From NCBI RefSeq assembly GCF_038719015.1, contig NZ_CP152276.1, positions 2,926,001 to 2,990,000 on the forward strand: a stretch of DNA of 64,000 nt, given 5' to 3'. Source of the stretch: Nguyenibacter vanlangensis (lineage in GTDB: Bacteria; Pseudomonadota; Alphaproteobacteria; Acetobacterales; Acetobacteraceae). This document shows, in pieces, positions 1 to 64,000 of this stretch (position 1 is the stretch's first letter; every line of letters starts with the position of its first letter). Made by a program: the position numbers and the translations under genes. Under the pieces are notes generated by a model, which was given only the letters and a program-made list of their open reading frames with translations, was not told the origin of the DNA and did not search any database.

Positions 1-474
1 GGGGGACAGCATGCGGGCTGGAACAGCGTCGCGCATGATCCGTCTGCATTCCTTTCCCTTGGGCTGGCCGATCAGGCCTGGCTTGACCGTGCGCTTCCCC
101 TTCTGGTCGCGGCCGAGGCGCAATGTTCCACCGTTGGCAATGCGGTCACCCATTGGGATGTCAGGAGCGATAATATCGCCCTGCTGAACGATGGACCCAG
201 GCTGGTGGACTGGTCGGAGGCTTGTCTTTCGAACCCGCGACTCGATCTGGGATTCTGGCTGCCCAGCCTGCATTTTGAAGGCGGCCCCCCACCCGAGCAC
301 ATCTTGCCTGACGCACCGGATGTCGCCGCATGGGTCTCGGGTTATTTCGCCGCACGGGCAGGGCTGCCGATCATACCGCATGCGCCTTTCGTGCGCCGCA
401 TTCAGCGGCAGCAGCTTGCAACAGCCTTGTCCTGGGCACAGCGCGCGCTGGGGTTGCCCCCCTTGCGGGACTGA
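1..474 (+). CDS. Aminoglycoside phosphotransferase-like (APH family) kinase, C-terminal part
   Basis: The frame is open from the first base of the window to a TGA at 472-474, so the N-terminal half lies outside. The visible 157 residues contain THWDVRSDN, which matches the APH/choline kinase catalytic loop (H-x-D-x4-N), followed by LVDWSEA, which matches the metal-binding D-W segment, and then a helical C-terminal lobe. Such proteins phosphorylate small hydroxylated molecules with ATP; the substrate cannot be read from the sequence. The catalytic motif reads HWD instead of the common HGD. The downstream BKACE gene follows after about 95 bases on the same strand. Confidence 0.7.
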   Translation, partial: GGQHAGWNSVAHDPSAFLSLGLADQAWLDRALPLLVAAEAQCSTVGNAVTHWDVRSDNIALLNDGPRLVDWSEACLSNPRLDLGFWLPSLHFEGGPPPEHILPDAPDVAAWVSGYFAARAGLPIIPHAPFVRRIQRQQLATALSWAQRALGLPPLRD

Positions 475-570
475 TGCACGCCTGACATTCGGACTGTGTA
501 AAGACGGCCATTGCGCGATCGTGACCGACCGTGCCTTGCACGCGGTCCGAGAGGTTATTTAACTGTCTGC

Positions 571-1311
571 ATGATCGTTCAAGCCTGCCTGAATGGCGCA
601 CGTGCCCGGAACTATCATCCGGCGCTTCCCGTCACGCCGGAAATGCTGGCGCGCGATGCAATTGCGTGCATCATGGTTGGTGCAGCCGAAATTCACATGC
701 ACCCCCGGCGCGTGGATGGCCGTGAAAGTCTGGCCGATGACGTGATCTCGCCTGCGGTTCTGGCGGTACGGCGCGCCTGTCCGGGAACCTTGATCGGGCT
801 TTCGACCGGCGCATGGATCGAGGGTAGCCTGTCGGCGACCACCGCCTGTATCGCGGGCTGGCGGTATAAGCCCGATTATGCATCGGTCAATTTGTCGGAA
901 GATGGTGCGGAGACCGTCATCCGGTTGTTGATGGATAGAGGGATCGGTGTCGAAGCGGGCGTGTCGCGGCAAGAAGATCTCGACCGATTGATCGCGCTGG
1001 AGTGTGCTGATTGCGTTTTGAGAATCCTTGTTGAAATCGAGGATCAGGACGAGGCGGCCGCACGTCGCCAGGCAACGGCGCTGTTGGATCGGATCTGCCG
1101 CTTGCCCCGCGCAAAGCCGATTTTGCTGCATGGGCAGGACGCGACGATGTGGCCGTTGCTCGCCTATGCGGCCGCGAACGCATTATCGTTCCGTGTCGGC
1201 CTGGAGGATGGCATGTACCTGCGCGACGGGTGTCTTGCCGCGAATAATGCCGAACTGGTTGCGGATGCCGTATCGCTGCTGAACGAAATCCGGCACCCAC
1301 GCCATGATTGA
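571..1311 (+). CDS. BKACE family protein (DUF849, beta-keto acid cleavage enzyme)
   Basis: A 246-residue protein starting MIVQACLNGARARNYHP. The N-terminal segment with N-G-A-R and the metal-binding stretch AAEIHMHPRRVDGRESL (about residues 38-52) are typical of DUF849, Zn-dependent TIM-barrel enzymes that condense or cleave 3-keto acids with acetyl-CoA, such as 3-keto-5-aminohexanoate cleavage enzyme. The ATG at 571 is preferred over an upstream start at 511 because homologues begin at this motif. The length is slightly below the family's usual 270-310 residues. Its stop overlaps the start of the following GNAT gene by 8 bases, so the two are probably co-expressed. The substrate is unknown. 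Confidence 0.8.
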   Translation: MIVQACLNGARARNYHPALPVTPEMLARDAIACIMVGAAEIHMHPRRVDGRESLADDVISPAVLAVRRACPGTLIGLSTGAWIEGSLSATTACIAGWRYKPDYASVNLSEDGAETVIRLLMDRGIGVEAGVSRQEDLDRLIALECADCVLRILVEIEDQDEAAARRQATALLDRICRLPRAKPILLHGQDATMWPLLAYAAANALSFRVGLEDGMYLRDGCLAANNAELVADAVSLLNEIRHPRHD

Positions 1312-1756
1312 TTTTCGCCCCGCCCGTGCCGACGAAGCAGCCGTTCTGACAGCGCTGTGCCTGCGTTCGAAGGCTGTGTGGGGCTATGATCAAGCATTCT
1401 TGGACGCGTGCCTGCCTGAACTGTCGATGACTCCGGAAAATATTACGGCATCTCATGTGCGGGTTGCTGAGTCTGGTGGGCGGGTCGTCGGTGTCGCGTG
1501 TCTTGAGATCCATGGCCGGGATGCCGAGTTGGACAAATTGTTCGTCGAACCCAGCCAGTTGGGAAAGGGTGTGGGACGGGCGCTTTTCACGTGGGCGGTG
1601 GAGACGGCCCGGCGATCCGGGGCCCGTGCCCTGCGGATCGATTGTGATCCGGGTGCGGTTCCGTTCTATTCCCGGATGGGAGCGGAGGAGGACGGGCTTG
1701 TCCCGTCCGGGTCGATCGCTGGACGGATGCTGCCGCGCATGAAAGTGCGGCTGTAG
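1304..1756 (+). CDS. GNAT family N-acetyltransferase
   Basis: A 150-residue protein with the GNAT fold: an N-terminal helix pair, a central strand VVGVACLEI, the acetyl-CoA pyrophosphate loop EPSQLGKGVGRALF (about residues 82-95, the Q/RxxGxG/A motif) and a C-terminal VPFYSRMGAEE segment. It transfers an acetyl group from acetyl-CoA to an amine that cannot be identified here. The start overlaps the end of the upstream BKACE gene by 8 bases, indicating translational coupling. An intergenic hairpin repeat and an IS element follow directly. Confidence 0.85.
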   Translation: MIDFRPARADEAAVLTALCLRSKAVWGYDQAFLDACLPELSMTPENITASHVRVAESGGRVVGVACLEIHGRDAELDKLFVEPSQLGKGVGRALFTWAVETARRSGARALRIDCDPGAVPFYSRMGAEEDGLVPSGSIAGRMLPRMKVRL

Positions 1757-1780
1757 CCTTGTGGTGACGGTCTTCCTGTG

Positions 1781-1820
1781 GAGGAAGAGATTCTTCTTTT
1801 GAGGAAGAGATTCTTCTTTT
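1781..1820. repeat. Perfect 20-bp tandem duplication beside a terminator-like hairpin
   Basis: Positions 1781-1800 and 1801-1820 are identical (unit begins GAGGAAGAG and ends in TTCTTCTTTT). The second copy runs into the palindrome at 1813-1836. This looks like a local slippage duplication of the left side of the terminator repeat. Confidence 0.9.
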
Positions 1821-1848
1821 TCTGAAGAAAAAGAAGCAAAAAGACTTT
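1813..1848. terminator. Intergenic hairpin repeat, copy 1 (split by IS1595-family element)
   Basis: CTTCTTTTTCT at 1813-1823 pairs with AGAAAAAGAAG at 1826-1836, followed by CAAAAAGACTTT. Joined to the sequence right of the IS (from 2889) the original reads CAAAAAGACTTTTATTCG. The same string occurs at 18338-18380 in reverse orientation and, diverged, at 8931-8960. It probably acts as a bidirectional terminator after the GNAT gene. Confidence 0.75.
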
Positions 1849-2888
1849 CCTGATTACGCACTAATTTCAGCCAATTTGAGCAGGCGATAGGGCATGGGCG
1901 GGGTTCTGACGGCGGCGTATCCGAGGCGAGGGATCATGGAGGCGAGGTCGAAGCGGCGATTGAAGCGATAAACGAACTCGGCGAGATAGCGCGGCGCATG
2001 CTTGTCACGGATAGCACGGTAAGTACCGGTCATGGCATTCTTGATGTTGGCGAGAGCGGTATTGACCCATTTGAAAGCAGGGTTGCGGCCTGCCTTTGGT
2101 CCCGAACCGGTCAGGATGGGATGATGGACGCACCCTGCTTCGGTGACGGCGGCGAAACAGCGTAGACCGTCACTGACCACGCTGCTGGCGGGGTCGAAGC
2201 TGTTTTTTGCCATCTTTGCGATCTCGGCCCTACTGAACCCGGCCACCCGGCGGAGTTTCAGGCGGATTGGCTTGCCTTGCGGTGTGGTTTCAACAGCGGC
2301 CACGATCGGCGTCTTGCCCGCTGATCCTCGCCCGCGCTTGCCGCCGCCGCGTTCTCCGCCGAGATAGGCGTCGTCCAGTTCGATCCGTCCCTTCAGTCGC
2401 TTGCCGGCCTCGCGTTCCATCATTACCTGCGCGAGTTTATGCTTGATCTTCCAGGCCGTGGTCTGCGTCACGCCGAGCCTGCGCCCCAGTTCGATGCTGG
2501 AGATGCCGCCTTTGCTCTGGGTCAGATGGTGCACAGGGCACGAAACCAGGTCCGTAACGGCACCTTGGTTGCCGCGAAGATCGTTCCGGCGATCAGCGAC
2601 GTCTGCTTCCGACAGGCGCTGCATTGATACTGCCCACGGCTCTGAATGACGCTGTGCTCACGCCCGCCGCAGGCCGGGCATTCAAAACCAGATGGCCAAC
2701 GCCAGCCAAAGATCACCGCTCGGCACTTCTCTTCGCTTCCGTAAAGTTCGTCAAATTGGGCTTCGCTTAGCCCTTTCTGAAACTGGACCTTGTTGCGAGC
2801 CATCGATCAAGCCTCTCGAAAACAACAAATGTTCTCGTTTTGTATCATAAATCCCTGGCTGAAAATAGTGCGTAATCAGGAAGACTTT
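1841..2888 (-). mobile_element. IS1595-family insertion sequence with 8-bp target duplication
   Basis: The element proper is 1849-2880 (1032 bp). Its ends are inverted repeats starting CCTGATTACGCACTA that match at 23 of 24 positions. It is flanked by the identical octamers AAGACTTT at 1841-1848 and 2881-2888, the 8-bp duplication expected for IS1595. It interrupts an intergenic terminator-like repeat rather than a gene. The intact ends and duplication imply a recent insertion, although the transposase frame is split. Confidence 0.95.
1854..2803 (-). pseudogene. IS1595-family (ISXO2-like) transposase, split by a frameshift
   Basis: The N-terminal part (2803 down to 2522) has a C2C2 zinc ribbon, CPACGG then CSAC, and ends at RTWFRALCTI. 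The C-terminal part (frame open from 2624 to 1854) resumes at HHLTQSKGGISS and carries the ISXO2 core, including IELDDAYLGGERG with the first catalytic acids and a conserved VSDGL. In related transposases the two parts form one protein of about 310 residues. A -1 or +2 change near 2530-2545 separates them. No obvious slippery run lies there, so this is more likely a disabling mutation than programmed frameshifting. Confidence 0.85.
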
Positions 2889-2952
2889 TATTCGTTATGC
2901 GGTCTGTCCTGATCTGGCGTATTTATAAAAATCTTGGAAATACAAGTATTTT

Positions 2953-3408
2953 TTAAAATGATGTGTGGAGTGGACGCGACAATTTGTTTCGTTGCAACTG
3001 TTGGTAGACGCCGAGGCGATCGGTGACTTGCCAATGTCCGGTCAGCCTGTCGGACCTGTCGAACCCATAGGCGGTGGCGCCGGACATTTCGATCGTGTGT
3101 CCGGTTGCCGGAAAATCCGGCAGGTCGCCCAGGTGGGTCGCGTTCCACAGCCAGGTCATCACGACCGTGTCGCCGTCGGCGTAGAGGCCCTGAATGTCGA
3201 AATGCTGATCCGGAAAGGCGGCGCGCAGCCGGATGACTCGCGCCTTGAACCCTGCGAGGTCGAGCGTCATGCCGTTCCACGGGTCCCCTGGGTCATGGCG
3301 GATCCGGTAGGTGGGCGCGAGATAGGCGGCTGCGCTGTCCGCATCGCCCCGATTCCAGACCTGGTGGATGAAATGACGCAGGCGAGTCTTGCGTGGCCGT
3401 TCATTCAC
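2953..3408 (-). CDS. SnoaL-like ester cyclase / NTF2-fold protein
   Basis: A 151-residue protein (GTG start at 3408) with a SnoaL-like pattern: N-terminal FIHQVWNRGDADSAAAYL, then a D-P-W-x-G-M segment, FPDQHFDIQGLYADGDTVV and a C-terminal WQVTDRLGVYQQL. Members are small alpha+beta barrels that act as cyclases, isomerases or ligand-binding proteins; here the reaction is unknown. The GTG overlaps the stop of the upstream DUF2239 gene by 8 bases, so the two form an operon. The end of the gene runs into an AT-rich stretch just right of the IS element. Confidence 0.8.
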   Translation of the reverse strand: MNERPRKTRLRHFIHQVWNRGDADSAAAYLAPTYRIRHDPGDPWNGMTLDLAGFKARVIRLRAAFPDQHFDIQGLYADGDTVVMTWLWNATHLGDLPDFPATGHTIEMSGATAYGFDRSDRLTGHWQVTDRLGVYQQLQRNKLSRPLHTSF

Positions 3409-4024
3409 GAGACTGATCCTGGGGCTGTTCCTGGGGCTGTGCGAGCTTGACGGCGTAGTCTCTGACGTCCTGGGGCCAGGGTGCGGCGGCGCGGGCCAAG
3501 GCGTCGATGTCGTCGGCGAACAGGGCGCGGGCCGCGTCTTCGAAGCCGGGATAATCGCCGGCCAGCGCCGCCATGACGCGATAGGCGCGTTCATGCGCCA
3601 GGCGCCTTGCCGTTTGGCCGCCATCGGCCTTGCGCGCCTGATCGACAAGGCGGCGCAGCGCCTGTGACGCGCCGCCCGGCTGCGCGGCCAGCCAGTCCCA
3701 GTGGCGGGGCAGCAACGTGACCTCACGCGCGATCACGCCCAGTTTCGGCCGGCCGCGGGGCTTGGCGGCTGCGGGAGGCTGAGGGGGCTGAGGGGCCTGG
3801 TATCGGGTGAGGCGGTACAGCATGTCGGCGGTACTGCCGCGGAGATCGATGTCGAGGACGGTACCCGTGTCGTCCGCGAAAATCAGAAGGGGATCCTTGG
3901 CCGTTTCGGCCAAGGGGTTCAACGCCAGGGCGACGTCCGCCAGCGATCCGGAGGCGATTTTTCGCGCGCCCGCGAACCCGGTGCAGGGAATGGCCAGTGT
4001 GTTGGCCGGAGTATCTGAAGACAT
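3401..4024 (-). CDS. DUF2239 family protein
   Basis: A 207-residue protein beginning MSSDTPANTLAIPCTGFAG. It matches the uncharacterised DUF2239 pattern: an N-terminal beta domain (IASGSLADVALALNPLA, LLIFADDTGTVLDIDLRGS), a central PRGRPKLGVIAREVTLLPRH segment, and C-terminal helices rich in arginine and alanine. The PKLGVIAREVTLLPRHWDWL region resembles small DNA-contacting proteins, but no function is established. The ATG at 4024 is chosen because the family begins here; the open frame continues upstream without a plausible start. A 14-bp interrupted palindrome sits immediately before the start codon and may be an operator. Operon with the SnoaL-like gene. Confidence 0.8.
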   Translation of the reverse strand: MSSDTPANTLAIPCTGFAGARKIASGSLADVALALNPLAETAKDPLLIFADDTGTVLDIDLRGSTADMLYRLTRYQAPQPPQPPAAAKPRGRPKLGVIAREVTLLPRHWDWLAAQPGGASQALRRLVDQARKADGGQTARRLAHERAYRVMAALAGDYPGFEDAARALFADDIDALARAAAPWPQDVRDYAVKLAQPQEQPQDQSRE

Positions 4025-4028
4025 TTCG

Positions 4029-4069
4029 CCTGGGTATATTGATTCTCTCACCCCGTCAATATATCCGGG
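4029..4069. promoter_or_regulatory. Interrupted inverted repeat before the DUF2239 start
   Basis: The arms CCTGGGTATATTGA (4029-4042) and TCAATATATCCGGG (4056-4069) pair at 12 of 14 positions across a 13-bp spacer. The left arm begins 5 bases upstream of the DUF2239 start codon. This is suggestive of an autoregulatory operator. Confidence 0.6.
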
Positions 4070-4152
4070 TATAAAATTGACGCAGGGTCGCGGGCATTTA
4101 CGCGATGCGGTGCATGTTTTTTTATCCAAGACCACCTTATTTCGCTTACATG

Positions 4153-4173
4153 ATATACGCATAATGCGTATAT
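4153..4173. promoter_or_regulatory. Perfect 21-bp palindrome in the divergent promoter region
   Basis: ATATACGCAT-A-ATGCGTATAT is a perfect dyad with 10-bp arms. It lies between the DUF2239 gene (reverse) and the small HTH gene (forward), about 30 bases before the latter. Its form is that of a dimeric repressor site; the HTH protein next to it is an obvious candidate binder, by inference only. Confidence 0.6.
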
Positions 4174-4203
4174 AGAGAGGATCGACCCGGCTGATTGACG
4201 AGG

Positions 4204-4449
4204 ATGAGCTGTTGCAAGGGCGGGAAAAAGTGCGCCGTGACGCCTGATCGGATGAGGGAATGTCTCGCTGTGCTGCACTGGTCACAGCGGGGTCTCGCTG
4301 CGATTTTAGGGCGCCAGGAAGGAACGGTTCGGCAATGGGCGCGGGGCGCTGTGAGGATTCCCGACGACGTGGCAGGATGGCTGGAGGCGAGAACCAGGAG
4401 CGCCGAAACGACACCGCCGCCTGTTCGGCGCGTCGTTAACATTGGCTGA
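4204..4449 (+). CDS. Small helix-turn-helix protein
   Basis: About 81 residues. The centre (CLAVLHWSQRGLAAILGRQ then EGTVRQWARG) has the helix-turn-helix spacing of XRE-like or phage-type regulators, and a short tail of Thr/Pro/Arg follows. Several starts are possible: TTG 4195, ATG 4204 and GTG 4237; the ATG is used here, with AGG just upstream, but the GTG would keep the whole HTH. A perfect 21-bp palindrome lies upstream. Such single-domain proteins are usually local DNA-binding regulators. Confidence 0.55.
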   Translation: MSCCKGGKKCAVTPDRMRECLAVLHWSQRGLAAILGRQEGTVRQWARGAVRIPDDVAGWLEARTRSAETTPPPVRRVVNIG

Positions 4450-4549
4450 CCTTTGGGCCGAGGTTTGGCCGCATCACCCGAGTTTCCCGCCCCGCAACGC
4501 CTCGATGAAGACCGGAACACGATTGCAGCGCCCAAAGGAGAACATCGTC

Positions 4550-4981
4550 ATGCCGATCAGCTACGATCAAGACATTGTCGCCTGGGCCACTGAACAGGCG
4601 CGTTTGATCCGTGCGGGACAGTTCGACCAGCTCGACATCGAGCATATCGCGGATGAGATCGAAGACGTGGGTAAAAGTGAAAAACGCGAGTTAACCAGCC
4701 GTATGGCAGTCCTGATTACCCACCTGCTCAAGTGGCTTTACCAGCCTTCGGCGAGGTCGTCGTCATGGTCCGGCTCAATTCGAGAGCAGAGAAAGCGCAT
4801 CGCGCGCGCACTCGAAGAGACCCCCAGCCTGAAGACTTCCCTGGTTGACCCCAAATGGCTCGGTGACGCCTGGAGCGATGGCCTCGCAAGGGCCTTGGAG
4901 GAGACCGGTCTGGATACCCTCCCAGAGGCACCGATCTGGACCGCGGAACTCATGCTCACCGAAGGATGGCTCCCCGGCTGA
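4550..4981 (+). CDS. DUF29 domain-containing protein
   Basis: A 143-residue protein beginning MPISYDQDIVAWATEQARLI with a strong ribosome site (AAAGGAG) 10 bases upstream. It shows the DUF29 pattern common in cyanobacteria and Alphaproteobacteria: Y-D-x-D-x-x-x-W near the start, DIEHIADEIEDVGKSEKREL, then HLLKWLYQP and a helical C-terminus (LEETPSLKTSL, LPEAPIWTAE). The family has no established activity and is often present near mobile DNA. The predicted protein is soluble, with no signal peptide or membrane segment. Confidence 0.85.
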   Translation: MPISYDQDIVAWATEQARLIRAGQFDQLDIEHIADEIEDVGKSEKRELTSRMAVLITHLLKWLYQPSARSSSWSGSIREQRKRIARALEETPSLKTSLVDPKWLGDAWSDGLARALEETGLDTLPEAPIWTAELMLTEGWLPG

Positions 4982-5170
4982 ACCGGCTGGCGCCCCGCTG
5001 CACTGACTGAATTTTCAGGACTGCAAGCTTGGGATACAAGCTGGCAGAACGTGGCGGCTCACCCGTTGAGGTGTCAGCCCCTATACCAACTGGACCTGTT
5101 CCGTCTGCAAGGCCGTGAATCCGGCGGGTTACGCCGATCAGGCGGAGAGCAGGCGCATGTCTTGCGGCGT

Positions 5171-5209
5171 GACCATTCCGGCACGCGGGTTCAGCGCGCC
5201 GGAATGGTC
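5171..5209. terminator. 12-bp stem hairpin across the GST stop codon
   Basis: GACCATTCCGGC (5171-5182) pairs perfectly with GCCGGAATGGTC (5198-5209). The 15-nt loop contains the stop codon of the reverse-strand GST gene. There is no U-tract, so it may be an mRNA-stabilising 3' hairpin or a Rho-assisted terminator. Confidence 0.5.
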
Positions 5210-5916
5210 ATCGCCAACTGGTCCCTGACGCTGGGGCGCGCCTGCATTCTTGCGTACCAGGCCTGAAGCGCCGTGCATTCCGCGGGAATCGGCAGGTCCA
5301 CGAGTGCTGCGAATATCAGGCCGCCTATGATCGTGATGTCGGCCATCGAGAAGGCTTCCCCCGCGGCGAAGGGCTGTTTTTTGAGAACGGCATCGAAGTA
5401 ATGCATCCCTCTGATGGCCTTGTCGCGCTGGCGGAGTCCCCATTCGGGGTTCTGATAGATCTCGACGGCAGGTCCGAGCCCCGGTGTCGCATGGTGGAAA
5501 TAGACACTGACGGCGTCGAGCAATTCGATTTCGGCGCGTTTGCTCATCATGTGGATCACGCCCTTTTCGCGCGGCGTCCTGCCCGTCAGGACGGGAGGCC
5601 CCGCGAGCGTGTCGAGATATTCGGTGATGGCGGTGCATTCGGCGATGAACGTCCCATCGTCGAGTTCGAGCACCGGCAGCGTGCCCGAGTAGTTCTTTGC
5701 GCGGAAATCGGCCGTCTTGTGCTCGCCTTTCCAGAGATCGACCGTCACGAACCGGACGTGCGATCGCAGGTTCTTTTCGGCCAGGGCGATCCGGACGCGC
5801 GCCGGATAGGGGCCGGTGGGCCAATCGTAAATCGTCATCGGTGCGACCGCGCCGGCATCGGACCCGGCGGTGCCGGGATTCAGATCGGGATTCAGATTCG
5901 TGTTCTTCATATTCAT
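5191..5916 (-). CDS. Glutathione S-transferase family protein
   Basis: About 241 residues. The thioredoxin-fold N-terminal domain (MTIYDWPTGPYPARVRIALA, then YSGTLPVLELDDGTFIAECTAITEYL with the conserved P-V-L and E-S/C-x-A-I motifs) is followed by the all-helical C-terminal domain (FAAGEAFSMADITIIGGL). It conjugates glutathione to electrophiles or reduces adducts in the cytoplasm. ATG 5916 follows AGG, and an ATG at 5937 is also open. The gene is divergent from a TetR regulator, and two copies of an 18-bp repeat lie between them, pointing to TetR control and induction by an electrophile. Confidence 0.88.
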   Translation of the reverse strand: MNMKNTNLNPDLNPGTAGSDAGAVAPMTIYDWPTGPYPARVRIALAEKNLRSHVRFVTVDLWKGEHKTADFRAKNYSGTLPVLELDDGTFIAECTAITEYLDTLAGPPVLTGRTPREKGVIHMMSKRAEIELLDAVSVYFHHATPGLGPAVEIYQNPEWGLRQRDKAIRGMHYFDAVLKKQPFAAGEAFSMADITIIGGLIFAALVDLPIPAECTALQAWYARMQARPSVRDQLAMTIPAR

Positions 5917-5926
5917 TTTCGGAAAC

Positions 5927-5997
5927 CTATCTGTCACTTGGTAGGTGACCGTAGGGCTTCAGATTTTCGTCGTCAACGGCTATCTGTCACTTGGTAG
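5927..5997. promoter_or_regulatory. Two 18-bp direct repeats, probable TetR operator sites
   Basis: CTATCTGTCACTTGGTAG occurs at 5927-5944 and again, identically, at 5980-5997, 53 bp apart (about five helical turns). Each copy has weak dyad symmetry, CTAYC-N8-GRTAG. They bracket the divergent promoters of the GST and TetR genes. The regulator is expected to bind both and repress both directions. Confidence 0.75.
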
Positions 5998-6013
5998 AGA
6001 GAGAGGTGAAGTC

Positions 6014-6607
6014 GTGAGCGAGGCAGTGGGCGAGAGAATGCGTGCGGGTTCCAGGGAGAGCATCCTGGCGGCGGCCAGGCGCGCCGCGCAGGCGCATGGC
6101 TATGGCGGCCTGAATTTCCGCGATCTTGCGGAGGATGTCGGCATCAAGGCCGCGAGCGTCTATTATCACTTTCCCAGCAAGGCCGATCTCGGCGCGGCGG
6201 TCGCGCGGCGCTATCGGGAGGATACCGCGGCCGCGCTGGAGGCCATGTGGGCGGAAACTGCCGACCCGGTTCTGTGCCTGCGCCGGTATCCGGACCTGTT
6301 CCGCAGGTCGCTGGAGAACGGTAACCGGCTGTGTCTCGGCAGCTTCATGAGCGCGGAGTACGATGACCTGCCGGAGGCGGTACGGCGCGAGGTCCAGGCT
6401 TTTGCCGACGCCAACGTGGCCTGGCTGAGCCGGGTCATCGCCGCGGCACATGGCGCCGCCCCGGAGGCGTGCGCACAGCGGGCGCGCGCCGTCTTTTCCG
6501 CCGTTGCCGGTGCCCAGCTCATGGCGCGGAGTCGTTCGGACATCGCGCTGTTCGATGACATCATCGAGAGCTATCGCAAGACGGGTCTTCTGGGACAGAT
6601 CGGATGA
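6014..6607 (+). CDS. TetR family transcriptional regulator
   Basis: A 197-residue protein. The N-terminal HTH reads SRESILAAARRAAQAHGYGG then NFRDLAEDVGIKAASVYYHF, with the canonical TetR helix 3 (ASVYYHF). The C-terminal ligand domain (NRLCLGSFMSAEYDDLP, VFSAVAGAQLMARSRSD) resembles regulators of electrophile-responsive GST or reductase genes. The GTG at 6014 is preferred because GAGAGAGGTGAAG precedes it; the open frame upstream would cross the operator repeats. It is divergent from the GST gene, which it probably represses. Its 3' end overlaps the convergent LysR gene by 47 bases. Confidence 0.88.
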   Translation: MSEAVGERMRAGSRESILAAARRAAQAHGYGGLNFRDLAEDVGIKAASVYYHFPSKADLGAAVARRYREDTAAALEAMWAETADPVLCLRRYPDLFRRSLENGNRLCLGSFMSAEYDDLPEAVRREVQAFADANVAWLSRVIAAAHGAAPEACAQRARAVFSAVAGAQLMARSRSDIALFDDIIESYRKTGLLGQIG

Positions 6608-7487
6608 AATCGACGAAGGCGCGCAGTGGCGCGGGAAGATGCCGGCGGCCGGGATAATAGAGAAAGGGGCCGCTGAATTCCTGCCACCAGGGCTGGAGCA
6701 CCGGCACCAGGGCGCCGCTGTCCAGGTGGGGGCGCAGCCAGTCCTCGAAAAGATGGATGATGCCCAGGCCCTGGACGGCGGCGGAGACGGCGAGGTCCAC
6801 CGCGGCGCCCAGGCGGACCAGCAGGGGGCCGGCGGGGTCGATGCGCACGATCTGTCCGTCGCGTTCGAATTCCCAGGCCGGGATGGCGCCGCTGGCGAAC
6901 TGCCCGCGCAGGCAGGCATGCGCGAGGAGGTCGCGCGGATGCTCCGGCCGGCCCCGGGCGGCGAGATAGGCCGGTGACGCGGCGGTCGCGGCGCGTTGCG
7001 TGCGCGGACCGATGGGGATTGCGATCATGTCCTGTTCCAGCCGCTCGTCATAGCGGATGCCGGCGTCGCAGCCGGCCGCCAGGACGTCGACGAACCTGTC
7101 CTCGACGATGACCTCCAGCCTGATGTCGGGATAGCGTTTCAGGAACGGCGTGGCGATGGACGGCAGGACCAGGCGCGCGACGCTGGCGGGCACGTTGAGC
7201 CGGAGCGTGCCGGCCGGCCGGTCGCGGAAAATATTGACGACGTCCAGCGCCGCCTCGACCTCGCCCAGCGCGGGGGCGAGGCGTTCGGCGAGGCGCGCGC
7301 CGGCTTCGGTCGGGGCGATGCTGCGGGTCGTGCGGTGCAGCAATCGTATGCCCAGCCGCGTTTCGAGACGCCGCACGGCCTCGCTGAGGCCCGACGCCGA
7401 GACACCGTGGGCGCGGGCGCCGTCGCGGAAGCCGCCTGCCCGCACCACCGCCAGAAACGCGTGGAGATCCTGAAGATCCGCCGTCAT
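6561..7487 (-). CDS. LysR family transcriptional regulator
   Basis: A 308-residue protein with the LysR winged HTH at residues about 5-65 (DLHAFLAVVRAGGFRDGARA, SGLSEAVRRLETRLGIRLLH, RTTRSIAPTEAG) and a periplasmic-binding-like effector domain (LRLNVPASVARLVLPSIATP, FVDVLAAGCDAGIRYDE). It resembles the AaeR/DmlR-type LysR subgroup that neighbours oxidoreductases. It is divergent from an aldo/keto reductase, with 96 bases between the two starts, and a 10-bp palindrome CGGAATTCCG (7492-7501) lies just upstream of its ATG. It probably controls that reductase. Its end overlaps the TetR gene. Confidence 0.88.
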   Translation of the reverse strand: MTADLQDLHAFLAVVRAGGFRDGARAHGVSASGLSEAVRRLETRLGIRLLHRTTRSIAPTEAGARLAERLAPALGEVEAALDVVNIFRDRPAGTLRLNVPASVARLVLPSIATPFLKRYPDIRLEVIVEDRFVDVLAAGCDAGIRYDERLEQDMIAIPIGPRTQRAATAASPAYLAARGRPEHPRDLLAHACLRGQFASGAIPAWEFERDGQIVRIDPAGPLLVRLGAAVDLAVSAAVQGLGIIHLFEDWLRPHLDSGALVPVLQPWWQEFSGPFLYYPGRRHLPAPLRAFVDFIRSVPEDPSCDSSR

Positions 7488-7583
7488 TGTTCGGAATTCC
7501 GTACAGCCTGTGCCGATTTCAGCCGATTATCGCGCGTGCGGTCAACGCCCATAGTCATGCCGTCCTTATCCCTGGAGGCGGAC

Positions 7584-8468
7584 ATGACCGACCTTATGAA
7601 AGCAGGCACCTTTGTGCTGGGCGACCGGCGCGTGAATCGAATGGGTTATGGCGCCATGCAACTGGCGGGCCCCGGCGTATTCGGGCCGCCGCGCGACCGC
7701 GAGAGCGCGCTTGCCGTGCTGCGCGCGGCCGTCGCGGCCGGTGTCGACCATATCGATACCAGCGATTTCTACGGACCGCACGTCACCAACCGGCTGATCC
7801 GCGAGGCGCTGCATCCCTATGCGCCCGATCTGCGGATCGTGACCAAGGTGGGGGCGGTGCGCGGGGCCGACGGGTCGTGGAACCCGGCGCAGAGCCCCGA
7901 CGCGCTGACCCGCGGCGTGCATGACAATCTGCGCAATCTGGGCGTCGATGTCCTGGATGTCGTGAACCTGCGGGTGATGGGGGATATCCATGCCCCCAGC
8001 GAGGGTTCGATCGCGGTGCAGGTCGCGGCGCTTGCGGCGCTGCAGCGGCAGGGGTTGATCCGCCATCTGGGCCTGAGCAACGCCACCGCGGCACAGGTGG
8101 CGGAGGCGCGCGGCATTGCCGAGATCGTCTGTGTGCAGAACCATTATAACCTTGCGCATCGGCGGGATGACCCGCTGATCGATGAACTGGGCCGGCTGGG
8201 CATCGCCTATGTGCCCTATTTTCCGCTCGGCGGCTTTGCGCCGTTGCAGTCCGCGACATTGTCCGGCGTGGCCGAGCGGCTGGGCGCCACGCCGATGCAG
8301 GTAGCGCTGGCATGGCTGCTGGCGCGCGCGCCCAATATCCTGCTGATCCCGGGCACGTCGTCGCTGGCCCATCTGAGGGAAAATCTGGCGGCGGCCGAAC
8401 TTCGGCTGGCGGACGGCATTCTTTCCGAATTGGCGGAGATCGGGGCGGAAGGCGGGACCGGGGCGTGA
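7584..8468 (+). CDS. Aldo/keto reductase family oxidoreductase
   Basis: A 294-residue (alpha/beta)8 NADPH-dependent reductase. GYGAMQLAGPGVFGPP opens the barrel; HIDTSDFYGPHVTNRLI carries the catalytic Asp and Tyr, and IVTKVG the catalytic Lys. The usual catalytic His position reads VVNLRVMG, the form seen in YdbC-like reductases. Later segments (HLGLSNATAAQVAEA, IPGTSSLAHLREN) are the cofactor-binding strands. GGAGGC lies just before the ATG at 7584. It is divergent from a LysR gene that probably regulates it. The carbonyl substrate is not identifiable from the sequence. Confidence 0.9.
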   Translation: MTDLMKAGTFVLGDRRVNRMGYGAMQLAGPGVFGPPRDRESALAVLRAAVAAGVDHIDTSDFYGPHVTNRLIREALHPYAPDLRIVTKVGAVRGADGSWNPAQSPDALTRGVHDNLRNLGVDVLDVVNLRVMGDIHAPSEGSIAVQVAALAALQRQGLIRHLGLSNATAAQVAEARGIAEIVCVQNHYNLAHRRDDPLIDELGRLGIAYVPYFPLGGFAPLQSATLSGVAERLGATPMQVALAWLLARAPNILLIPGTSSLAHLRENLAAAELRLADGILSELAEIGAEGGTGA

Positions 8469-8585
8469 CCGGCCCGCGCGCATCGGCCGCCCGGCACGGC
8501 ATTTAAGGCTTAAAATTTCTCCGGGGGCCTTTCCTTTTGCGTGGCTTGCGCCATACGTCATCCGTCCAGCAGAGAGGGGGACGTC

Positions 8586-8840
8586 ATGGGTGACGAAGAC
8601 GACATGATCGTCGGGTATCTGGTGGTCCGGGAGGTCGACGGCGGGGAAGTCGAGTTCTGGGGCCCGGAGAATGCGTGGAGCGACGATCCGGACGACGGCA
8701 GGCTGTACGAGACCGAGGACGAGGCCGAGCGCGACGCCGAGGCGCTGCGCGCCGGGAATGCCGACATCATAACGGTCGAACCGGTGTTCGAGGACGATGA
8801 GGAGGAGGATGAGGACGAAGAGGACGAGACACGTCCGTAA
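8586..8840 (+). CDS. Small acidic hypothetical protein
   Basis: An 84-residue, very acidic protein of unrecognised family, with GAGAGGGGGA before the ATG. The N-terminal half (MIVGYLVVREVDGGEVEFWG) looks like a small beta sheet. A helical EDEAERDAEALRAGNADIIT follows, and the last 18 residues are nearly all Asp/Glu. Such a tail could mimic nucleic acid or give solubility; no function is claimed. It stands alone between the aldo/keto reductase and a terminator repeat. Confidence 0.65.
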   Translation: MGDEDDMIVGYLVVREVDGGEVEFWGPENAWSDDPDDGRLYETEDEAERDAEALRAGNADIITVEPVFEDDEEEDEDEEDETRP

Positions 8841-8930
8841 ATCCTCCGGCGTGCGGCGTCCGGTCGGGCCCTGAGGGGGCGGGCCGGGCGTCGTGTCCGC
8901 GGGGAGGCGTTATTTCTTCTTTTGTCTTCC

Positions 8931-8960
8931 GAAAAAGAAGCAAAAAGACTTTGATTCGTT
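8931..8960. repeat. Intergenic terminator-like repeat, copy 2
   Basis: GAAAAAGAAGCAAAAAGACTTT followed by GATTCGTT matches the element at 1827-1848/2889 and the reverse copy at 18338-18380. The left palindrome arm is degraded here (TCTTCC). The similarity extends about 40 bases further right towards TATTTATAAAAA, as it does at 2881-2935. Confidence 0.75.
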
Positions 8961-9014
8961 GTAAGAGTCGGGTTTACTCCGACATATATTTATAAAAAAT
9001 TCAAAAGTTTTTTG

Positions 9015-9036
9015 GTTCTTTTTTTCAAAAAAGAAC
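9015..9036 (-). terminator. AT-rich hairpin terminator after ugd
   Basis: GTTCTTTTTT (9015-9024) pairs perfectly with AAAAAAGAAC (9027-9036). Read on the reverse strand it lies about 10 bases beyond the ugd stop codon and is followed by a T-poor but AT-rich run. It probably ends the ugd transcript. Confidence 0.6.
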
Positions 9037-9045
9037 AGCCTGCCT

Positions 9046-10374
9046 TCAGATAGGACGGCCGACCGAGTGGTAATGGAAGCCGGCCGCGCGCATGGCGGCG
9101 GGGTCGAAGATGTTGCGCAAATCGACGATGACGCGGCCGCGCATGGCGGCGGCCAGGGCGTTTGGCGCGAGGGCGCGGAATTCGTTCCATTCGGTCAGCA
9201 CGACCAGGGTGTCGGCGTCGCGGGCGGCGTCGAGGGCGCTGTCGCAATAGGTGATGCCGGGCGGCAGATGCGGACGGGCGGCCTGCATGCCGACCGGGTC
9301 GAAGGCGCGGAGTTCGGCGCCCTGCTCGGCCAGGCGGACCAGGATGGGGATGGAGGGGGATTCGCGCATGTCGTCGGTTTCGGGCTTGAAGGTCAGGCCC
9401 AGCACGGCGATGCGGCGGCCGCGCACCGAGCCGCCGCCGGCGGCGGCGATGCGGCCGGCCATGGCGACCTTGCGCGCGTCGTTGACGCCCACCGTGGCCT
9501 CGATCAGCCGGGTCGGGGCGCCGGCTTCCTGGGCGATGCGGGTGAGCGCCAGCGTGTCCTTGGGGAAGCAGGAGCCGCCATAGCCGGGGCCGGGATGGAG
9601 GAATTTGCGGCCGATGCGCCCGTCCAGCCCCATGCCGCGCGACAAATCGTGGACGTTGGCGCCCACCTTGTCGCACAGATCGGCCATTTCGTTGATGAAG
9701 GAGATCTTCATCGCCAGGAAGGAATTGGAGGCGTATTTGGTCAGTTCGGCGGTTTCCAGCGCCATGAACAGGACCGGGGCCTCGATCAGATAGAGGGGGC
9801 GGTAGAGCGCCGAGAGCACCGCGCGGGCACGGGCGCCGCCGTCGGGTGCCGTCTGATCGAGGCCGACGATCACGCGGTCGGGGCGCATGAAATCGCCGAT
9901 CGCGCTGCCTTCGCGCAGGAATTCGGGGTTGGAGGCGACGTCGAAATCGAGGTCGGGCCGGGTTTCGCGCACGATTTCGGCGATGCGGCGGCTGGTGCCG
10001 ACCGGGACCGTCGATTTGGTGACGATGACCGCATAGTCGCCCATCGCCCGGGCGATCTGGCGCGCGGCCTGGTGCACATAGGTCAGGTCGGCCTGGCCGT
10101 CGCCGTTGCGGGGCGGGGTGCCGACGGCGATGAAGATCGCCTCGGCCCCCGTGACGGCATCGGCGATATCGGACCCGAAGGACAGGCGGCCGGCGCGGGC
10201 ATTGTCGGCCACCAGCGTATCGAGCCCGGGTTCGTAGATGGGGATACGCCCGTCACGCAGGGCGGCCAGGCGGTCGGGGTCGATTTCCACCACCGAGACC
10301 TGGTTGCCGAATTCGGCAAAGCACGCCGCCGAGACAAGGCCGACATAGCCGCCGCCGATCATTGCAATGCGCAT
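9046..10374 (-). CDS. ugd: UDP-glucose 6-dehydrogenase
   Basis: A 442-residue protein of standard length. The N-terminal Rossmann motif GGGYVG (7-12), VTKSTVPVGTS, SNPEFLREGSAI and the catalytic-Cys motif GGSCFPKD (Cys 269) are all present, as is the C-terminal domain with GLTFKPETDDMRESPS. It oxidises UDP-glucose twice with NAD+ to UDP-glucuronate, a precursor of acidic exopolysaccharide and lipid A sugars. It is a single-gene unit read away from the small-RNA region, with a hairpin terminator just beyond its stop. Confidence 0.96.
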   Translation of the reverse strand: MRIAMIGGGYVGLVSAACFAEFGNQVSVVEIDPDRLAALRDGRIPIYEPGLDTLVADNARAGRLSFGSDIADAVTGAEAIFIAVGTPPRNGDGQADLTYVHQAARQIARAMGDYAVIVTKSTVPVGTSRRIAEIVRETRPDLDFDVASNPEFLREGSAIGDFMRPDRVIVGLDQTAPDGGARARAVLSALYRPLYLIEAPVLFMALETAELTKYASNSFLAMKISFINEMADLCDKVGANVHDLSRGMGLDGRIGRKFLHPGPGYGGSCFPKDTLALTRIAQEAGAPTRLIEATVGVNDARKVAMAGRIAAAGGGSVRGRRIAVLGLTFKPETDDMRESPSIPILVRLAEQGAELRAFDPVGMQAARPHLPPGITYCDSALDAARDADTLVVLTEWNEFRALAPNALAAAMRGRVIVDLRNIFDPAAMRAAGFHYHSVGRPI

Positions 10375-10478
10375 GGCATCCCCTCCTTGTCCGTCATGGA
10401 TGTTCGACGCGTGGGCGGACTATGCTTCGGCGGCGGCAGCTTGGCCAGAGGCCATGTGCGGTCCGGCGCGCGGCCCCC

Positions 10479-10506
10479 GGAACCTGGAACCTGGAACCCT
10501 GGAACC
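10479..10506. repeat. Short tandem repeat (GGAACCT)
   Basis: GGAACCT, GGAACCT, GGAACCCT and GGAACC follow each other without interruption between ugd and the small-RNA promoter. It is a simple repeat with no evident function. The rest of 10375-10550 shows no gene. Confidence 0.8.
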
Positions 10507-10554
10507 ACGGCCCCCGGATAGGGCATTTTGTTGATTTTGCAGTGCACAATTTTC

Positions 10555-10585
10555 TTGACTCGGCGCGGTCCGGCCCGGCAATAAT
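10555..10585 (+). promoter_or_regulatory. Probable sigma-70 promoter of the candidate small RNA
   Basis: TTGACT (10555-10560) and CAATAAT (10579-10585) form -35 and -10 elements 18-19 bp apart. The expected start is near 10591, the first base of a hairpin-containing, Rho-independently terminated segment. Confidence 0.6.
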
Positions 10586-10590
10586 GGCGC

Positions 10591-10666
10591 ATGAAGTGGC
10601 GTTATGCGCGCTTCATGGACGTTTCCTCCCTAAACTACGCGGCGCTTTACGGCGCCGTTTTTTTTT
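10591..10666 (+). ncRNA. Candidate 76-nt small regulatory RNA with exposed CCUCC motif
   Basis: Hairpin 1 pairs CATGAAG (10590-10596) with CTTCATG (10611-10617), with an inner GCG/CGC stem and TTATG loop. A single-stranded linker with TTTCCTCCC (10622-10630) follows. Hairpin 2, CGGCGC-TTTACG-GCGCCG (10640-10657), is followed by nine T residues and is a classic Rho-independent terminator. A sigma-70 promoter lies at the right distance upstream. An anti-Shine-Dalgarno CCUCC between two stem-loops is the architecture of alphaproteobacterial trans-acting sRNAs such as the alpha-r8/MmgR and CcsR groups. A 70-codon reading frame crosses it but also crosses the terminator, so it is unlikely to be a gene. 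Confidence 0.65.
10640..10666 (+). terminator. Rho-independent terminator of the candidate sRNA
   Basis: The stem CGGCGC/GCGCCG with a 6-nt loop is followed by T9 at 10658-10666. It lies 134 bases before mlaE on the same strand and cannot belong to any visible upstream protein gene, because ugd runs the other way. Confidence 0.85.
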
Positions 10667-10799
10667 GGTGTGACATTCCGTATTTTGACGCGCCGGCCAA
10701 GCCGCGCTACGGCAGGGCCATGTCTGACAGCCTGACCGAACATGCGCACTGGCGACGACTTGCCGGATCGGCCCCTGCGGCCTGCGCGCGGTATTCCGC

Positions 10800-11585
10800 A
10801 TGAACGCCCTGTTCGATTTCATCGCCGCCCTTGGACGGGCCGCCCTGAACCTGGTCCGGACGGCCGGGGCGCTGACGCTGTTCGGGGCCGCGGCGCTGTC
10901 GCACCTGGTGCGTCCGCCCTTCTACTGGCGGATCTTCCTGGGGTCGCTGGTGGAGATCGGCTTCTTCTCGCTGCCGGTGGTGGCGCTGACGGCGCTGTTT
11001 TCGGGCGGGGTGATCGCGCTGCAATCCTATACCGGCTTTGCCCAGTACCATGTGCAGAGCGCGATCGCCGGCATCGTGGTGCTGTCGGTGACGCGCGAGC
11101 TGGGGCCGGTGCTGGCCGGGCTGATGGTCGCGGGGCGCGTCGGGGCCGCGATGGCGGCCGAGATCGGCACCATGCGGGTGACCGACCAGATCGACGCGCT
11201 GCGCACCCTGTCGACCAACCCGATGAAATACCTGGTGACGCCGCGCCTGCTGGCCGGGACGCTGGCGCTGCCGTGCCTGGTGGTGGTGGCGGACATACTG
11301 GGCGTGCTGGGCGGCTTTACGGTGTCGATCGCCAAGCTGGATTTTTCGGCCCCCGTCTATATCGCCGCGACCTTTGCCGCCGTGAAGCCGATCGACGTGA
11401 CGGTGGGGCTGGTGAAGGCGGGGGTGTTCGGGTTCCTGATCGCGCTGATGGGCTGTTACCATGGCTATAACAGCCGAGGCGGGGCCGAGGGCGTGGGGGC
11501 CGCCACCACGGCGGCGGTGGTCGCGGCGTCGATCCTGCTGCTGGCGTCCGATTATCTTCTGACCGACGTGTTCTTTTCGCAATGA
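10800..11585 (+). CDS. mlaE: MlaE-type ABC transporter permease
   Basis: A 261-residue integral membrane protein with the MlaE signature: VEIGFFSLPVVALTALFSGG, then TRELGPVLAGLMVAGRVGAA and EIGTMRVTDQIDALRTLSTN, and about five hydrophobic segments. In the Mla system it forms the membrane channel for phospholipid or hydrophobic-lipid transport between inner and outer membranes. The stop overlaps the start of the ATPase gene (ATGA). No MlaD-type substrate-binding gene follows in this operon, which continues into radA. Confidence 0.9.
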   Translation: MNALFDFIAALGRAALNLVRTAGALTLFGAAALSHLVRPPFYWRIFLGSLVEIGFFSLPVVALTALFSGGVIALQSYTGFAQYHVQSAIAGIVVLSVTRELGPVLAGLMVAGRVGAAMAAEIGTMRVTDQIDALRTLSTNPMKYLVTPRLLAGTLALPCLVVVADILGVLGGFTVSIAKLDFSAPVYIAATFAAVKPIDVTVGLVKAGVFGFLIALMGCYHGYNSRGGAEGVGAATTAAVVAASILLLASDYLLTDVFFSQ

Positions 11586-12372
11586 CGTCCGACATTCCCA
11601 AGATCCGCATTCGCGGCCTGTGCAAGGCGTTCGGCCCGAAGATCGTGCTGGACGGCATCGACCTGGATGTCATGCCGGGCACGTCGATGGTGGTGATCGG
11701 CGGGTCGGGCAGCGGCAAGTCGGTGCTGCTGCGCTGTATCCTGGGGCTGATCACCCCGGATGCGGGGTCGATCGAGATCGACGGGGTGGACGTGGTGCCG
11801 CTGTCGGCGCGGCGGCGCGAGGCGGTGATCGAGCGGATCGGCATGCTGTTCCAGAACGCGGCGCTGTTCGACAGCCTGCCGGTCTGGGAGAATGTCGCCT
11901 TCGGCCTGCTGGCCAGCGGGCGGCGCCACGGCGCGCGGATGAGCCGGGCCGAGGCGCGCGCCCATGCCGGGCGGATGCTGGAGCAGGTGGGGCTGGACCC
12001 GTCGGTGGGGGCGCTGTTCCCCGCCGAATTGTCGGGCGGCATGCAGAAGCGCGTGGGCCTGGCCCGCGCCATTGCCGGGCAGCCGGACATCCTGTTCTTC
12101 GACGAGCCGACGACCGGGCTGGACCCGATCATGGGGGCGGTGATCGACGGGCTGATCGTCGATTGCGTGCGGCGGCTGGGATCGACGGCGATCGCGATCA
12201 CCCATGACATGGCGTCCGCCCAGCGGATCGGCGACCAGGCGGCGATGCTGTACCAGGGCCGGTTGATCTGGCAGGGGGCGGCGGGTGCGCTGCTGGACAG
12301 CGGCAACCCGATCGTGGACCAGTTTACCCACGGCCGGCGCGAGGGGCCGATCAGCATGGAATTGCGGCGCTA

Positions 12373-12373
<1 letters not shown>
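11582..12373 (+). CDS. mlaF: MlaF-type ABC transporter ATP-binding protein
   Basis: A 263-residue ATPase. Walker A GGSGSGKSVLL (about 39-49), Q-loop LFQNAALFDSLPV, signature LSGGMQKRVGLARAI, Walker B ILFFDEPTTGLDPI and the switch His (AITHDMASA) are all present. The NAALFDSLPVWENV stretch and the final RREG tail are typical of MlaF. It energises lipid transport with the MlaE permease, whose gene it overlaps by 4 bases. The following radA start overlaps its stop by one base. Confidence 0.93.
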
Positions 12374-13782
<1,409 letters not shown>

Positions 13783-13806
13783 GCGGCGACGGGTGCGCGA
13801 GGCGGC

Positions 13807-14439
13807 GTGAGCGAGGGGGTTGGCGACGCGGCCGGCGGGGGGCGGGTCACGCTGTCCGAGCCGGCGCGGTTCGAGAAGGAGATCCGCAAGAGCCGGTTCC
13901 TGGCCCGGGCGGCGCCCTGTGCCGCGCCTGCCGAGGCGCTGGATTTCGTCCGCGCGGTGTCGGTGGCCGACGCCACGCATAATTGCTGGGCCTATCGCAT
14001 CGGGCAGGATTATCGCAGCGACGATGACGGCGAGCCCGGGGGCACCGCCGGGCGGCCGATCCTGCAGGTGATCGACGGACAGGGATTCGACCGGGTCGCC
14101 GTGGTGGTGACGCGCTGGTTCGGGGGGATCAAGCTGGGGGCCGGGGGACTGGTCCGCGCCTATGGCGGCACGGCAGCGGAATGCCTGCGCCTGGCACCGC
14201 GCGTGCCGATCGTCGCCATGACGCGCCTGGCGTTTCATTGCGGGTTCGGCGATCTGGCGCTGCTGCGGGCACGGCTGCCGGGCATGGGGGCGGCGATCGA
14301 GGAGGAGCGGTTCGACGCGGCCGGCGCCGTGCTGGTGGTGGCGGTGCCGGTGGGGGCCTGCGATGCCGTGGTGGCGCGGATCGTGGATCTGACGCGTGGG
14401 CAGGCGATGCCGAGGGCGGTGGAGGATGGGCTTTCCTGA
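13807..14439 (+). CDS. YigZ/IMPACT family protein
   Basis: A 210-residue protein starting with GTG 13807, 24 bases after radA. The N-terminal UPF0029/IMPACT domain shows FEKEIRKSRFLARAAP, THNCWAYRIG and the hallmark DDGEPGGTAGRPILQVI (about residues 73-89), then VVVTRWFGGIKLGAGGLVRAY. The C-terminal DUF1949-like domain follows. The family is conserved and linked to translation control, but its biochemistry is unresolved. The position after radA suggests it ends this operon. Confidence 0.9.
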   Translation: MSEGVGDAAGGGRVTLSEPARFEKEIRKSRFLARAAPCAAPAEALDFVRAVSVADATHNCWAYRIGQDYRSDDDGEPGGTAGRPILQVIDGQGFDRVAVVVTRWFGGIKLGAGGLVRAYGGTAAECLRLAPRVPIVAMTRLAFHCGFGDLALLRARLPGMGAAIEEERFDAAGAVLVVAVPVGACDAVVARIVDLTRGQAMPRAVEDGLS

Positions 14440-14647
14440 TGGGACCATCCAAAGAGTTTATGGATGTTCGGGGGGGGCGGAGGCACGCAATGGCGTTTGT
14501 CATGGCGGGATCTTCTGTTGTTGATTTTTGCTGAGAACTGAGTTCTTCCGCAAACTATGTTCTGACTGCAGCGTCATGATGGCTGAAGAATCCAGGCCGC
14601 AGGAGCTGAAAGGGCGCAGATAGAGGTGGACGTCTTCCCGTTGCCGC

Positions 14648-15154
14648 TCAATTTCGCAGCCGGCGCCACTCCGAAATCGCCACAGTCCCATCGCCTGTGG
14701 ATGAAGCCGGTACCTGATAGCTGAGTCGATCACCTTCTAACATATAGTCCCGCACCTGCCGCTTTCCTTCCCAATTCGGGAATACCGCGTGCTCGACGTC
14801 AAAAATGATATGATGATGCACCGTGTCGAGCATGACATGCCCATAATGCACGCTGTTCCGCATCATCGCGTCGCGAAATTCGGCCTCTGTACCGGTCGCC
14901 TTGTTGCCTGATACGAAGTTCATGCCGGGGACACGGTAGATTTCGATGACATAGCGTCCCTCGCCATCCACCATCATGCGACCTTGCGGATGGTCGCCGA
15001 AACCGTGAACCCGATGTCCGTCAGCATAAAGCGTGTCGGCTTCTGTCAATTCCCAAGTACCGGTGAGTGATGGCATGGGCATGGCCAGCGCGCTTCCGGG
15101 CGGTAGAGACATAGCCAGCAGAACAGCCAAACGACAATGCAGGTACTTTTTCAT
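14648..15154 (-). CDS. Secreted lipocalin-like protein
   Basis: A 168-residue protein with an N-terminal signal peptide (MKKYLHCRLAVLLAMSLPPG, likely cleavage after SALA). The mature part starts with a lipocalin-like strand (LTGTWELTEADTLYADG) and continues as alternating beta strands (GRMMVDGEGRYVIEIYR, HHIIFDVEHAVFPNW, LSYQVPASS). It belongs to the lipocalin-like family, predicted to bind a small hydrophobic ligand in the periplasm. It lies 22 bases after the quinone oxidoreductase on the same strand, so the two are probably co-transcribed. Confidence 0.75.
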   Translation of the reverse strand: MKKYLHCRLAVLLAMSLPPGSALAMPMPSLTGTWELTEADTLYADGHRVHGFGDHPQGRMMVDGEGRYVIEIYRVPGMNFVSGNKATGTEAEFRDAMMRNSVHYGHVMLDTVHHHIIFDVEHAVFPNWEGKRQVRDYMLEGDRLSYQVPASSTGDGTVAISEWRRLRN

Positions 15155-15176
15155 TCCGATATTCCTTCAAAAGACA

Positions 15177-16136
15177 TTAATTCGCGATACGCAGCAGAAC
15201 CTTGCCGACGGTGCGCCGCGCTTCGAGATCGCGATGAGCCTGCACCGCGTCCGCGAGCAAGTATTTGTGGGTAATCAGGGGGCGCAGGCTACCGTCGCGA
15301 ACCCATCCGAACAGGCGGTCCGCTCGTTCCTGCAAAGCGTCCGCCGTGGGAATGAAATCGCCGATCAGAGGGCGCGTCAGAGTAAGCGAGCCGTACCGCG
15401 CCAACAGCATTGGATCGACGGGCGCGACCGTGCCGCTGGTATGGCCGTATAAGACAATTGTGCCGCGACGGCGCAGCGATGCCAGGCTTGCCGCCCATGT
15501 CGCCTGCCCGACGGAATCATAAACGACGTTCACGCCGTCCGGGTACGCGTCTCGCACCGCCGCAGAGACATCCTCGTGATCGTAACGAATGATCTGATGC
15601 GCTCCGGCATCGCGAGCCAGAGCGGCCTTTGCGTCGGACGATACAGTCCCGATCACCGCCACGCCCTTCGCGGCCAGCAATTGCGTCAATAGCAGCCCGA
15701 CGCCACCGGCGGCCGCATGCACGAGCGCCGCATCTCCTGCCCGCGCGCAATAGCTGTCTTCGGCCAGATAGTGTGCGGTTATGCCCTGCAACAGGAGAGC
15801 GGCCGCCACATCGTCCGAAATGTCGTCCGGCACCTCGACAAGCCGGTGATCGGGCACGACGGCCAATTCCGCGTAGGCACCAGGATATCCGGCCCAAGCC
15901 ACCCGCGTTCCGACGGAAAACCGTGCCGAGCGTTCGATCTCGCCGAAACCTTCCGAGCCTGGCGTGAAAGGCAACTGCACCTTCGTCACGCCGCTCCGCT
16001 GATAGATCTCCGTGTAATTGAGCCCCGCGTAATGCAAGCGGACGAACGACTCTCCCTCGCCTGGTTCCGGAGTCGATACATCTTCGAGAACGAGCGCGTC
16101 CGGACCGCCAAATTCATGAATCCGAATGGCACGCAT
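15177..16136 (-). CDS. NADPH:quinone oxidoreductase (zinc-independent MDR family)
   Basis: A 319-residue medium-chain reductase. MRAIRIHEFGGPDALVLEDV is the typical start; PGSEGFGEIE, HAAAGGVGLLLTQLLAAKG (cofactor-binding glycine motif) and VYDSVGQATWAASLASL fit the QOR/zeta-crystallin group, which lacks the zinc ligands of alcohol dehydrogenases. It reduces quinones or enones with NADPH in the cytoplasm. It is divergent from a LysR gene 95 bases away, whose intergenic region holds two TTCGAA sites, and is followed by a lipocalin-like gene. Confidence 0.92.
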   Translation of the reverse strand: MRAIRIHEFGGPDALVLEDVSTPEPGEGESFVRLHYAGLNYTEIYQRSGVTKVQLPFTPGSEGFGEIERSARFSVGTRVAWAGYPGAYAELAVVPDHRLVEVPDDISDDVAAALLLQGITAHYLAEDSYCARAGDAALVHAAAGGVGLLLTQLLAAKGVAVIGTVSSDAKAALARDAGAHQIIRYDHEDVSAAVRDAYPDGVNVVYDSVGQATWAASLASLRRRGTIVLYGHTSGTVAPVDPMLLARYGSLTLTRPLIGDFIPTADALQERADRLFGWVRDGSLRPLITHKYLLADAVQAHRDLEARRTVGKVLLRIAN

Positions 16137-16231
16137 GGGAATTCTCCGTGTTGACGAGACCGATTCCTACCTCTTATGGACAGTTTCGAATAACGCGTTT
16201 TTTCGAATTGCCACTGAAGGAAATACGAACG

Positions 16232-17119
16232 ATGGCGCGCATCAATCTTGATATGGACGTGCTCCGTACTTTCGTCACCGCCCAGGATCTCGGCGGCTTC
16301 AACCGTGCTGCCGCCCATCTCGGCCGCTCGCAATCCGCCATCAGCCAGCAGATGCGCAAGTTGGAGGACCAAGCCGGCCAGCCGGTCTTCCAACGCGAGG
16401 GACGCGGCACCATCCTGACCGAGCAGGGCGAGCGCCTGCTGTCCTATGCGCGGCGAATCCTGGAGTTGAACGACGAAACGCTGGAAGCCGTGAACGGCTT
16501 TTCGGTCTCGGGCAGCGTACGTTTCGGCCTGCCCGGGGATTTTTCGGAATCCTGGCTGCCGACGCTGCTGGGCATCTTCAAGCGCGCCCACCCCGGAGTG
16601 CTGATCGAAGTCTTTGTCGAGCGCAATGGGCTGCTGTTCGAGCAACTGGATCAGGGAGCGTTGGATTTCGTGCTGGCCTTCGGCGGCGGTGGGCGGCCGG
16701 ATGCGTTATCACTGGGAACCCTTCCGACCGTCTGGATCGGTCCCTCTCCCGATATAACTTTGCCGTTGGCACCAAAAGTTCCGATCGACCTCGCCCTTTA
16801 TGGCAATCCATGCCGCTTTCGACGCATCGGACTGGAACTGCTCGACAAGGCGGGAACGCCATGGCGCCTGACTTTTACCAGCCGAAGCCTTCAAGGCTTA
16901 TGGGCAGCGGCAGGTGCGGGGTTGGGAGTGACCTTCCGTACTCCGGTTGGACTTCCCAATCATTTATCCGTTCTACCGGATCGACCTGGACTGCCTCGTG
17001 GGCCTGGGATTGAAGTTTGCCTGCATGACGGTTGCCGCCCCTTGTCTCCGGCTCGAAAGGAGTTCCGAGATGCCGTTATGGAAACCACACGGGAACATTT
17101 ACGCCCGATCCGTCTCTGA
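16232..17119 (+). CDS. LysR family transcriptional regulator
   Basis: A 295-residue protein. The HTH occupies residues about 5-62 (LRTFVTAQDLGGFNRAAAHL, SQSAISQQMRKLEDQAGQPV, FQREGRGTILTEQG), followed by a substrate-binding domain (VRFGLPGDFSESWLPTLLGI). ATG 16232 is preferred over an upstream in-frame ATG at 16148 because GAAGGAA precedes it and LysR proteins start close to the HTH. It is divergent from the quinone oxidoreductase and probably its regulator. The 3' end marks a sharp drop in GC. Confidence 0.88.
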   Translation: MARINLDMDVLRTFVTAQDLGGFNRAAAHLGRSQSAISQQMRKLEDQAGQPVFQREGRGTILTEQGERLLSYARRILELNDETLEAVNGFSVSGSVRFGLPGDFSESWLPTLLGIFKRAHPGVLIEVFVERNGLLFEQLDQGALDFVLAFGGGGRPDALSLGTLPTVWIGPSPDITLPLAPKVPIDLALYGNPCRFRRIGLELLDKAGTPWRLTFTSRSLQGLWAAAGAGLGVTFRTPVGLPNHLSVLPDRPGLPRGPGIEVCLHDGCRPLSPARKEFRDAVMETTREHLRPIRL

Positions 17120-17546
17120 TCGAGGTGACGGCTTTCATGCAGAAACTCATGACCGCAGAGAGAGAGCATGACAGAAGCCCGCCATGTCGGGCGATATCCT
17201 GTTTGCGAGCAAGCCGTCCCTCTGGCGACCATGATGATCGGCCGGAGCGCGCCCTTGGTGCAATCGCCCAGATCGAGGCCAATTGTTTAGCTCCGGGACT
17301 AAACACCTAGAAGATCAAAATTGGTGAAAGTCGATAGGGCCTTCGTGTCGTCAGGGTGGATCTGCCGACACCTGTTTGACGGCAATGCCGGGATAGCCTC
17401 GGAGCGGATTTCTGGAGAATTTATGGAAAGCTGACATTATATCGTGGGAAAATTTTCATTAGATGCTGGTGAGCATCTAACACAGGATGCATAGATGCAT
17501 TAGAATGCGGTGACAGTTTTATTTCATTGAATAAAGGGGATTTTAT
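17120..17546. other. Gene-free transition into an AT-rich island
   Basis: About 430 bases with no convincing gene. GC content falls steadily, from GC-rich DNA after the LysR gene to AT-rich DNA by 17430. Short reading frames here lack ribosome sites and family features. ATAGATGCATTAGAATGC-like short repeats occur near 17490. It probably contains the left boundary of acquired DNA. Confidence 0.5.
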
Positions 17547-17846
17547 ATGCTTGAATTTACACAATCCAAAATGATACGCTTGAAGAAATTTTGCGTAATT
17601 TGGCATTTGACAGTTCATTTTATCCTGTTTTCATTTGTTGAAGGGGTGTTGTGGTGGAGAATGACCAAAGCGCCTCATATCAGTGATGCATTCCAGCATT
17701 TTTCAAAAATAACAACTTGGACAGGAATGTCAGCGATAGCTTTTATTTACTTATCATCTCTTATAATTTTTGCTTTTATCCCCCCAGAAAGTTGTATAGC
17801 GCCCTACCAATCTTTATTTCTATTTATTGGAAATTACGCCGTCTAG
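17547..17846 (+). CDS. Small membrane protein, AT-rich, unrecognised (probably frameshifted)
   Basis: A 99-residue frame beginning MLEFTQSKMIRLKKFC, preceded by a good ribosome site (AAAGGGG, 9 bases upstream). It has two predicted membrane segments, roughly residues 15-37 (VIWHLTVHFILFSFVEGVLW) and 56-77 (TGMSAIAFIYLSSLIIFAFI). The frame stops at 17846, but coding-like sequence continues at once in another frame to 18022. The base composition is far below that of its neighbours, suggesting horizontal origin. No family is recognised. Confidence 0.55.
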   Translation: MLEFTQSKMIRLKKFCVIWHLTVHFILFSFVEGVLWWRMTKAPHISDAFQHFSKITTWTGMSAIAFIYLSSLIIFAFIPPESCIAPYQSLFLFIGNYAV

Positions 17847-18022
17847 GGAAAGCAATCGACAAAGTTGAAAAATTTACAGGAAAATTAATACCTGAAAATC
17901 AAAAGCTACCTAAGATGCCACTCTTAGACAACTCCAAAAAAATTATTAGAGATTTCAATGATAAAACCGTTTTGAACGCGGAAGAAATTTTGAGGAACGA
18001 CGAAAATAAAAACCGTAAGTAA
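17832..18022 (+). pseudogene. Out-of-frame continuation of the AT-rich membrane protein
   Basis: In the frame two bases offset, KLRRLGKAIDKVEKFTGKL and further Lys/Glu-rich helical sequence runs to a TAA at 18020-18022. It has no start codon or ribosome site of its own. A single-base change near 17830 would join it to the upstream frame, giving a protein of about 158 residues with two membrane segments and a cytoplasmic charged tail. Confidence 0.5.
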
Positions 18023-18337
18023 TAACATTTACTTCTGATTCTTAAATATATACACGTCACATGGATTTGATAGAAGACCAGTGATGGCCGTTTTTATGTT
18101 GGAAGGTCTGGCTCAGTTTACCTCTCTGTTCAGGCGGCCGTCAGATCGGTCTGGAGGTGCTGAGGCTGTGGAGATGTGGGCGATGTGCCAGCGTTGTCCA
18201 TCATGCCACAGTCCTGGCTTTGGCTCGGTTGATACAGGAAACCCGGTCAATCCGATCCTTCCAGCAGCACTCCGACTGATACCAATCCGGAACATTGTCT
18301 ATTTCCGCCGGACCTGAGTTCGCGCGATCGACACCAA
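18023..18337. other. Intergenic region without a recognised gene
   Basis: GC returns to higher values from about 18080. A 78-codon frame (18081-18317) lacks a ribosome site and family features. The stretch CTGATACCAATCCGGAAC near 18276 resembles an insertion-sequence end, but no partner repeat was found. It separates the AT-rich island from the dnaB operon. Confidence 0.45.
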
Positions 18338-18380
18338 ACGAATAAAAGTCTTTTTGCTTCTTTTTCTTCAGAAAAAGAAG
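18338..18380. terminator. Intergenic terminator-like repeat, copy 3 (reverse orientation)
   Basis: AACGAATAAAAGTCTTTTTG is followed by the palindrome CTTCTTTTTCT-TC-AGAAAAAGAAG (18357-18380). It is the reverse complement of the element interrupted by the IS at 1849. It lies 19 bases beyond the dnaB stop codon and probably terminates the gmk-hldE-AGE-dnaB operon. Confidence 0.75.
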
Positions 18381-18398
18381 AAAGCCTCCCTGCCCGCT

Positions 18399-19934
18399 TC
18401 AGGTATCGTGCACCAGGTCGAGGTCGCCGAAGCGGGTGAATTCGCCTTCGAAGAACAGGTGCACGGTGCCGGTGGGGCCGTGGCGTTGTTTTTCCAGGAT
18501 CAGTTCGGCGCGGTTGTGGGCGAGGTCCATCTTGCGCTGCCAGTCTTCGAGCGCGGTCTGGTATTTTTCGGTCGAGTCGTAGGCGGTTTCCTTGGGCTGG
18601 CGCTGCTGGAGGTAATACTGGTCGCGGTAGACGAACATCACCGCGTCGGCGTCCTGTTCGATCGAGCCGGATTCGCGCAGGTCGGACAGCATGGGGCGCT
18701 TGTCCTCGCGGCTTTCGACCTGGCGGGAGAGCTGGGACAGGGCGATCACCGGGACGTTCAGTTCCTTGGCGATCGCCTTGAGCCCCTGGGTGATCATGGA
18801 GATTTCCAGCACGCGGCTTTCGGGGCGGGTGCCGACCGAGGGGCGCATGAGCTGGAGATAATCGACCACCACCAGGCTGAGCCCCTTGGTGCGGGCCAGG
18901 CGGCGGCAGCGGGTGCGCATGGCCGAGAGCGAGATGGCCGGGGTGTCGTCGATATGCAGGGGCAGTTGCGCCAGTTCGCGCGTGACCTGGACGAAGCGGT
19001 CGAATTCCTTCTGCCCGATTTCGCCCCGGCGGATGCGCTCGCCCGAGACGCTGGCCTGTTCGGACAGGATACGGGTGGCGAGCTGTTCGGCCGACATTTC
19101 CAGCGAGAAGATCGCGACCGAGCCCTTGGCCTGGGTACCGGGCGGGGCCTCCTGCGCCTCACGCAGCAGGGCGCGGGCGGCGCTGAAGGCGATCTTGGTG
19201 GCGAGCGCGGTCTTGCCCATGGCCGGGCGGCCGGCGAGGATCAGCAGGTCGGAGGGGTGCAGGCCGCCGGTCTTCTTGTCCATGTCGCGCAGGCCGGTGG
19301 TGAGGCCGACCACGTCGCCGGTGCGGTGGAAGGCTTTTTCGGCCACGTCCAGCGCGCCGGCCAGGGCGCGGTCGAAGCTGGTGAAGCCGCCTTCCTGTCC
19401 CTTGTCGGTGGCGAGGCGGAACAGGGCCTCTTCCCCCGCGGCGATCTGGTCGACGCCGTCGAGGTCCGGGCGGGCGCCGAAGGCGTTGTTGACCACGGTT
19501 TCGCCGATATCGATCAACTGGCGGCGGACCCAGGCATCGTGGATCGCCCGGCCGTAATCGCCGGCATTGATGATGCCGACCATGGCGGTGAGCAGCCGGG
19601 CCAGGTAGGCGGTGCCGCCCACCGAATCCAGCACGCCGGAATGTTCGAATTCGGCGCGCAGGGTGACCGGGTCGGCCAGTTGCCCGGCTTCGATCCGCCG
19701 GGCGATGGAATCATAGATGCGGCCGTTGACCGGGTCGGCGAAATGCTCGCCTACCAGGAAGTCCGACACGCGGTCATAGGCGCGGTTGTTGGTCAGCAGC
19801 GCGCCCAGCAGCGCCTGTTCGGCCTGCATGTTGGCGGGGGGCGCGCGCCGGGTCAGGCCCAGCAGCGGGCCATCGTCCGCGGGGCGGGGGTCAGGATTGC
19901 GGGCGTCTTCGGGAGGGGGGGTGATCGTGTTCAC
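18399..19934 (-). CDS. dnaB: Replicative DNA helicase DnaB
   Basis: A 511-residue protein with a GTG start at 19934. The N-terminal DnaB domain (NMQAEQALLGALLTNNRAYD) and the RecA-like C-terminal domain are both present: Walker A LAGRPAMGKTALA, IFSLEMSAEQLATRIL, Walker B LVVVDYLQLMRP, LSQLSRQVESREDKRPMLSD and DLRESGSIEQDADAVMFVYR. It unwinds the replication fork. The start overlaps the stop of the AGE epimerase gene (GTGA), an unusual arrangement for dnaB. Confidence 0.97.
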   Translation of the reverse strand: MNTITPPPEDARNPDPRPADDGPLLGLTRRAPPANMQAEQALLGALLTNNRAYDRVSDFLVGEHFADPVNGRIYDSIARRIEAGQLADPVTLRAEFEHSGVLDSVGGTAYLARLLTAMVGIINAGDYGRAIHDAWVRRQLIDIGETVVNNAFGARPDLDGVDQIAAGEEALFRLATDKGQEGGFTSFDRALAGALDVAEKAFHRTGDVVGLTTGLRDMDKKTGGLHPSDLLILAGRPAMGKTALATKIAFSAARALLREAQEAPPGTQAKGSVAIFSLEMSAEQLATRILSEQASVSGERIRRGEIGQKEFDRFVQVTRELAQLPLHIDDTPAISLSAMRTRCRRLARTKGLSLVVVDYLQLMRPSVGTRPESRVLEISMITQGLKAIAKELNVPVIALSQLSRQVESREDKRPMLSDLRESGSIEQDADAVMFVYRDQYYLQQRQPKETAYDSTEKYQTALEDWQRKMDLAHNRAELILEKQRHGPTGTVHLFFEGEFTRFGDLDLVHDT

Positions 19935-21154
19935 GCGATCCTCATGGCCGATTCGCCGGCCGACCCGCCGGCCAGGCGGTCCAGCTCGGCATAGCCGGCG
20001 ACGATGTGATAGAAGGAGCTGGCCGGGATCTTGTCGCCGGCCGGGCGGCAGGCCGGATCGAGCTGGTCGTTCCAGGTGCCGGGGGGGCAGTCGATGAAAT
20101 AGCGGCCGAGCAGATTGTCGACGATCCGCGCGATCTGGACCGTATTGTCGGCATTGTCGGCGTGGGGGGGGGCCTGCGGGAGGCCGTGCATGGCGATTTC
20201 GGCGCGCAGCCCCTCGGTCTGGGCCCAGAGGCGCGCACCGCCCCGCACGATGTCGCCCTGGCGGGTCAGGACGTCGCGCACCAGCGCGGTGCGCGGATCG
20301 ACGCCGTGGCGGCGGCCGAAGGCGAACAGGGACTGGGCGTGCGCACCCGTGGGCCGGCCGGTCAGGCGGGCATATTCGTGCAGCAGCCAGACCCATTCAT
20401 ATTGGTGGCCGGGTTCGACCAGCGCGCCCTGGGGGCCCACGACGGGCTGCCAGGAATCGGTGAAGAATTCGCCCAGCGTGCCGGTGGCCGGGTCGAACAG
20501 GCGGGTGCGGAACAGATCGACCAGATCATGCGCGAGGGCGGCGTCTGCTTCGTCGCCCGTGGTGTCGAACAGGGCCAGCGCGGCTTCGAGCAGGTGCATG
20601 TGCGGGTTCTGCTGCCGGGGGCCGGAAGCGGGCGGCCAGGTGTTGGCGAAGCCGCCATTGGCGTGGGCCATGGTGGCGCGCAGCCAGGCGACGGTGCGGC
20701 GCGCCAGGCGCACCGGCTCGCCGGACGGGTCGAGCCGGGCGTACCAGGACAGGGCGAAGATGATGAAGGCCAGGTCGTAGAGATCGGCCGTGGGGTCCAG
20801 CACCGCGCCGTCGGGCGTGAGCCGGCAGGCCCAGCCGCCGTCGGCGCGCAGCCCGCGCAGCATGAAGCGGTAGATGCCCTCGGCCCGCGCCGCGCCGCCC
20901 GGCCAGCCATAGAGGGCGGCGCGGGTGAAGGCGTAGAGCTGTCGCGCCTGGACGCGCATGCGCTTGAAGCCCGGGCGGGCCGGGGTGCCGTCGGGGGCGA
21001 GATGTTCCTGCGCGCCCCGCAGGGCGGGGGCGGCGGCGGTGCCGTCGCAGCCCACGTCGCCCCAGACGGGCAGCGCGCTGTCGAACAGCCAGGCGCGGAA
21101 GGCGGCGTGGGCGCGGCGGATTGCGTCGGGCATTGCGTCGGGCGCGGCCGTCAT
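19931..21154 (-). CDS. AGE family epimerase/isomerase
   Basis: A 407-residue (alpha/alpha)6-barrel protein of the N-acylglucosamine 2-epimerase family. Family features include RMRVQARQLYAFTRAALYGW (the RxxYxF segment), ADLYDLAFIIFALSWYAR, NPHMHLLEAALALFDTTGD, VEPGHQYEWVWLLHEYARL and a catalytic-type His near the end (SSFYHIVAGYAELDRL). Members interconvert mannose/glucose or phosphosugar epimers. Overlap with hldE (ATGA) and dnaB (GTGA) shows tight coupling. Its placement beside hldE hints at a role in lipopolysaccharide-core sugar supply, but that is inference. Confidence 0.88.
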   Translation of the reverse strand: MTAAPDAMPDAIRRAHAAFRAWLFDSALPVWGDVGCDGTAAAPALRGAQEHLAPDGTPARPGFKRMRVQARQLYAFTRAALYGWPGGAARAEGIYRFMLRGLRADGGWACRLTPDGAVLDPTADLYDLAFIIFALSWYARLDPSGEPVRLARRTVAWLRATMAHANGGFANTWPPASGPRQQNPHMHLLEAALALFDTTGDEADAALAHDLVDLFRTRLFDPATGTLGEFFTDSWQPVVGPQGALVEPGHQYEWVWLLHEYARLTGRPTGAHAQSLFAFGRRHGVDPRTALVRDVLTRQGDIVRGGARLWAQTEGLRAEIAMHGLPQAPPHADNADNTVQIARIVDNLLGRYFIDCPPGTWNDQLDPACRPAGDKIPASSFYHIVAGYAELDRLAGGSAGESAMRIA

Positions 21155-22641
21155 GCGTCCTGATCCCCGTTCGCGGCCCCGTTCGTAGCCTCGTTCGCGG
21201 CGCGGATGCGGCCGATGGTGCGGGTGGTGGACTGGCCCTGTTCCAGTGTGGCCAGCACCAGGCGGCCGCCGGCCTGGCGCACCACGTCGGCGCCGACCAC
21301 CTGGTCGGGGCGGTAATCCGCGCCCTTGACCAGCACGTCGGGCAGCAGCAGGCGGATCAGGTCCAGGGGCGTGTCCTCGTGAAACGGGACCACGGCATCG
21401 ACGTGGCGGATCGCGGCCATGACCCGGGCGCGGTCCTCGAGCCGGTTGATCGGGCGTTCGGGGCCCTTGAGCCGGGCGACGCTGGCATCGTCGTTGAGCG
21501 CGACCACCAGCCGGTCGCAGGCGGCGCGGGCGGCGGCCAGCAGGGCGACATGGCCGGGGTGAAGGATGTCGAAGCAGCCGTTGGTGAAGCCGACGCGCAG
21601 GCCCTGGGCCTTCCACCGCGCGACCTGCTCGGCGGCGCGGGCGCGCGGCAGCAGGGCGGGCATGTCGCCCGCGGCCAGGCCCTGGGCGTGGTCCTGGGCG
21701 TCGAGTTCGGCCAGGACCTCGTCCAGTGCGACGGTGGCGGTGCCGAGCTTGCCCACCACCACGCCGGCGGCGGCGTTGGCGACGTGCATCGCCTGGGCCA
21801 GGGTCATGCCCGAGCCGGCGGCGAGCGCCAGGGTGGCGATGACCGTGTCGCCCGCGCCGGAGACGTCGAACACTTCGCGCGCGCGGGCGGGGACGATGTG
21901 CGTGGGGGCATCGCGTTCGACCAGGGCCATGCCTTTTTCGGAACGGGTGGCCAGGATGGCGCCGGCGCCGGCCTGCGCCATGGCGGCGCGGGCGGCGGAT
22001 TCGATTTCCGTGTCGGTGTCGACGGGCAGACCGGTGGCCTGGGCGAGTTCGCGCGCGTTGGGGGTGATGCAGGCGGCGCCCCGGTAGCGTGCGAAATCAC
22101 GGGATTTCGGGTCGACGAACACCGCGATGCCGCGCGCGCGGGCGGCGGCGATCGCGTGGGCGACGACCGGGTCGGCACAGGTGCCCTTGGCGTAGTCGGA
22201 CAGCACCACGATGTCGGCGGCGCCGACATGGGCGTCGATCGCGGCGCGGAGCAGCGTGGCCTCGGCGGGCTGCAGCGGCAGGCGGCTTTCCTGGTCCGCG
22301 CGGACGACCTGCTGGTTGGCGGCGATGAAGCGCGTCTTGCAGATGGTGGGACGGGCGTCGGTGGCGACGAGCGCGTCGGTCAGGCCGGGGCGGCCGCCCA
22401 GCAGGGCGCGCAGCGCGTCGCCGGGCGCGTCGGCGCCGACCAGCCCGACCAGGATCGCCCGGCCGCCCAGCGAAAGGATGTTGTTGGCTACGTTGCCGAC
22501 GCCGCCCGGCATTTCGCGGGTGCGGCCCAGCCGCAGCACCGGGACCGGGGCCTCGGGCGAGATGCGCTCCATTTCGCCATAGACGAAGCGGTCGAGCATG
22601 ACGTCGCCGATGCAGAGTACCGTGATCGCGGAGAAATCCAT
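21151..22641 (-). CDS. hldE: Bifunctional heptose 7-phosphate kinase / heptose 1-phosphate adenylyltransferase
   Basis: A 496-residue two-domain protein. The N-terminal ribokinase-like domain (residues about 1-330) has VLCIGDVMLDRFVYGE, PGGVGNVANNI and the catalytic DVSGAGDTVIATLALA. The C-terminal nucleotidyltransferase domain (about 355-490) has VGFTNGCFDILHPGHVALL. It makes ADP-D-glycero-beta-D-manno-heptose for the LPS core in two separate steps. It starts 2 bases after the gmk stop and overlaps the AGE epimerase start. Confidence 0.95.
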   Translation of the reverse strand: MDFSAITVLCIGDVMLDRFVYGEMERISPEAPVPVLRLGRTREMPGGVGNVANNILSLGGRAILVGLVGADAPGDALRALLGGRPGLTDALVATDARPTICKTRFIAANQQVVRADQESRLPLQPAEATLLRAAIDAHVGAADIVVLSDYAKGTCADPVVAHAIAAARARGIAVFVDPKSRDFARYRGAACITPNARELAQATGLPVDTDTEIESAARAAMAQAGAGAILATRSEKGMALVERDAPTHIVPARAREVFDVSGAGDTVIATLALAAGSGMTLAQAMHVANAAAGVVVGKLGTATVALDEVLAELDAQDHAQGLAAGDMPALLPRARAAEQVARWKAQGLRVGFTNGCFDILHPGHVALLAAARAACDRLVVALNDDASVARLKGPERPINRLEDRARVMAAIRHVDAVVPFHEDTPLDLIRLLLPDVLVKGADYRPDQVVGADVVRQAGGRLVLATLEQGQSTTRTIGRIRAANEATNGAANGDQDA

Positions 22642-22643
22642 GG

Positions 22644-23306
22644 TTACGCGCCGAATCCGGCGATTATACCCGCCAGGCCGGTCTGGCGGCGGGTCTGGAG
22701 CCGGGCCGAGACCAGGATCGACCGGGCCTCGGCGATCGCCTGGTCGAGGTCGGCATTGATGATCACGTGGTCGAATTCCTGCCAATGGGCGATTTCGTCG
22801 CGCGCGGCCTGCATGCGCCGGGCGATTTCCTCCGGGTCGTCGGAGGCGCGGTTGCACAGGCGGCGTTCCAGCTCGGCCAGCGAGGGGGGCAGCACGAAGA
22901 GGCTGACCACGTCGGCCGGCAGGGCGGCGCGGATCTGGCGGTGGCCCTGCCAGTCGATGTCGAACACCATGTCGCGGCCTTCGGCCAGGGCGGCCTCGAC
23001 CGGGGCGCGGGGGGTGCCGTAGCCCCGGCCGAACACGGTGGCCCATTCCAGCAATTCGCCGGATTCGGCCATCTGCTGGAACCGGTCCATGGTGCGGAAA
23101 TGATAATGCACGCCGTCGGTTTCGCCCGGGCGGGGCTGGCGGGTGGTGACGGAGACGGAATGCAGCAGCCTCGGCTCGGCCGCGCGCAGGGCGTTGGCGA
23201 TGGTGGATTTGCCCGCCCCGGATGGCGCCGAGATCACCAGGCAGACCCCGCGCCGCGCCACCGTCGGGCGGGGTGTCGGGCCGTGTCGTTCGCTGCTGGG
23301 TGTCAT
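22644..23306 (-). CDS. gmk: Guanylate kinase
   Basis: A 220-residue protein with the P-loop SAPSGAGKST, VSVTTRQPRPGETDGVHYHF (GMP-binding), GYGTPRAPVEAALAEGRDMV and FDIDWQGHRQIR. It phosphorylates GMP to GDP with ATP, an essential step in GTP synthesis. ATG 23306 is chosen because AAGGAT lies 8 bases upstream; an ATG at 23348 is also in frame. It is the first gene of the coupled gmk-hldE-AGE-dnaB operon. Confidence 0.95.
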   Translation of the reverse strand: MTPSSERHGPTPRPTVARRGVCLVISAPSGAGKSTIANALRAAEPRLLHSVSVTTRQPRPGETDGVHYHFRTMDRFQQMAESGELLEWATVFGRGYGTPRAPVEAALAEGRDMVFDIDWQGHRQIRAALPADVVSLFVLPPSLAELERRLCNRASDDPEEIARRMQAARDEIAHWQEFDHVIINADLDQAIAEARSILVSARLQTRRQTGLAGIIAGFGA

Positions 23307-23423
23307 CGGCGTATCCTTGGAGCGTCGCGGAAGATCGTCGCGGGGCAACCCCGGGGCGGACCCGGGGCGGCAGGGTTTGCGGTCTTTTATCAGGCGGTCT
23401 CTGATCTGCGAACATCAAACGCG

Positions 23424-23511
23424 ATGTGATTCGGATCACCGGTGCCTCGTCGGGCATCGGCCGGGCCCTGGCGCTGCTGCCGGCGCGGCCGGGGGCGACT
23501 TGCCAGGGGCC
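23424..23511 (+). pseudogene. Remnant of a short-chain dehydrogenase N-terminus
   Basis: The translation VIRITGASSGIGRALALL contains the SDR cofactor-binding TGxxxGxG motif in a typical N-terminal context, continuing LPARPGAT. The sequence then loses all SDR features. Only about 30 codons survive, with no rest of the fold downstream, so it is a truncated relic squeezed between gmk and the NCS1 permease. Confidence 0.7.
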
Positions 23512-23574
23512 GCCCGATGACGCAACGATTGCACCCGCGCATGCGCCCCGCAGAACCGTAAGGACCCCCGAACC

Positions 23575-24957
23575 GTGCCGCTTGCCTTTCCGCGTCCGCC
23601 GGCCATGGAGGAACTGAGCGCCGCCGCGGTGTCGTGCCCGGTTCCGCCGGAGCGCAAGACCATGCGGATCGACCGCGTGTTCTGGAGCCATTTCTCGCCC
23701 AATCTGGGGCCGGGCGGCTGGGTGACGGGGGCGCTGCTGGTGTCGCTGGGGCTGGATCTGCGCACCGGGCTGCTGGCGATCCTGCTGGGCAACCTGGTCG
23801 GCGCGCTGCCGGTGGCGCTGGCCGCGTCGATCGGGCCGGCCACCGGGCTGACGCAGATGGAGGCGTCGCGCCGGGCGCTGGGGCGGCTGGGCGTGCGGCC
23901 GCCCGCCCTGCTGAACTGGATCTATTGCGTGGGCTGGGACGCGGTGAACAACGTGCCGGCGGCCACCGCGCTGATCGCATTCCTGTCGGTCGCGGCGGGG
24001 GTGAGCCCGCCCTTCTGGCTGGCGCTGGGGGGGCTGGCGGCGGTGCAGATGCTGGCCAGCATCTATGGCCACGACATGGTGCAGGCGCTGCAGAAATATC
24101 TGGGCGCGGCGCTGCTGGCGGCCTTTGCGGTGATCGGGGCCCTGTGCCTGCGCCAGGGGGTGGAACAGGGGACGCTGACGATCGCGGGGGCCCACCATCC
24201 GCCCGGGGTGGCGACGATTCTGCTGGCGGTGGCGATCCTGGCCAGTTTCAACCTGTCCTGGGCGTCCTATTCGTCGGATTACACGCGCTATCTGCCGGCG
24301 GATGCCGACCCGCGCCGGGTGGTGTGGCTGGCGCTGGCCGGGCTGCTGGGATCGGCGGTGCCGTTCCAGGTGCTGGGGCTGCTGACGGCGTCCAGCGTCG
24401 CCGAGCCGTCGCCCACCGCGGTGATCGCCAGCCTGCAGCACGCGGCGGGGCCATTGGGGCCGATGGTGCTGGCGGTGATCGCGCTGTCATCGGTCACGGG
24501 CAATTCGTTCAACGACAATACCGCCAGCTATAGCCTGATTTCGGCGGGCATCCACGTGCCGCGCGTGCTGGCGGCGGTGATCACCGCGTCGCTGGGCTAT
24601 GTCCTGGCGGTGGCGGGAGCGGGGCGGTATGCGGCGCTGTATACCGATTACCTGGTGGTGACGATGTACTGGATCGCGCCGTGGATCGGCATCGTGCTGG
24701 CCGACTGGTACCTGGGCGACAGGATGCCGCGCCCGGTGCCGCCGGGCTGGACGCGGGGGGCGACGATCTTCGTCGTCATGTCGGTGGCGACCATTCTGCT
24801 GTTTTCGACCAGCCAGCTTTATACCGGCCCCGTCGCGCGGTGGCTGGGCGGGGCGGATATCGGCTATTATGTCGGCTTCGCCGGGGCGGCGCTGTGGTAC
24901 GGGCGGGGGGCCGCGCGCCGGTCCGCCGCGCGGGTGGGCGCGCGAACCGACGCATGA
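23575..24957 (+). CDS. NCS1-family cytosine/purine permease
   Basis: A 460-residue membrane protein with about 12 hydrophobic segments. FWSHFSPNLGPGGWVTGALL and SFNLSWASYSSDYTRYLPAD carry the CodB-like signature (NLSWASYxSDYTRYLP), and SSVTGNSFNDNTASYSLIS is also typical. It probably imports cytosine, a purine or a related nucleobase with a cation. The start is GTG 23575. Its stop overlaps the ATG of the following RND pump gene (ATGA), an unexpected partnership. Confidence 0.88.
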   Translation: MPLAFPRPPAMEELSAAAVSCPVPPERKTMRIDRVFWSHFSPNLGPGGWVTGALLVSLGLDLRTGLLAILLGNLVGALPVALAASIGPATGLTQMEASRRALGRLGVRPPALLNWIYCVGWDAVNNVPAATALIAFLSVAAGVSPPFWLALGGLAAVQMLASIYGHDMVQALQKYLGAALLAAFAVIGALCLRQGVEQGTLTIAGAHHPPGVATILLAVAILASFNLSWASYSSDYTRYLPADADPRRVVWLALAGLLGSAVPFQVLGLLTASSVAEPSPTAVIASLQHAAGPLGPMVLAVIALSSVTGNSFNDNTASYSLISAGIHVPRVLAAVITASLGYVLAVAGAGRYAALYTDYLVVTMYWIAPWIGIVLADWYLGDRMPRPVPPGWTRGATIFVVMSVATILLFSTSQLYTGPVARWLGGADIGYYVGFAGAALWYGRGAARRSAARVGARTDA

Positions 24958-27900
24958 ATCCCTGTCGCCCCTTCATCACGCGGCCGGTGATGACGACGCT
25001 GCTGTCGATGGCGCTGGTGATCGCCGGGCTGTTCGGCTATCGCGCGCTGCCGGTGGGGGACCTGCCGAACATATCGGTGCCGATCATCTATGTGGTCGCG
25101 ACCCAGCCCGGGGCGTCGCCGCAGCAGATGGCGTCGTCGGTCACCACGCCGCTGGAGCGGCGGCTGGGGCAGATTTCGGGCATCAGCAGCATCGAGTCCG
25201 ATTCGACCGACAGCACGGCGTTCATCCTGCTGACCTTCGACGACAGCCGGAACATCGACGGCGCGGCCAACGACGTGCAGGCGGCGCTGCGCGCGGCGAT
25301 GCAGGACATGCCGGCCACCTTGGACATGGTGCCGCAATATTGGAAGGCCAATCCGGCCGACAGCCCGATCATGGTGATGGCGCTGACGTCGGACACGCGG
25401 CCGATCGCCGAGCTGTACGACATCATGCAGACCCACCTGCAGCCGATGCTGTCGCAGGTGAAGGGCGTGGGGTGGATCCAGATCACCGGCAGTTCGGCGC
25501 CCGCCGTGCGGGTGGAGATGGACCCGTATCCGCTGTTCAAATACGGGATCGGGTTCGAGGATATCCGATCGGCCCTGGCGTCGGCCAATGCCAACACGCC
25601 CAAGGGCTTCATCGACGTGGGCACCCAGCGCTACACGCTGGCGACCAACGACCAGGCGCGGCATGCGGCGCAGTATCGCGACCTGGTGGTGGGGTACCGC
25701 AACGGCCGCCCGGTGCGGCTGGCGGACCTGGCCGAGGTGCATGACGGGGTGCAGGACGAGCGGCAGACCGGCTATTTCAACAATCATCGCGCGGTGATGG
25801 CCATCGTCCGGCCGCAGCCCGGGGCGAATGTCATCCGCGTGATGGACGCGATCCGCGCCCGCACGCCGGCGATGATCGCCGCCCTGCCGGCGGGCGTGAC
25901 CCTGACCCCGGCGATGGACCGGTCGATCACCATCCGCGCATCGCTGGGCGATACGCAGTTGACGCTGCTGATTTCGGTGCTGCTGGTGGTGGCGGTGGTG
26001 CTGGTGTTCCTGCGGGCGCCGCGATCGACGCTGATCCCCGCGATCACGGTGCCGATCTCGCTGGCCGGGACGCTGGCGGCGATGTACCTGCTGGGATTCT
26101 CGCTGGATACGCTGTCGCTGATGGCGCTGACGATCGCAACCGGGTTCGTGGTCGACGACGCGATCGTGGTGGTGGAGAACATCGCGCGCCACATGGAGGC
26201 CGGGCAGTCGCGCGCCGACGCCGCGATGCGGGGGGCGGGCGAGATCGCGTTTACCGTGCTGTCGATCACCATCGCGCTGGTCGCGGTGTTCCTGCCGCTG
26301 CTGCTGATGCCGGGGACGCCGGGCAAGATCTTCTATGAATTCGCGATGACGCTGGCGGTGACGGTGACGGTGTCGCTGTTCCTGTCGATCAGCCTGACGC
26401 CGATGATGTGCGGCCTGCTGCTGGACGTGGCGCACGGCGCGCCGCTGCCGGCGGGAGCGTCGGCGCTGCGCCGGGGGCTGCGCCGGCTGTCGGACGGGAT
26501 CGAATGGACGTTCGAGGCGGTGCTGCGCGCCTATGTCCGTTCGCTGGACCATGCGCTGCGCCGGCGCCGGCTGGTGCTGGCGACCCTGCCGCTGAGCCTG
26601 GTAGTGACGGTGGCGGTGATCACGGTCATGCCCAAGGACATCATCCCCAAGCAGGACGTGGCGATGATCGTGGGCTATTTCCGGGGGGACGAGACGGCGT
26701 CGTTCCAGAAGATGGACGCCAAGATCCGCGCCGTGAGCGCCGCCATGCTGGCCGACCGCGACGCGGAATCGGTGGCGGCCTTTACCGGCGACACGCGGGT
26801 GGAGGGCCAGGCCTTCGCGCAGATGACCGGCAAGCGCGACCGCGACGACGGGCCGGACGAGATGATCGCGCGCGTGCACAAGCGGCTGGAGGCGACGGGG
26901 CTGACGGGCGTGCGGCTGTCGCTGTTTTCGGCCGGGGACGTCAATGGCGGGGGCGGCCGCCAGCAGCAGGGGGCCTATCGCTTTGTCCTGCGCAGCGACA
27001 ATGCCGAGGATATCTATAGCTGGACCCCGCGCATCACTCAGGCGCTGCAGGGCAGCAAGGTGATGACCGACATTTCCACCAACCTGACGGACCGTGCCAC
27101 GGCGGTGCATGTGGACATCGCGCGCGACACCGCCGCGCGCTACCTGGTCACGCCGCAACTGATCAGCGGCGCGCTGTTCGACGCCTATGGCCAGCGCAGC
27201 GCGTCCAACATCTCGACCCCGCTTGCGACCTATCACGTGGTGATGGAGGTGGCGCCGCGCTATCGCGACTCGCCGGACGTGCTGGGGGCGTTCCGGGTCT
27301 CGACGTCGGGCGGGACGGCAGGCGGCGGCACGGCGTCGAACACCGTGCGGGTCACGCTGCCGCCGCAGCCGCAGGGAACGGACTCCTCGCAGGCCGCGGC
27401 GCTGAGCCAGCAATCCTTTCGCAACGCGGTGGCCAACAAGCTGGCTGGGGGGGTGGGCGCGTCCAACGGGTCGGCCGTGTCGTCCAGCGCCGAGACGATG
27501 GTGCCGCTGCCGGTGGTGGCGCGGCTGGCGCGGCGGCCGACCTCGATCATGGTCAGCCATCGCGACGGGTTCGTATCGGGAGCGATTTCGTTCAACCTGG
27601 CCAAGGGCCAGTCGCTGGACGCGGCGGAGGCGGAGATCCGCGCCACCATGGTGCGGCTGCATGTGCCCGCGACGATCGAGGGGGGCTTTACCGGCCAGGC
27701 GGAGCAGTTCCAGACCGCGCTGATCAACGAATTGCTGGTCTTCCTGGCCGCGCTGGCGACGATGTACGTCACGCTGGGCATCCTGTACGAGAGCTATGTC
27801 CATCCGATCACCATCATGTCCACCCTGCCGTCGGCGACGGTGGGGGCGGTGCTGGCGTTGTGGGCGACGGGGCAGGAATTCTCGCTGATCGCGATGATCG

Positions 27901-28283
27901 GGATGATCCTGCTGGTGGGCATCGTGAAGAAGAACGCGATCCTGATGGTGGATTTTGCCCTGCATGCCGAGCGCGACGGCGCGATGTCGCCCGAGGCGGC
28001 GATCCGCGAGGCCTGCGCCAGGCGGTTCCGGCCGATCCTGATGACGACGCTGGCCGCCGCGTTCGGGGCCATTCCGCTGATCCTGAGCGGGGGGTACGGA
28101 ATCGAACTGCGGCGGCCGCTGGGCATTGCGGTGGTGGGCGGATTGCTGATGAGCCAGTTGCTGACCCTGTACACCACGCCGGTCGTCTATCTGCTGCTGG
28201 AGCGGATCCGGTCGTGGACGGTGCGGCGGGTGGCGGGGCGCTGGCGCGGGCGGACGGCCCGTGCCGGGGGGGCCGCCGTCTGA
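24954..28283 (+). CDS. RND efflux transporter permease (HAE1/AcrB-MdtC type)
   Basis: A 1109-residue protein starting MNPCRPFITRPVMTTLLSMA. It has the RND architecture: TM1, a large periplasmic loop, six TM segments including ATGFVVDDAIVVVENI with the paired proton-relay aspartates, then TM7, a second periplasmic loop (serine- and glycine-rich near 27300-27480) and the last five TM segments with LVGIVKKNAILMVDFALHAE. It expels drugs or metabolites by proton antiport. The adaptor (MFP) and outer-membrane channel genes that usually accompany it are absent. It is translationally coupled to the NCS1 permease. Confidence 0.93.
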   Translation: MNPCRPFITRPVMTTLLSMALVIAGLFGYRALPVGDLPNISVPIIYVVATQPGASPQQMASSVTTPLERRLGQISGISSIESDSTDSTAFILLTFDDSRNIDGAANDVQAALRAAMQDMPATLDMVPQYWKANPADSPIMVMALTSDTRPIAELYDIMQTHLQPMLSQVKGVGWIQITGSSAPAVRVEMDPYPLFKYGIGFEDIRSALASANANTPKGFIDVGTQRYTLATNDQARHAAQYRDLVVGYRNGRPVRLADLAEVHDGVQDERQTGYFNNHRAVMAIVRPQPGANVIRVMDAIRARTPAMIAALPAGVTLTPAMDRSITIRASLGDTQLTLLISVLLVVAVVLVFLRAPRSTLIPAITVPISLAGTLAAMYLLGFSLDTLSLMALTIATGFVVDDAIVVVENIARHMEAGQSRADAAMRGAGEIAFTVLSITIALVAVFLPLLLMPGTPGKIFYEFAMTLAVTVTVSLFLSISLTPMMCGLLLDVAHGAPLPAGASALRRGLRRLSDGIEWTFEAVLRAYVRSLDHALRRRRLVLATLPLSLVVTVAVITVMPKDIIPKQDVAMIVGYFRGDETASFQKMDAKIRAVSAAMLADRDAESVAAFTGDTRVEGQAFAQMTGKRDRDDGPDEMIARVHKRLEATGLTGVRLSLFSAGDVNGGGGRQQQGAYRFVLRSDNAEDIYSWTPRITQALQGSKVMTDISTNLTDRATAVHVDIARDTAARYLVTPQLISGALFDAYGQRSASNISTPLATYHVVMEVAPRYRDSPDVLGAFRVSTSGGTAGGGTASNTVRVTLPPQPQGTDSSQAAALSQQSFRNAVANKLAGGVGASNGSAVSSSAETMVPLPVVARLARRPTSIMVSHRDGFVSGAISFNLAKGQSLDAAEAEIRATMVRLHVPATIEGGFTGQAEQFQTALINELLVFLAALATMYVTLGILYESYVHPITIMSTLPSATVGAVLALWATGQEFSLIAMIGMILLVGIVKKNAILMVDFALHAERDGAMSPEAAIREACARRFRPILMTTLAAAFGAIPLILSGGYGIELRRPLGIAVVGGLLMSQLLTLYTTPVVYLLLERIRSWTVRRVAGRWRGRTARAGGAAV

Positions 28284-28392
28284 TTTGAGCCGTCTGATGT
28301 GAAGAGAGCCCTTGCGAAGGGGGCCGGTCGGGGAGAGAGCGTTTGGAGATATCGGTCGAGGGCCGCGAAGCCGGCCGTAGCGGAGCGCGCGC

Positions 28393-30531
28393 GTGTTCGC
28401 CGCGCACCTGACCCGGGAACTGGCCGGCGTGCTGGAGCGCCCGGACCTGCGGGTGATCGCGGACGGGCGGCGGATCCGGCTGGACCCGGCGCTGGCGGCG
28501 CCGTTCCGGGTGGGGCCCCAAAGTGGGGTGACGCCGGGCGAAGTGACTCTGGGCGCGCCCAGCCTGGCCGGCCCGGCGCAGGCCGCCATCATCCTGCGCC
28601 ATGCGCTGGAACTGGCGCGCCTGCTGCCCCTGGCCCCGGCCGAGCCGGTGCTGGCCGGGCTGTGCGCGGCGCGGGTCGCCGCGCTGTTCCGTGGGTTGGA
28701 CGGGCCGGCCGGGGGGGCGATGCCGGACCTGCCCTGGCTGGACGCCATGGCGGCGGAACAGCCGCCGGACGCGGCATGTCTGGCGGCGCTGTGGCCGTGC
28801 CTGGCGCCGTTGCAGCCGGCGGTCTCGGCAGCGGGGCCAGATGGGTTTGCGGCCCCGGCGGCGCGGCTGGCGGCATTATGGCCGCTGCTGGGGCCGGCGG
28901 AGGCGCTGATGGCCGAGGGGGGCGATGCGCGGCTGGCGGTCGATCCGGCCACCGGCCTGAACCATTATGGCTGTTCGCACCGACCGCGGCCCTGGGCGGT
29001 CACCTTTGCCTCGTCCACCGCGTCGTCGCTGTCGGAGCGGGGGTTCGCGGGGGCCGAGGCGGCGCGGCTGCGCCTGGTCGGCGGGGCGCTGACGGGCGGC
29101 GGCACGGCGGGGGACGGGGCTGCGGTCCGAGCCGGGATGGTGGCGGACCTGCGCCGGCGGATCGGCCGCCATTACCGCCTGGCCGCGGGCGAGAGCGTGG
29201 TGCTGGCGCCGTCGGGCACGGATTGCGAGCTGCATGCCCTGGCGCTGGCGGCGCTGGCGCCGGGCGGGCGGGCGGTCAGCAATATCCTGCTGGCCCCCGA
29301 GGAGACCGGCAGCGGCGTGCCGCTGGCGGCCAGAGGCTGCCATTTCGCGCATGACACCGCGCTGGGCGCGGCGGTGCCGAAGGGCGGGCTGATCGACGGT
29401 TTCGCGCGGGAGACGCTGCTGCTGTCGGTGCCGCTGCGCGGGCCGGACGGCGCGCTGCGCCCGGAGGACGCGGTGGATGCGGACTGCGCCGCGCTGGTGC
29501 GCCAGGCCGTGGCGGCGGGGCGGCATGTGCTGCTGCACCGGCTGGACCTGTCGAAGACCGGGCTGCTGGCGCCGGGGATGGCGATGCTGGACGGGCTGGC
29601 GCGGGGCGGGCCGGATGGCAGGGCGCCGGACGTGGTGGTCGATGCCTGCCAGGCGCGGCTGGATCCGGAGCGGGTGCGCGCCTATCTGGACCGGGGCTGG
29701 ATGGTGATGGTCACCGGGTCGAAATTCTTTACCGGGCCGCCCTTCTGCGGCGCGCTGCTGCTGCCGGCGGGGGTGGCGGCGCGGCTGGAGGGGGGCATGC
29801 TGCCCGCCGGGCTGGCGGCGTACAGCCACCGGAGCGAATGGCCGGACGCGCCGGGCACGGCGCACCTGGCGGCGGGGGAGAATGTCGGGCTGATGCTGCG
29901 CTGGCACGCGGCGCTGGCGGAGATGGCGGCGCTGCATGCGATTCCCCGGCCGGTGGTGCGCGCGCGGCTGGCGCGGTTTCTGGATGCGGTGGAAGGCGCG
30001 ATCGACGCGTCGGGCGACCTGCGCCGCCTGTCGGGGCCGGCGCCCGCGCGGGCGCCGCTGGCCGATGCGTGGGACGACCGCGCGACCATCCTGAGCTTTT
30101 TCGTGCGCGACCCGATGGCGGATGACGGGGCGGACGGGGGGCGGTTCGTGCCGCTGGGGCTCGAGGATGCGCGGGCGCTGTATCGCTGGCTGAATGCCGA
30201 CCTGTCGCGCCTGCTGTCCGCGCCGGCCGACCGGGCGCTGGGGGGCGTGCTGTGCCATGTCGGCCAGCCGGTGCCGCTGCCGCACCCGTCCCGCCCCGGC
30301 ATGGCGGGGGCGCTGCGCCTGTCGGCGGGGGCGCGGCTGGTGTCGGGCGAGCCGTCGCATGACGGGCTGGTGCCCGACCGGCGCATGGATCGCGAGATCG
30401 GCGATGCGCGGCTGGTGCTGGACAAGATCGGGCTGATCCTGCGGCATTGGGCGATCCTGCGGGCCGCCGATCCGGTGCAGACCTATGCGCCGGTTCGGGC
30501 TATGGATGGGGGCATGGGCCCCTCACGCTGA
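28393..30531 (+). CDS. Unrecognised large PLP-fold (type I aminotransferase-like) protein
   Basis: A 712-residue protein with GTG start at 28393. The first 200 residues, Ala/Leu-rich helices, match nothing known to me. From about residue 200 it resembles fold-type-I PLP enzymes: a phosphate-binding loop LAPSGTDCELHALALAAL (about 271-288), VVVDACQARLD with an Asp for the pyridine nitrogen (417), and MVTGSKFFTGPP with the probable Schiff-base Lys 444. The motif order resembles cysteine desulfurase-like enzymes, but length and N-terminal region do not. Residues about 540-700 are again unique. A histidine phosphatase gene follows 14 bases later. Confidence 0.7.
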   Translation: MFAAHLTRELAGVLERPDLRVIADGRRIRLDPALAAPFRVGPQSGVTPGEVTLGAPSLAGPAQAAIILRHALELARLLPLAPAEPVLAGLCAARVAALFRGLDGPAGGAMPDLPWLDAMAAEQPPDAACLAALWPCLAPLQPAVSAAGPDGFAAPAARLAALWPLLGPAEALMAEGGDARLAVDPATGLNHYGCSHRPRPWAVTFASSTASSLSERGFAGAEAARLRLVGGALTGGGTAGDGAAVRAGMVADLRRRIGRHYRLAAGESVVLAPSGTDCELHALALAALAPGGRAVSNILLAPEETGSGVPLAARGCHFAHDTALGAAVPKGGLIDGFARETLLLSVPLRGPDGALRPEDAVDADCAALVRQAVAAGRHVLLHRLDLSKTGLLAPGMAMLDGLARGGPDGRAPDVVVDACQARLDPERVRAYLDRGWMVMVTGSKFFTGPPFCGALLLPAGVAARLEGGMLPAGLAAYSHRSEWPDAPGTAHLAAGENVGLMLRWHAALAEMAALHAIPRPVVRARLARFLDAVEGAIDASGDLRRLSGPAPARAPLADAWDDRATILSFFVRDPMADDGADGGRFVPLGLEDARALYRWLNADLSRLLSAPADRALGGVLCHVGQPVPLPHPSRPGMAGALRLSAGARLVSGEPSHDGLVPDRRMDREIGDARLVLDKIGLILRHWAILRAADPVQTYAPVRAMDGGMGPSR

Positions 30532-30545
30532 CCGGATCCGATTTC

Positions 30546-31211
30546 ATGAACCAGAATCACGGCAATTTCCTCGACACCCCCAAGCTGCAATCCGGGATCA
30601 CCCGTTTCTGGATGATCCGCCATGCGCTGGTCGAGGAAAATGCCCGCATGCGGCTGTACGGATCGCTGGACGTACCGCTGTGTCCGGACAGCCTGATCGC
30701 GCAGCGGCCGATGTACGAGGCGCTGGCGGCGCGCCTGCCGCGCGAGGCGTTGTGGTTCACCTCGCCCCTGAGCCGCACGCAGCGGACCGCCCAGGCGATC
30801 CAGGAGGCCGGGTACGGGGCGGCGGACTGGAGCGTCGAGCCCGGCTTTACCGAGCAGTCGATGGGGGAATGGCATGGGCTGCGCCACCATGAGCTGCCGG
30901 ACCAGTTGACCCTGTCGCCGCATCTGTTCTGGTCGGTCGCGGCCACCGAATGCCCGCCCGGCGGCGAGAGCATGCTGGATGTCTGCGCGCGGGTCGGCGC
31001 GACCATGGACCGCATGGCCCGTGCGCACGAGGGGCGGGACATGGTGGTGGTGAGCCATGGCGGCGCGATCCGCGCGGCGCTGGCCCATGCGCTGCGCATC
31101 CATGCCGACACCGCGCTGCATTTCTCGATCCAGAACCTGTCGCTGACGGTCGTCGAGCGCTTTCCCGAGGCGTGGCGGATCGTGGCCGTCAACGAGTTGC
31201 CGGGAGTCTGA
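30546..31211 (+). CDS. Histidine phosphatase family protein
   Basis: A 221-residue protein of the phosphoglycerate mutase-like superfamily. WMIRHALVEEN holds the catalytic RH pair (RHA instead of the usual RHG), FTSPLSRTQRTAQAI carries the second Arg, and VVVSHGGAIRAALAHAL the second catalytic His. It dephosphorylates a small phosphorylated metabolite, as in alpha-ribazole or sugar phosphatases. It begins 14 bases after the PLP-fold gene and probably works in the same pathway. Confidence 0.85.
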   Translation: MNQNHGNFLDTPKLQSGITRFWMIRHALVEENARMRLYGSLDVPLCPDSLIAQRPMYEALAARLPREALWFTSPLSRTQRTAQAIQEAGYGAADWSVEPGFTEQSMGEWHGLRHHELPDQLTLSPHLFWSVAATECPPGGESMLDVCARVGATMDRMARAHEGRDMVVVSHGGAIRAALAHALRIHADTALHFSIQNLSLTVVERFPEAWRIVAVNELPGV

Positions 31212-31305
31212 TGGGGGGCCGGCGCGCCCTGCCCCGCTTGGCCCGCGCCGTTTCGTGGCGCCGTATAGCCGTATCGTGGAACCGTTTCAGGGGAGAACGT
31301 GACCG

Positions 31306-32952
31306 ATGAACAAACCTGCCCGGCCGGGCCTGCTTGGCGCGGCGCTGTTGAACGATCCGGCGCGGAACCGCGACACCGCCTTTACCGAGGCCGAGCGGCG
31401 GGCCTGGGGGCTGGAGGGGCTGCTGCCGACGCAGGTCGAGACGCTGGAGCGGCAGGTCGAGCGGGTGGGGCGGCACCTGGATGCCAAGCCGGACGACCTG
31501 GAGCGCTATATCTATCTGGCCGCGCTGGGGGACCGGAACGAGACGCTGTTCTACAAGGTGCTGATGTCCGATCCGGCGCGCTATGTGCCGATCGTCTATG
31601 CCCCCACGCTGGGCGAGGCGTGCAAATCCTTCAGCCATATCTATCGCCGGCCCCGGGGCATGTATGTGAGCCTGGAGATGCGCGGGCGGATCGCCCGGGT
31701 GCTGCGCAACTGGCCGGTGGCGGATGTGCGGGTGATCTGCGTGACCACGGGCGGGCGCATCCTGGGGCTGGGCGATATCGGGGTGAACGGGATGGGCATC
31801 CCGATCGGCAAGCTGCAGCTTTATACCGCCTGCGCCGCCGTGCCGCCGCAGGCGACGCTGCCGGTGCAACTGGATATCGGCACCACCAATGCGGCGCTGC
31901 GCGCCGACCCGCTATATCTGGGCCTGCGGCGCGAGCCGCCGCCGCAGGCGGATCTGGACGATTTCGTCGAGGAATTCGTGGCGGCGGTGCAGGCGGTGTT
32001 TCCGGCCTGCTGCATCCATTTCGAGGATTGGAAGGGCACGGACGCGATCCGCTATCTGGCGCGCTATCGCGACCGGGTGCTGTGCTATAACGACGATATC
32101 CAGGGCACGGCGGCGGTGACGCTGGCCGGGCTGATCACCGCGCTGCGGATCAGGGAGGCGCCGCTGTCGGAGCAGCGGGTGCTGTTCCTGGGCGCCGGGT
32201 CGTCGGCGCTGGGCACGTCGGACCTGCTGGTGCGGGCGATGCAGGCCGAAGGGCTGTCGGAGGCCGAGGCGCGCGGGCGCATCACGATGATGGACGCGGA
32301 CGGGCTGGTCGAGCCCACGCGTGCCGACCTGTCGGCCGAGCAACGCGTCTATGCCCACCCGGCGGCGCCGACGCGGGACCTGGCGGCCACCATCCGCCGG
32401 GTGCGGCCCAGCATCCTGATCGGCGTGTCCACCGCCGGCGGGGCCTTTACCCGCGAGATCGTGGCGCTGATGGCCGAGATCAACGAGCGGCCGGTCATCT
32501 TTCCGCTGTCGATCCCGCATGCGGAATGCACCGCCGAGCAGGCCTATGCGTGGTCGGACGGGCGGGCGCTGTATGCGGCGGGGGTGCAGTTCCCCGAGGT
32601 CGCGCGGGGCGGCGCGGTGTTCCGGCCCGGGCAGGCCAATAATTTCTATATCTTCCCCGGGCTGGGGCTGGCGGTCTATGCGGCGCGGCCGCGCCTGATC
32701 ACCGACGCGCTGATCATCGAGGCCGCGCACGCCCTGGCCGACCAGGTGGACGCGGCGGCGCAGGCGCGCGGCATGCTGTACCCGCCGCAGAGCCAGATCC
32801 TGGCGGTGCAGATCACCTCGGCCTGCCGGTTGGCGGAATATATGTTCGACCACGGCATGGCGACCGTGCCGCGGCCGGAGAATATCCGCGCCTGGATCGA
32901 GGGCATGACCTATGAGCCGGCTTATGACGAGGATGCGCCGCCGGAGCCGTGA
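31306..32952 (+). CDS. maeA: NAD-dependent malic enzyme
   Basis: A 548-residue protein of SfcA-type length. GLEGLLPTQVETLERQVERV opens it, VPIVYAPTLGEACKSFSHIY carries the catalytic Tyr region, GLGDIGVNGMGIPIGKLQLY and CIHFEDWKGTDAIRYLARY the malate and metal sites (E-D), YNDDIQGTAAVTLAGL the metal Asp, and LFLGAGSSALGTSDLLVRAM the NAD-binding Rossmann motif. It decarboxylates malate to pyruvate, producing NADH. It is a single-gene unit with about 95 bases upstream. Confidence 0.94.
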   Translation: MNKPARPGLLGAALLNDPARNRDTAFTEAERRAWGLEGLLPTQVETLERQVERVGRHLDAKPDDLERYIYLAALGDRNETLFYKVLMSDPARYVPIVYAPTLGEACKSFSHIYRRPRGMYVSLEMRGRIARVLRNWPVADVRVICVTTGGRILGLGDIGVNGMGIPIGKLQLYTACAAVPPQATLPVQLDIGTTNAALRADPLYLGLRREPPPQADLDDFVEEFVAAVQAVFPACCIHFEDWKGTDAIRYLARYRDRVLCYNDDIQGTAAVTLAGLITALRIREAPLSEQRVLFLGAGSSALGTSDLLVRAMQAEGLSEAEARGRITMMDADGLVEPTRADLSAEQRVYAHPAAPTRDLAATIRRVRPSILIGVSTAGGAFTREIVALMAEINERPVIFPLSIPHAECTAEQAYAWSDGRALYAAGVQFPEVARGGAVFRPGQANNFYIFPGLGLAVYAARPRLITDALIIEAAHALADQVDAAAQARGMLYPPQSQILAVQITSACRLAEYMFDHGMATVPRPENIRAWIEGMTYEPAYDEDAPPEP

Positions 32953-33038
32953 GGGGCGGCGGCCGGCGGGACCGGCGTACGTCTCAGACCATTATCGACA
33001 CCAGCTTCCGCGCTTTCCACGCGAGTCGGCTTCCCCTG

Positions 33039-33494
33039 TCACGGGGCTTCATCCGCCAGAAGTGCGTCGAGCAAGGGATGCCGTGACGTGACGAACGGAT
33101 TGACCACCGTCACGCCGCCCCAGGTGAAGCCGTCCTGCAAATCCTCCGACAACAGCAATCGGCATCCGGCATGCGACGCCGCCGAGAGGACAACCGACTC
33201 CCATATCCCCAGCCGGTGATCCGTGGCGAGATCGGCCGCCGTCAGCATGATTTCCGGCGAGGTTTCCACCACCGGGAAGGTATCGCGCCAACTCAACATG
33301 GCGTCACGGGCCTCGGCGCGCGACCGGCCGCCCTTACGGACCAGGACGTTGAAAAGCTCGCCCAGCACCTGCGCGGGGACAACGCCCCCCTCTCGTGGCA
33401 GGCGCCGGACAAGGTCCAGCGCCGTATCCCGACGCTCGGCCCCGTTCATGCCTTCGGCGTAGGCCAGCACGTTCGTATCGAGAACAACCCTCAT
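33039..33494 (-). CDS. PIN-domain toxin (VapC-like ribonuclease)
   Basis: A 151-residue PIN protein: MRVVLDTNVLAYAEG (Asp 6), VLGELFNVLVRKGG (Glu 46), then DHRLGIWESVVLSAASHAGC and LLSEDLQDG (Glu 117, Asp 118). In the closest VapC group the third acidic position is usually Asp (W-D-A); here it is Glu 99. The toxin is expected to cut tRNA or mRNA when its antitoxin is degraded. Its start overlaps the antitoxin stop (ATGA). Confidence 0.9.
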   Translation of the reverse strand: MRVVLDTNVLAYAEGMNGAERRDTALDLVRRLPREGGVVPAQVLGELFNVLVRKGGRSRAEARDAMLSWRDTFPVVETSPEIMLTAADLATDHRLGIWESVVLSAASHAGCRLLLSEDLQDGFTWGGVTVVNPFVTSRHPLLDALLADEAP

Positions 33495-33736
33495 TGGTCG
33501 TCCTCGTAAAGCTCGTCCCGCGTCCAACGACCGGCGTTCATGACCGGCTGCCTTTCCAGCCGCGACAGCAACGCCGCCCGTGCGCTGTCCGCCACGTTAT
33601 CGTGTCCGCCCGCGGGAACCAGACGCGCCACGGGCTTGCCGTGGCTGGTCACGACATAGCTGTGCCCCGCCCGCACGCCTCGCAGCAGGAAGGAAAACCG
33701 GCGATTGGCATCGGCGGCTGAAACGGCTTCCTCCAT
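33491..33736 (-). CDS. Phd/YefM-type antitoxin
   Basis: An 81-residue protein. MEEAVSAADANRRFSFLLRG and VVTSHGKPVARLVPAGG are the classic Phd/YefM DNA-binding fold; the C-terminal RSRLE-like tail and TRDELYEDDQ form the toxin-neutralising segment. ATG 33736 is preceded by GGAG. A 6-bp inverted repeat overlaps the probable -10 region upstream, consistent with autorepression by the antitoxin-toxin complex. Translationally coupled to the PIN toxin. Confidence 0.88.
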   Translation of the reverse strand: MEEAVSAADANRRFSFLLRGVRAGHSYVVTSHGKPVARLVPAGGHDNVADSARAALLSRLERQPVMNAGRWTRDELYEDDQ

Positions 33737-33760
33737 ATCGCGCTCCACGAAGTAGTTATA

Positions 33761-33800
33761 TTGCCTACTATAAGGCAAGGAGCATTCATTGCAAGTTTTT
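33761..33800 (-). promoter_or_regulatory. Toxin-antitoxin promoter with operator palindrome
   Basis: On the reverse strand TTGCAA, a 16-bp spacer and TATAGT form a promoter. The palindrome TTGCCT-N6-AGGCAA (33761-33778) spans the -10 element. Its centre lies about 33 bases upstream of the antitoxin ATG. Confidence 0.7.
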
Positions 33801-34015
33801 CGGTCGAGGCGGGGTCAACGATACCAGGCCGTGTCGGCGCGGCAGGACCATCCAGCATGAAGGAGAATGCGCCGAGCGGGCCGCGGCGACGGGCGGCTTC
33901 GAGGTGGCGGAGCTGATGAGCACCCTGGACCGATGCGCACCCTCGGCGGCCAGCCTCTTCCGGGCGGGTCGCCTGGTCTGCGCCGAGTGCTGGGCCGCCG
34001 GACCGCTGGGCCGTG

Positions 34016-35644
34016 TCAGCGTCTGGCCTTGCGCCGCTTTTCGCGCGACGCGGCCTGGGACGGGGCCGCGGTGCCGCCCCGCGCGCGATCCAGGACGAAG
34101 CGGGCGTAATCGTCCATGTCGCCGTCGAACGGCGCCACCGTGTTGTCGGCGGCAAGCCAGAGCCGGTCCGCCACCAGTTCCATCAGCGACCGGTCGTGGG
34201 TGATCAGGATCACCGCGCCCTCGTACTCGTTCAGCGCGTCCAACAGGGCGCGGCGGCTGTCGATGTCCAGATGGTTCGTCGGTTCGTCCAGGATCAGCAG
34301 ATGCGGGGCGGCCATCGCCACCATGTTCAGCAGCAGCCGCGCGCGCTCGCCGCCCGACAGGGCCTCGACCGTCGTGCCCTGTTTTTCGAAATGGATGCCG
34401 AACTGCGCCAGGCGCGCGCGATGGGATTGCTCGCTGTCGGCCGGGCGGGCGGCGCGGATGATGTCCAGCGGCGTATCGGAGGGGTTCAGGGCCTCGATCT
34501 GGTGCTGGTGGAACCAGCCGACCTCCATCCGCGCTGATCGGGTCACCCGTCCGGACCGCGCGGCCAGCGCGCCGGCGGCCATCTTGGCGAAGGTCGATTT
34601 GCCGGCGCCGTTCACCCCCAGCAGCCCGATCCGGTCGTCGACGTCCAGCCGCAAATCCAGTCCGGCCAGGACGGGCGCGTCGTCGCCATAGCCGATCTCC
34701 ACCCCCTCCAGCCGCATCAGCGGCGGCGCCAGCGGGCGCTGCGGCGAGGGGAGGATGAAGGGGGAGACCCGGGCCTCGATCGTGGTGGCGACGGGTTCCA
34801 GCTTGGTCAAGCGCTTCATGCGGCTCTGCGCCTGCGCGGCCTTGCTGGCCTTGGCCTTGAAGCGATCGACGAAGGATTGCAGGTGCGCGCGTTCGGCCTC
34901 CTGCTTGGCGCGGGTGGCGTTCTGCAGGCGGATCTTCTCGGCGCGCTGGCGCTCGAATTCGTCGTAGCCGCCGGTGTACAGCTCCAGCTTGCCTTCGGTG
35001 ACGTGCAGGGTGAAATCGACCGAGTTGTTCAGCAGGTCCCGGTCGTGGCTGATGATCAGGGCGGAATGCGGATAGCGCGCCAGCCGGGCCTCGAGCCACA
35101 AGGCGCCTTCGAGATCCAGGTAGTTCGTCGGTTCGTCGAGCAGCAGCAGCTCGGGTTGCGCGAACAGGGCGGCGGCCAGCGCCACGCGCATCCGCCAGCC
35201 GCCCGAGAATTCGGCCATCGGCCGGTCGATGTCGGTGGTGGAGAAGCCCAGCCCGTTCAGGATCTCGGCCGCGCGGGCGGGGGCGCTGTCGGCGTCGATT
35301 TCGATCAGGCGCGACCAGATGTCGCCCATGCGTTCGGGTTCGGCGGTCTCGAGTTCGGCCATCAGCGCCGCGCGTTCGGTGTCGGCGGCCAGGATCGTGT
35401 CGAGCACGCTGACGGGCGTCGCGGGGTGTTCCTGGTCCACGGCGGCGACGCGGGCGGCCCTGGGAATCGCGATCTCGCCCCTGTCGGGCTGAAGCTCGCC
35501 CTTGATCAGCTTGAACAGGGTCGATTTTCCGACCCCGTTGCGTCCGACCAGGCTGACCTTCGACGGGTTGGGCAAGGTCACCGAGGCACGGTCGAAGAAG
35601 CGCCGCCCCCAGGCGTTGAAGACGAGTTGATCGATCTGAAGCAT
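34016..35644 (-). CDS. ABC-F family ATP-binding protein (Uup/EttA-like)
   Basis: A 542-residue soluble protein with two ABC domains and no membrane segments. Domain 1 has VGRNGVGKSTLFKLI, FSGGWRMRVALAAALF and LLLLDEPTNYLDLEG; the linker (ERQRAEKIRLQNATRAKQEA) is the charged interdomain helix; domain 2 has LGVNGAGKSTFAKM, LSGGERARLLLNMVAM and LLILDEPTNHLDIDS. A basic C-terminal tail (SREKRRKARR) follows. ABC-F proteins act on ribosomes, resolving stalled or drug-bound states. ATG 35644 is preferred because family members begin MLQIxxL. The open frame upstream is unrelated. Confidence 0.95.
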   Translation of the reverse strand: MLQIDQLVFNAWGRRFFDRASVTLPNPSKVSLVGRNGVGKSTLFKLIKGELQPDRGEIAIPRAARVAAVDQEHPATPVSVLDTILAADTERAALMAELETAEPERMGDIWSRLIEIDADSAPARAAEILNGLGFSTTDIDRPMAEFSGGWRMRVALAAALFAQPELLLLDEPTNYLDLEGALWLEARLARYPHSALIISHDRDLLNNSVDFTLHVTEGKLELYTGGYDEFERQRAEKIRLQNATRAKQEAERAHLQSFVDRFKAKASKAAQAQSRMKRLTKLEPVATTIEARVSPFILPSPQRPLAPPLMRLEGVEIGYGDDAPVLAGLDLRLDVDDRIGLLGVNGAGKSTFAKMAAGALAARSGRVTRSARMEVGWFHQHQIEALNPSDTPLDIIRAARPADSEQSHRARLAQFGIHFEKQGTTVEALSGGERARLLLNMVAMAAPHLLILDEPTNHLDIDSRRALLDALNEYEGAVILITHDRSLMELVADRLWLAADNTVAPFDGDMDDYARFVLDRARGGTAAPSQAASREKRRKARR

Positions 35645-35991
35645 GAGCGGGCCGTACCGTTTGGAACATGGGGGACGAAACGGGACAGGGCGTGCGCTGT
35701 AACGCTCCGCAGTTCCGACGCCCGGCTGTTCTAGGGCATGGTCCGGGGATTGGCGAGGTGCATTCTTTCCGGGGCAGAGATCCGAAGAACCGGAGCATTT
35801 CACCGCGCCGCAATCGACGGCGAACCAGGAGCGTGCCCTGACAATCGACCTCTCCGCGCTCGACCGCTATACGCTCCAGGACATGATTACCTTCAGCGAG
35901 CGTAACCATCTTCTGACGTCGTTCCATGCATGCATGTCGGCGGAGACGAACGCCACATCGTGATCGGGCGCGCGACGACTCTCCCTATACA
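35645..35991. other. Intergenic region with a possible gene relic
   Basis: No complete gene is visible. On the + strand, about 35838-35950 translates without stops as LTIDLSALDRYTLQDMITFS followed by further coding-like sequence, but there is no start codon or ribosome site. It may be a remnant of a small gene. The rest shows no feature. Confidence 0.35.
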
Positions 35992-36924
35992 TTATGATTG
36001 ATTCACGACGGGTTGGCCAACTGAAATCCGTTTCATCTGATTTGCGAGATATGCACGAATACGCGGCAGAAAAGCCGACGTATTGCCCCCGAGATGGGGC
36101 GTCAGGAGGAAATTAGGTGCGTTCCATAGCAGGTGGTTCGCAGGCAGTGGCTCCGGATCGGTCACATCCACCGCGGCGGAAAGGCGGCCGGAATAAAGTT
36201 CGGCCACCAGGGCCTCTTGATCAACGACGCTGCCGCGCCCGACATTGACGAACAGGGTACCGTCCTTCATCGCGGCCAGGACCGATCGATCGATCAGGCG
36301 TGTCGTCCGCGGCGTCATGGGCAGGCTACAGATCAGGACATCAATGGCCGGAAGAAGCTGGACGAGATCGTCTATACCGTGAATGTGGCCGTGTTCGTCC
36401 TGACGGGCAACCTGGCCGACTCGAACGGTCTCGACGTCGAACGCAGCGAGTTTGCGATGAAGCTCCTGCCCGATGCTGCCGTAACCCAGAAGAGCCACCC
36501 TTCGATCGGTCAGGGTGACGCGGCGTTCCTCCTGCCAAACTTGTCGGGCCATGTTACGTGCGGCGACATCGATGCCGCGCAGTGAGGCAATGACCAGGCC
36601 GATGGCCAGTTCGGCGGTCGACGACGCATGCACCCCCCGCGCGCTGCACAATACCACCCCCGGCGGTACTTTGCCGGCCACGTTGTCCACCCCCGTGCTC
36701 TGCGTCTGCACCAGCTTGAGATTCGGCAGCGACGCCAGCCGTTCGACCGTCAGGCTGGAATGCGCATAGGGAGTTATAACGGCGTCGATGGCGGGCAGGT
36801 CGTCTTCGGAAGGGGGATCGTCATCGGGCCATAAGATGAAATCGAGGCCTGGACAGCATTCTTCCAGATAGATCTTCAGTGCCCTGTCCGGAACCGAAAC
36901 CGTCCTGATCCCAAAGGTTGTCAC
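35992..36924 (-). CDS. D-2-hydroxyacid dehydrogenase
   Basis: About 310 residues. The C-terminal NAD-binding domain has VALLGYGSIGQELHRKLAAF (GxGxxG), LICSLPMTPRTTRLIDRSVL, FVNVGRGSVVDQEALVAEL and DVTDPEPLPANHLLWNAPN ending in LTPHLGGNT with the catalytic His; GVHASSTAELAIGLVIASLR is the dimer helix. It reduces 2-oxo acids to D-2-hydroxy acids or the reverse. GTG 36924 is chosen because AAAGGACGG precedes it; an ATG at 36999 is in frame but lies inside a palindrome. It is divergent from the TonB receptor gene and probably part of the same regulon. Confidence 0.9.
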   Translation of the reverse strand: MTTFGIRTVSVPDRALKIYLEECCPGLDFILWPDDDPPSEDDLPAIDAVITPYAHSSLTVERLASLPNLKLVQTQSTGVDNVAGKVPPGVVLCSARGVHASSTAELAIGLVIASLRGIDVAARNMARQVWQEERRVTLTDRRVALLGYGSIGQELHRKLAAFDVETVRVGQVARQDEHGHIHGIDDLVQLLPAIDVLICSLPMTPRTTRLIDRSVLAAMKDGTLFVNVGRGSVVDQEALVAELYSGRLSAAVDVTDPEPLPANHLLWNAPNFLLTPHLGGNTSAFLPRIRAYLANQMKRISVGQPVVNQS

Positions 36925-36985
36925 GTTCGCCGTCCTTTTTTCGTGTGGGGACCATTGTGCCAGAACATTTCGGTTGACGAAAGAT

Positions 36986-37012
36986 AATATGCTGTCCATG
37001 ATACAGCATATT
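36986..37012. promoter_or_regulatory. Perfect 10-bp-arm inverted repeat between dehydrogenase and TonB receptor genes
   Basis: AATATGCTGT-N7-ACAGCATATT is a perfect dyad in the divergent promoter region. The half-site ATAT-N-CTGT resembles the dyad before the IclR gene at 42647-42668. It probably binds the cluster's IclR regulator and controls both directions. Confidence 0.65.
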
Positions 37013-37099
37013 GACGATCTGCGATTATATGGTCATTTTCTGGCCTAGTCTGTGTGATGGCTATCCGTTCTCCTCATGCGTGAACCGGAGGCACGCCGA

Positions 37100-39433
37100 A
37101 TGACGAATCTGCAAGATAAGTTATTGATTATATTAAAGAGCAATGGACATCATGCTCTACTGGCGGCGCTGTGCTGCTCGGCCGCCACGAGCGCGGGTGC
37201 CCCGGCGCGTGCCGACACCACGATGTCGAACCATCCGGCGCGAGTGGGACCTCATGCACCTGCGCGGCGCGCTGCGCATCCAAGGATCGTGGCGGACGAG
37301 GCGATTACCGTCGATGGCGTACGCAATTCTCCGCTGAGCCTGCGCAAGTCGCAGCATATCGGCGAAGTGGTCACGCATATCAGTTCCGCGGACTTGGCGA
37401 CACATCATGTCGAGACGCTGCAGAACATCCAGAATCTGGTTCCGAACCTGACGATCCAGCCTCAGGGTGCAACGGCGAACAACAATTTCAGCCTGCGCGG
37501 CGTCGGATTCAAGGATTTCACGTCGAACAACACACCTTCGGTGATGACGTATGTGGACGGGGTCGCCTATCCAATCGGTTTCATGACCTCCGGCCTCATG
37601 TACGATCTGGCTGGCGTGGACGTGATGCCCGGACCGGTGGGATATACCCATGGCCAGGCCGTGACCGCCGGCGAGGTCAATATCACCACCAACGGCCCGA
37701 CGGATACGTTCCACGCCGGCGTGTCGGAGGACATCGCCAGCTACGCTCGAAGCCGCACCGCCCTTTACGTGTCCGGGCCGATTTCGGACCGGTTGCGTTA
37801 TCGGGTATCGGGCTATACCGCCCATGGCGGCGGATATCAGATCAATCGCTATGATGGCCAGCACCTGGGCGACGCTAACGAAGGCGCATTGCGGGGCAAG
37901 CTGGACTGGGACGTCGATTCCCGCACCAGCATCAACGTGACGGGGCATTGGGCGCAGGACGATTCCGATACGCCGGGTGTGTTCAACGTCAAGGATCTGG
38001 TCACGCCCTTCCTGGCGCCGGACAATAATAACCTGATGACAGGATGGGGGTTTCGTCCGGCCTTCACGGAGATGATCGGCGTGTCCGCCAATACCAAGCC
38101 GTTTCGCAACGACACGACCTGGGGCATCGACCTGACGGGACGTCATGATTTCGGATGGGGGGAATTCACGTCGATCAGCGCCTATGAGGCGATGTACGTT
38201 CACAACCTCCTGGATCTCGATTCCACCAACATCGCGACCGACGACCAGTATTTCACCAACAACTCGAACGTCTTCTCGCAGGAGGTGCGGCTGTCGAACG
38301 AGAATCGGCCGCGTCGCTTCCAATGGACGATCGGCGCCTATTATGCGCGAACGGCGACCAAGGCAAGATTTTTCTACGATTTTTCGGGATCGGGGCCGAG
38401 TCTGCGCCCGTATATCGAAGCGACCAGCTATAATCAGGATATCCAGGCATTCAACCAGTACGCGACCGCATCCTACCGGCTGGCGCCACGGTGGAAGATC
38501 TCGGCCTCGGTCAATCATGAAGCCGACGACCGGCATCTCTCAAACCTGGAAACCATCCAGTATGGTTTCAGCGATGTTCACTTTCCGACCCATGGGGCAT
38601 TGACGAACGAGTTCGGTGGCAAGGGCGAAATCGACTTTCAGGCAGCACCGAATTTTCTCGTCTTCGCCGACGTCCGCAAGGGGTTCAAGCCAGGCGGATT
38701 CACGGCCAACAACACCGTCATTTCCCAGCAGCTTAATCCCTACAAGCCAGAATCTCTGCTGGCCTATGAAGGCGGAATCAAGAGCGACTGGCTGAATCAC
38801 CGTCTGAGGGTAAATTTCGACGGTTTCTATTACGATTATCATGACCAGCAGATCCTGAGCCTGGAGCTGGTGCAGGGCTACGGTCTGGTGGGCGATTTCG
38901 TGAATATTCCTAAATCGACGATCTGGGGGCTGGAAGGCGAACTCGACGCGAACCCCATCCCCGGCCTGTTCCTGGAACAACATTTCGGATATCAGCGCGG
39001 CCGCTACGACGATTTGAAATTTCTCAACACGACTGCCGTCTATGCCAACTACGCCAAGACCGGTGTCTTTGCGCCGGCCTATAACAGCTATGACGGATAT
39101 GATTCCGGCATTCCGAAACTGACGCTGAACGGCAGTGTCAGCTACGTGATGCACCCGACGCAGGCCTGGGACGTCACCTGGCAGGGCGATTATTCCTATC
39201 GCGGCTCGCAGCTCGACGTGCCAGGCAACGAGATCTATCGGCTACCAGCCTATTTCCTGATGGGCATGAGCCTGAACGTCGCACCGCACCACGGACGCTG
39301 GTCCGTCGGGGTCTATGTGTCAAATCTGCTCGACCGTCGCTACGTGATTACGAAGGATAACGGATATAATTCCTTCTACGGTATTCCCGGCGCGCCACGC
39401 TTCGTCGGCGCCACGATCCGCTGCGATTTCTGA
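37100..39433 (+). CDS. TonB-dependent outer-membrane receptor
   Basis: A 777-residue protein. Residues about 1-40 form an unusual long N-terminal leader (hydrophobic HALLAALCCSAATSAGAPA, likely cleavage after ARA). A plug domain follows (SLRKSQHIGEVVTHISSADL, NLTIQPQGATANNNFSLRGV) and then a 22-strand-type barrel, ending in a terminal Phe (VGATIRCDF) as expected for outer-membrane insertion. It lacks siderophore-specific features and resembles receptors for organic ligands in Sphingomonadales and acetic acid bacteria. GGAGG precedes ATG 37100. It starts the forward cluster MOSC-reductase-Rid-MFS, so it probably imports that pathway's substrate. Confidence 0.92.
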   Translation: MTNLQDKLLIILKSNGHHALLAALCCSAATSAGAPARADTTMSNHPARVGPHAPARRAAHPRIVADEAITVDGVRNSPLSLRKSQHIGEVVTHISSADLATHHVETLQNIQNLVPNLTIQPQGATANNNFSLRGVGFKDFTSNNTPSVMTYVDGVAYPIGFMTSGLMYDLAGVDVMPGPVGYTHGQAVTAGEVNITTNGPTDTFHAGVSEDIASYARSRTALYVSGPISDRLRYRVSGYTAHGGGYQINRYDGQHLGDANEGALRGKLDWDVDSRTSINVTGHWAQDDSDTPGVFNVKDLVTPFLAPDNNNLMTGWGFRPAFTEMIGVSANTKPFRNDTTWGIDLTGRHDFGWGEFTSISAYEAMYVHNLLDLDSTNIATDDQYFTNNSNVFSQEVRLSNENRPRRFQWTIGAYYARTATKARFFYDFSGSGPSLRPYIEATSYNQDIQAFNQYATASYRLAPRWKISASVNHEADDRHLSNLETIQYGFSDVHFPTHGALTNEFGGKGEIDFQAAPNFLVFADVRKGFKPGGFTANNTVISQQLNPYKPESLLAYEGGIKSDWLNHRLRVNFDGFYYDYHDQQILSLELVQGYGLVGDFVNIPKSTIWGLEGELDANPIPGLFLEQHFGYQRGRYDDLKFLNTTAVYANYAKTGVFAPAYNSYDGYDSGIPKLTLNGSVSYVMHPTQAWDVTWQGDYSYRGSQLDVPGNEIYRLPAYFLMGMSLNVAPHHGRWSVGVYVSNLLDRRYVITKDNGYNSFYGIPGAPRFVGATIRCDF

Positions 39434-39467
39434 AGGACGATCGGGTGAGAGAGAGGAACGAGGCAGC

Positions 39468-39935
39468 ATGACCGGTCGTGTATGCGGTATATTCACCGCC
39501 GAAGTCGCCGCGCAGGAGATGATGGAAAGCCCGGAATGCCGCCTGCTGGCAAATATCGGAATCGCGGGCGATCGCTACGCCAAGCGTATCGGGCGGTGGT
39601 CCGACCGCCCCAAGACGGAACATCAGATTTCCTTTATCGAACTGGAGGTCTTGCATCAGATCTACGACGAAACCGGGGTGGTGCTGACCCCGCGCGAGAC
39701 CAGAAGGAATATCGTGACCTATGGCGTGCGGCTGAACGATTTTCTGGGACAGACGATCCGGGTCGGCGAAAATGCCCTGGTCTATGTCGAGAAACTGAAT
39801 CACCCCTGCAGATATCTCGAACGTCTGATCGACAAAAAAGTGATGGACAGGCTGCTCGGCCGGTCCGGCCTGAACTGCCAGGTCATCTCGGGCGGCATCG
39901 TACACCTGGGCGACCGTATCGAGAGGATTCTCTAG
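39468..39935 (+). CDS. MOSC domain-containing protein
   Basis: A 155-residue single-domain MOSC protein. LANIGIAGDRYAKRIGRW (28-45) is the conserved G-x-x-G-D-x-Y/H entry motif; ETRRNIVTYGVRLNDFLG (77-94) and RVGENALVYVEKLNHPCRYL (98-117) hold the cofactor site with the conserved Cys 114 that in related proteins ligates molybdenum or carries sulfur. MOSC domains occur in Moco sulfurases, mARC/YcbX reductases and YiiM. Here it is two bases before an FNR/[2Fe-2S] reductase gene, suggesting a split two-component molybdenum reductase. Confidence 0.88.
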   Translation: MTGRVCGIFTAEVAAQEMMESPECRLLANIGIAGDRYAKRIGRWSDRPKTEHQISFIELEVLHQIYDETGVVLTPRETRRNIVTYGVRLNDFLGQTIRVGENALVYVEKLNHPCRYLERLIDKKVMDRLLGRSGLNCQVISGGIVHLGDRIERIL

Positions 39936-39936
39936 G

Positions 39937-40875
39937 ATGGCGGTGCGGCTGTTGATGAAGGCGAGCATCGATCAGATCGTCGACGAGGGGGGCGACATCC
40001 GATCTTTCTATTTCAAGCCTGAGGATCGCGGGCATTTCCCGCCCGTACCGGCCGGCGCGCATACGTTGCTGCGAGTGGCGAAGGGCATGATGCGCCAGTA
40101 TTCGCTCTGCACGCCACCAGGCGACAGCCGCTATCGTGTCGCGATCCGCCTGGATGCGTTCGGGCGTGGGGGGTCGCGTGTCATGCATGAAGCCGCGCGG
40201 GTCGGCGACGTCTTCTACCTGTCCTATCCCCAGCCCGATTTTCCGCTGGACCCGGACCGGCCATCGTACAGTTTCTTCGCAGGCGGTGTCGGGATCACCC
40301 CGATCCTGTCCTTTCTCTATGCGCTGCGGGGCCGGGCGTGCCGGATCCGGCTGTGTTATTTCGCGCGTGCCGACGGCGCCGTTCCGTTCGAACAGGAGGT
40401 CCGCACCCTATGTCCCCAGGTCGAGATTTTCAATCCGACCAAGAACAGGCCGGTGAATTTCAAGGATCTGTTGCGCGGGTCGCGGGACGACGCGATCTAT
40501 TGCTGCGGTGGGACGCGGTTCGTCGCCGGGATGCAGCAGGCGGCGGAAGTCCTGGGCCTAGGGGACATCCACGTGGAATCCTTCGTATCGGTAGTCAAGG
40601 CCGGGTATCTCGGCGAGCCGTTCGTGGTGGACCTGCCGCGCAGCCGCCATGTGCTGCAGGTTCCCTCGGACCGGACCATGCTGGAGGTCTTGCTCGAGGA
40701 CGGCGTCGACATCGACTATGCCTGCGAGGCCGGCGTCTGTCGGAGCTGTATCGTCGACGTGATCGAAGGCGAGATCATCCATCGCGACCAATGCCTGACC
40801 GACGAGGAGCGCAGGACATTGATGACGCCCTGTGTCTCGCGCGGGCGGGGCCGGACCGTCATCAATTCCCTATGA
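39937..40875 (+). CDS. PDR/VanB-type oxidoreductase (flavin plus plant-type [2Fe-2S])
   Basis: A 312-residue electron-transfer protein. The flavin domain has RQYSLCTPP (53-61), the NAD(P)H domain FFAGGVGITPILSFLYAL (113-130), and the C-terminal ferredoxin domain Cys 263, 268, 271 and 299 in the C-x4-C-x2-C-x27-C arrangement. Such proteins pass electrons from NAD(P)H to a partner oxygenase or reductase. No oxygenase gene is in the cluster; the adjoining MOSC protein is the most likely partner, by inference. Its stop overlaps an ATG in the following Rid gene. Confidence 0.92.
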   Translation: MAVRLLMKASIDQIVDEGGDIRSFYFKPEDRGHFPPVPAGAHTLLRVAKGMMRQYSLCTPPGDSRYRVAIRLDAFGRGGSRVMHEAARVGDVFYLSYPQPDFPLDPDRPSYSFFAGGVGITPILSFLYALRGRACRIRLCYFARADGAVPFEQEVRTLCPQVEIFNPTKNRPVNFKDLLRGSRDDAIYCCGGTRFVAGMQQAAEVLGLGDIHVESFVSVVKAGYLGEPFVVDLPRSRHVLQVPSDRTMLEVLLEDGVDIDYACEAGVCRSCIVDVIEGEIIHRDQCLTDEERRTLMTPCVSRGRGRTVINSL

Positions 40876-40910
40876 AAACCGATTATATTACAAGCAAGGA
40901 GAGAATTATC

Positions 40911-41306
40911 GTGGACAGCAGGATCCATATCATCGCTCCCCCGAACGTTCTCGCCGGAAGCGGCTGGAGCCACATCGTAGCAGCCTCGGGGACGTTCGTC
41001 GCCATTTCGGGCCAGGTCTCGGTGGATACCGAAGGTCGCCTGGTGGGAAAGGACGATGTCGAGGCGCAGATCCATCAGGTCTATCAAAACCTGATCGCCT
41101 GTTTGCGGGCGATCAATGCCGGGTTCGAGCATGTCGTCAAGCTGACCTATTACGCCACCGACATCAAGACCGCGCTGCCGCTGATGCGCCGGATCCGGCC
41201 GACCTATATCGGGATGGACAAGCCGCCGGCCAATACGTTCGTCGAGGTGACTGCCTTGGCAAGGCCCGACTTTCTCTTCGAGGCAGAGGCATTCGCAATA
41301 CTGTAA
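40911..41306 (+). CDS. Rid family (YjgF/YER057c/UK114) protein
   Basis: About 131 residues. SHIVAASGTFVAISGQVSVD, then KDDVEAQIHQVYQNLIACLR, and VVKLTYYATDIKTALPLMRR, with a C-terminal PPANTFVEVTALARPDFLFE, match the Rid family. The catalytic Arg of RidA proteins (usually in S-x-x-R) is replaced in ALARPDFLFE-type context as is usual for Rid3-7 members. They hydrolyse reactive imines/enamines or related intermediates. GTG 40911 is chosen because AAGGAGAG lies upstream; ATG 40872, overlapping the reductase stop, is an alternative adding 13 residues. Confidence 0.88.
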   Translation: MDSRIHIIAPPNVLAGSGWSHIVAASGTFVAISGQVSVDTEGRLVGKDDVEAQIHQVYQNLIACLRAINAGFEHVVKLTYYATDIKTALPLMRRIRPTYIGMDKPPANTFVEVTALARPDFLFEAEAFAIL

Positions 41307-41324
41307 TTCATCCGAGGAAGCGAC

Positions 41325-42593
41325 ATGCCGCGTATCGGGAAAGAGACCGCTATCGTCAGCCTGCTGTTCGTCCTGTATACAGTCAACGGGGTCGACCGGG
41401 TCTGTCTGTCGGTCGCCATGCCGCTTCTTGCCGGCCATTATCATTTTTCGCCGATGCAGGAAGGCATCCTGTTCAGCAGTTTCTTCTGGACCTATTGCCT
41501 GTTCCAGTTACCCTGCGGCCTGTTGCTGGACATGATGTTGCCGTCGGTGGTGATCGTGGCGGCCATGGCGTGCTGGGGCGTTGCCGCCGCACTTTCCGGT
41601 GCGGCGGCAGGGTTCGGAACCCTGCTGGCCACGCGCCTGATGCTAGGTCTGTTCGAGGCCCCGTTCATGCCCGCGGCCAATATTATCGTCGAACAGACGG
41701 TGCGGGGCACCGGCCGGCAGGGGCGGATCACGATCATCGACAGTGGGGCTGCATTCGGCGCTGCATTCGGTTCGTATGCGACGTCGGCGATCATCGCCGC
41801 CACCGGGTCGTGGCGACTCGCTTTCCTCATCACCGGTGGCGCGGCGGTCTGTCTAGCGCCGCTGGCATGGCGGCGACTGGTCGCCCGCCGGCCGGCCGGC
41901 CGCGCGGGCGCCGTCTCGCCCGACCGGCGGAAGACCCCCGGGGGATTTCGCGGCGTACTGACGCGGGACGTTCTGTATATGTGTATGGGCCGGGTCGCTT
42001 TTGCCAATGTGTTCTTCGGCTTCGCCTCCTGGGCGCCGTCGCTGCTGATCGCGCGTCGCCATGTCAGTCTGGAGGTCGCCGGGATCATCACGGCCCTGAT
42101 GTTCGTTGCCGCCGGCGCGGGTGAGATCGTCGGCGGCGTCGTCTTCGGTCGCCTGCGCCGCCATCTGGCGTTCGATTCCGCGCTGCGAATGACGATCGGC
42201 CTGTCGGGTCCGGTCGGGCTGGCGGCGCTGGTGGCCGCGAACGGCCTCGGCAACCTTGTAGCCTGCGTGGCGACGCTGGTGGTGGGCTTGTTCTTCTATA
42301 TGTTCGGGGGGATCTACTGGGTCATTCCGGCCGCGATCGCGCGGGAAGGGCACTTGGGGCTGGTCGGGGGGATCCTAAACTTCTCGGGAACGTTCGGCGG
42401 AATCGCAGTCGGTATCATATCCGGCTGGATTGTGAAAAACTGGGGCTATAGCGCGTTGTATGGGTATTTTCTGGCCTGCATGGCGCTGTATATCCTGTTT
42501 TCGATGTGCCTGCGCCCGGAGGGGCGCGCGAGTAGCGCGCCGGCGCGCGACGGCGGTCCGGCGCTGGCGGTCGCGTCGGACGTGCCCGACTGA
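41325..42593 (+). CDS. MFS transporter (anion:cation symporter type)
   Basis: A 422-residue protein with 12 predicted membrane segments. NGVDRVCLSVAMPLLAGHYH and FSSFFWTYCLFQLPCGLLLD are the TM1/TM2 signature of the ACS family (glucarate, tartrate, phthalate and similar acids). RLMLGLFEAPFMPAANIIVE is the TM4 motif. It likely imports an organic acid across the inner membrane after TonB-dependent uptake. It starts 18 bases after the Rid gene, in the same operon. Confidence 0.92.
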   Translation: MPRIGKETAIVSLLFVLYTVNGVDRVCLSVAMPLLAGHYHFSPMQEGILFSSFFWTYCLFQLPCGLLLDMMLPSVVIVAAMACWGVAAALSGAAAGFGTLLATRLMLGLFEAPFMPAANIIVEQTVRGTGRQGRITIIDSGAAFGAAFGSYATSAIIAATGSWRLAFLITGGAAVCLAPLAWRRLVARRPAGRAGAVSPDRRKTPGGFRGVLTRDVLYMCMGRVAFANVFFGFASWAPSLLIARRHVSLEVAGIITALMFVAAGAGEIVGGVVFGRLRRHLAFDSALRMTIGLSGPVGLAALVAANGLGNLVACVATLVVGLFFYMFGGIYWVIPAAIAREGHLGLVGGILNFSGTFGGIAVGIISGWIVKNWGYSALYGYFLACMALYILFSMCLRPEGRASSAPARDGGPALAVASDVPD

Positions 42594-42646
42594 CGGGGTC
42601 GGTTTCCTCGTCGCTGGAACTCCGCTATCCTGACCGGCATGGTTGT

Positions 42647-42668
42647 CTATATTCTGTACGATATAGAT
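42647..42668. promoter_or_regulatory. Inverted repeat before the IclR gene
   Basis: TCTATAT-N8-ATATAGA is a perfect 7-bp-arm dyad about 35-57 bases upstream of the IclR ATG. The inner sequence ATATTCTGT resembles the half-site ATATGCTGT at 36988-36995. This fits autoregulation and control of the divergent pair by the same protein. Confidence 0.6.
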
Positions 42669-42703
42669 GCAACCGACCGGCAATACGGAGCGACAGGACC
42701 GTC

Positions 42704-43561
42704 ATGGCGCCACCAGGGCAGAAATCGACCAGATTTTCCGCGGAAAGGCCATCTGCGGAGCCGCTTCCCCGTCGGACGGACGAAACGGCCGCGGGCTCGA
42801 AATCAAAGTCGCCCGCCATCAACCGCTCCTACGACATTCTTGACCTGCTGGCCAACGCGCGCGCACCGGTATTGTCGCGGGCGGACATCACGCAGCAGAT
42901 GGGCCTGCCGCGTTCCTCGACCGCGAACCTGCTGAGCGCGCTGGAGGAATGCGGCCTGGTCGAGCGAACGGGAAACGACTATTCGCTGGGTCGCAAGATC
43001 GTTACGCTGGCCAGCGCTTATCTGCGGAAATTTGATCCCGTCCAGGAATTCTACCGGTTCTGTTCTAATTCGGACGTCCTGAAAGACGAAACCGTCCGGA
43101 TTGCCATCCTCGATCGCAATGAAATCATCTATATCGCCCGGTACGAAGGGCATCCCGCCATTCATCTGACGTCGAATATCGGGGACCACATGCCGGTGTC
43201 GCTATGCGCGGTCGGCAAGGCTATCGTCTCGCGCCTCGACGACGAGGATGTGCAGAAGATGTTTGCCGGAATCAAGATTCTTCCGGTCATGACGGAACAT
43301 TCTATCCGGACCGTCACCCAACTCCGCAAGGATTTGAAGGAAACGCGCCTGCGCGGCTACGCGATCGAAGATGAGGAAGCCACGCCCGGCGTCGTATGCC
43401 TGGGGATCGCGGTGCCCACCCGTGGCGTGAATGGTCCCAAGATGGGCGTGTCCGTCAGTTCGGTGAAGGTCACGTTCGACCAGCAGCGCCATGCGCGATT
43501 GCTGGAAGGCTTGCAAAGCCTGGTGCGAGCGATTGGCAGTCCCTTGGACGGGCTAGGTTAG
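42704..43561 (+). CDS. IclR family transcriptional regulator
   Basis: A 285-residue protein. After a basic N-terminal stretch of about 40 residues, the winged HTH covers about 45-110 (YDILDLLANARAPVLSRADI, LPRSSTANLLSALEECGLVE), and the effector-binding IclR domain follows (IAILDRNEIIYIARYEGHPA, LCAVGKAIVSRLDDEDVQKM, GYAIEDEEATPGVVCLGIAV). IclR proteins usually govern catabolic operons and bind pathway intermediates. It closes the cluster 35992-43561 and probably controls it through the palindromes at 36986 and 42647. Confidence 0.92.
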   Translation: MAPPGQKSTRFSAERPSAEPLPRRTDETAAGSKSKSPAINRSYDILDLLANARAPVLSRADITQQMGLPRSSTANLLSALEECGLVERTGNDYSLGRKIVTLASAYLRKFDPVQEFYRFCSNSDVLKDETVRIAILDRNEIIYIARYEGHPAIHLTSNIGDHMPVSLCAVGKAIVSRLDDEDVQKMFAGIKILPVMTEHSIRTVTQLRKDLKETRLRGYAIEDEEATPGVVCLGIAVPTRGVNGPKMGVSVSSVKVTFDQQRHARLLEGLQSLVRAIGSPLDGLG

Positions 43562-43618
43562 GATCATCCATGACGGTTGTTAAGATCTGACCACCTTCGT
43601 TTTGAAGGAATCAGACGG

Positions 43619-43646
43619 CTCATTACCCATCAGTTTTTAGGGAGAG
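43619..43646. repeat. Possible relic of an IS4-family terminal repeat
   Basis: CTCATTACCCATCAGTTTTT followed by AGGGAG matches the left end of the IS4-family element at 62444 (CTCACCACCCATCAGTTTTT then ATGGAG) in 23 of 26 positions. No transposase or partner end is nearby. It lies between the IclR cluster and tyrA. Confidence 0.6.
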
Positions 43647-43715
43647 CGATACCGCACGGCGCGGCGCGCTGCATCTCTCGATGCGCGTGTCCGCAACCGG
43701 GCGCGCGCGCAGCCT

Positions 43716-44627
43716 TCAGGCCTGGCGGTTTTCGAGGAGGCTGCGGCGGATGCGGCGGCCGCGTTCGATGCGGTCGACGATGAAGGCTTCGTCGCCCCAG
43801 CGGATCGCCCTGGCCATGGCCTGTGCGTCCTCCGTGAAGCGGGCGAGCATTTCCAGCAGGGCGTCGCGGTTGTTGAGGAAGATGTCGCGCCACATGACCG
43901 GGTCGGAGGCGGCGATGCGCGTGAAGTCGCGGAAGCCCGAAGCGGCAAAATCCAGCACTTCGGAGCGGGTTTCGTCGGCCAAATCGTCGGCGGTGCCGCA
44001 GATGGTGAAGGCCAGCAGGTGCGGCAGGTGGCTGACGATGGCGCAGACCCGGTCGTGGTGCGCCGCGTCCATGATGCGGGTGCGCGCGCCCATGCGGTGC
44101 CACAGCGTTTCGATGACCGAGACGGCCGCCGGGTCGGTGTCGGGCAGCGGGGTCAGCAGGCACCAGCGGTCGTCGAACAGGGTGGCGAAGCCGGCGTCGG
44201 GGCCGGAATATTCGGTGCCGGCCATCGGGTGGGTCGGCACGAAGGGGACGTCCGGCCGCAGGAACGGCGTGATGGCGCCGATGATCGACTGCTTGGTCGA
44301 TCCGACCTCGGTCAGGATCGCGCCGGGCTTCATGGCCGGGAGGATCGCCGCACCCACTTCGGCCACCGCGCCGACCGGCACGCAGAGGATGACGCAGTCG
44401 GCATCGGCCACCGCGCGCAGGGGATCGGCCTCGACCCTGTCGGCCAGGCCGAGTTCGGCCACGCGGGCGCGGACGGCGGGGCTGGCGTCACAGGCGACGA
44501 GGCGGGCGGCGATGGTGCCGTCCTGCCGGGCGCGGCGCAGGATGGACGAGCCGATCAGCCCCGGGCCGATGACGGCGAGCGTGCCGAACAGGGGGCTGTT
44601 GCCGGTGGTGTCGTGATGGCCGGTCAT
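43716..44627 (-). CDS. tyrA: Prephenate/arogenate dehydrogenase
   Basis: A 303-residue protein. LFGTLAVIGPGLIGSSILRR carries the NAD-binding GxGxxG (21-26), VILCVPVGAVAEVGAAILPA the Rossmann strands, LTEVGSTKQSII and FVPTHPMAGTEYSGPDAGFA the substrate loop with conserved His, and SHLPHLLAFTICGT the second conserved His region. It oxidatively decarboxylates prephenate (or arogenate) in tyrosine synthesis. ATG 44627 overlaps the hpnL stop (ATGA), so tyrA is translated from the hpnL transcript. Confidence 0.94.
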   Translation of the reverse strand: MTGHHDTTGNSPLFGTLAVIGPGLIGSSILRRARQDGTIAARLVACDASPAVRARVAELGLADRVEADPLRAVADADCVILCVPVGAVAEVGAAILPAMKPGAILTEVGSTKQSIIGAITPFLRPDVPFVPTHPMAGTEYSGPDAGFATLFDDRWCLLTPLPDTDPAAVSVIETLWHRMGARTRIMDAAHHDRVCAIVSHLPHLLAFTICGTADDLADETRSEVLDFAASGFRDFTRIAASDPVMWRDIFLNNRDALLEMLARFTEDAQAMARAIRWGDEAFIVDRIERGRRIRRSLLENRQA

Positions 44628-45658
44628 GGCCGTACCCCCTTCTGGGCGCCGGCGTCGCGGGCGGGTGCCGCGTCGCGGCGGCGCAGGCGGCGCATTTCGG
44701 CGCCCTGCCACAGCAGCAGCACCGGAATGCCGATCGCAAGGTCGCGGCCGCGGCGCAGCAGCGACAGGCCCAGCGCGACCGACGGGTCGATGCCGAAGGC
44801 CGAGCCCAGCGCGATATAGGCGGCTTCCTGCACGCCGAGGCCGGCGGGCACCAGGAACGAGACCGACATGATGCCGCAGGCCACGCCTTCGATCGCGATC
44901 ACGCCGGGCAGGCCGAGATGCGCGCCCAGGAAATGGAAGGCCACCCACACCGCGCCCGCGCTGCCGATCCAGGCCACCAGGTGCATCAGCGCCGCCCCGG
45001 CGATGCGGCCGGGCCGCGACCACACCGCGTCCAGCCGCTGCTGCAGCGTGTCGGCGCCGGCGAGCATGGCGCTGCGCCATTGCGCGGTGATGTTGCGGCT
45101 GAGCCCGCGCGCCAGGCGCTTGAGGAGCGTGCCGCCCTGCCGCTGGGTCCAGATGAAGCCGCCGATGCCCGCCCCCAGCAGCAGCGTGCCGATCAGGACC
45201 GGCCGGGCGAACGGGCTGTGCTGCTGGTGCATGACCAGGCAGGCCAACGCCAGCAGGACGAACACGATCTGGCCGAGGACCTCGGTCGTCAGGTCCACGA
45301 TGTTGGCGCTGGCGGCCTCGGGCCATTCAATGGCGTGGCGGCGGGGGGACGCGTCGGCCCCGGTGGCACGGATGCCGATCAGGATGCCGCCGAGCTGCGA
45401 GAAGGGCAGGCAGGTCGCCGCCGCGTCGCGCACCATGCGCGCCACGATGAGATGCGGCAGGGCGATCCGGGGGCATGCCACGTGCCAGGCGACGCCCAGG
45501 GTTGCGTCGACCGCAAGCTGTGCCGCCACGATGGCGACGAAGCCGACCGCGCCGATCGACAGGACGGCCTTGAGCACCGAGCCGACGCCGAGCCATGCCA
45601 TGCAGAAGGTGATCAGGGCCAGCCCCAGGACGGCCAGGAGGATTGTAAGACTTTTCAA
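44624..45658 (-). CDS. hpnL: Hopanoid-associated membrane protein HpnL
   Basis: A 344-residue integral membrane protein of the LPG-synthase TM/UPF0104 type. There are about eight hydrophobic segments; VLSIGAVGFVAIVAAQLAVD, CLPFSQLGGILIGIRATGAD, VDLTTEVLGQIVFVLLALAC, SFLVPAGLGVQEAAYIALGS and SVALGLSLLRRGRDLAIGIP are the conserved motifs. HpnL proteins neighbour hopanoid genes and may flip lipids. It is divergent from hpnA across 210 bases and overlaps tyrA downstream. Confidence 0.9.
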   Translation of the reverse strand: MKSLTILLAVLGLALITFCMAWLGVGSVLKAVLSIGAVGFVAIVAAQLAVDATLGVAWHVACPRIALPHLIVARMVRDAAATCLPFSQLGGILIGIRATGADASPRRHAIEWPEAASANIVDLTTEVLGQIVFVLLALACLVMHQQHSPFARPVLIGTLLLGAGIGGFIWTQRQGGTLLKRLARGLSRNITAQWRSAMLAGADTLQQRLDAVWSRPGRIAGAALMHLVAWIGSAGAVWVAFHFLGAHLGLPGVIAIEGVACGIMSVSFLVPAGLGVQEAAYIALGSAFGIDPSVALGLSLLRRGRDLAIGIPVLLLWQGAEMRRLRRRDAAPARDAGAQKGVRP

Positions 45659-45868
45659 GGACGGACCGTATCTTGTCTGCCGCGCCGCGGCCCGTCCCCC
45701 TGGTACGTCCTGGCGGGCGGTCCGGCGCGTAATCGGGCCTGACTTACACCACGGCAGGGTCTGGCGCCACCATGAGCTGTCGGGATAAATGGGTCGCGCC
45801 TATCCTGGTTGCCTATCCTGGGTTGCCAACGACCCTGTCAGACGAATTTCGGAGCACCCGACCGGATC
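45659..45868. promoter_or_regulatory. Divergent region between hpnL and the hopanoid operon
   Basis: No gene. CTATCCTGGTTGCCTATCCT contains the near-duplicate CTATCCTGG (45802-45810 and about 45815-45823). This region must hold the promoters for both directions; no clear sigma-70 element could be assigned. Confidence 0.4.
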
Positions 45869-46879
45869 ATGCCTGCCCCCACGCTTGTCACCGGCGCGAC
45901 CGGTTTTGTCGGATCGGCCGTCGCCCGCGCCCTGCTGCGGCGGGGGCACGCGCTGCGCCTGATGGCGCGGCGGGGCGCGGATTTAAGCAATATCGACGAC
46001 CTGCCGGCCGAGCGGGTGGAAGGCGACCTGTCCCAGCCCGCGACCTTTGCCGAGGCCGTGCGGGGCTGCCGCTACGTGTTCCACGTGGCGGCCGATTACC
46101 GGCTGTGGGTGCCGGACCCGGCGCCGATGATGACCGCGAATGTCGAGGGCACGCGCCGGCTGATGATGGCGGCCCAGGAGGCCGGGGTGGAGCGGATCGT
46201 CTATTGTTCGTCGGTGGCGGCGCTGGGGCTGATCGGCGACGGCAGCGTGGCGGACGAGGAGACGCCGGTCCACGAGCATGGGGTGATCGGGATTTATAAA
46301 CGGTCGAAATACCGCGCCGAGCAGGAGGTGCTGGCGCTGGTGCGCGAGCGCGGCCTGCCGGCGGTGATCGTCAACCCGTCGACGCCGGTCGGGCCGCGCG
46401 ACATCAAGCCCACCCCCACCGGGCAGATGATCCTGGATTGCGCGGCGGGGCGCATGCCGGCCTATGTCGATACCGGGGTGAATATCGTCCATGTCGACGA
46501 CGTGGCCGAGGGCCACGTGCTGGCGCTGGAGCGCGGGCGGACCGGCGAGAAATACATCCTGGGCGGGCAGGATTACCTGCTGCGCGACCTGTTTGCCATG
46601 ACGGCGGAGATCGCCGGGGTGCGGCCGCCGCGCGTCAGCCTGCCGCAGGGGGTGATCTGGCCGGTGGCGGTGGTGTCGGAATGGCTGTCGCGCGGGTTCG
46701 GCATCGCGCCGCGGGTGACGCGGGAGATGCTGGCGATGTCGAAGAAGAAGATGTTCTTCTCCTCGGCCAAGGCGGAGCGGGAGCTGGGCTATGCCCCGCG
46801 CCCGGCGCGGGACGCGGTGGCCGATGCCGTCGGCTGGTTCCGCCAGGCGGGGATGCTGGACGGGGCGCGGGGGCGGTGA
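45869..46879 (+). CDS. hpnA: Hopanoid-associated sugar epimerase HpnA
   Basis: A 336-residue extended SDR. LVTGATGFVGSAVARALLRR (6-25) binds NAD(P), SSVAALG and YKRSKYRAE (Y-x3-K) form the active site, and NPSTPVGPRDIKPTPTGQMI is the family-specific segment. It is associated with the hopanoid cluster and has been proposed to modify the sugar or ribose side chain. ATG 45869 is used; an ATG at 45809 would extend it by 20 unlikely residues. First gene of the hpn operon; hpnB follows almost directly. Confidence 0.94.
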   Translation: MPAPTLVTGATGFVGSAVARALLRRGHALRLMARRGADLSNIDDLPAERVEGDLSQPATFAEAVRGCRYVFHVAADYRLWVPDPAPMMTANVEGTRRLMMAAQEAGVERIVYCSSVAALGLIGDGSVADEETPVHEHGVIGIYKRSKYRAEQEVLALVRERGLPAVIVNPSTPVGPRDIKPTPTGQMILDCAAGRMPAYVDTGVNIVHVDDVAEGHVLALERGRTGEKYILGGQDYLLRDLFAMTAEIAGVRPPRVSLPQGVIWPVAVVSEWLSRGFGIAPRVTREMLAMSKKKMFFSSAKAERELGYAPRPARDAVADAVGWFRQAGMLDGARGR

Positions 46880-46881
46880 CG

Positions 46882-48057
46882 ATGGTCTGGCTGGTCATGG
46901 CGGTGCTGTGCGCCGCGATCTGGGTCGGGCTGATCGGTTTTCACGGCCGGTTCTGGCAGGCGGGGCCGATTTTGCAGCCGGTGCGCCTGCCGCCGGACGG
47001 GTCGTATCCGCCGGTCTGCGTGGTGGTGCCGGCGCGCGACGAGGCGGAATCGGTGCAAGACTGCCTGTCGTCGCTGCTGGGGCAGGATTATCCCGGGACG
47101 CTGCATGTGGTGCTGGTGGACGACAACAGCACCGACGGGACCGGCGCGCTGGCGCGCGCGGTGCCCGATCCGCTGGGCCGGCTGACGATCGTGACCGGGC
47201 AGGAGCGGCCGGCGGGGTGGAGCGGCAAGCTGTGGGCGGTGGCGCAGGGCGTGGCGGAAACACGGCGGCTGATCCCGGCCGAGCAGGGTTACGTGTTTCT
47301 GACCGATGCCGACATCACCCATGATCCGGCCCATGTCGCCACCCTGGTGGCCAAGGCGGAAGGCGACGGGCTGGACATGGCGTCGGAGATGGTGGCGCTG
47401 AATTGCGAGAGCGCGGCGGAGCGGGCGCTGGTGCCGGCCTTCGTCTTCTTCTTCGCGCTGCTGTACCCGTTCGCGCTGGTGAATGATCCGCGCAGCCGGG
47501 TGGCCGGGGCGGCCGGGGGATCGATCCTGATCCGGCGCGCGGCGCTGAGCCGGATCGGGGGGATCGAATCGCTGCGCGGGGCGCTGATCGACGATTGCAC
47601 GCTGGCGCTGCGCGTCAAGCGCAGCGGCGGGGGGCTGTATCTGGGCCATAGCCGGCTGGCGCGGTCGATCCGGCCCTATCCGCATCCGCGCGACGTGTGG
47701 CGCATGGTGGCGCGCACCGCCTATGTGCAACTGCGCTATTCGCCGCTGATCCTGCTGGGCACGGTCGTCGGCATGGTGCTGGTGTGGATCGCGCCGATGC
47801 TGCTGGCACTGTTCGGGCACGGGCCGGCGCGCCTGCTGGGGGCGGCGGCCTGGGTGGCGTCGATGGCGTCGTTCGTGCCGACGCTGCGCCGGTTCGGCCT
47901 GCCGGTCGCCTGGGCGCTGCTGCTGCCGGCGATCGCGAGCTTCTATAGCGCGGCGACGATCGGCTCGGCCATCGATCATCATCGGGGCCGGGGCGTGGTG
48001 TGGAAAAGCCGTGCCTATACCGAGGCGACCGGCGCCGGTGATGCGCCCGCGCCATGA
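46882..48057 (+). CDS. hpnB: Hopanoid-associated glycosyltransferase HpnB
   Basis: A 391-residue family-2 glycosyltransferase anchored in the membrane. An N-terminal TM segment precedes VCVVVPARDEAESVQDCLSS (start of the GT-A fold), VVLVDDNSTDGTGALARAV and VFLTDADITHD (the DxD metal site), and two or three TM segments follow near the C-terminus. The sugar substrate has not been settled. ATG 46882 lies 2 bases after the hpnA stop; GTG 46876 is an overlapping alternative. Confidence 0.92.
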   Translation: MVWLVMAVLCAAIWVGLIGFHGRFWQAGPILQPVRLPPDGSYPPVCVVVPARDEAESVQDCLSSLLGQDYPGTLHVVLVDDNSTDGTGALARAVPDPLGRLTIVTGQERPAGWSGKLWAVAQGVAETRRLIPAEQGYVFLTDADITHDPAHVATLVAKAEGDGLDMASEMVALNCESAAERALVPAFVFFFALLYPFALVNDPRSRVAGAAGGSILIRRAALSRIGGIESLRGALIDDCTLALRVKRSGGGLYLGHSRLARSIRPYPHPRDVWRMVARTAYVQLRYSPLILLGTVVGMVLVWIAPMLLALFGHGPARLLGAAAWVASMASFVPTLRRFGLPVAWALLLPAIASFYSAATIGSAIDHHRGRGVVWKSRAYTEATGAGDAPAP

Positions 48058-48129
48058 CATTCACGCCATGACATTTCAGCCCCATACGCCGCCCCAAACA
48101 CTACTGACACCGCTCCAGGCCCGCCGCAA

Positions 48130-49107
48130 ATGACCGGACGTTCCATGACCAGACGCGCCACGAAAACCCAGAAACGGAAGAAACGGGACGTGGACGCTCC
48201 GCGACCGGAGGGTGGGCCCAAGGACGGCCCCCGGCATGGTGAGGCGGCGCGCGAGGACGCGTCCGTCTGGGGGACCGAGGACGTGTCGTCGGGCAAAGGG
48301 GCGGGGGATGAGAATTTTCCCGTCGGTTCGCTGCTGATCAGCCGGCGGCTGCGCCCGCATGTGCATGCCTATTACGATTTCGCCCGGGTGATCGACGACA
48401 TCGTCGATACCGACCGGCTGTCGGCCGAAGCCAAGATCGCGCGGCTGGACGCCATGGAGGACGTGGTGCTGGGCCGCCGCCAGGCGCCGTTGCGGCGCGA
48501 CGCCCAGACCGCCGTGCGCGTCGGCCGCACACTGGCGGCGACCGGGGTGCCGGTGACGACCGCCACGGACCTGATCGTCGCCTTTCGCCGCGACGCGGTG
48601 AAGAGCCGCTACGAATCCTGGGAGGAGCTGGTCGCGTATTGCCGCTATTCGGCCAATCCGGTCGGGCGGTTCCTGCTGCTGCTGCATGGCGAGGATGCGG
48701 CGAGCCTGCCCCTGTCGGACGCGCTGTGCACGTCGCTGCAGGTGCTGAACCATCTGCAGGATTGCGCGTCAGACCTGCGGGTGCTGGATCGTTGCTACCT
48801 GCCGTTGCCGTGGCTGGCGCGCGAGGGGGCGGTGCTGGAGGATCTGGGGGCGTGTCGCGCATCGCCGGGGTTGCGCCGGGTGTTCGATGCGCTGCTGGAC
48901 CGGGTGGACGAGCTGAATGCCGAGGCGGCGCGGTTGCCTTCGCTGGTGCGCGACCGGCGGATGCGGCTGGAGAGCGCGGTGATCGTCGGGCTGGCCCGCC
49001 GCCTGGCGGCGCGGCTGCGGCGCGAGGACCCGCTGGCCGGGCGCGTCAAGCTGACGCGGGGCGACGTGGCGGGCGCGGTGCTGGGCGCGCTGCGGGTGCT
49101 GCCGTGA
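48130..49107 (+). CDS. hpnC: Squalene synthase-like HpnC (hydroxysqualene formation)
   Basis: A 325-residue trans-isoprenyl diphosphate synthase-like protein. After a basic, low-complexity N-terminus of about 60 residues come DFARVIDDIVDTDRLSAEAK (first Asp-rich motif) and LQVLNHLQDCASDLRVLDRC (second). In the HpnCDE route, HpnC converts presqualene diphosphate to hydroxysqualene. Typical HpnC proteins are about 270-300 residues, so the long N-terminus is notable; an internal start near 48300 is possible. Two large palindromes separate it from hpnD. Confidence 0.93.
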   Translation: MTGRSMTRRATKTQKRKKRDVDAPRPEGGPKDGPRHGEAAREDASVWGTEDVSSGKGAGDENFPVGSLLISRRLRPHVHAYYDFARVIDDIVDTDRLSAEAKIARLDAMEDVVLGRRQAPLRRDAQTAVRVGRTLAATGVPVTTATDLIVAFRRDAVKSRYESWEELVAYCRYSANPVGRFLLLLHGEDAASLPLSDALCTSLQVLNHLQDCASDLRVLDRCYLPLPWLAREGAVLEDLGACRASPGLRRVFDALLDRVDELNAEAARLPSLVRDRRMRLESAVIVGLARRLAARLRREDPLAGRVKLTRGDVAGAVLGALRVLP

Positions 49108-49142
49108 GGGCGGGGCGTTTTTGTCATCGGCGCGGATTGGCC

Positions 49143-49262
49143 CTAGTGTCCTGATTCCGAAATTCGCAAGCGAATTTTGGAATCGAAAGGACACTAGAAT
49201 CAATATTTTAGTGGCCTGCTGGTCCGAGAAATTCTCATAAGAATTTCTCGGGCAGGACACTA
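49143..49262. repeat. Two tandem long palindromes between hpnC and hpnD
   Basis: Palindrome A (49143-49197) pairs CTAGTGTCCT with AGGACACTAG and, inside, ATTCC/GGAAT and AAATTCGC/GCGAATTT. Palindrome B (49209-49262) pairs TAGTG-x-CCTGC with GCAGG-x-CACTA and CGAGAAATTCT with an AGAATTTCTCG-type arm. The two share outer ends (TAGTG/CACTA), like one repeat family present twice. They lie inside the operon and would fold into strong hairpins in the mRNA. Confidence 0.9.
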
Positions 49263-49306
49263 GAGAACCGTTGGATGGGATCGATGACGGAAACGGGAAG
49301 GCGGGC

Positions 49307-50188
49307 ATGGCATTGACGCGGGGACGCACCACGGACGCACCGCCGCTGGGCTGCGATGCGGCCGACCTGGCGGCGGTCGAGGCCGTCGTGGCCGCGTCGG
49401 GGACGTCGTTCGGCAAGGGGATGCGCATCCTGCCGCCGGACCGGCGCTATGGGATGTATGCGGTCTATGCCTTCTGCCGGGTGGTCGACGACATTGCCGA
49501 CGAGATGGGCGAGCTGGACGGCAAGGCCGCGCGGCTGGCGGAATGGCGGGCGCGGGTGGCCGGGCTGTACGCCGGGCGGACGGCGGATGCGCTGGACCGG
49601 GTGCTGGCGGTGGTGATCGCGCGGTTCGGCCTGCGCCAGGCGGATTTCGAGGCGGTGATCGACGGCATGCTGATGGATGCGGCGGGGCCGGTGGTGGCGC
49701 CGGACGAAGCGACCTTCGACCTGTATTGCGACCGGGTGGCGTCGGCGGTCGGGCGGCTGTCGGTGCGGGTGTTCGGCGATTCGTCCGAGGCGGCCGACCG
49801 CGTGGCCTTTCACCTGGGCCGGGCGTTGCAGATCACCAATATTTTGCGCGACGTGGCCGAGGATGCGGCGCTGGGCCGGCTGTACCTGCCGCGCGAATTG
49901 CTGGAGCGGTTCGACGTGCCGGCCAACCCGGCCCGCGTGCTGCGCGCCCGGGGGCTGGAGGGGGTGGGCCGCGTGCTGGCCGGACGGGCGCGCGACCATT
50001 TCCGCGCCGCCTATCGCGCGATGGCGCGCTGCGACCGCGTGGCGATGCGCCCGGCCCGCCTGATGGGCGCGACCTATGCCGCGCTGCTGACGGCGCAGGA
50101 AAAGCAGGGCTGGCGCACGCCGGAGCGGCGGGTGTCGCTGTCGCGGCCGCGCAAATTGCTGATCGCCGCGCGCGCCCTGGTCGGCTAG
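49307..50188 (+). CDS. hpnD: Presqualene diphosphate synthase HpnD
   Basis: A 293-residue protein. GTSFGKGMRILPPDRRYGMY, then AFCRVVDDIADEMGELDGKA (first Asp-rich motif) and ALQITNILRDVAEDAALGRL (second), ending YLPRELLERF, are the squalene/phytoene synthase signatures. HpnD condenses two farnesyl diphosphates to presqualene diphosphate. ATG 49307 is chosen because GGAAGG lies upstream. hpnE follows after 4 bases. Confidence 0.94.
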   Translation: MALTRGRTTDAPPLGCDAADLAAVEAVVAASGTSFGKGMRILPPDRRYGMYAVYAFCRVVDDIADEMGELDGKAARLAEWRARVAGLYAGRTADALDRVLAVVIARFGLRQADFEAVIDGMLMDAAGPVVAPDEATFDLYCDRVASAVGRLSVRVFGDSSEAADRVAFHLGRALQITNILRDVAEDAALGRLYLPRELLERFDVPANPARVLRARGLEGVGRVLAGRARDHFRAAYRAMARCDRVAMRPARLMGATYAALLTAQEKQGWRTPERRVSLSRPRKLLIAARALVG

Positions 50189-50192
50189 GCGC

Positions 50193-51494
50193 ATGGCGGG
50201 GCATGTCCATATCGTCGGCGGCGGGCTGGCGGGCCTGTCGGCCGCGGTGGAGCTGGCCGGCAGCGGCGTGCGGGTGACGCTCTACGAGGCCGGGCCGGCC
50301 TGCGGCGGGCGGGCGCGGTCCTATTACGACCGGCACCTGGATTGCCGGATCGACAATGGCAACCATCTGCTGCTGTCGGCCAATGACGCGGTCTTCCGCT
50401 ATCTGGGGTTGATCGGCGCGGAGCGCAGCCTGGTGGGGCCGGCGCGGCCGATATTCCCTTTCGTCGACCTGCGGGACGGCACGCGCTGGACGCTGGACCT
50501 GTCGCGCGGGCGGGTGCCGTTCTGGCTGCTGTCGCGCCGGCGCCGGGTGCCGGGGATGCGGCTGGGCGAGATCCGGTCGCTGGGCCGGCTGACCGAAGCG
50601 GCGAAGGCGGCGGGAGAGAAGACCGTGGCGGACTGCCTGCTGCCGGGCATGCTGTCGGCGCGGCTGCTGGAACCGTTCGCGGTGTCGGCGCTGAACACGC
50701 CGTGCGCGACCGGCAGCGCCGCCCTGCTGGGCGCGGTGATCCGCGAGAGCCTGGCCAAAGGCGGGGCGGCCTGCCTGCCGCGTTTTCCGGCCGAGGGGCT
50801 GTCGGAGAGTTTCGTCGATCCGGCGATCGACCACCTGGCCCTGCTGAAGGCGGACATCCGCACCGGGTGCCGGGTGTCCGCCGTGCGGGCGGAAGGCGGG
50901 CGCGTGGTCGCGCTGCGCCTGCCCGAGGGCGACGTGGCGCTGGGCCCGGACGACGCGGCGATCCTGGCCGTGCCGCCGCCGGTGGCCGCCGGCCTGCTGT
51001 CCGGCATCCTGCCGGGACTGACGGTGCCGGACGCGTTCGAGAGCATCCTGAACGTGCATTTCCGCCTGCCGACGGCGCCGGCGGCGCTGGGCACGCTGGG
51101 GCGGGCGCGGTTCATCGGCGTGGTGGGCGGCGTGGCCGAATGGGTGTTCGTGAAGGGCGACGTGCTGTCGGTCACGGTCAGCGCAGCCAACCGGTATGCC
51201 GACGCCGAGCCGGACGCGCTGGCGGCACGGATCTGGCACGAGGTGCGCGCCGCGCTGGACCCCGCCCTGGCCGCCCCGCTGCCGGCCGCCATGCCGCGCA
51301 TGCGCGTGGTGCGCGAGCGGCGCGCGACCTTTGCCGCCACGCCGGCGCAGGAGCGGCTGCGTCCTGGCGCGCGGACGGCGCTGGACAACCTGTTCCTGGC
51401 CGGGGACTGGACGGCGACGGGATTGCCCGCGACGATCGAAGGTGCCATGAGGTCGGGGGCCACGGCCGCGCAGGCGTTGCGCGCGCGCAGGTAA
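50193..51494 (+). CDS. hpnE: Hydroxysqualene dehydroxylase HpnE
   Basis: A 433-residue FAD-dependent amine oxidase-like enzyme. HIVGGGLAGLSAAVELAGSG (4-23) is the dinucleotide-binding motif, CRIDNGNHLLLSANDAVFRY a family-specific segment, and NLFLAGDWTATGLPATIEGA the C-terminal FAD contact. It reduces hydroxysqualene to squalene, completing HpnCDE. ATG 50193, four bases after hpnD. shc follows 61 bases on. Confidence 0.93.
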   Translation: MAGHVHIVGGGLAGLSAAVELAGSGVRVTLYEAGPACGGRARSYYDRHLDCRIDNGNHLLLSANDAVFRYLGLIGAERSLVGPARPIFPFVDLRDGTRWTLDLSRGRVPFWLLSRRRRVPGMRLGEIRSLGRLTEAAKAAGEKTVADCLLPGMLSARLLEPFAVSALNTPCATGSAALLGAVIRESLAKGGAACLPRFPAEGLSESFVDPAIDHLALLKADIRTGCRVSAVRAEGGRVVALRLPEGDVALGPDDAAILAVPPPVAAGLLSGILPGLTVPDAFESILNVHFRLPTAPAALGTLGRARFIGVVGGVAEWVFVKGDVLSVTVSAANRYADAEPDALAARIWHEVRAALDPALAAPLPAAMPRMRVVRERRATFAATPAQERLRPGARTALDNLFLAGDWTATGLPATIEGAMRSGATAAQALRARR

Positions 51495-51555
51495 TTGGCC
51501 CAATATCCAGGATCTTAGCTCGGAACAGGTCCCGCATGGCGGCGGGGAACAGGGA

Positions 51556-53595
51556 ATGATGGCGAACGCGACCGAGATGCTCGACACCTTACTCGATGCC
51601 GATGCCCGTGCCGATGCCAGTGCCGGTGCCAGTGCCGATGCCGGTACGGCCGTGCCGATGGACGCGCCGATGGCGGCGATCGATCGGGCGGTCGAGGCGG
51701 CGCATGGCGCGCTGGGCCGCCGCCAGAACGCGGACGGGCACTGGGTGTTCGAGCTGGAGGCCGACGCGACCATCCCGGCGGAATATGTGCTGCTGGAACA
51801 TTACCTGGACCGGATCGACCCGGCGCTGCAGGCGCGGATCGGCGTCTATCTGCGCCGCATCCAGGGCGCGCATGGCGGCTGGCCGCTCTATCACGGCGGC
51901 AGGTTCGACATTTCGGCGTCGGTGAAGGCGTATTTCGCGCTGAAGGCGATCGGCGACGATATCGACGCGCCACACATGGCCCGCGCCCGCGCCGCCATCC
52001 TGGACCATGGCGGGGCCGAGCGCAGCAACGTCTTTACCCGCTTCCAACTGGCGCTGTTCGGCGAGGTGCCGTGGCATGCCACCCCGGCGATGCCGGTCGA
52101 GCTGATGCTGCTGCCGCGCAAGGCGCTGTTTTCGGTCTGGAACATGTCGTACTGGTCGCGCACCGTGGTCGCGCCGCTGCTGGTGCTGGCGGCGCTGCGG
52201 CCGCGGGCGGTCAATCCGCGCGGCGTGCATGTGCCCGAATTGTTCGTCACCCCGCCGGAGCGCATCCGCGACTGGATCCGCGGGCCGTACCGCTCGCCGC
52301 TGGGGCGGGTGTTCAAATATGTGGACAAGGTGCTGCGTCCGGCCGAGCGGATGATCCCGGAGAAGACCCGGCGCCGCGCGATCGCGGCGGCGGTGGATTT
52401 CATCGAGCCGCGCCTGAACGGCGTGGACGGGCTGGGGGCGATCTATCCCGCCATGGCCAATACGGTGATGATGTACCGCGCGCTGGGCGTGCCCGACAGC
52501 GACCCGCGCGCGGCCACCGCGTGGGAGTCGGTACGCGGGCTGCTGGTGGAGCATGGGGACGAGGCCTATTGCCAGCCCTGCGTTTCGCCGATCTGGGATA
52601 CCGGGCTGGCCGGCCATGCGATGATCGAGGCCGCGTCGGGCCCCCAGGGCGTCCGCCCCGCCGAGACGAAGCGGACGCTGGCCGCCGCCGCCGCCTGGCT
52701 GCGCGACCGGCAGATCCTGGACGTGAAGGGCGACTGGGCGATCAACTGCCCGGACGTGCCGCCGGGGGGCTGGGCCTTCCAGTACCGCAACGACCACTAC
52801 CCCGACGTCGACGACACGGCGGTGGTCGGCATGCTGCTGCATCGCGAGGGCGACCCGGCCAGCGAAGAGGCGATCGCGCGCGCGCGGCTGTGGATCATCG
52901 GCATGCAGAGCAGCAATGGCGGCTGGGGCGCGTTCGATATCGACAACAACATGGATTTCCTGAACCACATTCCCTTCGCCGACCATGGGGCGCTGCTGGA
53001 CCCGCCGACCGCCGACGTGACCGCGCGGTGCATTTCGTTCCTGGCGCAGCTTGGTCACGCCGAGGACCGGCCGGTGATCGAGCGCGGCCTTGCCTTCCTG
53101 CGGTCGGACCAGGAGCCGGAAGGCTGCTGGTTCGGCCGGTGGGGCACCAACTACATCTATGGTACCTGGTCGGTGCTGTGCGCCTATAACGCCGCCGGCG
53201 TGTCGCGGGACGATCCGTCGGTGCGGCGCGCGGTCGACTGGCTGCGCGCCGTGCAGCGCGAGGATGGCGGCTGGGGCGAGGATTGCGCGTCGTACGAAGG
53301 TGCTGCGCCCGGCCGCTATACCGAGAGCCTGCCGTCGCAGACCGCCTGGGCGGTGCTGGGGTTGATGGCGGCCGGCCTGCGCGACGATCCGGCGGTGGCG
53401 CGGGGCATGGCCTATCTGACCCGGACGCAGAAGCCGGACGGAGAATGGGACGAGGACCCGTACAACGCGGTCGGTTTTCCCAAGGTATTCTATCTGCGCT
53501 ACCACGGCTATCGCCAGTTCTTCCCGCTGCTGGCGCTGGCGCGCTATCGCAACCTGGCGTCGAGCAACACGCGCCAGGTGGCGTACGGGTTCTGA
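51556..53595 (+). CDS. shc: Squalene-hopene cyclase
   Basis: A 679-residue protein with the protonating motif DVDDTA (417-422), several QW repeats (QEPEGCWFGRWG, QREDGGWGEDC, QKPDGEWDED) and QSSNGGWGAFDIDNNMDFLN, all typical of SHC. It cyclises squalene to hopene and hopanol on the membrane surface. Residues about 14-32 are an Asp-Ala repeat (DADARADASAGASADAG) encoded by GATGCC-like repeats, not seen in most homologues. hpnG follows 3 bases after the stop. Confidence 0.97.
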   Translation: MMANATEMLDTLLDADARADASAGASADAGTAVPMDAPMAAIDRAVEAAHGALGRRQNADGHWVFELEADATIPAEYVLLEHYLDRIDPALQARIGVYLRRIQGAHGGWPLYHGGRFDISASVKAYFALKAIGDDIDAPHMARARAAILDHGGAERSNVFTRFQLALFGEVPWHATPAMPVELMLLPRKALFSVWNMSYWSRTVVAPLLVLAALRPRAVNPRGVHVPELFVTPPERIRDWIRGPYRSPLGRVFKYVDKVLRPAERMIPEKTRRRAIAAAVDFIEPRLNGVDGLGAIYPAMANTVMMYRALGVPDSDPRAATAWESVRGLLVEHGDEAYCQPCVSPIWDTGLAGHAMIEAASGPQGVRPAETKRTLAAAAAWLRDRQILDVKGDWAINCPDVPPGGWAFQYRNDHYPDVDDTAVVGMLLHREGDPASEEAIARARLWIIGMQSSNGGWGAFDIDNNMDFLNHIPFADHGALLDPPTADVTARCISFLAQLGHAEDRPVIERGLAFLRSDQEPEGCWFGRWGTNYIYGTWSVLCAYNAAGVSRDDPSVRRAVDWLRAVQREDGGWGEDCASYEGAAPGRYTESLPSQTAWAVLGLMAAGLRDDPAVARGMAYLTRTQKPDGEWDEDPYNAVGFPKVFYLRYHGYRQFFPLLALARYRNLASSNTRQVAYGF

Positions 53596-53598
53596 CCG

Positions 53599-54273
53599 TT
53601 GGCCTGTCCCGGCCGGCTGGGCGTCGTGGTGGGGATGGAGGCCGAGGCGGTGCTGATCCGCGCCGTGGCCCCCGAAGCTGCGGTCGGCATCAGCGGCGCG
53701 ACGGCGGACGGCGCGCGCGCGGCGGTGGATGCGCTGCTGCGCGGGGGGGCGGAGGCGCTGCTGTCCTTCGGGCTGGCGGCGGGGCTGGACCCGGTGCTGC
53801 GGCCCGGGGCGGTGCTGGTGCCGGCGCATGTGCGCCTGCCCGACGGGCGGAGGCTGGCCGCCGATCCGGGCCTGGTCGCCTGGCTGGGCGGCGGGCGGCC
53901 GGACATCGTGACGGACGATCTGCTGCATAGCGACGCGGTCATCGTCACCGCCGGGCGCAAGGGAGCATGTTTCCGCCGTACAGGCTGTGCCGGGCTGGAC
54001 ATGGAAAGCGGCTTCGTCGCCGCGGGGGCGGTGGCGGCCGGCGTGCCCTTCGCCGTGCTGCGCGTCGTCTGCGATCCGGCCGGGCGCACCCTGCCGCCGG
54101 CGGCGGTACTGGCGCTGCGGCCCGATGGCGGGATCGGGCTGGGGGGAATCCTGGTCAGCGTGCTGCGCCGGCCGACGCAGATTCCCGCGCTGATCGCGTT
54201 GGGCCGCGACGCCGCGCGGGCCCGGGCGGCGGCGCGCCGGGTGCTGGGCACGCTTTTCGCGCCCGCCGGGTAG
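53599..54273 (+). CDS. hpnG: Hopanoid nucleosidase HpnG (adenosylhopane phosphorylase-like)
   Basis: A 224-residue purine-nucleoside phosphorylase-fold protein: LGVVVGMEAEAVLIRAV at the start, LLSFGLAAGLDPVLRPGAVL, then the conserved CAGLDMESGFVAAGAVAAG with the Glu that binds ribose hydroxyls. In other bacteria HpnG removes adenine from adenosylhopane, leading to ribosylhopane and bacteriohopanetetrol. It begins with TTG 53599, directly after shc. HpnH, which makes adenosylhopane, is not in this window. Confidence 0.9.
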   Translation: MACPGRLGVVVGMEAEAVLIRAVAPEAAVGISGATADGARAAVDALLRGGAEALLSFGLAAGLDPVLRPGAVLVPAHVRLPDGRRLAADPGLVAWLGGGRPDIVTDDLLHSDAVIVTAGRKGACFRRTGCAGLDMESGFVAAGAVAAGVPFAVLRVVCDPAGRTLPPAAVLALRPDGGIGLGGILVSVLRRPTQIPALIALGRDAARARAAARRVLGTLFAPAG

Positions 54274-54289
54274 GCTGAGAGGCTTTATC

Positions 54290-54362
54290 ACGCGCCCTGG
54301 GACGAGGGCGCTGCCCTCGACCCGCAAGGGGGCGCGGACCCCTTGACCCCAATTCGTTGATA
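54290..54362. repeat. GC-rich intergenic repeat element
   Basis: CGCCCTGGGACGAGGGCGCT, then GCCCTCGACCCGCAAGGGGG and CGCGGACCCCTTGACCCC form nested dyads (GAGGGC/GCCCTC; GGGG/CCCC). Sequences of this type are a common dispersed element in Rhodospirillales. It separates hpnG from ackA. Confidence 0.5.
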
Positions 54363-54522
54363 AATAAGGCCCTCTGCCTTTGGTCTGGTTGGGGGCGGTG
54401 TCGTGGGATATGCCCGCCCCGTCGGCGGAAATGTCGCGCAGCTTTGATGCGCGTCAATGCCTGTCCTTGTGCCGGAGCACTACGTTGTCGTGGTTATCGC
54501 GGACAGCGGAGGGCGGTCTTTC

Positions 54523-55842
54523 ATGGCGACGGCGATCCTTGCGCTCAATGCCGGTTCGTCCAGCGTCAAGTTCGCGCTGTTCCGGCAGGAGAGCGCGTCG
54601 GCGGCGGACCGTGTCGCGCATGGCGCGGTGGAGGGACTGGGCGGTGCCCATCCGCAGTTCCGGGCCGTGGGCGCCGATGGGCGCGTGCTGGCCGAGCGGC
54701 GCTGGGACGCGGCCGGCGCGGGGGACGACCCGCATCACGGGCCGGTATCCACCCTGATCGACTGGGTGGGGGGACATCTGGGGGATGTCCCGCTGCTGGG
54801 GATAGGGCACCGGGTGGTGCATGGCGGCGCGGATTTCATCGCGCCGGTGCGCGTGACGCCGGAGGTCATGGCGCGGCTGGAGGCGCTGACCCCGTTCGAT
54901 CCGCTGCATCAGCCCGCCAGCCTGGGGCCGATCCGCGCGCTGGGCGCGTTGCGGCCGGACCTGCCGCAGGTGGCCTGTTTCGATACCGCGTTCCACCACA
55001 CCATGCCCGAGACGGCGCGGCTGCTGGCGCTGCCGCGCCGCTATGAGGAAGGCGGGGTGCGGCGCTATGGGTTTCATGGCCTGTCCTATGACTATATCGC
55101 CGGCCGTCTGCCGGACCTGTCGCCCCGGCTGGCGGCGGGGCGGACGGTGGTCGCGCATCTGGGCAACGGAGCCAGCCTGTGCGCGCTGGCGGCGGGACGC
55201 AGCATCGAGACCACGATGGGGTTTTCGGTGCTGGACGGGCTGGTGATGGGCACGCGCTGCGGCCAGATCGACCCCGGCGTATTGCTGTACATGATGCGCG
55301 CCGAGGGGCTGGACGCCGCCGGGATCGAGGATGTGCTGTACCGGCGGGCCGGGCTGCTGGGCGTATCCGACCTGTCCGCCGACATGCGCGACCTGCATGC
55401 GCGGGCCGGATCCGACGGGCGGGCGGCGCAGGCGCTGGCGCTGTTCGTCTACCGGCTGACGCAGCAGGTCGGCGCCATGGCGGCATCGCTGGGCGGGGTG
55501 GACGGGTTGGTCTTCACCGCCGGGATCGGCGAGCACGACGCCGCGATCCGGGCCGCCGCCTGCGCGCGCCTGGGCTGGCTGGGGCTGCGGCTGGACGGCG
55601 CGGCCAACGCGGCGCACGCCCCGCTGATCAGCAGCCCGGACAGCGCGGTCGAGGTGCGCGTCATCCCCACCGACGAGGAAAGCGTGATCCGTCGCGATGT
55701 CGCGGATTGCCTGGGCGGGGTGTCCGGCCACGTCGCGGACGAGGTCCCTGCCCCCGGTTTCCAAAGGCCCGGTTTCGAAGGGCCCGATGCCGAAAGGCCC
55801 ATTGCCGAAAGGCCTAGTTTCGAAAGGAACGATGATGAGTGA
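54523..55842 (+). CDS. ackA: Acetate kinase
   Basis: A 439-residue ASKHA-fold kinase. [15 protein letters not shown] is the N-terminal signature; [64 protein letters not shown] and [20 protein letters not shown] are conserved, with [10 protein letters not shown] near the end. It converts acetyl phosphate and ADP to acetate and ATP. The last 25 residues are an extra tail made of five five-residue repeats ([25 protein letters not shown]). ATG 54523 matches the family start. It overlaps xfp by 8 bases. Confidence 0.96.
55753..55827 (+). repeat. Five 15-bp tandem repeats encoding the AckA tail
   Basis: Units CCCGGTTTCCAAAGG, CCCGGTTTCGAAGGG, CCCGATGCCGAAAGG, CCCATTGCCGAAAGG and CCTAGTTTCGAAAGG follow in frame. 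The last unit's AAAGGA also forms the ribosome site for xfp. Confidence 0.95.
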
Positions 55843-58234
55843 GACAACGATGCGTGACGCGAAGGCGAGCGAGACGGGGACGGGCGGTCCCCTGTCGGCG
55901 GCGGAGATCGCGCTGTTCGACCGCTGGTGGCGGGCGGCGAACTACCTGTCGGTCGGGCAGATCTATCTGCTGGCCAATCCGCTGCTGCGCGAGCCGCTGA
56001 CGCTGGACCATACCAAGCCGCGCCTGCTGGGCCATTGGGGCACCACGCCGGGACTGAATTTCCTGTATCTGCACCTGAACCGGATCATCCGCCAGCGCGA
56101 CAGCAGCGTGCTGTTCATCGCCGGGCCCGGCCATGGTGCGCCCGGCGTGGTGGCCAGCACCTATCTGGAAGGTACGTACAGCGAATATTTCCCCGAAGTG
56201 TCGCAGGACCTGGCCGGGCTGGGGCGGCTGCTGAAGCAGTTTTCCTTCCCCGGGGGGATTCCCAGCCATGCGGCGGCGACCACGCCCGGCTCGATCCATG
56301 AAGGGGGGGAGCTGGGCTATTCCCTGTCGCATGCCTATGGCGCGGCGTTCGACAATCCGGACCTGGTCGTCGCCTGCGTGATCGGCGACGGCGAGGCCGA
56401 GACGGGGCCGCTGGCGACGTCGTGGCACGGCAACAAGTTCCTGGACCCGCGGACCGACGGCGCGGTGCTGCCGATCCTGCACCTGAACGGCTACAAGATC
56501 GCCAACCCGACCGTGCTGGCGCGCATTCCGCACGAGGAGCTGGATGCGCTGCTGCGCGGCTATGGCTATGCGCCGATCTTCGTCGAGGGGCACGAGCCCG
56601 CGCCGATGCACCAGAAGATGGCGGCGGCGATGGACCTGGCGTTCGACCGGATCGCCGCCATCCAGAAGGCGGCGCGCCAGCAGGGCCGGACCGAGCGCCC
56701 GGCCTGGCCGATGATCGTGCTGCGCAGCCCCAAGGGCTGGACCGGGCCCAAGGAAATCGACGGGCTGCGCACCGAGGGGTATTGGCGGTCGCACCAGGTG
56801 CCGTTTTCGGACCTGACCAAGCCCGGGCACCTGGAGGCGCTGGAGCGCTGGCTGCGCGGTTACCGGCCCGAGGAGCTGTTCGACGAGAACGGCCGGCTGT
56901 TCGCCGACATCGCGGCGCTGGCACCCGTCGGCGAGCGGCGGATGAGCGCCAACCCGCACGCCAATGGCGGGCAGTTGAAGCGCCCGCTGAAACTGCCGGA
57001 CATCACCCGCTATGCCGTGCCGGTGACGGTGCCGGGCGGGGATGTCGGCGAGGCCACGCGCGTACTGGGCGACTGGTTGCGCGACGTGATGCGCGAGAAC
57101 CTGCCGGCACGGAATTTCCGCGTGCTGTCGCCGGACGAGAACAATTCCAACCGGCTGAACGCGGTGCTGGACGCGACCGGCCGCGCCTGGAACGCCGAGC
57201 GGTACGACTACGACGACCATCTGGCCCCGGACGGGCATGTGATGGAAATCCTGAGCGAGCATACCTGCCAGGGCTGGCTGGAAGGCTATCTGCTGACCGG
57301 GCGCCATGGGTTCATGTCGTGCTACGAGGCGTTCATCCACATCGTCGATTCGATGGTGAACCAGCATGCGAAATGGCTGAAATCGGCCAAGGAGGTGCCG
57401 TGGCGCCGCGCGATCGCGTCGCTGAACTATCTGCTGACGTCGCATGTCTGGCGGCAGGACCATAACGGGTTCAGCCACCAGGACCCTGGCTTCATCGACC
57501 ATGTCATCAACAAGAAGGCGGACATCGTGCGGGTCTATCTGCCGCCCGATGCCAATACGCTGCTGTGCACCGCGGCGCATTGCCTGCAGAGCTGGGACCG
57601 CATCAACGTCATCGTGGCCGGCAAGCAGCCCGAGCCGCAATGGCTGAGCATGGAGGAGGCGATCCGCCATTGCAGCGCGGGGATCGGCATCTGGGAATGG
57701 GCCAGCAACGACAAGGGCAGCGTGCCCGACGTGGTGATGGCCTGTGCCGGGGACGTGCCGACCCTGGAGACGCTGGCCGCCGTCAAGCTGCTGCGGGAGC
57801 ACGCGCCGGACCTGAAGGTGCGGGTGGTCAATGTCGTGGACCTGATGACCCTGGAATCGGACGGCCAGCACCCGCATGGGCTGTCGGATTCCGCCTTCGA
57901 CGCGCTGTTCACGCCGGACAGGCCGGTGGTCTTCGCCTTCCATGGTTATCCGCAACTGATTCACAAGCTGATCTACCGGCGCGCGAATGCCCGCAATTTC
58001 CATGTCCACGGCTTTCGCGAGGAAGGATCGACGACCACGCCGTTCGACATGGTGGTGCGCAACCGGCTGGACCGGTTCCACCTGGTGTCCAACGTCATCG
58101 ACCGCGTGCCGGGCTTGGCAACCAGGGCGGCCTATGCCAAGCAGGCGATCCGCGACAAGCTGGTCGATCATGAGCGCTATATCGCCGAATATGGCCGCGA
58201 CATGCCCGAGATCGAGGGCTGGCGCTGGGCATAG
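55835..58234 (+). CDS. xfp: Xylulose-5-phosphate/fructose-6-phosphate phosphoketolase
   Basis: A 799-residue thiamine diphosphate enzyme. [80 protein letters not shown] and [19 protein letters not shown] (TPP/Mg site) are all phosphoketolase signatures, with [20 protein letters not shown] in the middle domain. It splits xylulose 5-phosphate or fructose 6-phosphate to acetyl phosphate plus a sugar phosphate, feeding the overlapping ackA. ATG 55835 is six bases after AAGGA; ATG 55832 is also possible. Confidence 0.96.
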
Positions 58235-58297
58235 CAGGCCCTGACCAGCCCGCGCGGCGCCGCCGTTAACCGCAGGACGGCGGCATGCGGTGCGAGG

Positions 58298-58660
58298 GTG
58301 GAAAAGGCCGTGATGTTCTTCGTTCTGAAGGCGGTGATGTCCGGGATTCTGATCGCGGCGGTCTCGACGATCGCGCGGCGTTATCCTGGGCTGGGGGCGC
58401 TGGTGGCGTCCCTGCCGCTGATTTCCGTGTTCGGCATGATCTGGCTGTGGCTGGAGACGCATGACCCGGCGCGGATGGAGGCGCATGTCGGCGCGACCTT
58501 CTGGTATGTCATTCCGTCCCTGCCGATGTTCCTGCTGATTCCGTGGATGATGCGCCACGGCGTGTCCTTCGCCCTGTCGCTGGGCGCCGGCTGCGGCCTG
58601 ACGGTCGGGCTGTATCTGGTGATGGTGTGGTTCAGCCAGCGGATGGGCGTGAGCCTGTAG
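58298..58660 (+). CDS. DUF3147 family small membrane protein
   Basis: A protein of 115-120 residues (GTG 58298 or ATG 58313) with four hydrophobic segments. FFVLKAVMSGILIAAVSTIA, LGALVASLPLISVFGMIWLW, FWYVIPSLPMFLLIPWMMRH and SLGAGCGLTVGLYLVMVWFS match the DUF3147 pattern (K-x-x-x-S-G-x-x-I, SLPL). The function is unknown. It lies 63 bases after xfp, perhaps in the same transcript. Confidence 0.82.
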   Translation: MEKAVMFFVLKAVMSGILIAAVSTIARRYPGLGALVASLPLISVFGMIWLWLETHDPARMEAHVGATFWYVIPSLPMFLLIPWMMRHGVSFALSLGAGCGLTVGLYLVMVWFSQRMGVSL

Positions 58661-58968
58661 AGTGGAGCATCTTCACACGATCGGGTGACCGATCGTCCCG
58701 TCATTTCCTGTTCGGAACTTTGCCTCCAAGCCATATCCGTTCACACTGGTTCACGGATATGGCTCTAGCTCGTTGTTTTAGCGAGCATCTTTATCCGACC
58801 GGATGCGCCCGTCCGGTCGGATGATGCTCTATGCGTCAAGATAGGGATTGTTTTGGGTAAGGGGCGGCATGAGGCCGGCCGAACGATCGAGCTTGAAGAC
58901 GAGCCAGGCCATACCAGGAATCCACCGAAAAACCGGCAGCCAAAATGGACCAGTTTTACAGAGGCAAA
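58661..58968. repeat. Boundary region with two long palindromes
   Basis: Palindrome 1: AGCCATATCCGT (58729-58740) pairs perfectly with ACGGATATGGCT (58754-58765). Palindrome 2: GAGCATC-TTT-ATCCGACCGGA (58784-58804) pairs with TCCGGTCGGAT-GATGCTC (58813-58830), interrupted only by the TTT bulge. They lie where GC content drops and the acquired region starts. No gene is visible. Confidence 0.85.
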
Positions 58969-60384
58969 TCATATGTACAATTGTCCGAGGCGAGATACTG
59001 AGGACTGTAACATGGGTGTTAGACGGCAACCTGAATTCAGTCGAAGATACTCGTCAAACTCTCCTGTGACCCCAAACAGATGTCCTGGCGCGAACCCGAT
59101 CCCTTCCTCTCTTGCGGGTGCAAAGAGCGCTCTCGAAGTCACTTTCATCCCATCGCGTTGTGGGAGGCGAACCCAGAGTACGAAACCGCCAGCTGGCTCG
59201 GAGATTTCAGTACCTTTTGGAAAACTCTCTAATACCCACTCCCTCAGCATCTTCTGGTGCCCCAATAGATCTCTTCTAAGCACTCTCAGGTGCTTTGTGT
59301 AACTTCCACTGGAAAGCATTTCTTTAACTACTGCTTGCTGCAATTCCGCCGTCGCCATGCTGGTAGTGTATTTAAGAAGCTTAATGCGTTCCGCATATTT
59401 TCCCCCGGCAACCCAACCGACACGCAGTCCGGGACATAGACTCTTCGAGTAGCCACTGCATAAAATAACGCCACCGGTTCTATCAAACGACTTAACAGGT
59501 CGGGGTCGGCCCTCCTGAAAGCAAACGTCTCCAAATATATCATCTTCTATAAGCGGAATATTAAGGTCAGAAAGTAGCCGCACGAGACCGCGTTTATTTT
59601 CATCCGAAGCAACAGTTCCGACAGGATTATTACCATTTGCGATGGTAACGACGGCCTTGATTGGAACGAACTTAATCTTTTTTCGGAGAATTTCGATATC
59701 CATGCCATTTGGAGCGGCACACGGTATCGGAAGCGGAATAAGTTCGAGCGCCCTCAGCATCTGCAGAAGAGCAAAGTATGTCGGAGTCTCTACCGCTATG
59801 ATATCCCCCGGTTTCGTTACTGCGCGTAAGGCCAGATTAAGTGCCTCAACGCAGCCGTTCGTAACCACGAGTTCATCCGGATCGAGTTCGCAAGCATATT
59901 GTAACGCCTGCTGGGCCACTGTCAGACGCAGCCCCAGATTCCCCATTCCCCGGGTATGCTCACTCACTAAAGATGGTTGTTGATAAGCCAGCCGCCGCAG
60001 AATAACATTGAAGCGCTTCACTGGATACAGTTCCGGCTCCCCAACAGCGAGATCCAGCCGGGCCGCACATGGCGCACCGACCATTGCCAAGTGGTCTCTG
60101 GCCTGCGGGTCGAGCTCAGGTAGCGGATTTGGCCAAATAACTTTAACGCGTCTTTTTGGCCCCTGCAACTCCGGAGTCGCAACATAGTAACCCGAGCGAG
60201 GGCGAGCAAAAATCAAGCCCTCACTCTCGAGTGACTGAAGCGCCTGCACCGCAGTCAAATGACTCACGTTGTACTGCTTAGCCAAAGTCCGGACGGACGG
60301 GAGGCGAGCGCCCGGATTTAAGCCGGCTTGCTTGATCCCCTCTGACAAACGCCTAGCCACACTCCGATAAAGCGGCAGATCCAT
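58969..60384 (-). CDS. MocR-type regulator (GntR HTH fused to PLP aminotransferase domain)
   Basis: A 471-residue protein. The GntR-type winged HTH (residues 1-70: LPLYRSVARRLSEGIKQAGL, RLPSVRTLAKQYNVSHLTAV, ESEGLIFARPRSGYYV) is followed by a fold-type-I aminotransferase domain: GNNPVG (251-256), DDIFGD (281-286) and SGYSK with Schiff-base Lys 314. MocR proteins such as GabR and PdxR sense PLP or PLP-ligand adducts. The ATG at 60384 follows GGAGAG. It is divergent from the PP-loop gene, with 12-bp direct repeats between them that may be its binding sites. GC is clearly lower than in the flanking chromosome. Confidence 0.92.
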   Translation of the reverse strand: MDLPLYRSVARRLSEGIKQAGLNPGARLPSVRTLAKQYNVSHLTAVQALQSLESEGLIFARPRSGYYVATPELQGPKRRVKVIWPNPLPELDPQARDHLAMVGAPCAARLDLAVGEPELYPVKRFNVILRRLAYQQPSLVSEHTRGMGNLGLRLTVAQQALQYACELDPDELVVTNGCVEALNLALRAVTKPGDIIAVETPTYFALLQMLRALELIPLPIPCAAPNGMDIEILRKKIKFVPIKAVVTIANGNNPVGTVASDENKRGLVRLLSDLNIPLIEDDIFGDVCFQEGRPRPVKSFDRTGGVILCSGYSKSLCPGLRVGWVAGGKYAERIKLLKYTTSMATAELQQAVVKEMLSSGSYTKHLRVLRRDLLGHQKMLREWVLESFPKGTEISEPAGGFVLWVRLPQRDGMKVTSRALFAPAREEGIGFAPGHLFGVTGEFDEYLRLNSGCRLTPMLQSSVSRLGQLYI

Positions 60385-60518
60385 CTCTCCACCTCTCCAC
60401 GACAGTTCCGATCTGTTATGCAACATATGGGCTGCAACTGTATATAGCCGACCGGTACGTATCCTGTCAGCGTTTGCTAGACGAAGATAGAGATTCACGA
60501 AGCCTAAGTTCGTTTCTC

Positions 60519-60568
60519 TTCAGGCAACATTGCGAAAAAAGAGCGAAAAGTTCCTTTTCAGGCAACAT
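60519..60568 (+). promoter_or_regulatory. Pair of 12-bp direct repeats, candidate MocR sites
   Basis: TTCAGGCAACAT occurs at 60519-60530 and 60557-60568; the similarity extends to CTYTTCAGGCAACAT-K-GCG. The copies are 38 bp apart and the second ends 10 bases before the PP-loop start codon. MocR regulators are known to bind direct repeats. Confidence 0.7.
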
Positions 60569-60577
60569 GGCGGCATT

Positions 60578-62101
60578 ATGAATAGAGACATTTCGGCAAC
60601 CGACCTCGAACGAGGGTTCACCTCCATCCATGCGGGCTATATAAGCAAAATATCTTCCTATCTGACAGATACGCAGTTAGCCGGAGCCAAGAGCGCGGCC
60701 ATAAAGATGCGCACATCGTTAGATGGCAATGATAGACCATTAAAACTACTTGTCGCTTATGGGGGAGGAAAAGACAGCTCCTACACTGTGGCGTTCATCC
60801 GGCTTGTTCAGCTATTGATATTGAGAGACACGGGACGAACATTTTTCCTCCGCGTCGCGACGAACAGACATGCCGGGATGCCGCCCGCCGTAATGCAAAA
60901 TATCGACCGGTGCTACCAGGCGCTCGGAATCGACCATGACAGCCTGTGCGAAGCATTCCTCATCGACGGGTCGGTTATCAGGCCCTTCAGCGTTGCCCTC
61001 GCTCTTCCTGGCGAACTGGCGGCGAGAAACCGCCAGGACATTCTGATGACGGCTCACCGAACACGAGCTGATGCCCGCCCAACATTTTGTAACGCCTGCA
61101 ATCTCAGCATGGTAAGCTCATTTGGTCTTGCCGCAGCGCATGAAGGTGGCGTCGATATCATCGTTACGGGCGACTCGCGGTACGAGCAGAGGTCGTATCT
61201 CCTCTGGGTGAACCGACTATCAAAAGAGCTCGGGCTTCCAGTTGCCAGAGACAGCGGGTTTCGAGGCATTCTCAAGACAATTGACCAGATATCGAGCCGA
61301 TATTTTGCATCCATACATGACAATCAGAAGGACTTGGAGGAGCGCGTCGTATACACCGCGGTCTCATCCAAACTGAAATTTTTTTCGATTTACGAAGACA
61401 CCTCATATGATGCCGGGAGTCACTGGGCTCTTCTTACAGATTGCCTAAAATTCGAGTTCGACGAATTGGCTTTTAGTTTTACCGAATCGGATTGTGCCAA
61501 TCCCCTTCTTATGGCTCACCTTCGTGGCCTGAAGTGTGAACATGTTTACGCACGCTCATATGACGAGGGAATTGTTGAATATGTGAACTTCGCTATAAAT
61601 CTTATGCATGAGAAGAAGTTCCCGGATTCCCTAATTTGTCTAGTTCGCGACCGCTACGCGACCCGCGTCGGGCGCGAGTATATGAGAAAGCTGGCAACTG
61701 CTTACGCATGGTCCGCATATGGATTGAGCGAAACGCATCTTATCTGCATGACCTATTCCCCGTTCGTGAAACAGGGCGAAAATCTGAGGCTATTTCTTGA
61801 GCGGGAATATCCTGATTATCTTCGATTTGAATCCGACCTGCGCCGCCTGCTATCCGGTAGACGGTCACAAGCCGGCAACTTGACTGACCCAAACCTAATC
61901 GACACCTTAGAACGGATGAGCGGACTGAAGCTCGACCAAATGCAGCATCTTTATGCCGACACGGCGGCCAAGGAATGTCTATCACAAGGGAAAATAGACA
62001 TCATCCAGCATGTTCTGGAACGAGATCCTCATAAATCCCTGATCGAGACCCGTCATCATCCAGATGGGCCGGTCGTCGTCGAAATGATTTCAGGACGTTG
62101 A
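60578..62101 (+). CDS. Large PP-loop (N-type ATP pyrophosphatase) protein, unrecognised specificity
   Basis: A 507-residue protein. KLLVAYGGGKDSSYTVAFIR (56-75) is a PP-loop (S/GGGKDSS), used by enzymes that adenylate a carbonyl or carboxylate (tRNA thiolases, asparagine and GMP synthetases, WbpG-type amidotransferases). PTFCNACNLSMVSSF holds a CNAC pair (171-174) like the cysteines of thiolating or Zn-binding members, and DIIVTGDSRYEQRSYLLWV is the second nucleotide-contact region. The C-terminal 250 residues match nothing known to me. It is divergent from a MocR regulator and is followed by ATP-grasp and glutamine amidotransferase genes, so a biosynthetic role is likely. Confidence 0.75.
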   Translation: MNRDISATDLERGFTSIHAGYISKISSYLTDTQLAGAKSAAIKMRTSLDGNDRPLKLLVAYGGGKDSSYTVAFIRLVQLLILRDTGRTFFLRVATNRHAGMPPAVMQNIDRCYQALGIDHDSLCEAFLIDGSVIRPFSVALALPGELAARNRQDILMTAHRTRADARPTFCNACNLSMVSSFGLAAAHEGGVDIIVTGDSRYEQRSYLLWVNRLSKELGLPVARDSGFRGILKTIDQISSRYFASIHDNQKDLEERVVYTAVSSKLKFFSIYEDTSYDAGSHWALLTDCLKFEFDELAFSFTESDCANPLLMAHLRGLKCEHVYARSYDEGIVEYVNFAINLMHEKKFPDSLICLVRDRYATRVGREYMRKLATAYAWSAYGLSETHLICMTYSPFVKQGENLRLFLEREYPDYLRFESDLRRLLSGRRSQAGNLTDPNLIDTLERMSGLKLDQMQHLYADTAAKECLSQGKIDIIQHVLERDPHKSLIETRHHPDGPVVVEMISGR

Positions 62102-62434
62102 AAGCGCCATGTGTTCTAGCGAAATATTGCCTGATTTCATTCAAATCGAGGCAACTAGAGACGGGCTGGACCCTTATCGGGACGTTGCCACAAGCGTTGT
62201 ACAGGAAATTACCCGCGCCTTTAGCTACACACATGGCCCCTTCCTTCTCGATCTCATAAAAAACGCGGAACGTTGGTACTTCGCGGAGGCGGATTCAGGT
62301 TGTCTGGCGCAAGCCTTGAGACTGCGGTGACGTCGGTATCCGGTACCTCGTGGAGCGAGGCGGTCTTTAAGCTCTTTCTTGGCCGGAGGTCGCTCGGTCC
62401 CTTCGTCATGTCAAAACTACCGAGACGACCTATT

Positions 62435-63646
62435 GTCCAGGTGCTCACCACCCATCAGTTTTTATGGAGTCTGGATTGACGTGCTGAATCTGGCTGTGAT
62501 TCAAGGATTCTGCCCTTGTGAGGAGCGGATTTGGCATGACCCCGGCTATTGTGGAAATGGCGGCTGGCATTGCGGCGGATTTGCAGCGTCGGTTGCCTGG
62601 ACAGCGCAAGACCCAGCGTGACAAACTCGCGCTGCTTGTCGCCACCATGCTGGACGTTCGCAGCGCCAATCTGATGGTGTTGGCGGCTTCGTTGCCGCGC
62701 GCGGCAGAACGAGCGGACATGCGTTACCAGTGGATCGCTCGGTTCATCGACAACCCCCTCGTGGTCTGTGATGAAGTCATGGAACCGTTTGCGCGCGAGG
62801 TGCTCACCAAGGCCGCCGAAGACGGGCGTGTGGTGCTGATCATGGACCAGACCAAGGCCAATGACCGCCATCAGATCCTGATGCTCTCGCTGCGTTTTGG
62901 CGAGCGCGCGTTGCCGCTGGCCTGGCGGGTCGAGGCGACGGAAGGGGCGATCGGGTTCGCTGTTCAGAAGGACCTGCTCCAAGCGGTTGCCGGCTGGCTG
63001 CCTTCCCAGGCCGAGATTTGCCTGATGGCGGATCGGTTCTACGGCACGCCGGATCTGATCGCGTTCGCCATCGCCCGAGGCTGGGGTTATCGGCTGCGCG
63101 TGAGGTCCAATCTGCGGGTCGCCGCGGGCGGCCACAAAACCTCCCTGGCCGAACATGTCACTGACAAGCGTCCCTATCTGACCGACGTCGCGCTCACCCA
63201 TCGGCGTATTGTCACCAATATCGGCATCATCAACGCGCCCGGCCATGCCGAGCCGTGGATCATTGCGATGTCCGACACCCCCAGCTACCTGACAACACTG
63301 GATTACAGCGCACGATGGGGCATCGAGCCCATGTTCTCCGACTTCAAATCGCGCGGCTTCGGTCTCGAACACAGTCAGTTGCGTTCCCCCGAACGTCTCG
63401 GCCGGTTGGTGCTGGTGATGAGTATCGCTTTGTATTTCGCCGTCTCCACCGGCCTGTGCGACGCACAAACCAATCCATCAGCGGACGAAAAAAAAGCCCC
63501 AGACGTCAACCCGCGAACATGAGCCGCAGCAGGCTCTCCTGGTTCACGCGCGGCGTCCGGCGCATTGTCAGGCTCCTCCAGTTCCGCAAACCAATGCCGC
63601 CATTATGGGCATCCGGATGAAACTGATGGGTGGTGAGGTCCAGGTG
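62435..63646 (+). mobile_element. IS4-family insertion sequence with 9-bp target duplication
   Basis: The element proper is 62444-63637 (1194 bp). Both ends read CTCACCACCCATCAGTTT inwards (18-bp perfect inverted repeats). The flanks GTCCAGGTG at 62435-62443 and 63638-63646 are identical, a 9-bp duplication. It splits the ATP-grasp-like gene in phase. The transposase is intact, so the insertion looks recent. Confidence 0.97.
62536..63522 (+). CDS. IS4-family transposase
   Basis: A 328-residue DDE transposase. LIMDQTKANDRH holds the first catalytic Asp, ICLMADRFYGTPDL the second, and YSARWGIEPMFSDFK the family signature Y-(2)-R-(3)-E-(6)-K with the catalytic Glu. ATG 62536 follows GGAG; GTG 62518 is an in-frame alternative. 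The reading frame is intact and lies inside an element with perfect ends, so it may still be active. Confidence 0.95.
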   Translation: MTPAIVEMAAGIAADLQRRLPGQRKTQRDKLALLVATMLDVRSANLMVLAASLPRAAERADMRYQWIARFIDNPLVVCDEVMEPFAREVLTKAAEDGRVVLIMDQTKANDRHQILMLSLRFGERALPLAWRVEATEGAIGFAVQKDLLQAVAGWLPSQAEICLMADRFYGTPDLIAFAIARGWGYRLRVRSNLRVAAGGHKTSLAEHVTDKRPYLTDVALTHRRIVTNIGIINAPGHAEPWIIAMSDTPSYLTTLDYSARWGIEPMFSDFKSRGFGLEHSQLRSPERLGRLVLVMSIALYFAVSTGLCDAQTNPSADEKKAPDVNPRT

Positions 63647-63897
63647 TCCTGTATGTCTGCCGAAGAACTCGAACGTGGTGACACGCTCGGTAAACGCGGC
63701 CATAACGTCGTCGCTTCGAGTTCAGCATTACCCGCTGTCATTTCGAATCTCGCCCTCGCAAAGCCATATCCGACTTTAGGAGCCGATCTCACGCGCCACG
63801 GCTCTGCAGTTGGTCGCATCACTTTGACGCATGACAACCCAGCCGAAATTCGAAACCTTCTTCTTTCGTGCATTCGACCCCGCGTGGAGAATTCTTT

Positions 63898-64000
63898 ATG
63901 TGCCGGATGATACTCGCCGTCGGGAACATCACAGTCCGCGACATTTTCGACGCAGCTGTTGCGATGAGTAGCGGCCTCACAGCTGATCACGATGGACCGA
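63898..64000 (+). CDS. Class II glutamine amidotransferase, N-terminal fragment
   Basis: The frame opens MCRMILAVGNITVRDIF and runs off the window after 34 residues. A Cys right after the initiator Met, in an MCR-hydrophobic context, is the hallmark of Ntn-type class II amidotransferases (GlxB, YafJ, EgtC-like), where Cys 2 is the nucleophile that releases ammonia from glutamine. GGAGA lies 7 bases upstream and the start overlaps the end of the broken ATP-grasp-like gene by 13 bases. The partner PP-loop enzyme may use the ammonia. Confidence 0.7.
   Translation, partial: MCRMILAVGNITVRDIFDAAVAMSSGLTADHDGP

Follow-up and report, generated by a model that had tools for sequence, protein, structure and literature searches.

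Which partner does a reductase of the phthalate dioxygenase reductase type (PDR-type) serve when its gene lies directly behind one for a small MOSC protein, and what might the two proteins do together? The question is raised by a gene cluster of Nguyenibacter vanlangensis within the 64-kb stretch analysed here (the window; positions 2926001-2990000 of NZ_CP152276.1), for which the initial annotation had proposed a split mARC-like pathway that imports an N-hydroxylated ligand, reduces it, hydrolyses the product with a Rid protein and reduces the resulting keto acid. All genes of the cluster (35992-43561) were confirmed at the positions claimed, as follows:

35992-36999, minus strand: D-2-hydroxyacid dehydrogenase, divergent gene (PF02826, E 2.9e-44)
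36986-37012, no strand: perfect palindrome AATATGCTGT-N7-ACAGCATATT, putative operator between the divergent genes, in their promoter region
37076-39433, plus strand: TonB-dependent receptor (PF00593, E 7.2e-27)
39468-39935, plus strand: MOSC protein, 155 aa (PF03473, E 1.8e-9)
39937-40875, plus strand: PDR-type NAD(P)H/FMN/[2Fe-2S] reductase, 312 aa (Fer2, E 3.8e-13)
40911-41306, plus strand: Rid/YjgF-family protein (PF01042, E 3.3e-23; ORF open from 40872)
41325-42593, plus strand: MFS transporter (PF07690, E 7.1e-38)
42704-43561, plus strand: IclR-family regulator (PF01614, E 6.4e-27; PF09339, E 2.2e-11)

A single base, not the two given earlier, separates the MOSC stop codon from the reductase ATG, and for Rid a GTG preceded by aaggag, at 40911, is a likelier start than 40872. 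The called dehydrogenase start falls inside the conserved palindrome, so that the true start is probably further in. Even when six mismatches are allowed, the window holds no other such site; the palindrome is exact in the window and in loci L003 and L004, with one mismatch in L005. The Erwiniaceae loci L006 and L007 have no copy with fewer than six mismatches; a six-mismatch site at 9824 of L006 lies between the dehydrogenase and MOSC genes, and such sites also occur elsewhere. The cluster arrangement is more than a chance finding: three named Gluconacetobacter species share it, and it occurs in Pantoea and Tatumella with the dehydrogenase linked but no TonB receptor; the IclR regulator is 95, 94 and 88% identical in the three Gluconacetobacter loci and 55 and 57% identical in Pantoea and Tatumella. 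Six same-genus genomes in the Acetobacteraceae sample gave no match at E 1e-20, and the cluster is therefore patchy within the genus. D-2-hydroxyacid dehydrogenase genes also neighbour MOSC genes that lack the reductase.

The MOSC protein scores 38.1 bits against PF03473 (curated cut-off 22.7), which is its sole domain, as in YuaD-type stand-alone proteins. MOSC_N, the N-terminal domain of both mARC and YcbX, was not found in its 155 residues by Pfam, so 'split mARC-like' holds for the kind of system and not for mARC membership. The 3-alpha domain PF03475, which YiiM (E. coli, Geobacillus) possesses, is likewise absent from the protein, and a search of the window's genome at E 0.001 did not find it. 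A structure model (pLDDT 93) matches YuaD, mARC1 and YiiM and thus has the predicted MOSC fold, and alignment places Cys114, the predicted molybdenum ligand, on the YiiM cysteine and Asn81, predicted to contact the pterin, on the YiiM Asn. Moreover, the PC motif containing this cysteine and an RRN motif were present in all 67 MOSC relatives, and a MoaA-type gene was found in 12 of 12 genomes searched. A scan of viral contigs with the MOSC protein gave no relatives. We regard the protein as a predicted Moco-dependent N-oxygen reductase.

The reductase has as its best solved structural match 2pia, phthalate dioxygenase reductase (E 8.7e-43, residues 19-308), and it is complete, with FMN (RxYS), NAD (GGxGxT) and C-terminal [2Fe-2S] motifs, all three being retained in 37 of 37 PDR relatives. 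Phthalate dioxygenase reductase and VanB-type reductases, whose FMN-NAD-[2Fe-2S] domain order it shares, serve Rieske oxygenases, whereas the conserved neighbour of the window protein is MOSC. The adjacency that the initial annotation proposed to look for in other genomes was found at 45 loci in two phyla (the window, 12 named loci, 25 Acetobacteraceae, four Paraburkholderia-family and two Pantoea-family loci, and L132). Among the 15 named loci, which include L010 and L011 as two contigs of one genome, the PDR gene adjoins MOSC downstream in 12, spread over three proteobacterial classes and Actinomycetota, as it does in 25 of 46 Acetobacteraceae loci, in all four further Paraburkholderia-family loci and in both Pantoea-family loci. 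The other 21 of the 46 Acetobacteraceae MOSC relatives have no adjacent PDR gene, one of them (L045) being cut by a contig end; none of 52 loci carries a PDR-like gene 3-9 kb from MOSC; and in L108 and L109 another gene resembling a flavin/[2Fe-2S] reductase lies on the opposite strand, about 2.3 kb off. Pairing was absent from all 16 loci with distant MOSC genes (three Phycisphaerae, also among the 15 named, six Acetobacteraceae and seven Paraburkholderia-family), and a search of 293 Streptomyces-order genomes at E 1e-40 yielded nothing beyond the known locus.

Across 44 pairs, MOSC and PDR distances correlate with r 0.92, against at most 0.21 in permutations; shared ancestry inflates any correlation of this kind. 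Co-inheritance is argued because both trees show the same cross-phylum grouping, the window protein falling with Erwiniaceae and Actinomycetota and apart from other Acetobacteraceae; judged from these trees, the two genes have travelled together between distant bacteria. Fifteen PDR paralogues named 'rieske' were taken into the PDR tree before their neighbours were checked, and a Tatumella PDR, placed by the tree in the MOSC-linked group, was then found with a MOSC neighbour. Among the paralogues, L128 has a MOSC neighbour, for L129 and L130 the 16 kb scanned (L133, L134) hold no Rieske motif, and L131 lies about 19 kb from the closest Rieske. The two-group count built on these labels was therefore left aside, and the correlation over pairs is independent of it.

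How does this arrangement compare with known MOSC systems? YuaD of Bacillus subtilis (1oru), also a stand-alone MOSC protein, is 25% identical to the window protein in structural alignment and is not known to have an assigned electron donor. YcbX, which is paired with CysJ, and mARC, which is paired with cytochrome b5 and a cytochrome b5 reductase, are MOSC molybdoenzymes that receive electrons through a flavin/FeS or haem chain; the window pair would work similarly, with a PDR-type protein as donor instead. Both enzymes reduce N-hydroxylated compounds (PMC5818509, PMC10637980), and the electron partner of YiiM was stated in 2018 to be unidentified (PMC5818509). YiiM-like fusions (e.g. Q89NR8) and Vibrio YcbX-type fusions join MOSC to NAD(P)H/flavin/[2Fe-2S] modules in one chain (PMC10637980); the window system differs in being split over two genes, in its shorter MOSC protein and in the transporter and regulator genes beside it. 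By eye, L032 holds a natural PNPOx-like/MOSC/3-alpha/FNR fusion cut by a contig end.

We propose that the MOSC and PDR genes encode a two-protein reductase in which electrons would pass from NAD(P)H through FMN and [2Fe-2S] in the PDR-type protein, the predicted donor, to the molybdenum cofactor on MOSC, which would then remove oxygen from the N-O bond of a small organic acid. That the pair is an N-oxygen reductase of this kind we hold with good confidence. Sequence comparison shows the pairing, the full set of cofactor motifs, the MOSC fold with its conserved cysteine, joint inheritance and no Rieske partner close by, from which Mo binding, electron transfer and the reaction are inferred. The substrate of the pair would be an oxime, with those of 2-oxo acids the likeliest. 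The pair would convert it to the imine; the imine would yield the oxo acid, with Rid or unaided, and in the window cluster the dehydrogenase would reduce this to the 2-hydroxyacid. Uptake would be by the MFS protein (together with the TonB receptor in Gluconacetobacter), and the IclR regulator would control the cluster. Taken as a whole, this explanation is the one we consider likely, and the predicted role of the pair is probably the removal of oxygen from nitrogen in oxime-like compounds.

The link to oximes comes from pyruvic oxime dioxygenase (POD). A POD homologue lies within 3.3 kb of the pair in four of six Burkholderiaceae loci, in two arrangements (three of the four occurrences share one), and in the remaining two a Rid gene adjoins MOSC; the MHS-family transporter and TctC homologue of Alcaligenes faecalis POD clusters also occur beside Burkholderiaceae pairs. 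POD splits pyruvic oxime oxidatively into pyruvate and nitrite, whereas the action of the pair would be reductive. No POD homologue was found in the Acetobacteraceae loci or in other loci searched outside Burkholderiaceae, nor in the window's own genome, where the best match is 35%. The 'N-hydroxylated ligand' of the initial annotation thus narrows to oximes only through POD homologues beside related pairs. Oximes are, with other N-hydroxy compounds, mARC substrates (PMC10637980). The link draws on two independent arrangements, and we put the case for oximes as the true substrate class at somewhat short of even. The presence of POD homologues beside Burkholderiaceae MOSC-PDR pairs is itself a new observation: in a limited literature collection no paper was found that combined 'MOSC domain' with 'pyruvic oxime' or with 'dioxygenase reductase', or 'MOSC' with 'oxime reductase', and the word MOSC is absent from the two POD papers searched, PMC11841055 and PMC8629993.

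The strongest competing explanation keeps the two-protein reductase and gives it an N-hydroxylated nucleobase, amidoxime, hydroxamate or N-oxide as substrate, in broad detoxification and not oxime catabolism. YiiM and YcbX reduce 6-hydroxylaminopurine and mARC many N-hydroxy compounds (PMC5818509, PMC10637980), and MOSC loci differ so widely in transporters and extra enzymes that they need not all act on a single substrate. The presence of dedicated importers and of regulators of the IclR or XRE-cupin type nonetheless suggests specific catabolic clusters, and the POD homologues beside four pairs point toward oximes, so that we rate broad detoxification as a serious but unlikely alternative. 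Somewhat less probable still is that the POD homologues act on another substrate and say nothing about oximes. POD is a member of the class II aldolase family, the homologue of L107 has Leu at AfPOD Phe69 and also passes the threshold of an NCBIfam model called simply 'aldolase', and the A. faecalis authors allow pod clusters other roles in uptake and degradation (PMC8629993). Against this, the homologues match solved PODs at E 4.5e-72 (L013) and 5.5e-69 (L107), and that of L107 keeps the His triad, Gln53, Phe103, His104 and Glu164, its Trp at Tyr233 being a residue permitted at this position (PMC11841055).

Returning to the proposed oxime pathway, its downstream steps are less secure in the window. 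A Rid gene is indeed present, as the initial annotation noted in assigning it imine hydrolysis, but its product reaches 52.7 of the 106 bits required by TIGR00004 and, in the alignment, has Asn (NTF) in place of RidA Arg105, as do L003-L007. This arginine is essential in RidA, and by the published criterion a protein without it is not expected to hydrolyse imines (PMC4433059). It is kept (PAR) in the Rid proteins of L066, L077, L108 and L109 and in the second Rid of L008. By iterated profile (L003-L090), blastp (L106-L118) and tblastn (L132), Rid genes were found near 11 of the 45 pairs, and 30 of the 45 have neither Rid nor POD nearby. We consider it doubtful that the Rid and dehydrogenase steps operate in the window cluster. 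Import was also part of the initial reading: the TonB receptor exists and is conserved in L003-L005, but it has no match in L006 or L007 and its linkage among the named loci is confined to Gluconacetobacter. At E 1e-5 a single solved structure, 4epa (E 2.7e-14), is related to it. A siderophore reading, with ferric hydroxamate entering through the receptor and its N-OH being reduced, was set aside given this restricted linkage, the single structural relative and the lack of any siderophore gene in the region read. The MFS protein, a predicted importer of the substrate, has TIGR00893 (D-galactonate transporter subfamily) as its best NCBIfam match (E 9.1e-38, below cut-off). Neither of the two outcomes that the initial annotation had named as refuting was observed: the MOSC-reductase linkage is conserved, and the MOSC model shows the fold of its relatives with the predicted Moco-ligand cysteine retained. 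Overall, the earlier interpretation is supported in part, the linkage and the fold standing more firmly than the downstream steps.

Could the PDR-type protein instead serve a Rieske oxygenase encoded elsewhere, with MOSC an unrelated neighbour? Its closest solved relative is after all phthalate dioxygenase reductase, L003, L004 and L041 carry Rieske motifs at 7-10 kb from MOSC, and the genome of the window has Rieske genes with no PDR gene next to them. However, a search with PF00355 (E up to 0.001) found no Rieske domain in the window, in agreement with the initial annotation that no oxygenase partner is present, and in a family search of eight genomes the nearest in the window's genome, at 2885697, was some 80 kb away from the pair. 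No Rieske motif was found within 7 kb of MOSC at any of 67 loci scanned (L003-L017, L039-L090) or in 13 further loci (L106-L118), and within L132-L137 matches occurred only in L135-L137, the loci of the three PDR paralogues of the window's genome. Beyond 7 kb, a motif lies about 10 kb from MOSC in L014 and doubtful matches at 7-8 kb in L076 and L081; the contig of L005 ends before 7-10 kb, which limits the scan there. A Rieske oxygenase as conserved partner was thus rejected, as was a P450, whose motif occurs within 6 kb of MOSC in L012 only. With 45 paired loci over two phyla, the correlated distances and the MOSC neighbour correctly predicted from the tree, we consider service to a distant Rieske oxygenase very improbable. 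Least probable of all, by a little, is that MOSC is a sulfur carrier or cofactor-maturation factor, acting on the PDR iron-sulfur cluster or on a different molybdoenzyme: sulfur carriage was the first function predicted for MOSC domains (cited in PMC10637980) and the Pantoea locus has, by eye, xanthine-dehydrogenase-type subunit and XdhC genes 4-8 kb upstream, but characterised MOSC relatives are reductases (PMC5818509, PMC10637980), and the three other PDR-type genes found in the window's genome (E up to 1e-8; 0.8, 2.2 and 5.6 kb from Rieske genes) have no MOSC neighbour.

The pair thus names a concrete class of donor for a MOSC enzyme that has no electron-transfer domain of its own, in a two-protein system that is testable at once. 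MOSC proteins have been called poorly studied (PMC10637980) and the purpose of POD clusters is still open (PMC8629993); the linkage suggests one answer for both, with oximes as natural substrates of a reductive and an oxidative branch. Tentatively, MOSC-PDR may be a dedicated NAD(P)H-dependent 2-oxo-acid oxime reductase, the reductive counterpart of POD and a module mobile across several phyla. If so, bacteria would use the two genes to recover carbon and ammonia from 2-oxo-acid oximes, with Rid finishing the imine or with POD drawing on the oxime too and releasing nitrite instead.

The window genome is a single contig of 4.75 Mb, and the seven genes described in the initial annotation were all recovered at their coordinates. 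At their core, a 155-codon MOSC gene with a gagg-type ribosome site ahead of it is separated by one base from the ATG of a gene for a reductase of the phthalate dioxygenase reductase (PDR) type. Identity of the MOSC protein to its counterparts in Gluconacetobacter azotocaptans and G. tumulisoli is 92% and 90%, respectively. The reductase carries an RQYS flavin motif, GGVGITP and a C-terminal C-x4-C-x2-C...C cluster motif, in the same order as phthalate dioxygenase reductase (2pia, E 8.7e-43). The pair and the features around it are:

33039-33778 (-), PIN-domain protein (PF01850, E 3.1e-11) adjoining a Phd-family antitoxin (TIGR01552), likely a type II toxin-antitoxin pair
34016-35803 (-), ABC-F-like ATPase gene directly upstream of the dehydrogenase gene, with no NCBIfam model above cut-off among the 25 matches listed
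36986-37012, perfect palindrome between the divergent dehydrogenase and receptor genes
39468-39935 (+), single-domain MOSC gene
39937-40875 (+), PDR-type reductase gene
44624-45658 (-), hopanoid gene HpnL, above the NCBIfam cut-off
45809-46879 (+), hopanoid gene HpnA, above the NCBIfam cut-off

The adjacency of MOSC and reductase, which the initial annotation had proposed to look for elsewhere, recurs. A broad, non-exhaustive scan with two peptide patterns (84,980 species, each represented by one genome) returned 15 loci, 12 of them with a PDR gene directly 3' of MOSC: three in Gluconacetobacter, two in Paraburkholderia, two in Saccharopolyspora (two contigs of one genome), and one each in Pantoea, Tatumella, Herbiconiux, Streptomyces and Nonomuraea. 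The other three, from Phycisphaerae, had MOSC without PDR directly after it. Among 299 Acetobacteraceae genomes, all 52 matching places besides the window were examined, and PDR adjoined MOSC in 25 of the 46 strong matches (E <= 3.7e-48) and in none of the six weak ones (1e-20 to 1e-23); no PDR-like gene lay 3-9 kb from MOSC at any of the 52, several of which are shortened by contig ends (at L045 the contig stops 176 bases past MOSC). In the family of Paraburkholderia (299 genomes, E <= 1.3e-47), the known locus L013 was joined by four further loci, all with PDR, and none of seven examined among 30 weaker matches had it; both further loci in the family of Pantoea (295 genomes) did.

All three cofactor motifs were present in 37/37 linked reductases from the broad-scan and Acetobacteraceae sets. 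The MOSC relatives retained PC and RRN in 67/67 and the second cysteine (GLNC; residue 137 of the window MOSC) in 60/67. MOSC and PDR distances correlated with r 0.92 over 44 pairs (maximum 0.21 in 2000 permutations), a value to which shared ancestry contributes. Both trees differ from species trees, placing the window protein with Pantoea and Tatumella, away from other Acetobacteraceae, within a starred group of 11 that includes Actinomycetota; because both share this grouping, the pair appears, from sequence, to travel as a unit. A Tatumella PDR first classed as an ordinary paralogue was placed by the tree within the MOSC-linked group, and its surroundings, then inspected, read MHS transporter-MOSC-PDR-regulator. 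The three other PDR-like genes found in the window genome each have a Rieske gene close by, at 0.8, 2.2 and 5.6 kb; for the window PDR the nearest is about 80 kb away.

Gluconacetobacter shares the set of dehydrogenase, MOSC, PDR, Rid, MFS and IclR genes, and so do Pantoea and Tatumella at 41-59% identity. The palindrome at 36986-37012 is conserved without change in two relatives, and a third differs at one position. It is proposed as the IclR operator; since it overlaps the called dehydrogenase start, that start is probably too early. Elsewhere, the partners vary, with XRE-cupin regulators, TctC-/DctP-type binding proteins and MHS-type transporters (Pfam, representatives) and, by eye, branched-chain ABC transporters near some pairs. 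Within the 52 Acetobacteraceae loci, a D-2-hydroxyacid dehydrogenase gene occurs within 3 kb of MOSC in seven (six without PDR) and at 3-9 kb in two. In L040 and L045-L049, which are MOSC relatives with no PDR seen (L045 is cut by the contig end), such a dehydrogenase lies close, and L081-L084, also without PDR, have acyl-CoA dehydrogenases nearby, three of these four loci having CoA-transferase-like genes as well (by eye).

Of the 45 pairs, 11 have a Rid gene near MOSC (the window, L003-L008, L066, L077, L108 and L109); among the 52 Acetobacteraceae loci, one lies within 3 kb in two and at 3-9 kb in none. These Rid genes fall into different subgroups: those of L066, L077 and L109 are canonical and 67-84% identical among themselves (L066 scores 163 bits, the cut-off being 106), and the window Rid is 34-37% identical to these and, at 52.7 bits, below that cut-off. 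The initial annotation had proposed a hydrolysis step by Rid; a Rid gene is indeed in the cluster, but its product is missing the arginine that RidA requires for activity, and therefore the imine step in the window may be spontaneous, or Rid may have another target. The Herbiconiux pair (L008, 8857-11960) is flanked by two distinct Rid genes together with a gene for an alpha/beta hydrolase, and a hydrolase belonging to that cluster family adjoins the Streptomyces pair (L009).

A clue to the substrate comes from pyruvic oxime dioxygenase (POD). In the Burkholderiaceae loci L013 and L014, MOSC is followed 2.3-3.2 kb downstream by a gene of the class II aldolase family, and the best solved relatives of the L013 protein were 8IL8, 8IQA and 8IX6 (E 4.5e-72 and weaker, against PDB sequences, unlike the KEGG criterion of PMC11841055), deposits of Alcaligenes faecalis POD, its truncated form and a relative (PMC11841055). 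That source describes proteins with E <1e-60 to A. faecalis POD in KEGG as one group, with activity confirmed using recombinants. L106 has the same arrangement as L013 and L014, whereas in L107 POD and TctC genes diverge from regulator, MOSC and PDR; the linkage to POD is limited to two independent arrangements. The L107 homologue (E 5.5e-69) retains the His triad, Gln53, Phe103, His104 and Glu164; next to it (887-6898) are genes of the hydantoinase A and B types and another whose similarity to acetophenone carboxylase beta is weak and does not reach the cut-off. Each of these four genomes has one strong POD gene, always that beside MOSC. The genomes of L108 and L109 (G745 and G655) have two each, not at MOSC, where a Rid gene that encodes the RidA arginine is found instead; a search of the window genome for POD returned none. 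In A. faecalis, as described in PMC8629993, the pod and podh clusters include a transporter of the MHS family and a homologue of TctC, both also present at Burkholderiaceae pair loci. POD or Rid beside a predicted N-oxygen reductase fits oxime chemistry: POD oxidises an oxime to oxo acid and nitrite, and the reductase would convert it to an imine that Rid can hydrolyse.

Some neighbouring genes leave room for other readings. Upstream of the Pantoea pair (L006, 2424-6035) are genes resembling, by eye, a xanthine-dehydrogenase-type molybdenum subunit and XdhC. L108 (3985-6711) and L109 (4844-6904) contain a second reductase-like gene (PNPOx-like, FNR and [2Fe-2S] by eye) about 2.3 kb from MOSC on the opposite strand, resembling without MOSC the natural fusion L032, which by eye has PNPOx-like, MOSC, 3-alpha and FNR parts and is cut by a contig end. 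The window genome has a second MOSC gene (L001, 1462-2343, -, 293 aa), with no PDR match in that 3.4 kb locus.

Enzymes of this kind are already known in YcbX-CysJ, mARC and fused YiiM-like proteins, from which the pair differs in having a separate PDR-type protein as partner; our literature search found neither such a partner for MOSC nor a link to oxime enzymes in print. The MOSC-PDR pair, which is a real, mobile and co-evolving module, is best explained as a predicted split NAD(P)H-dependent MOSC N-oxygen reductase.
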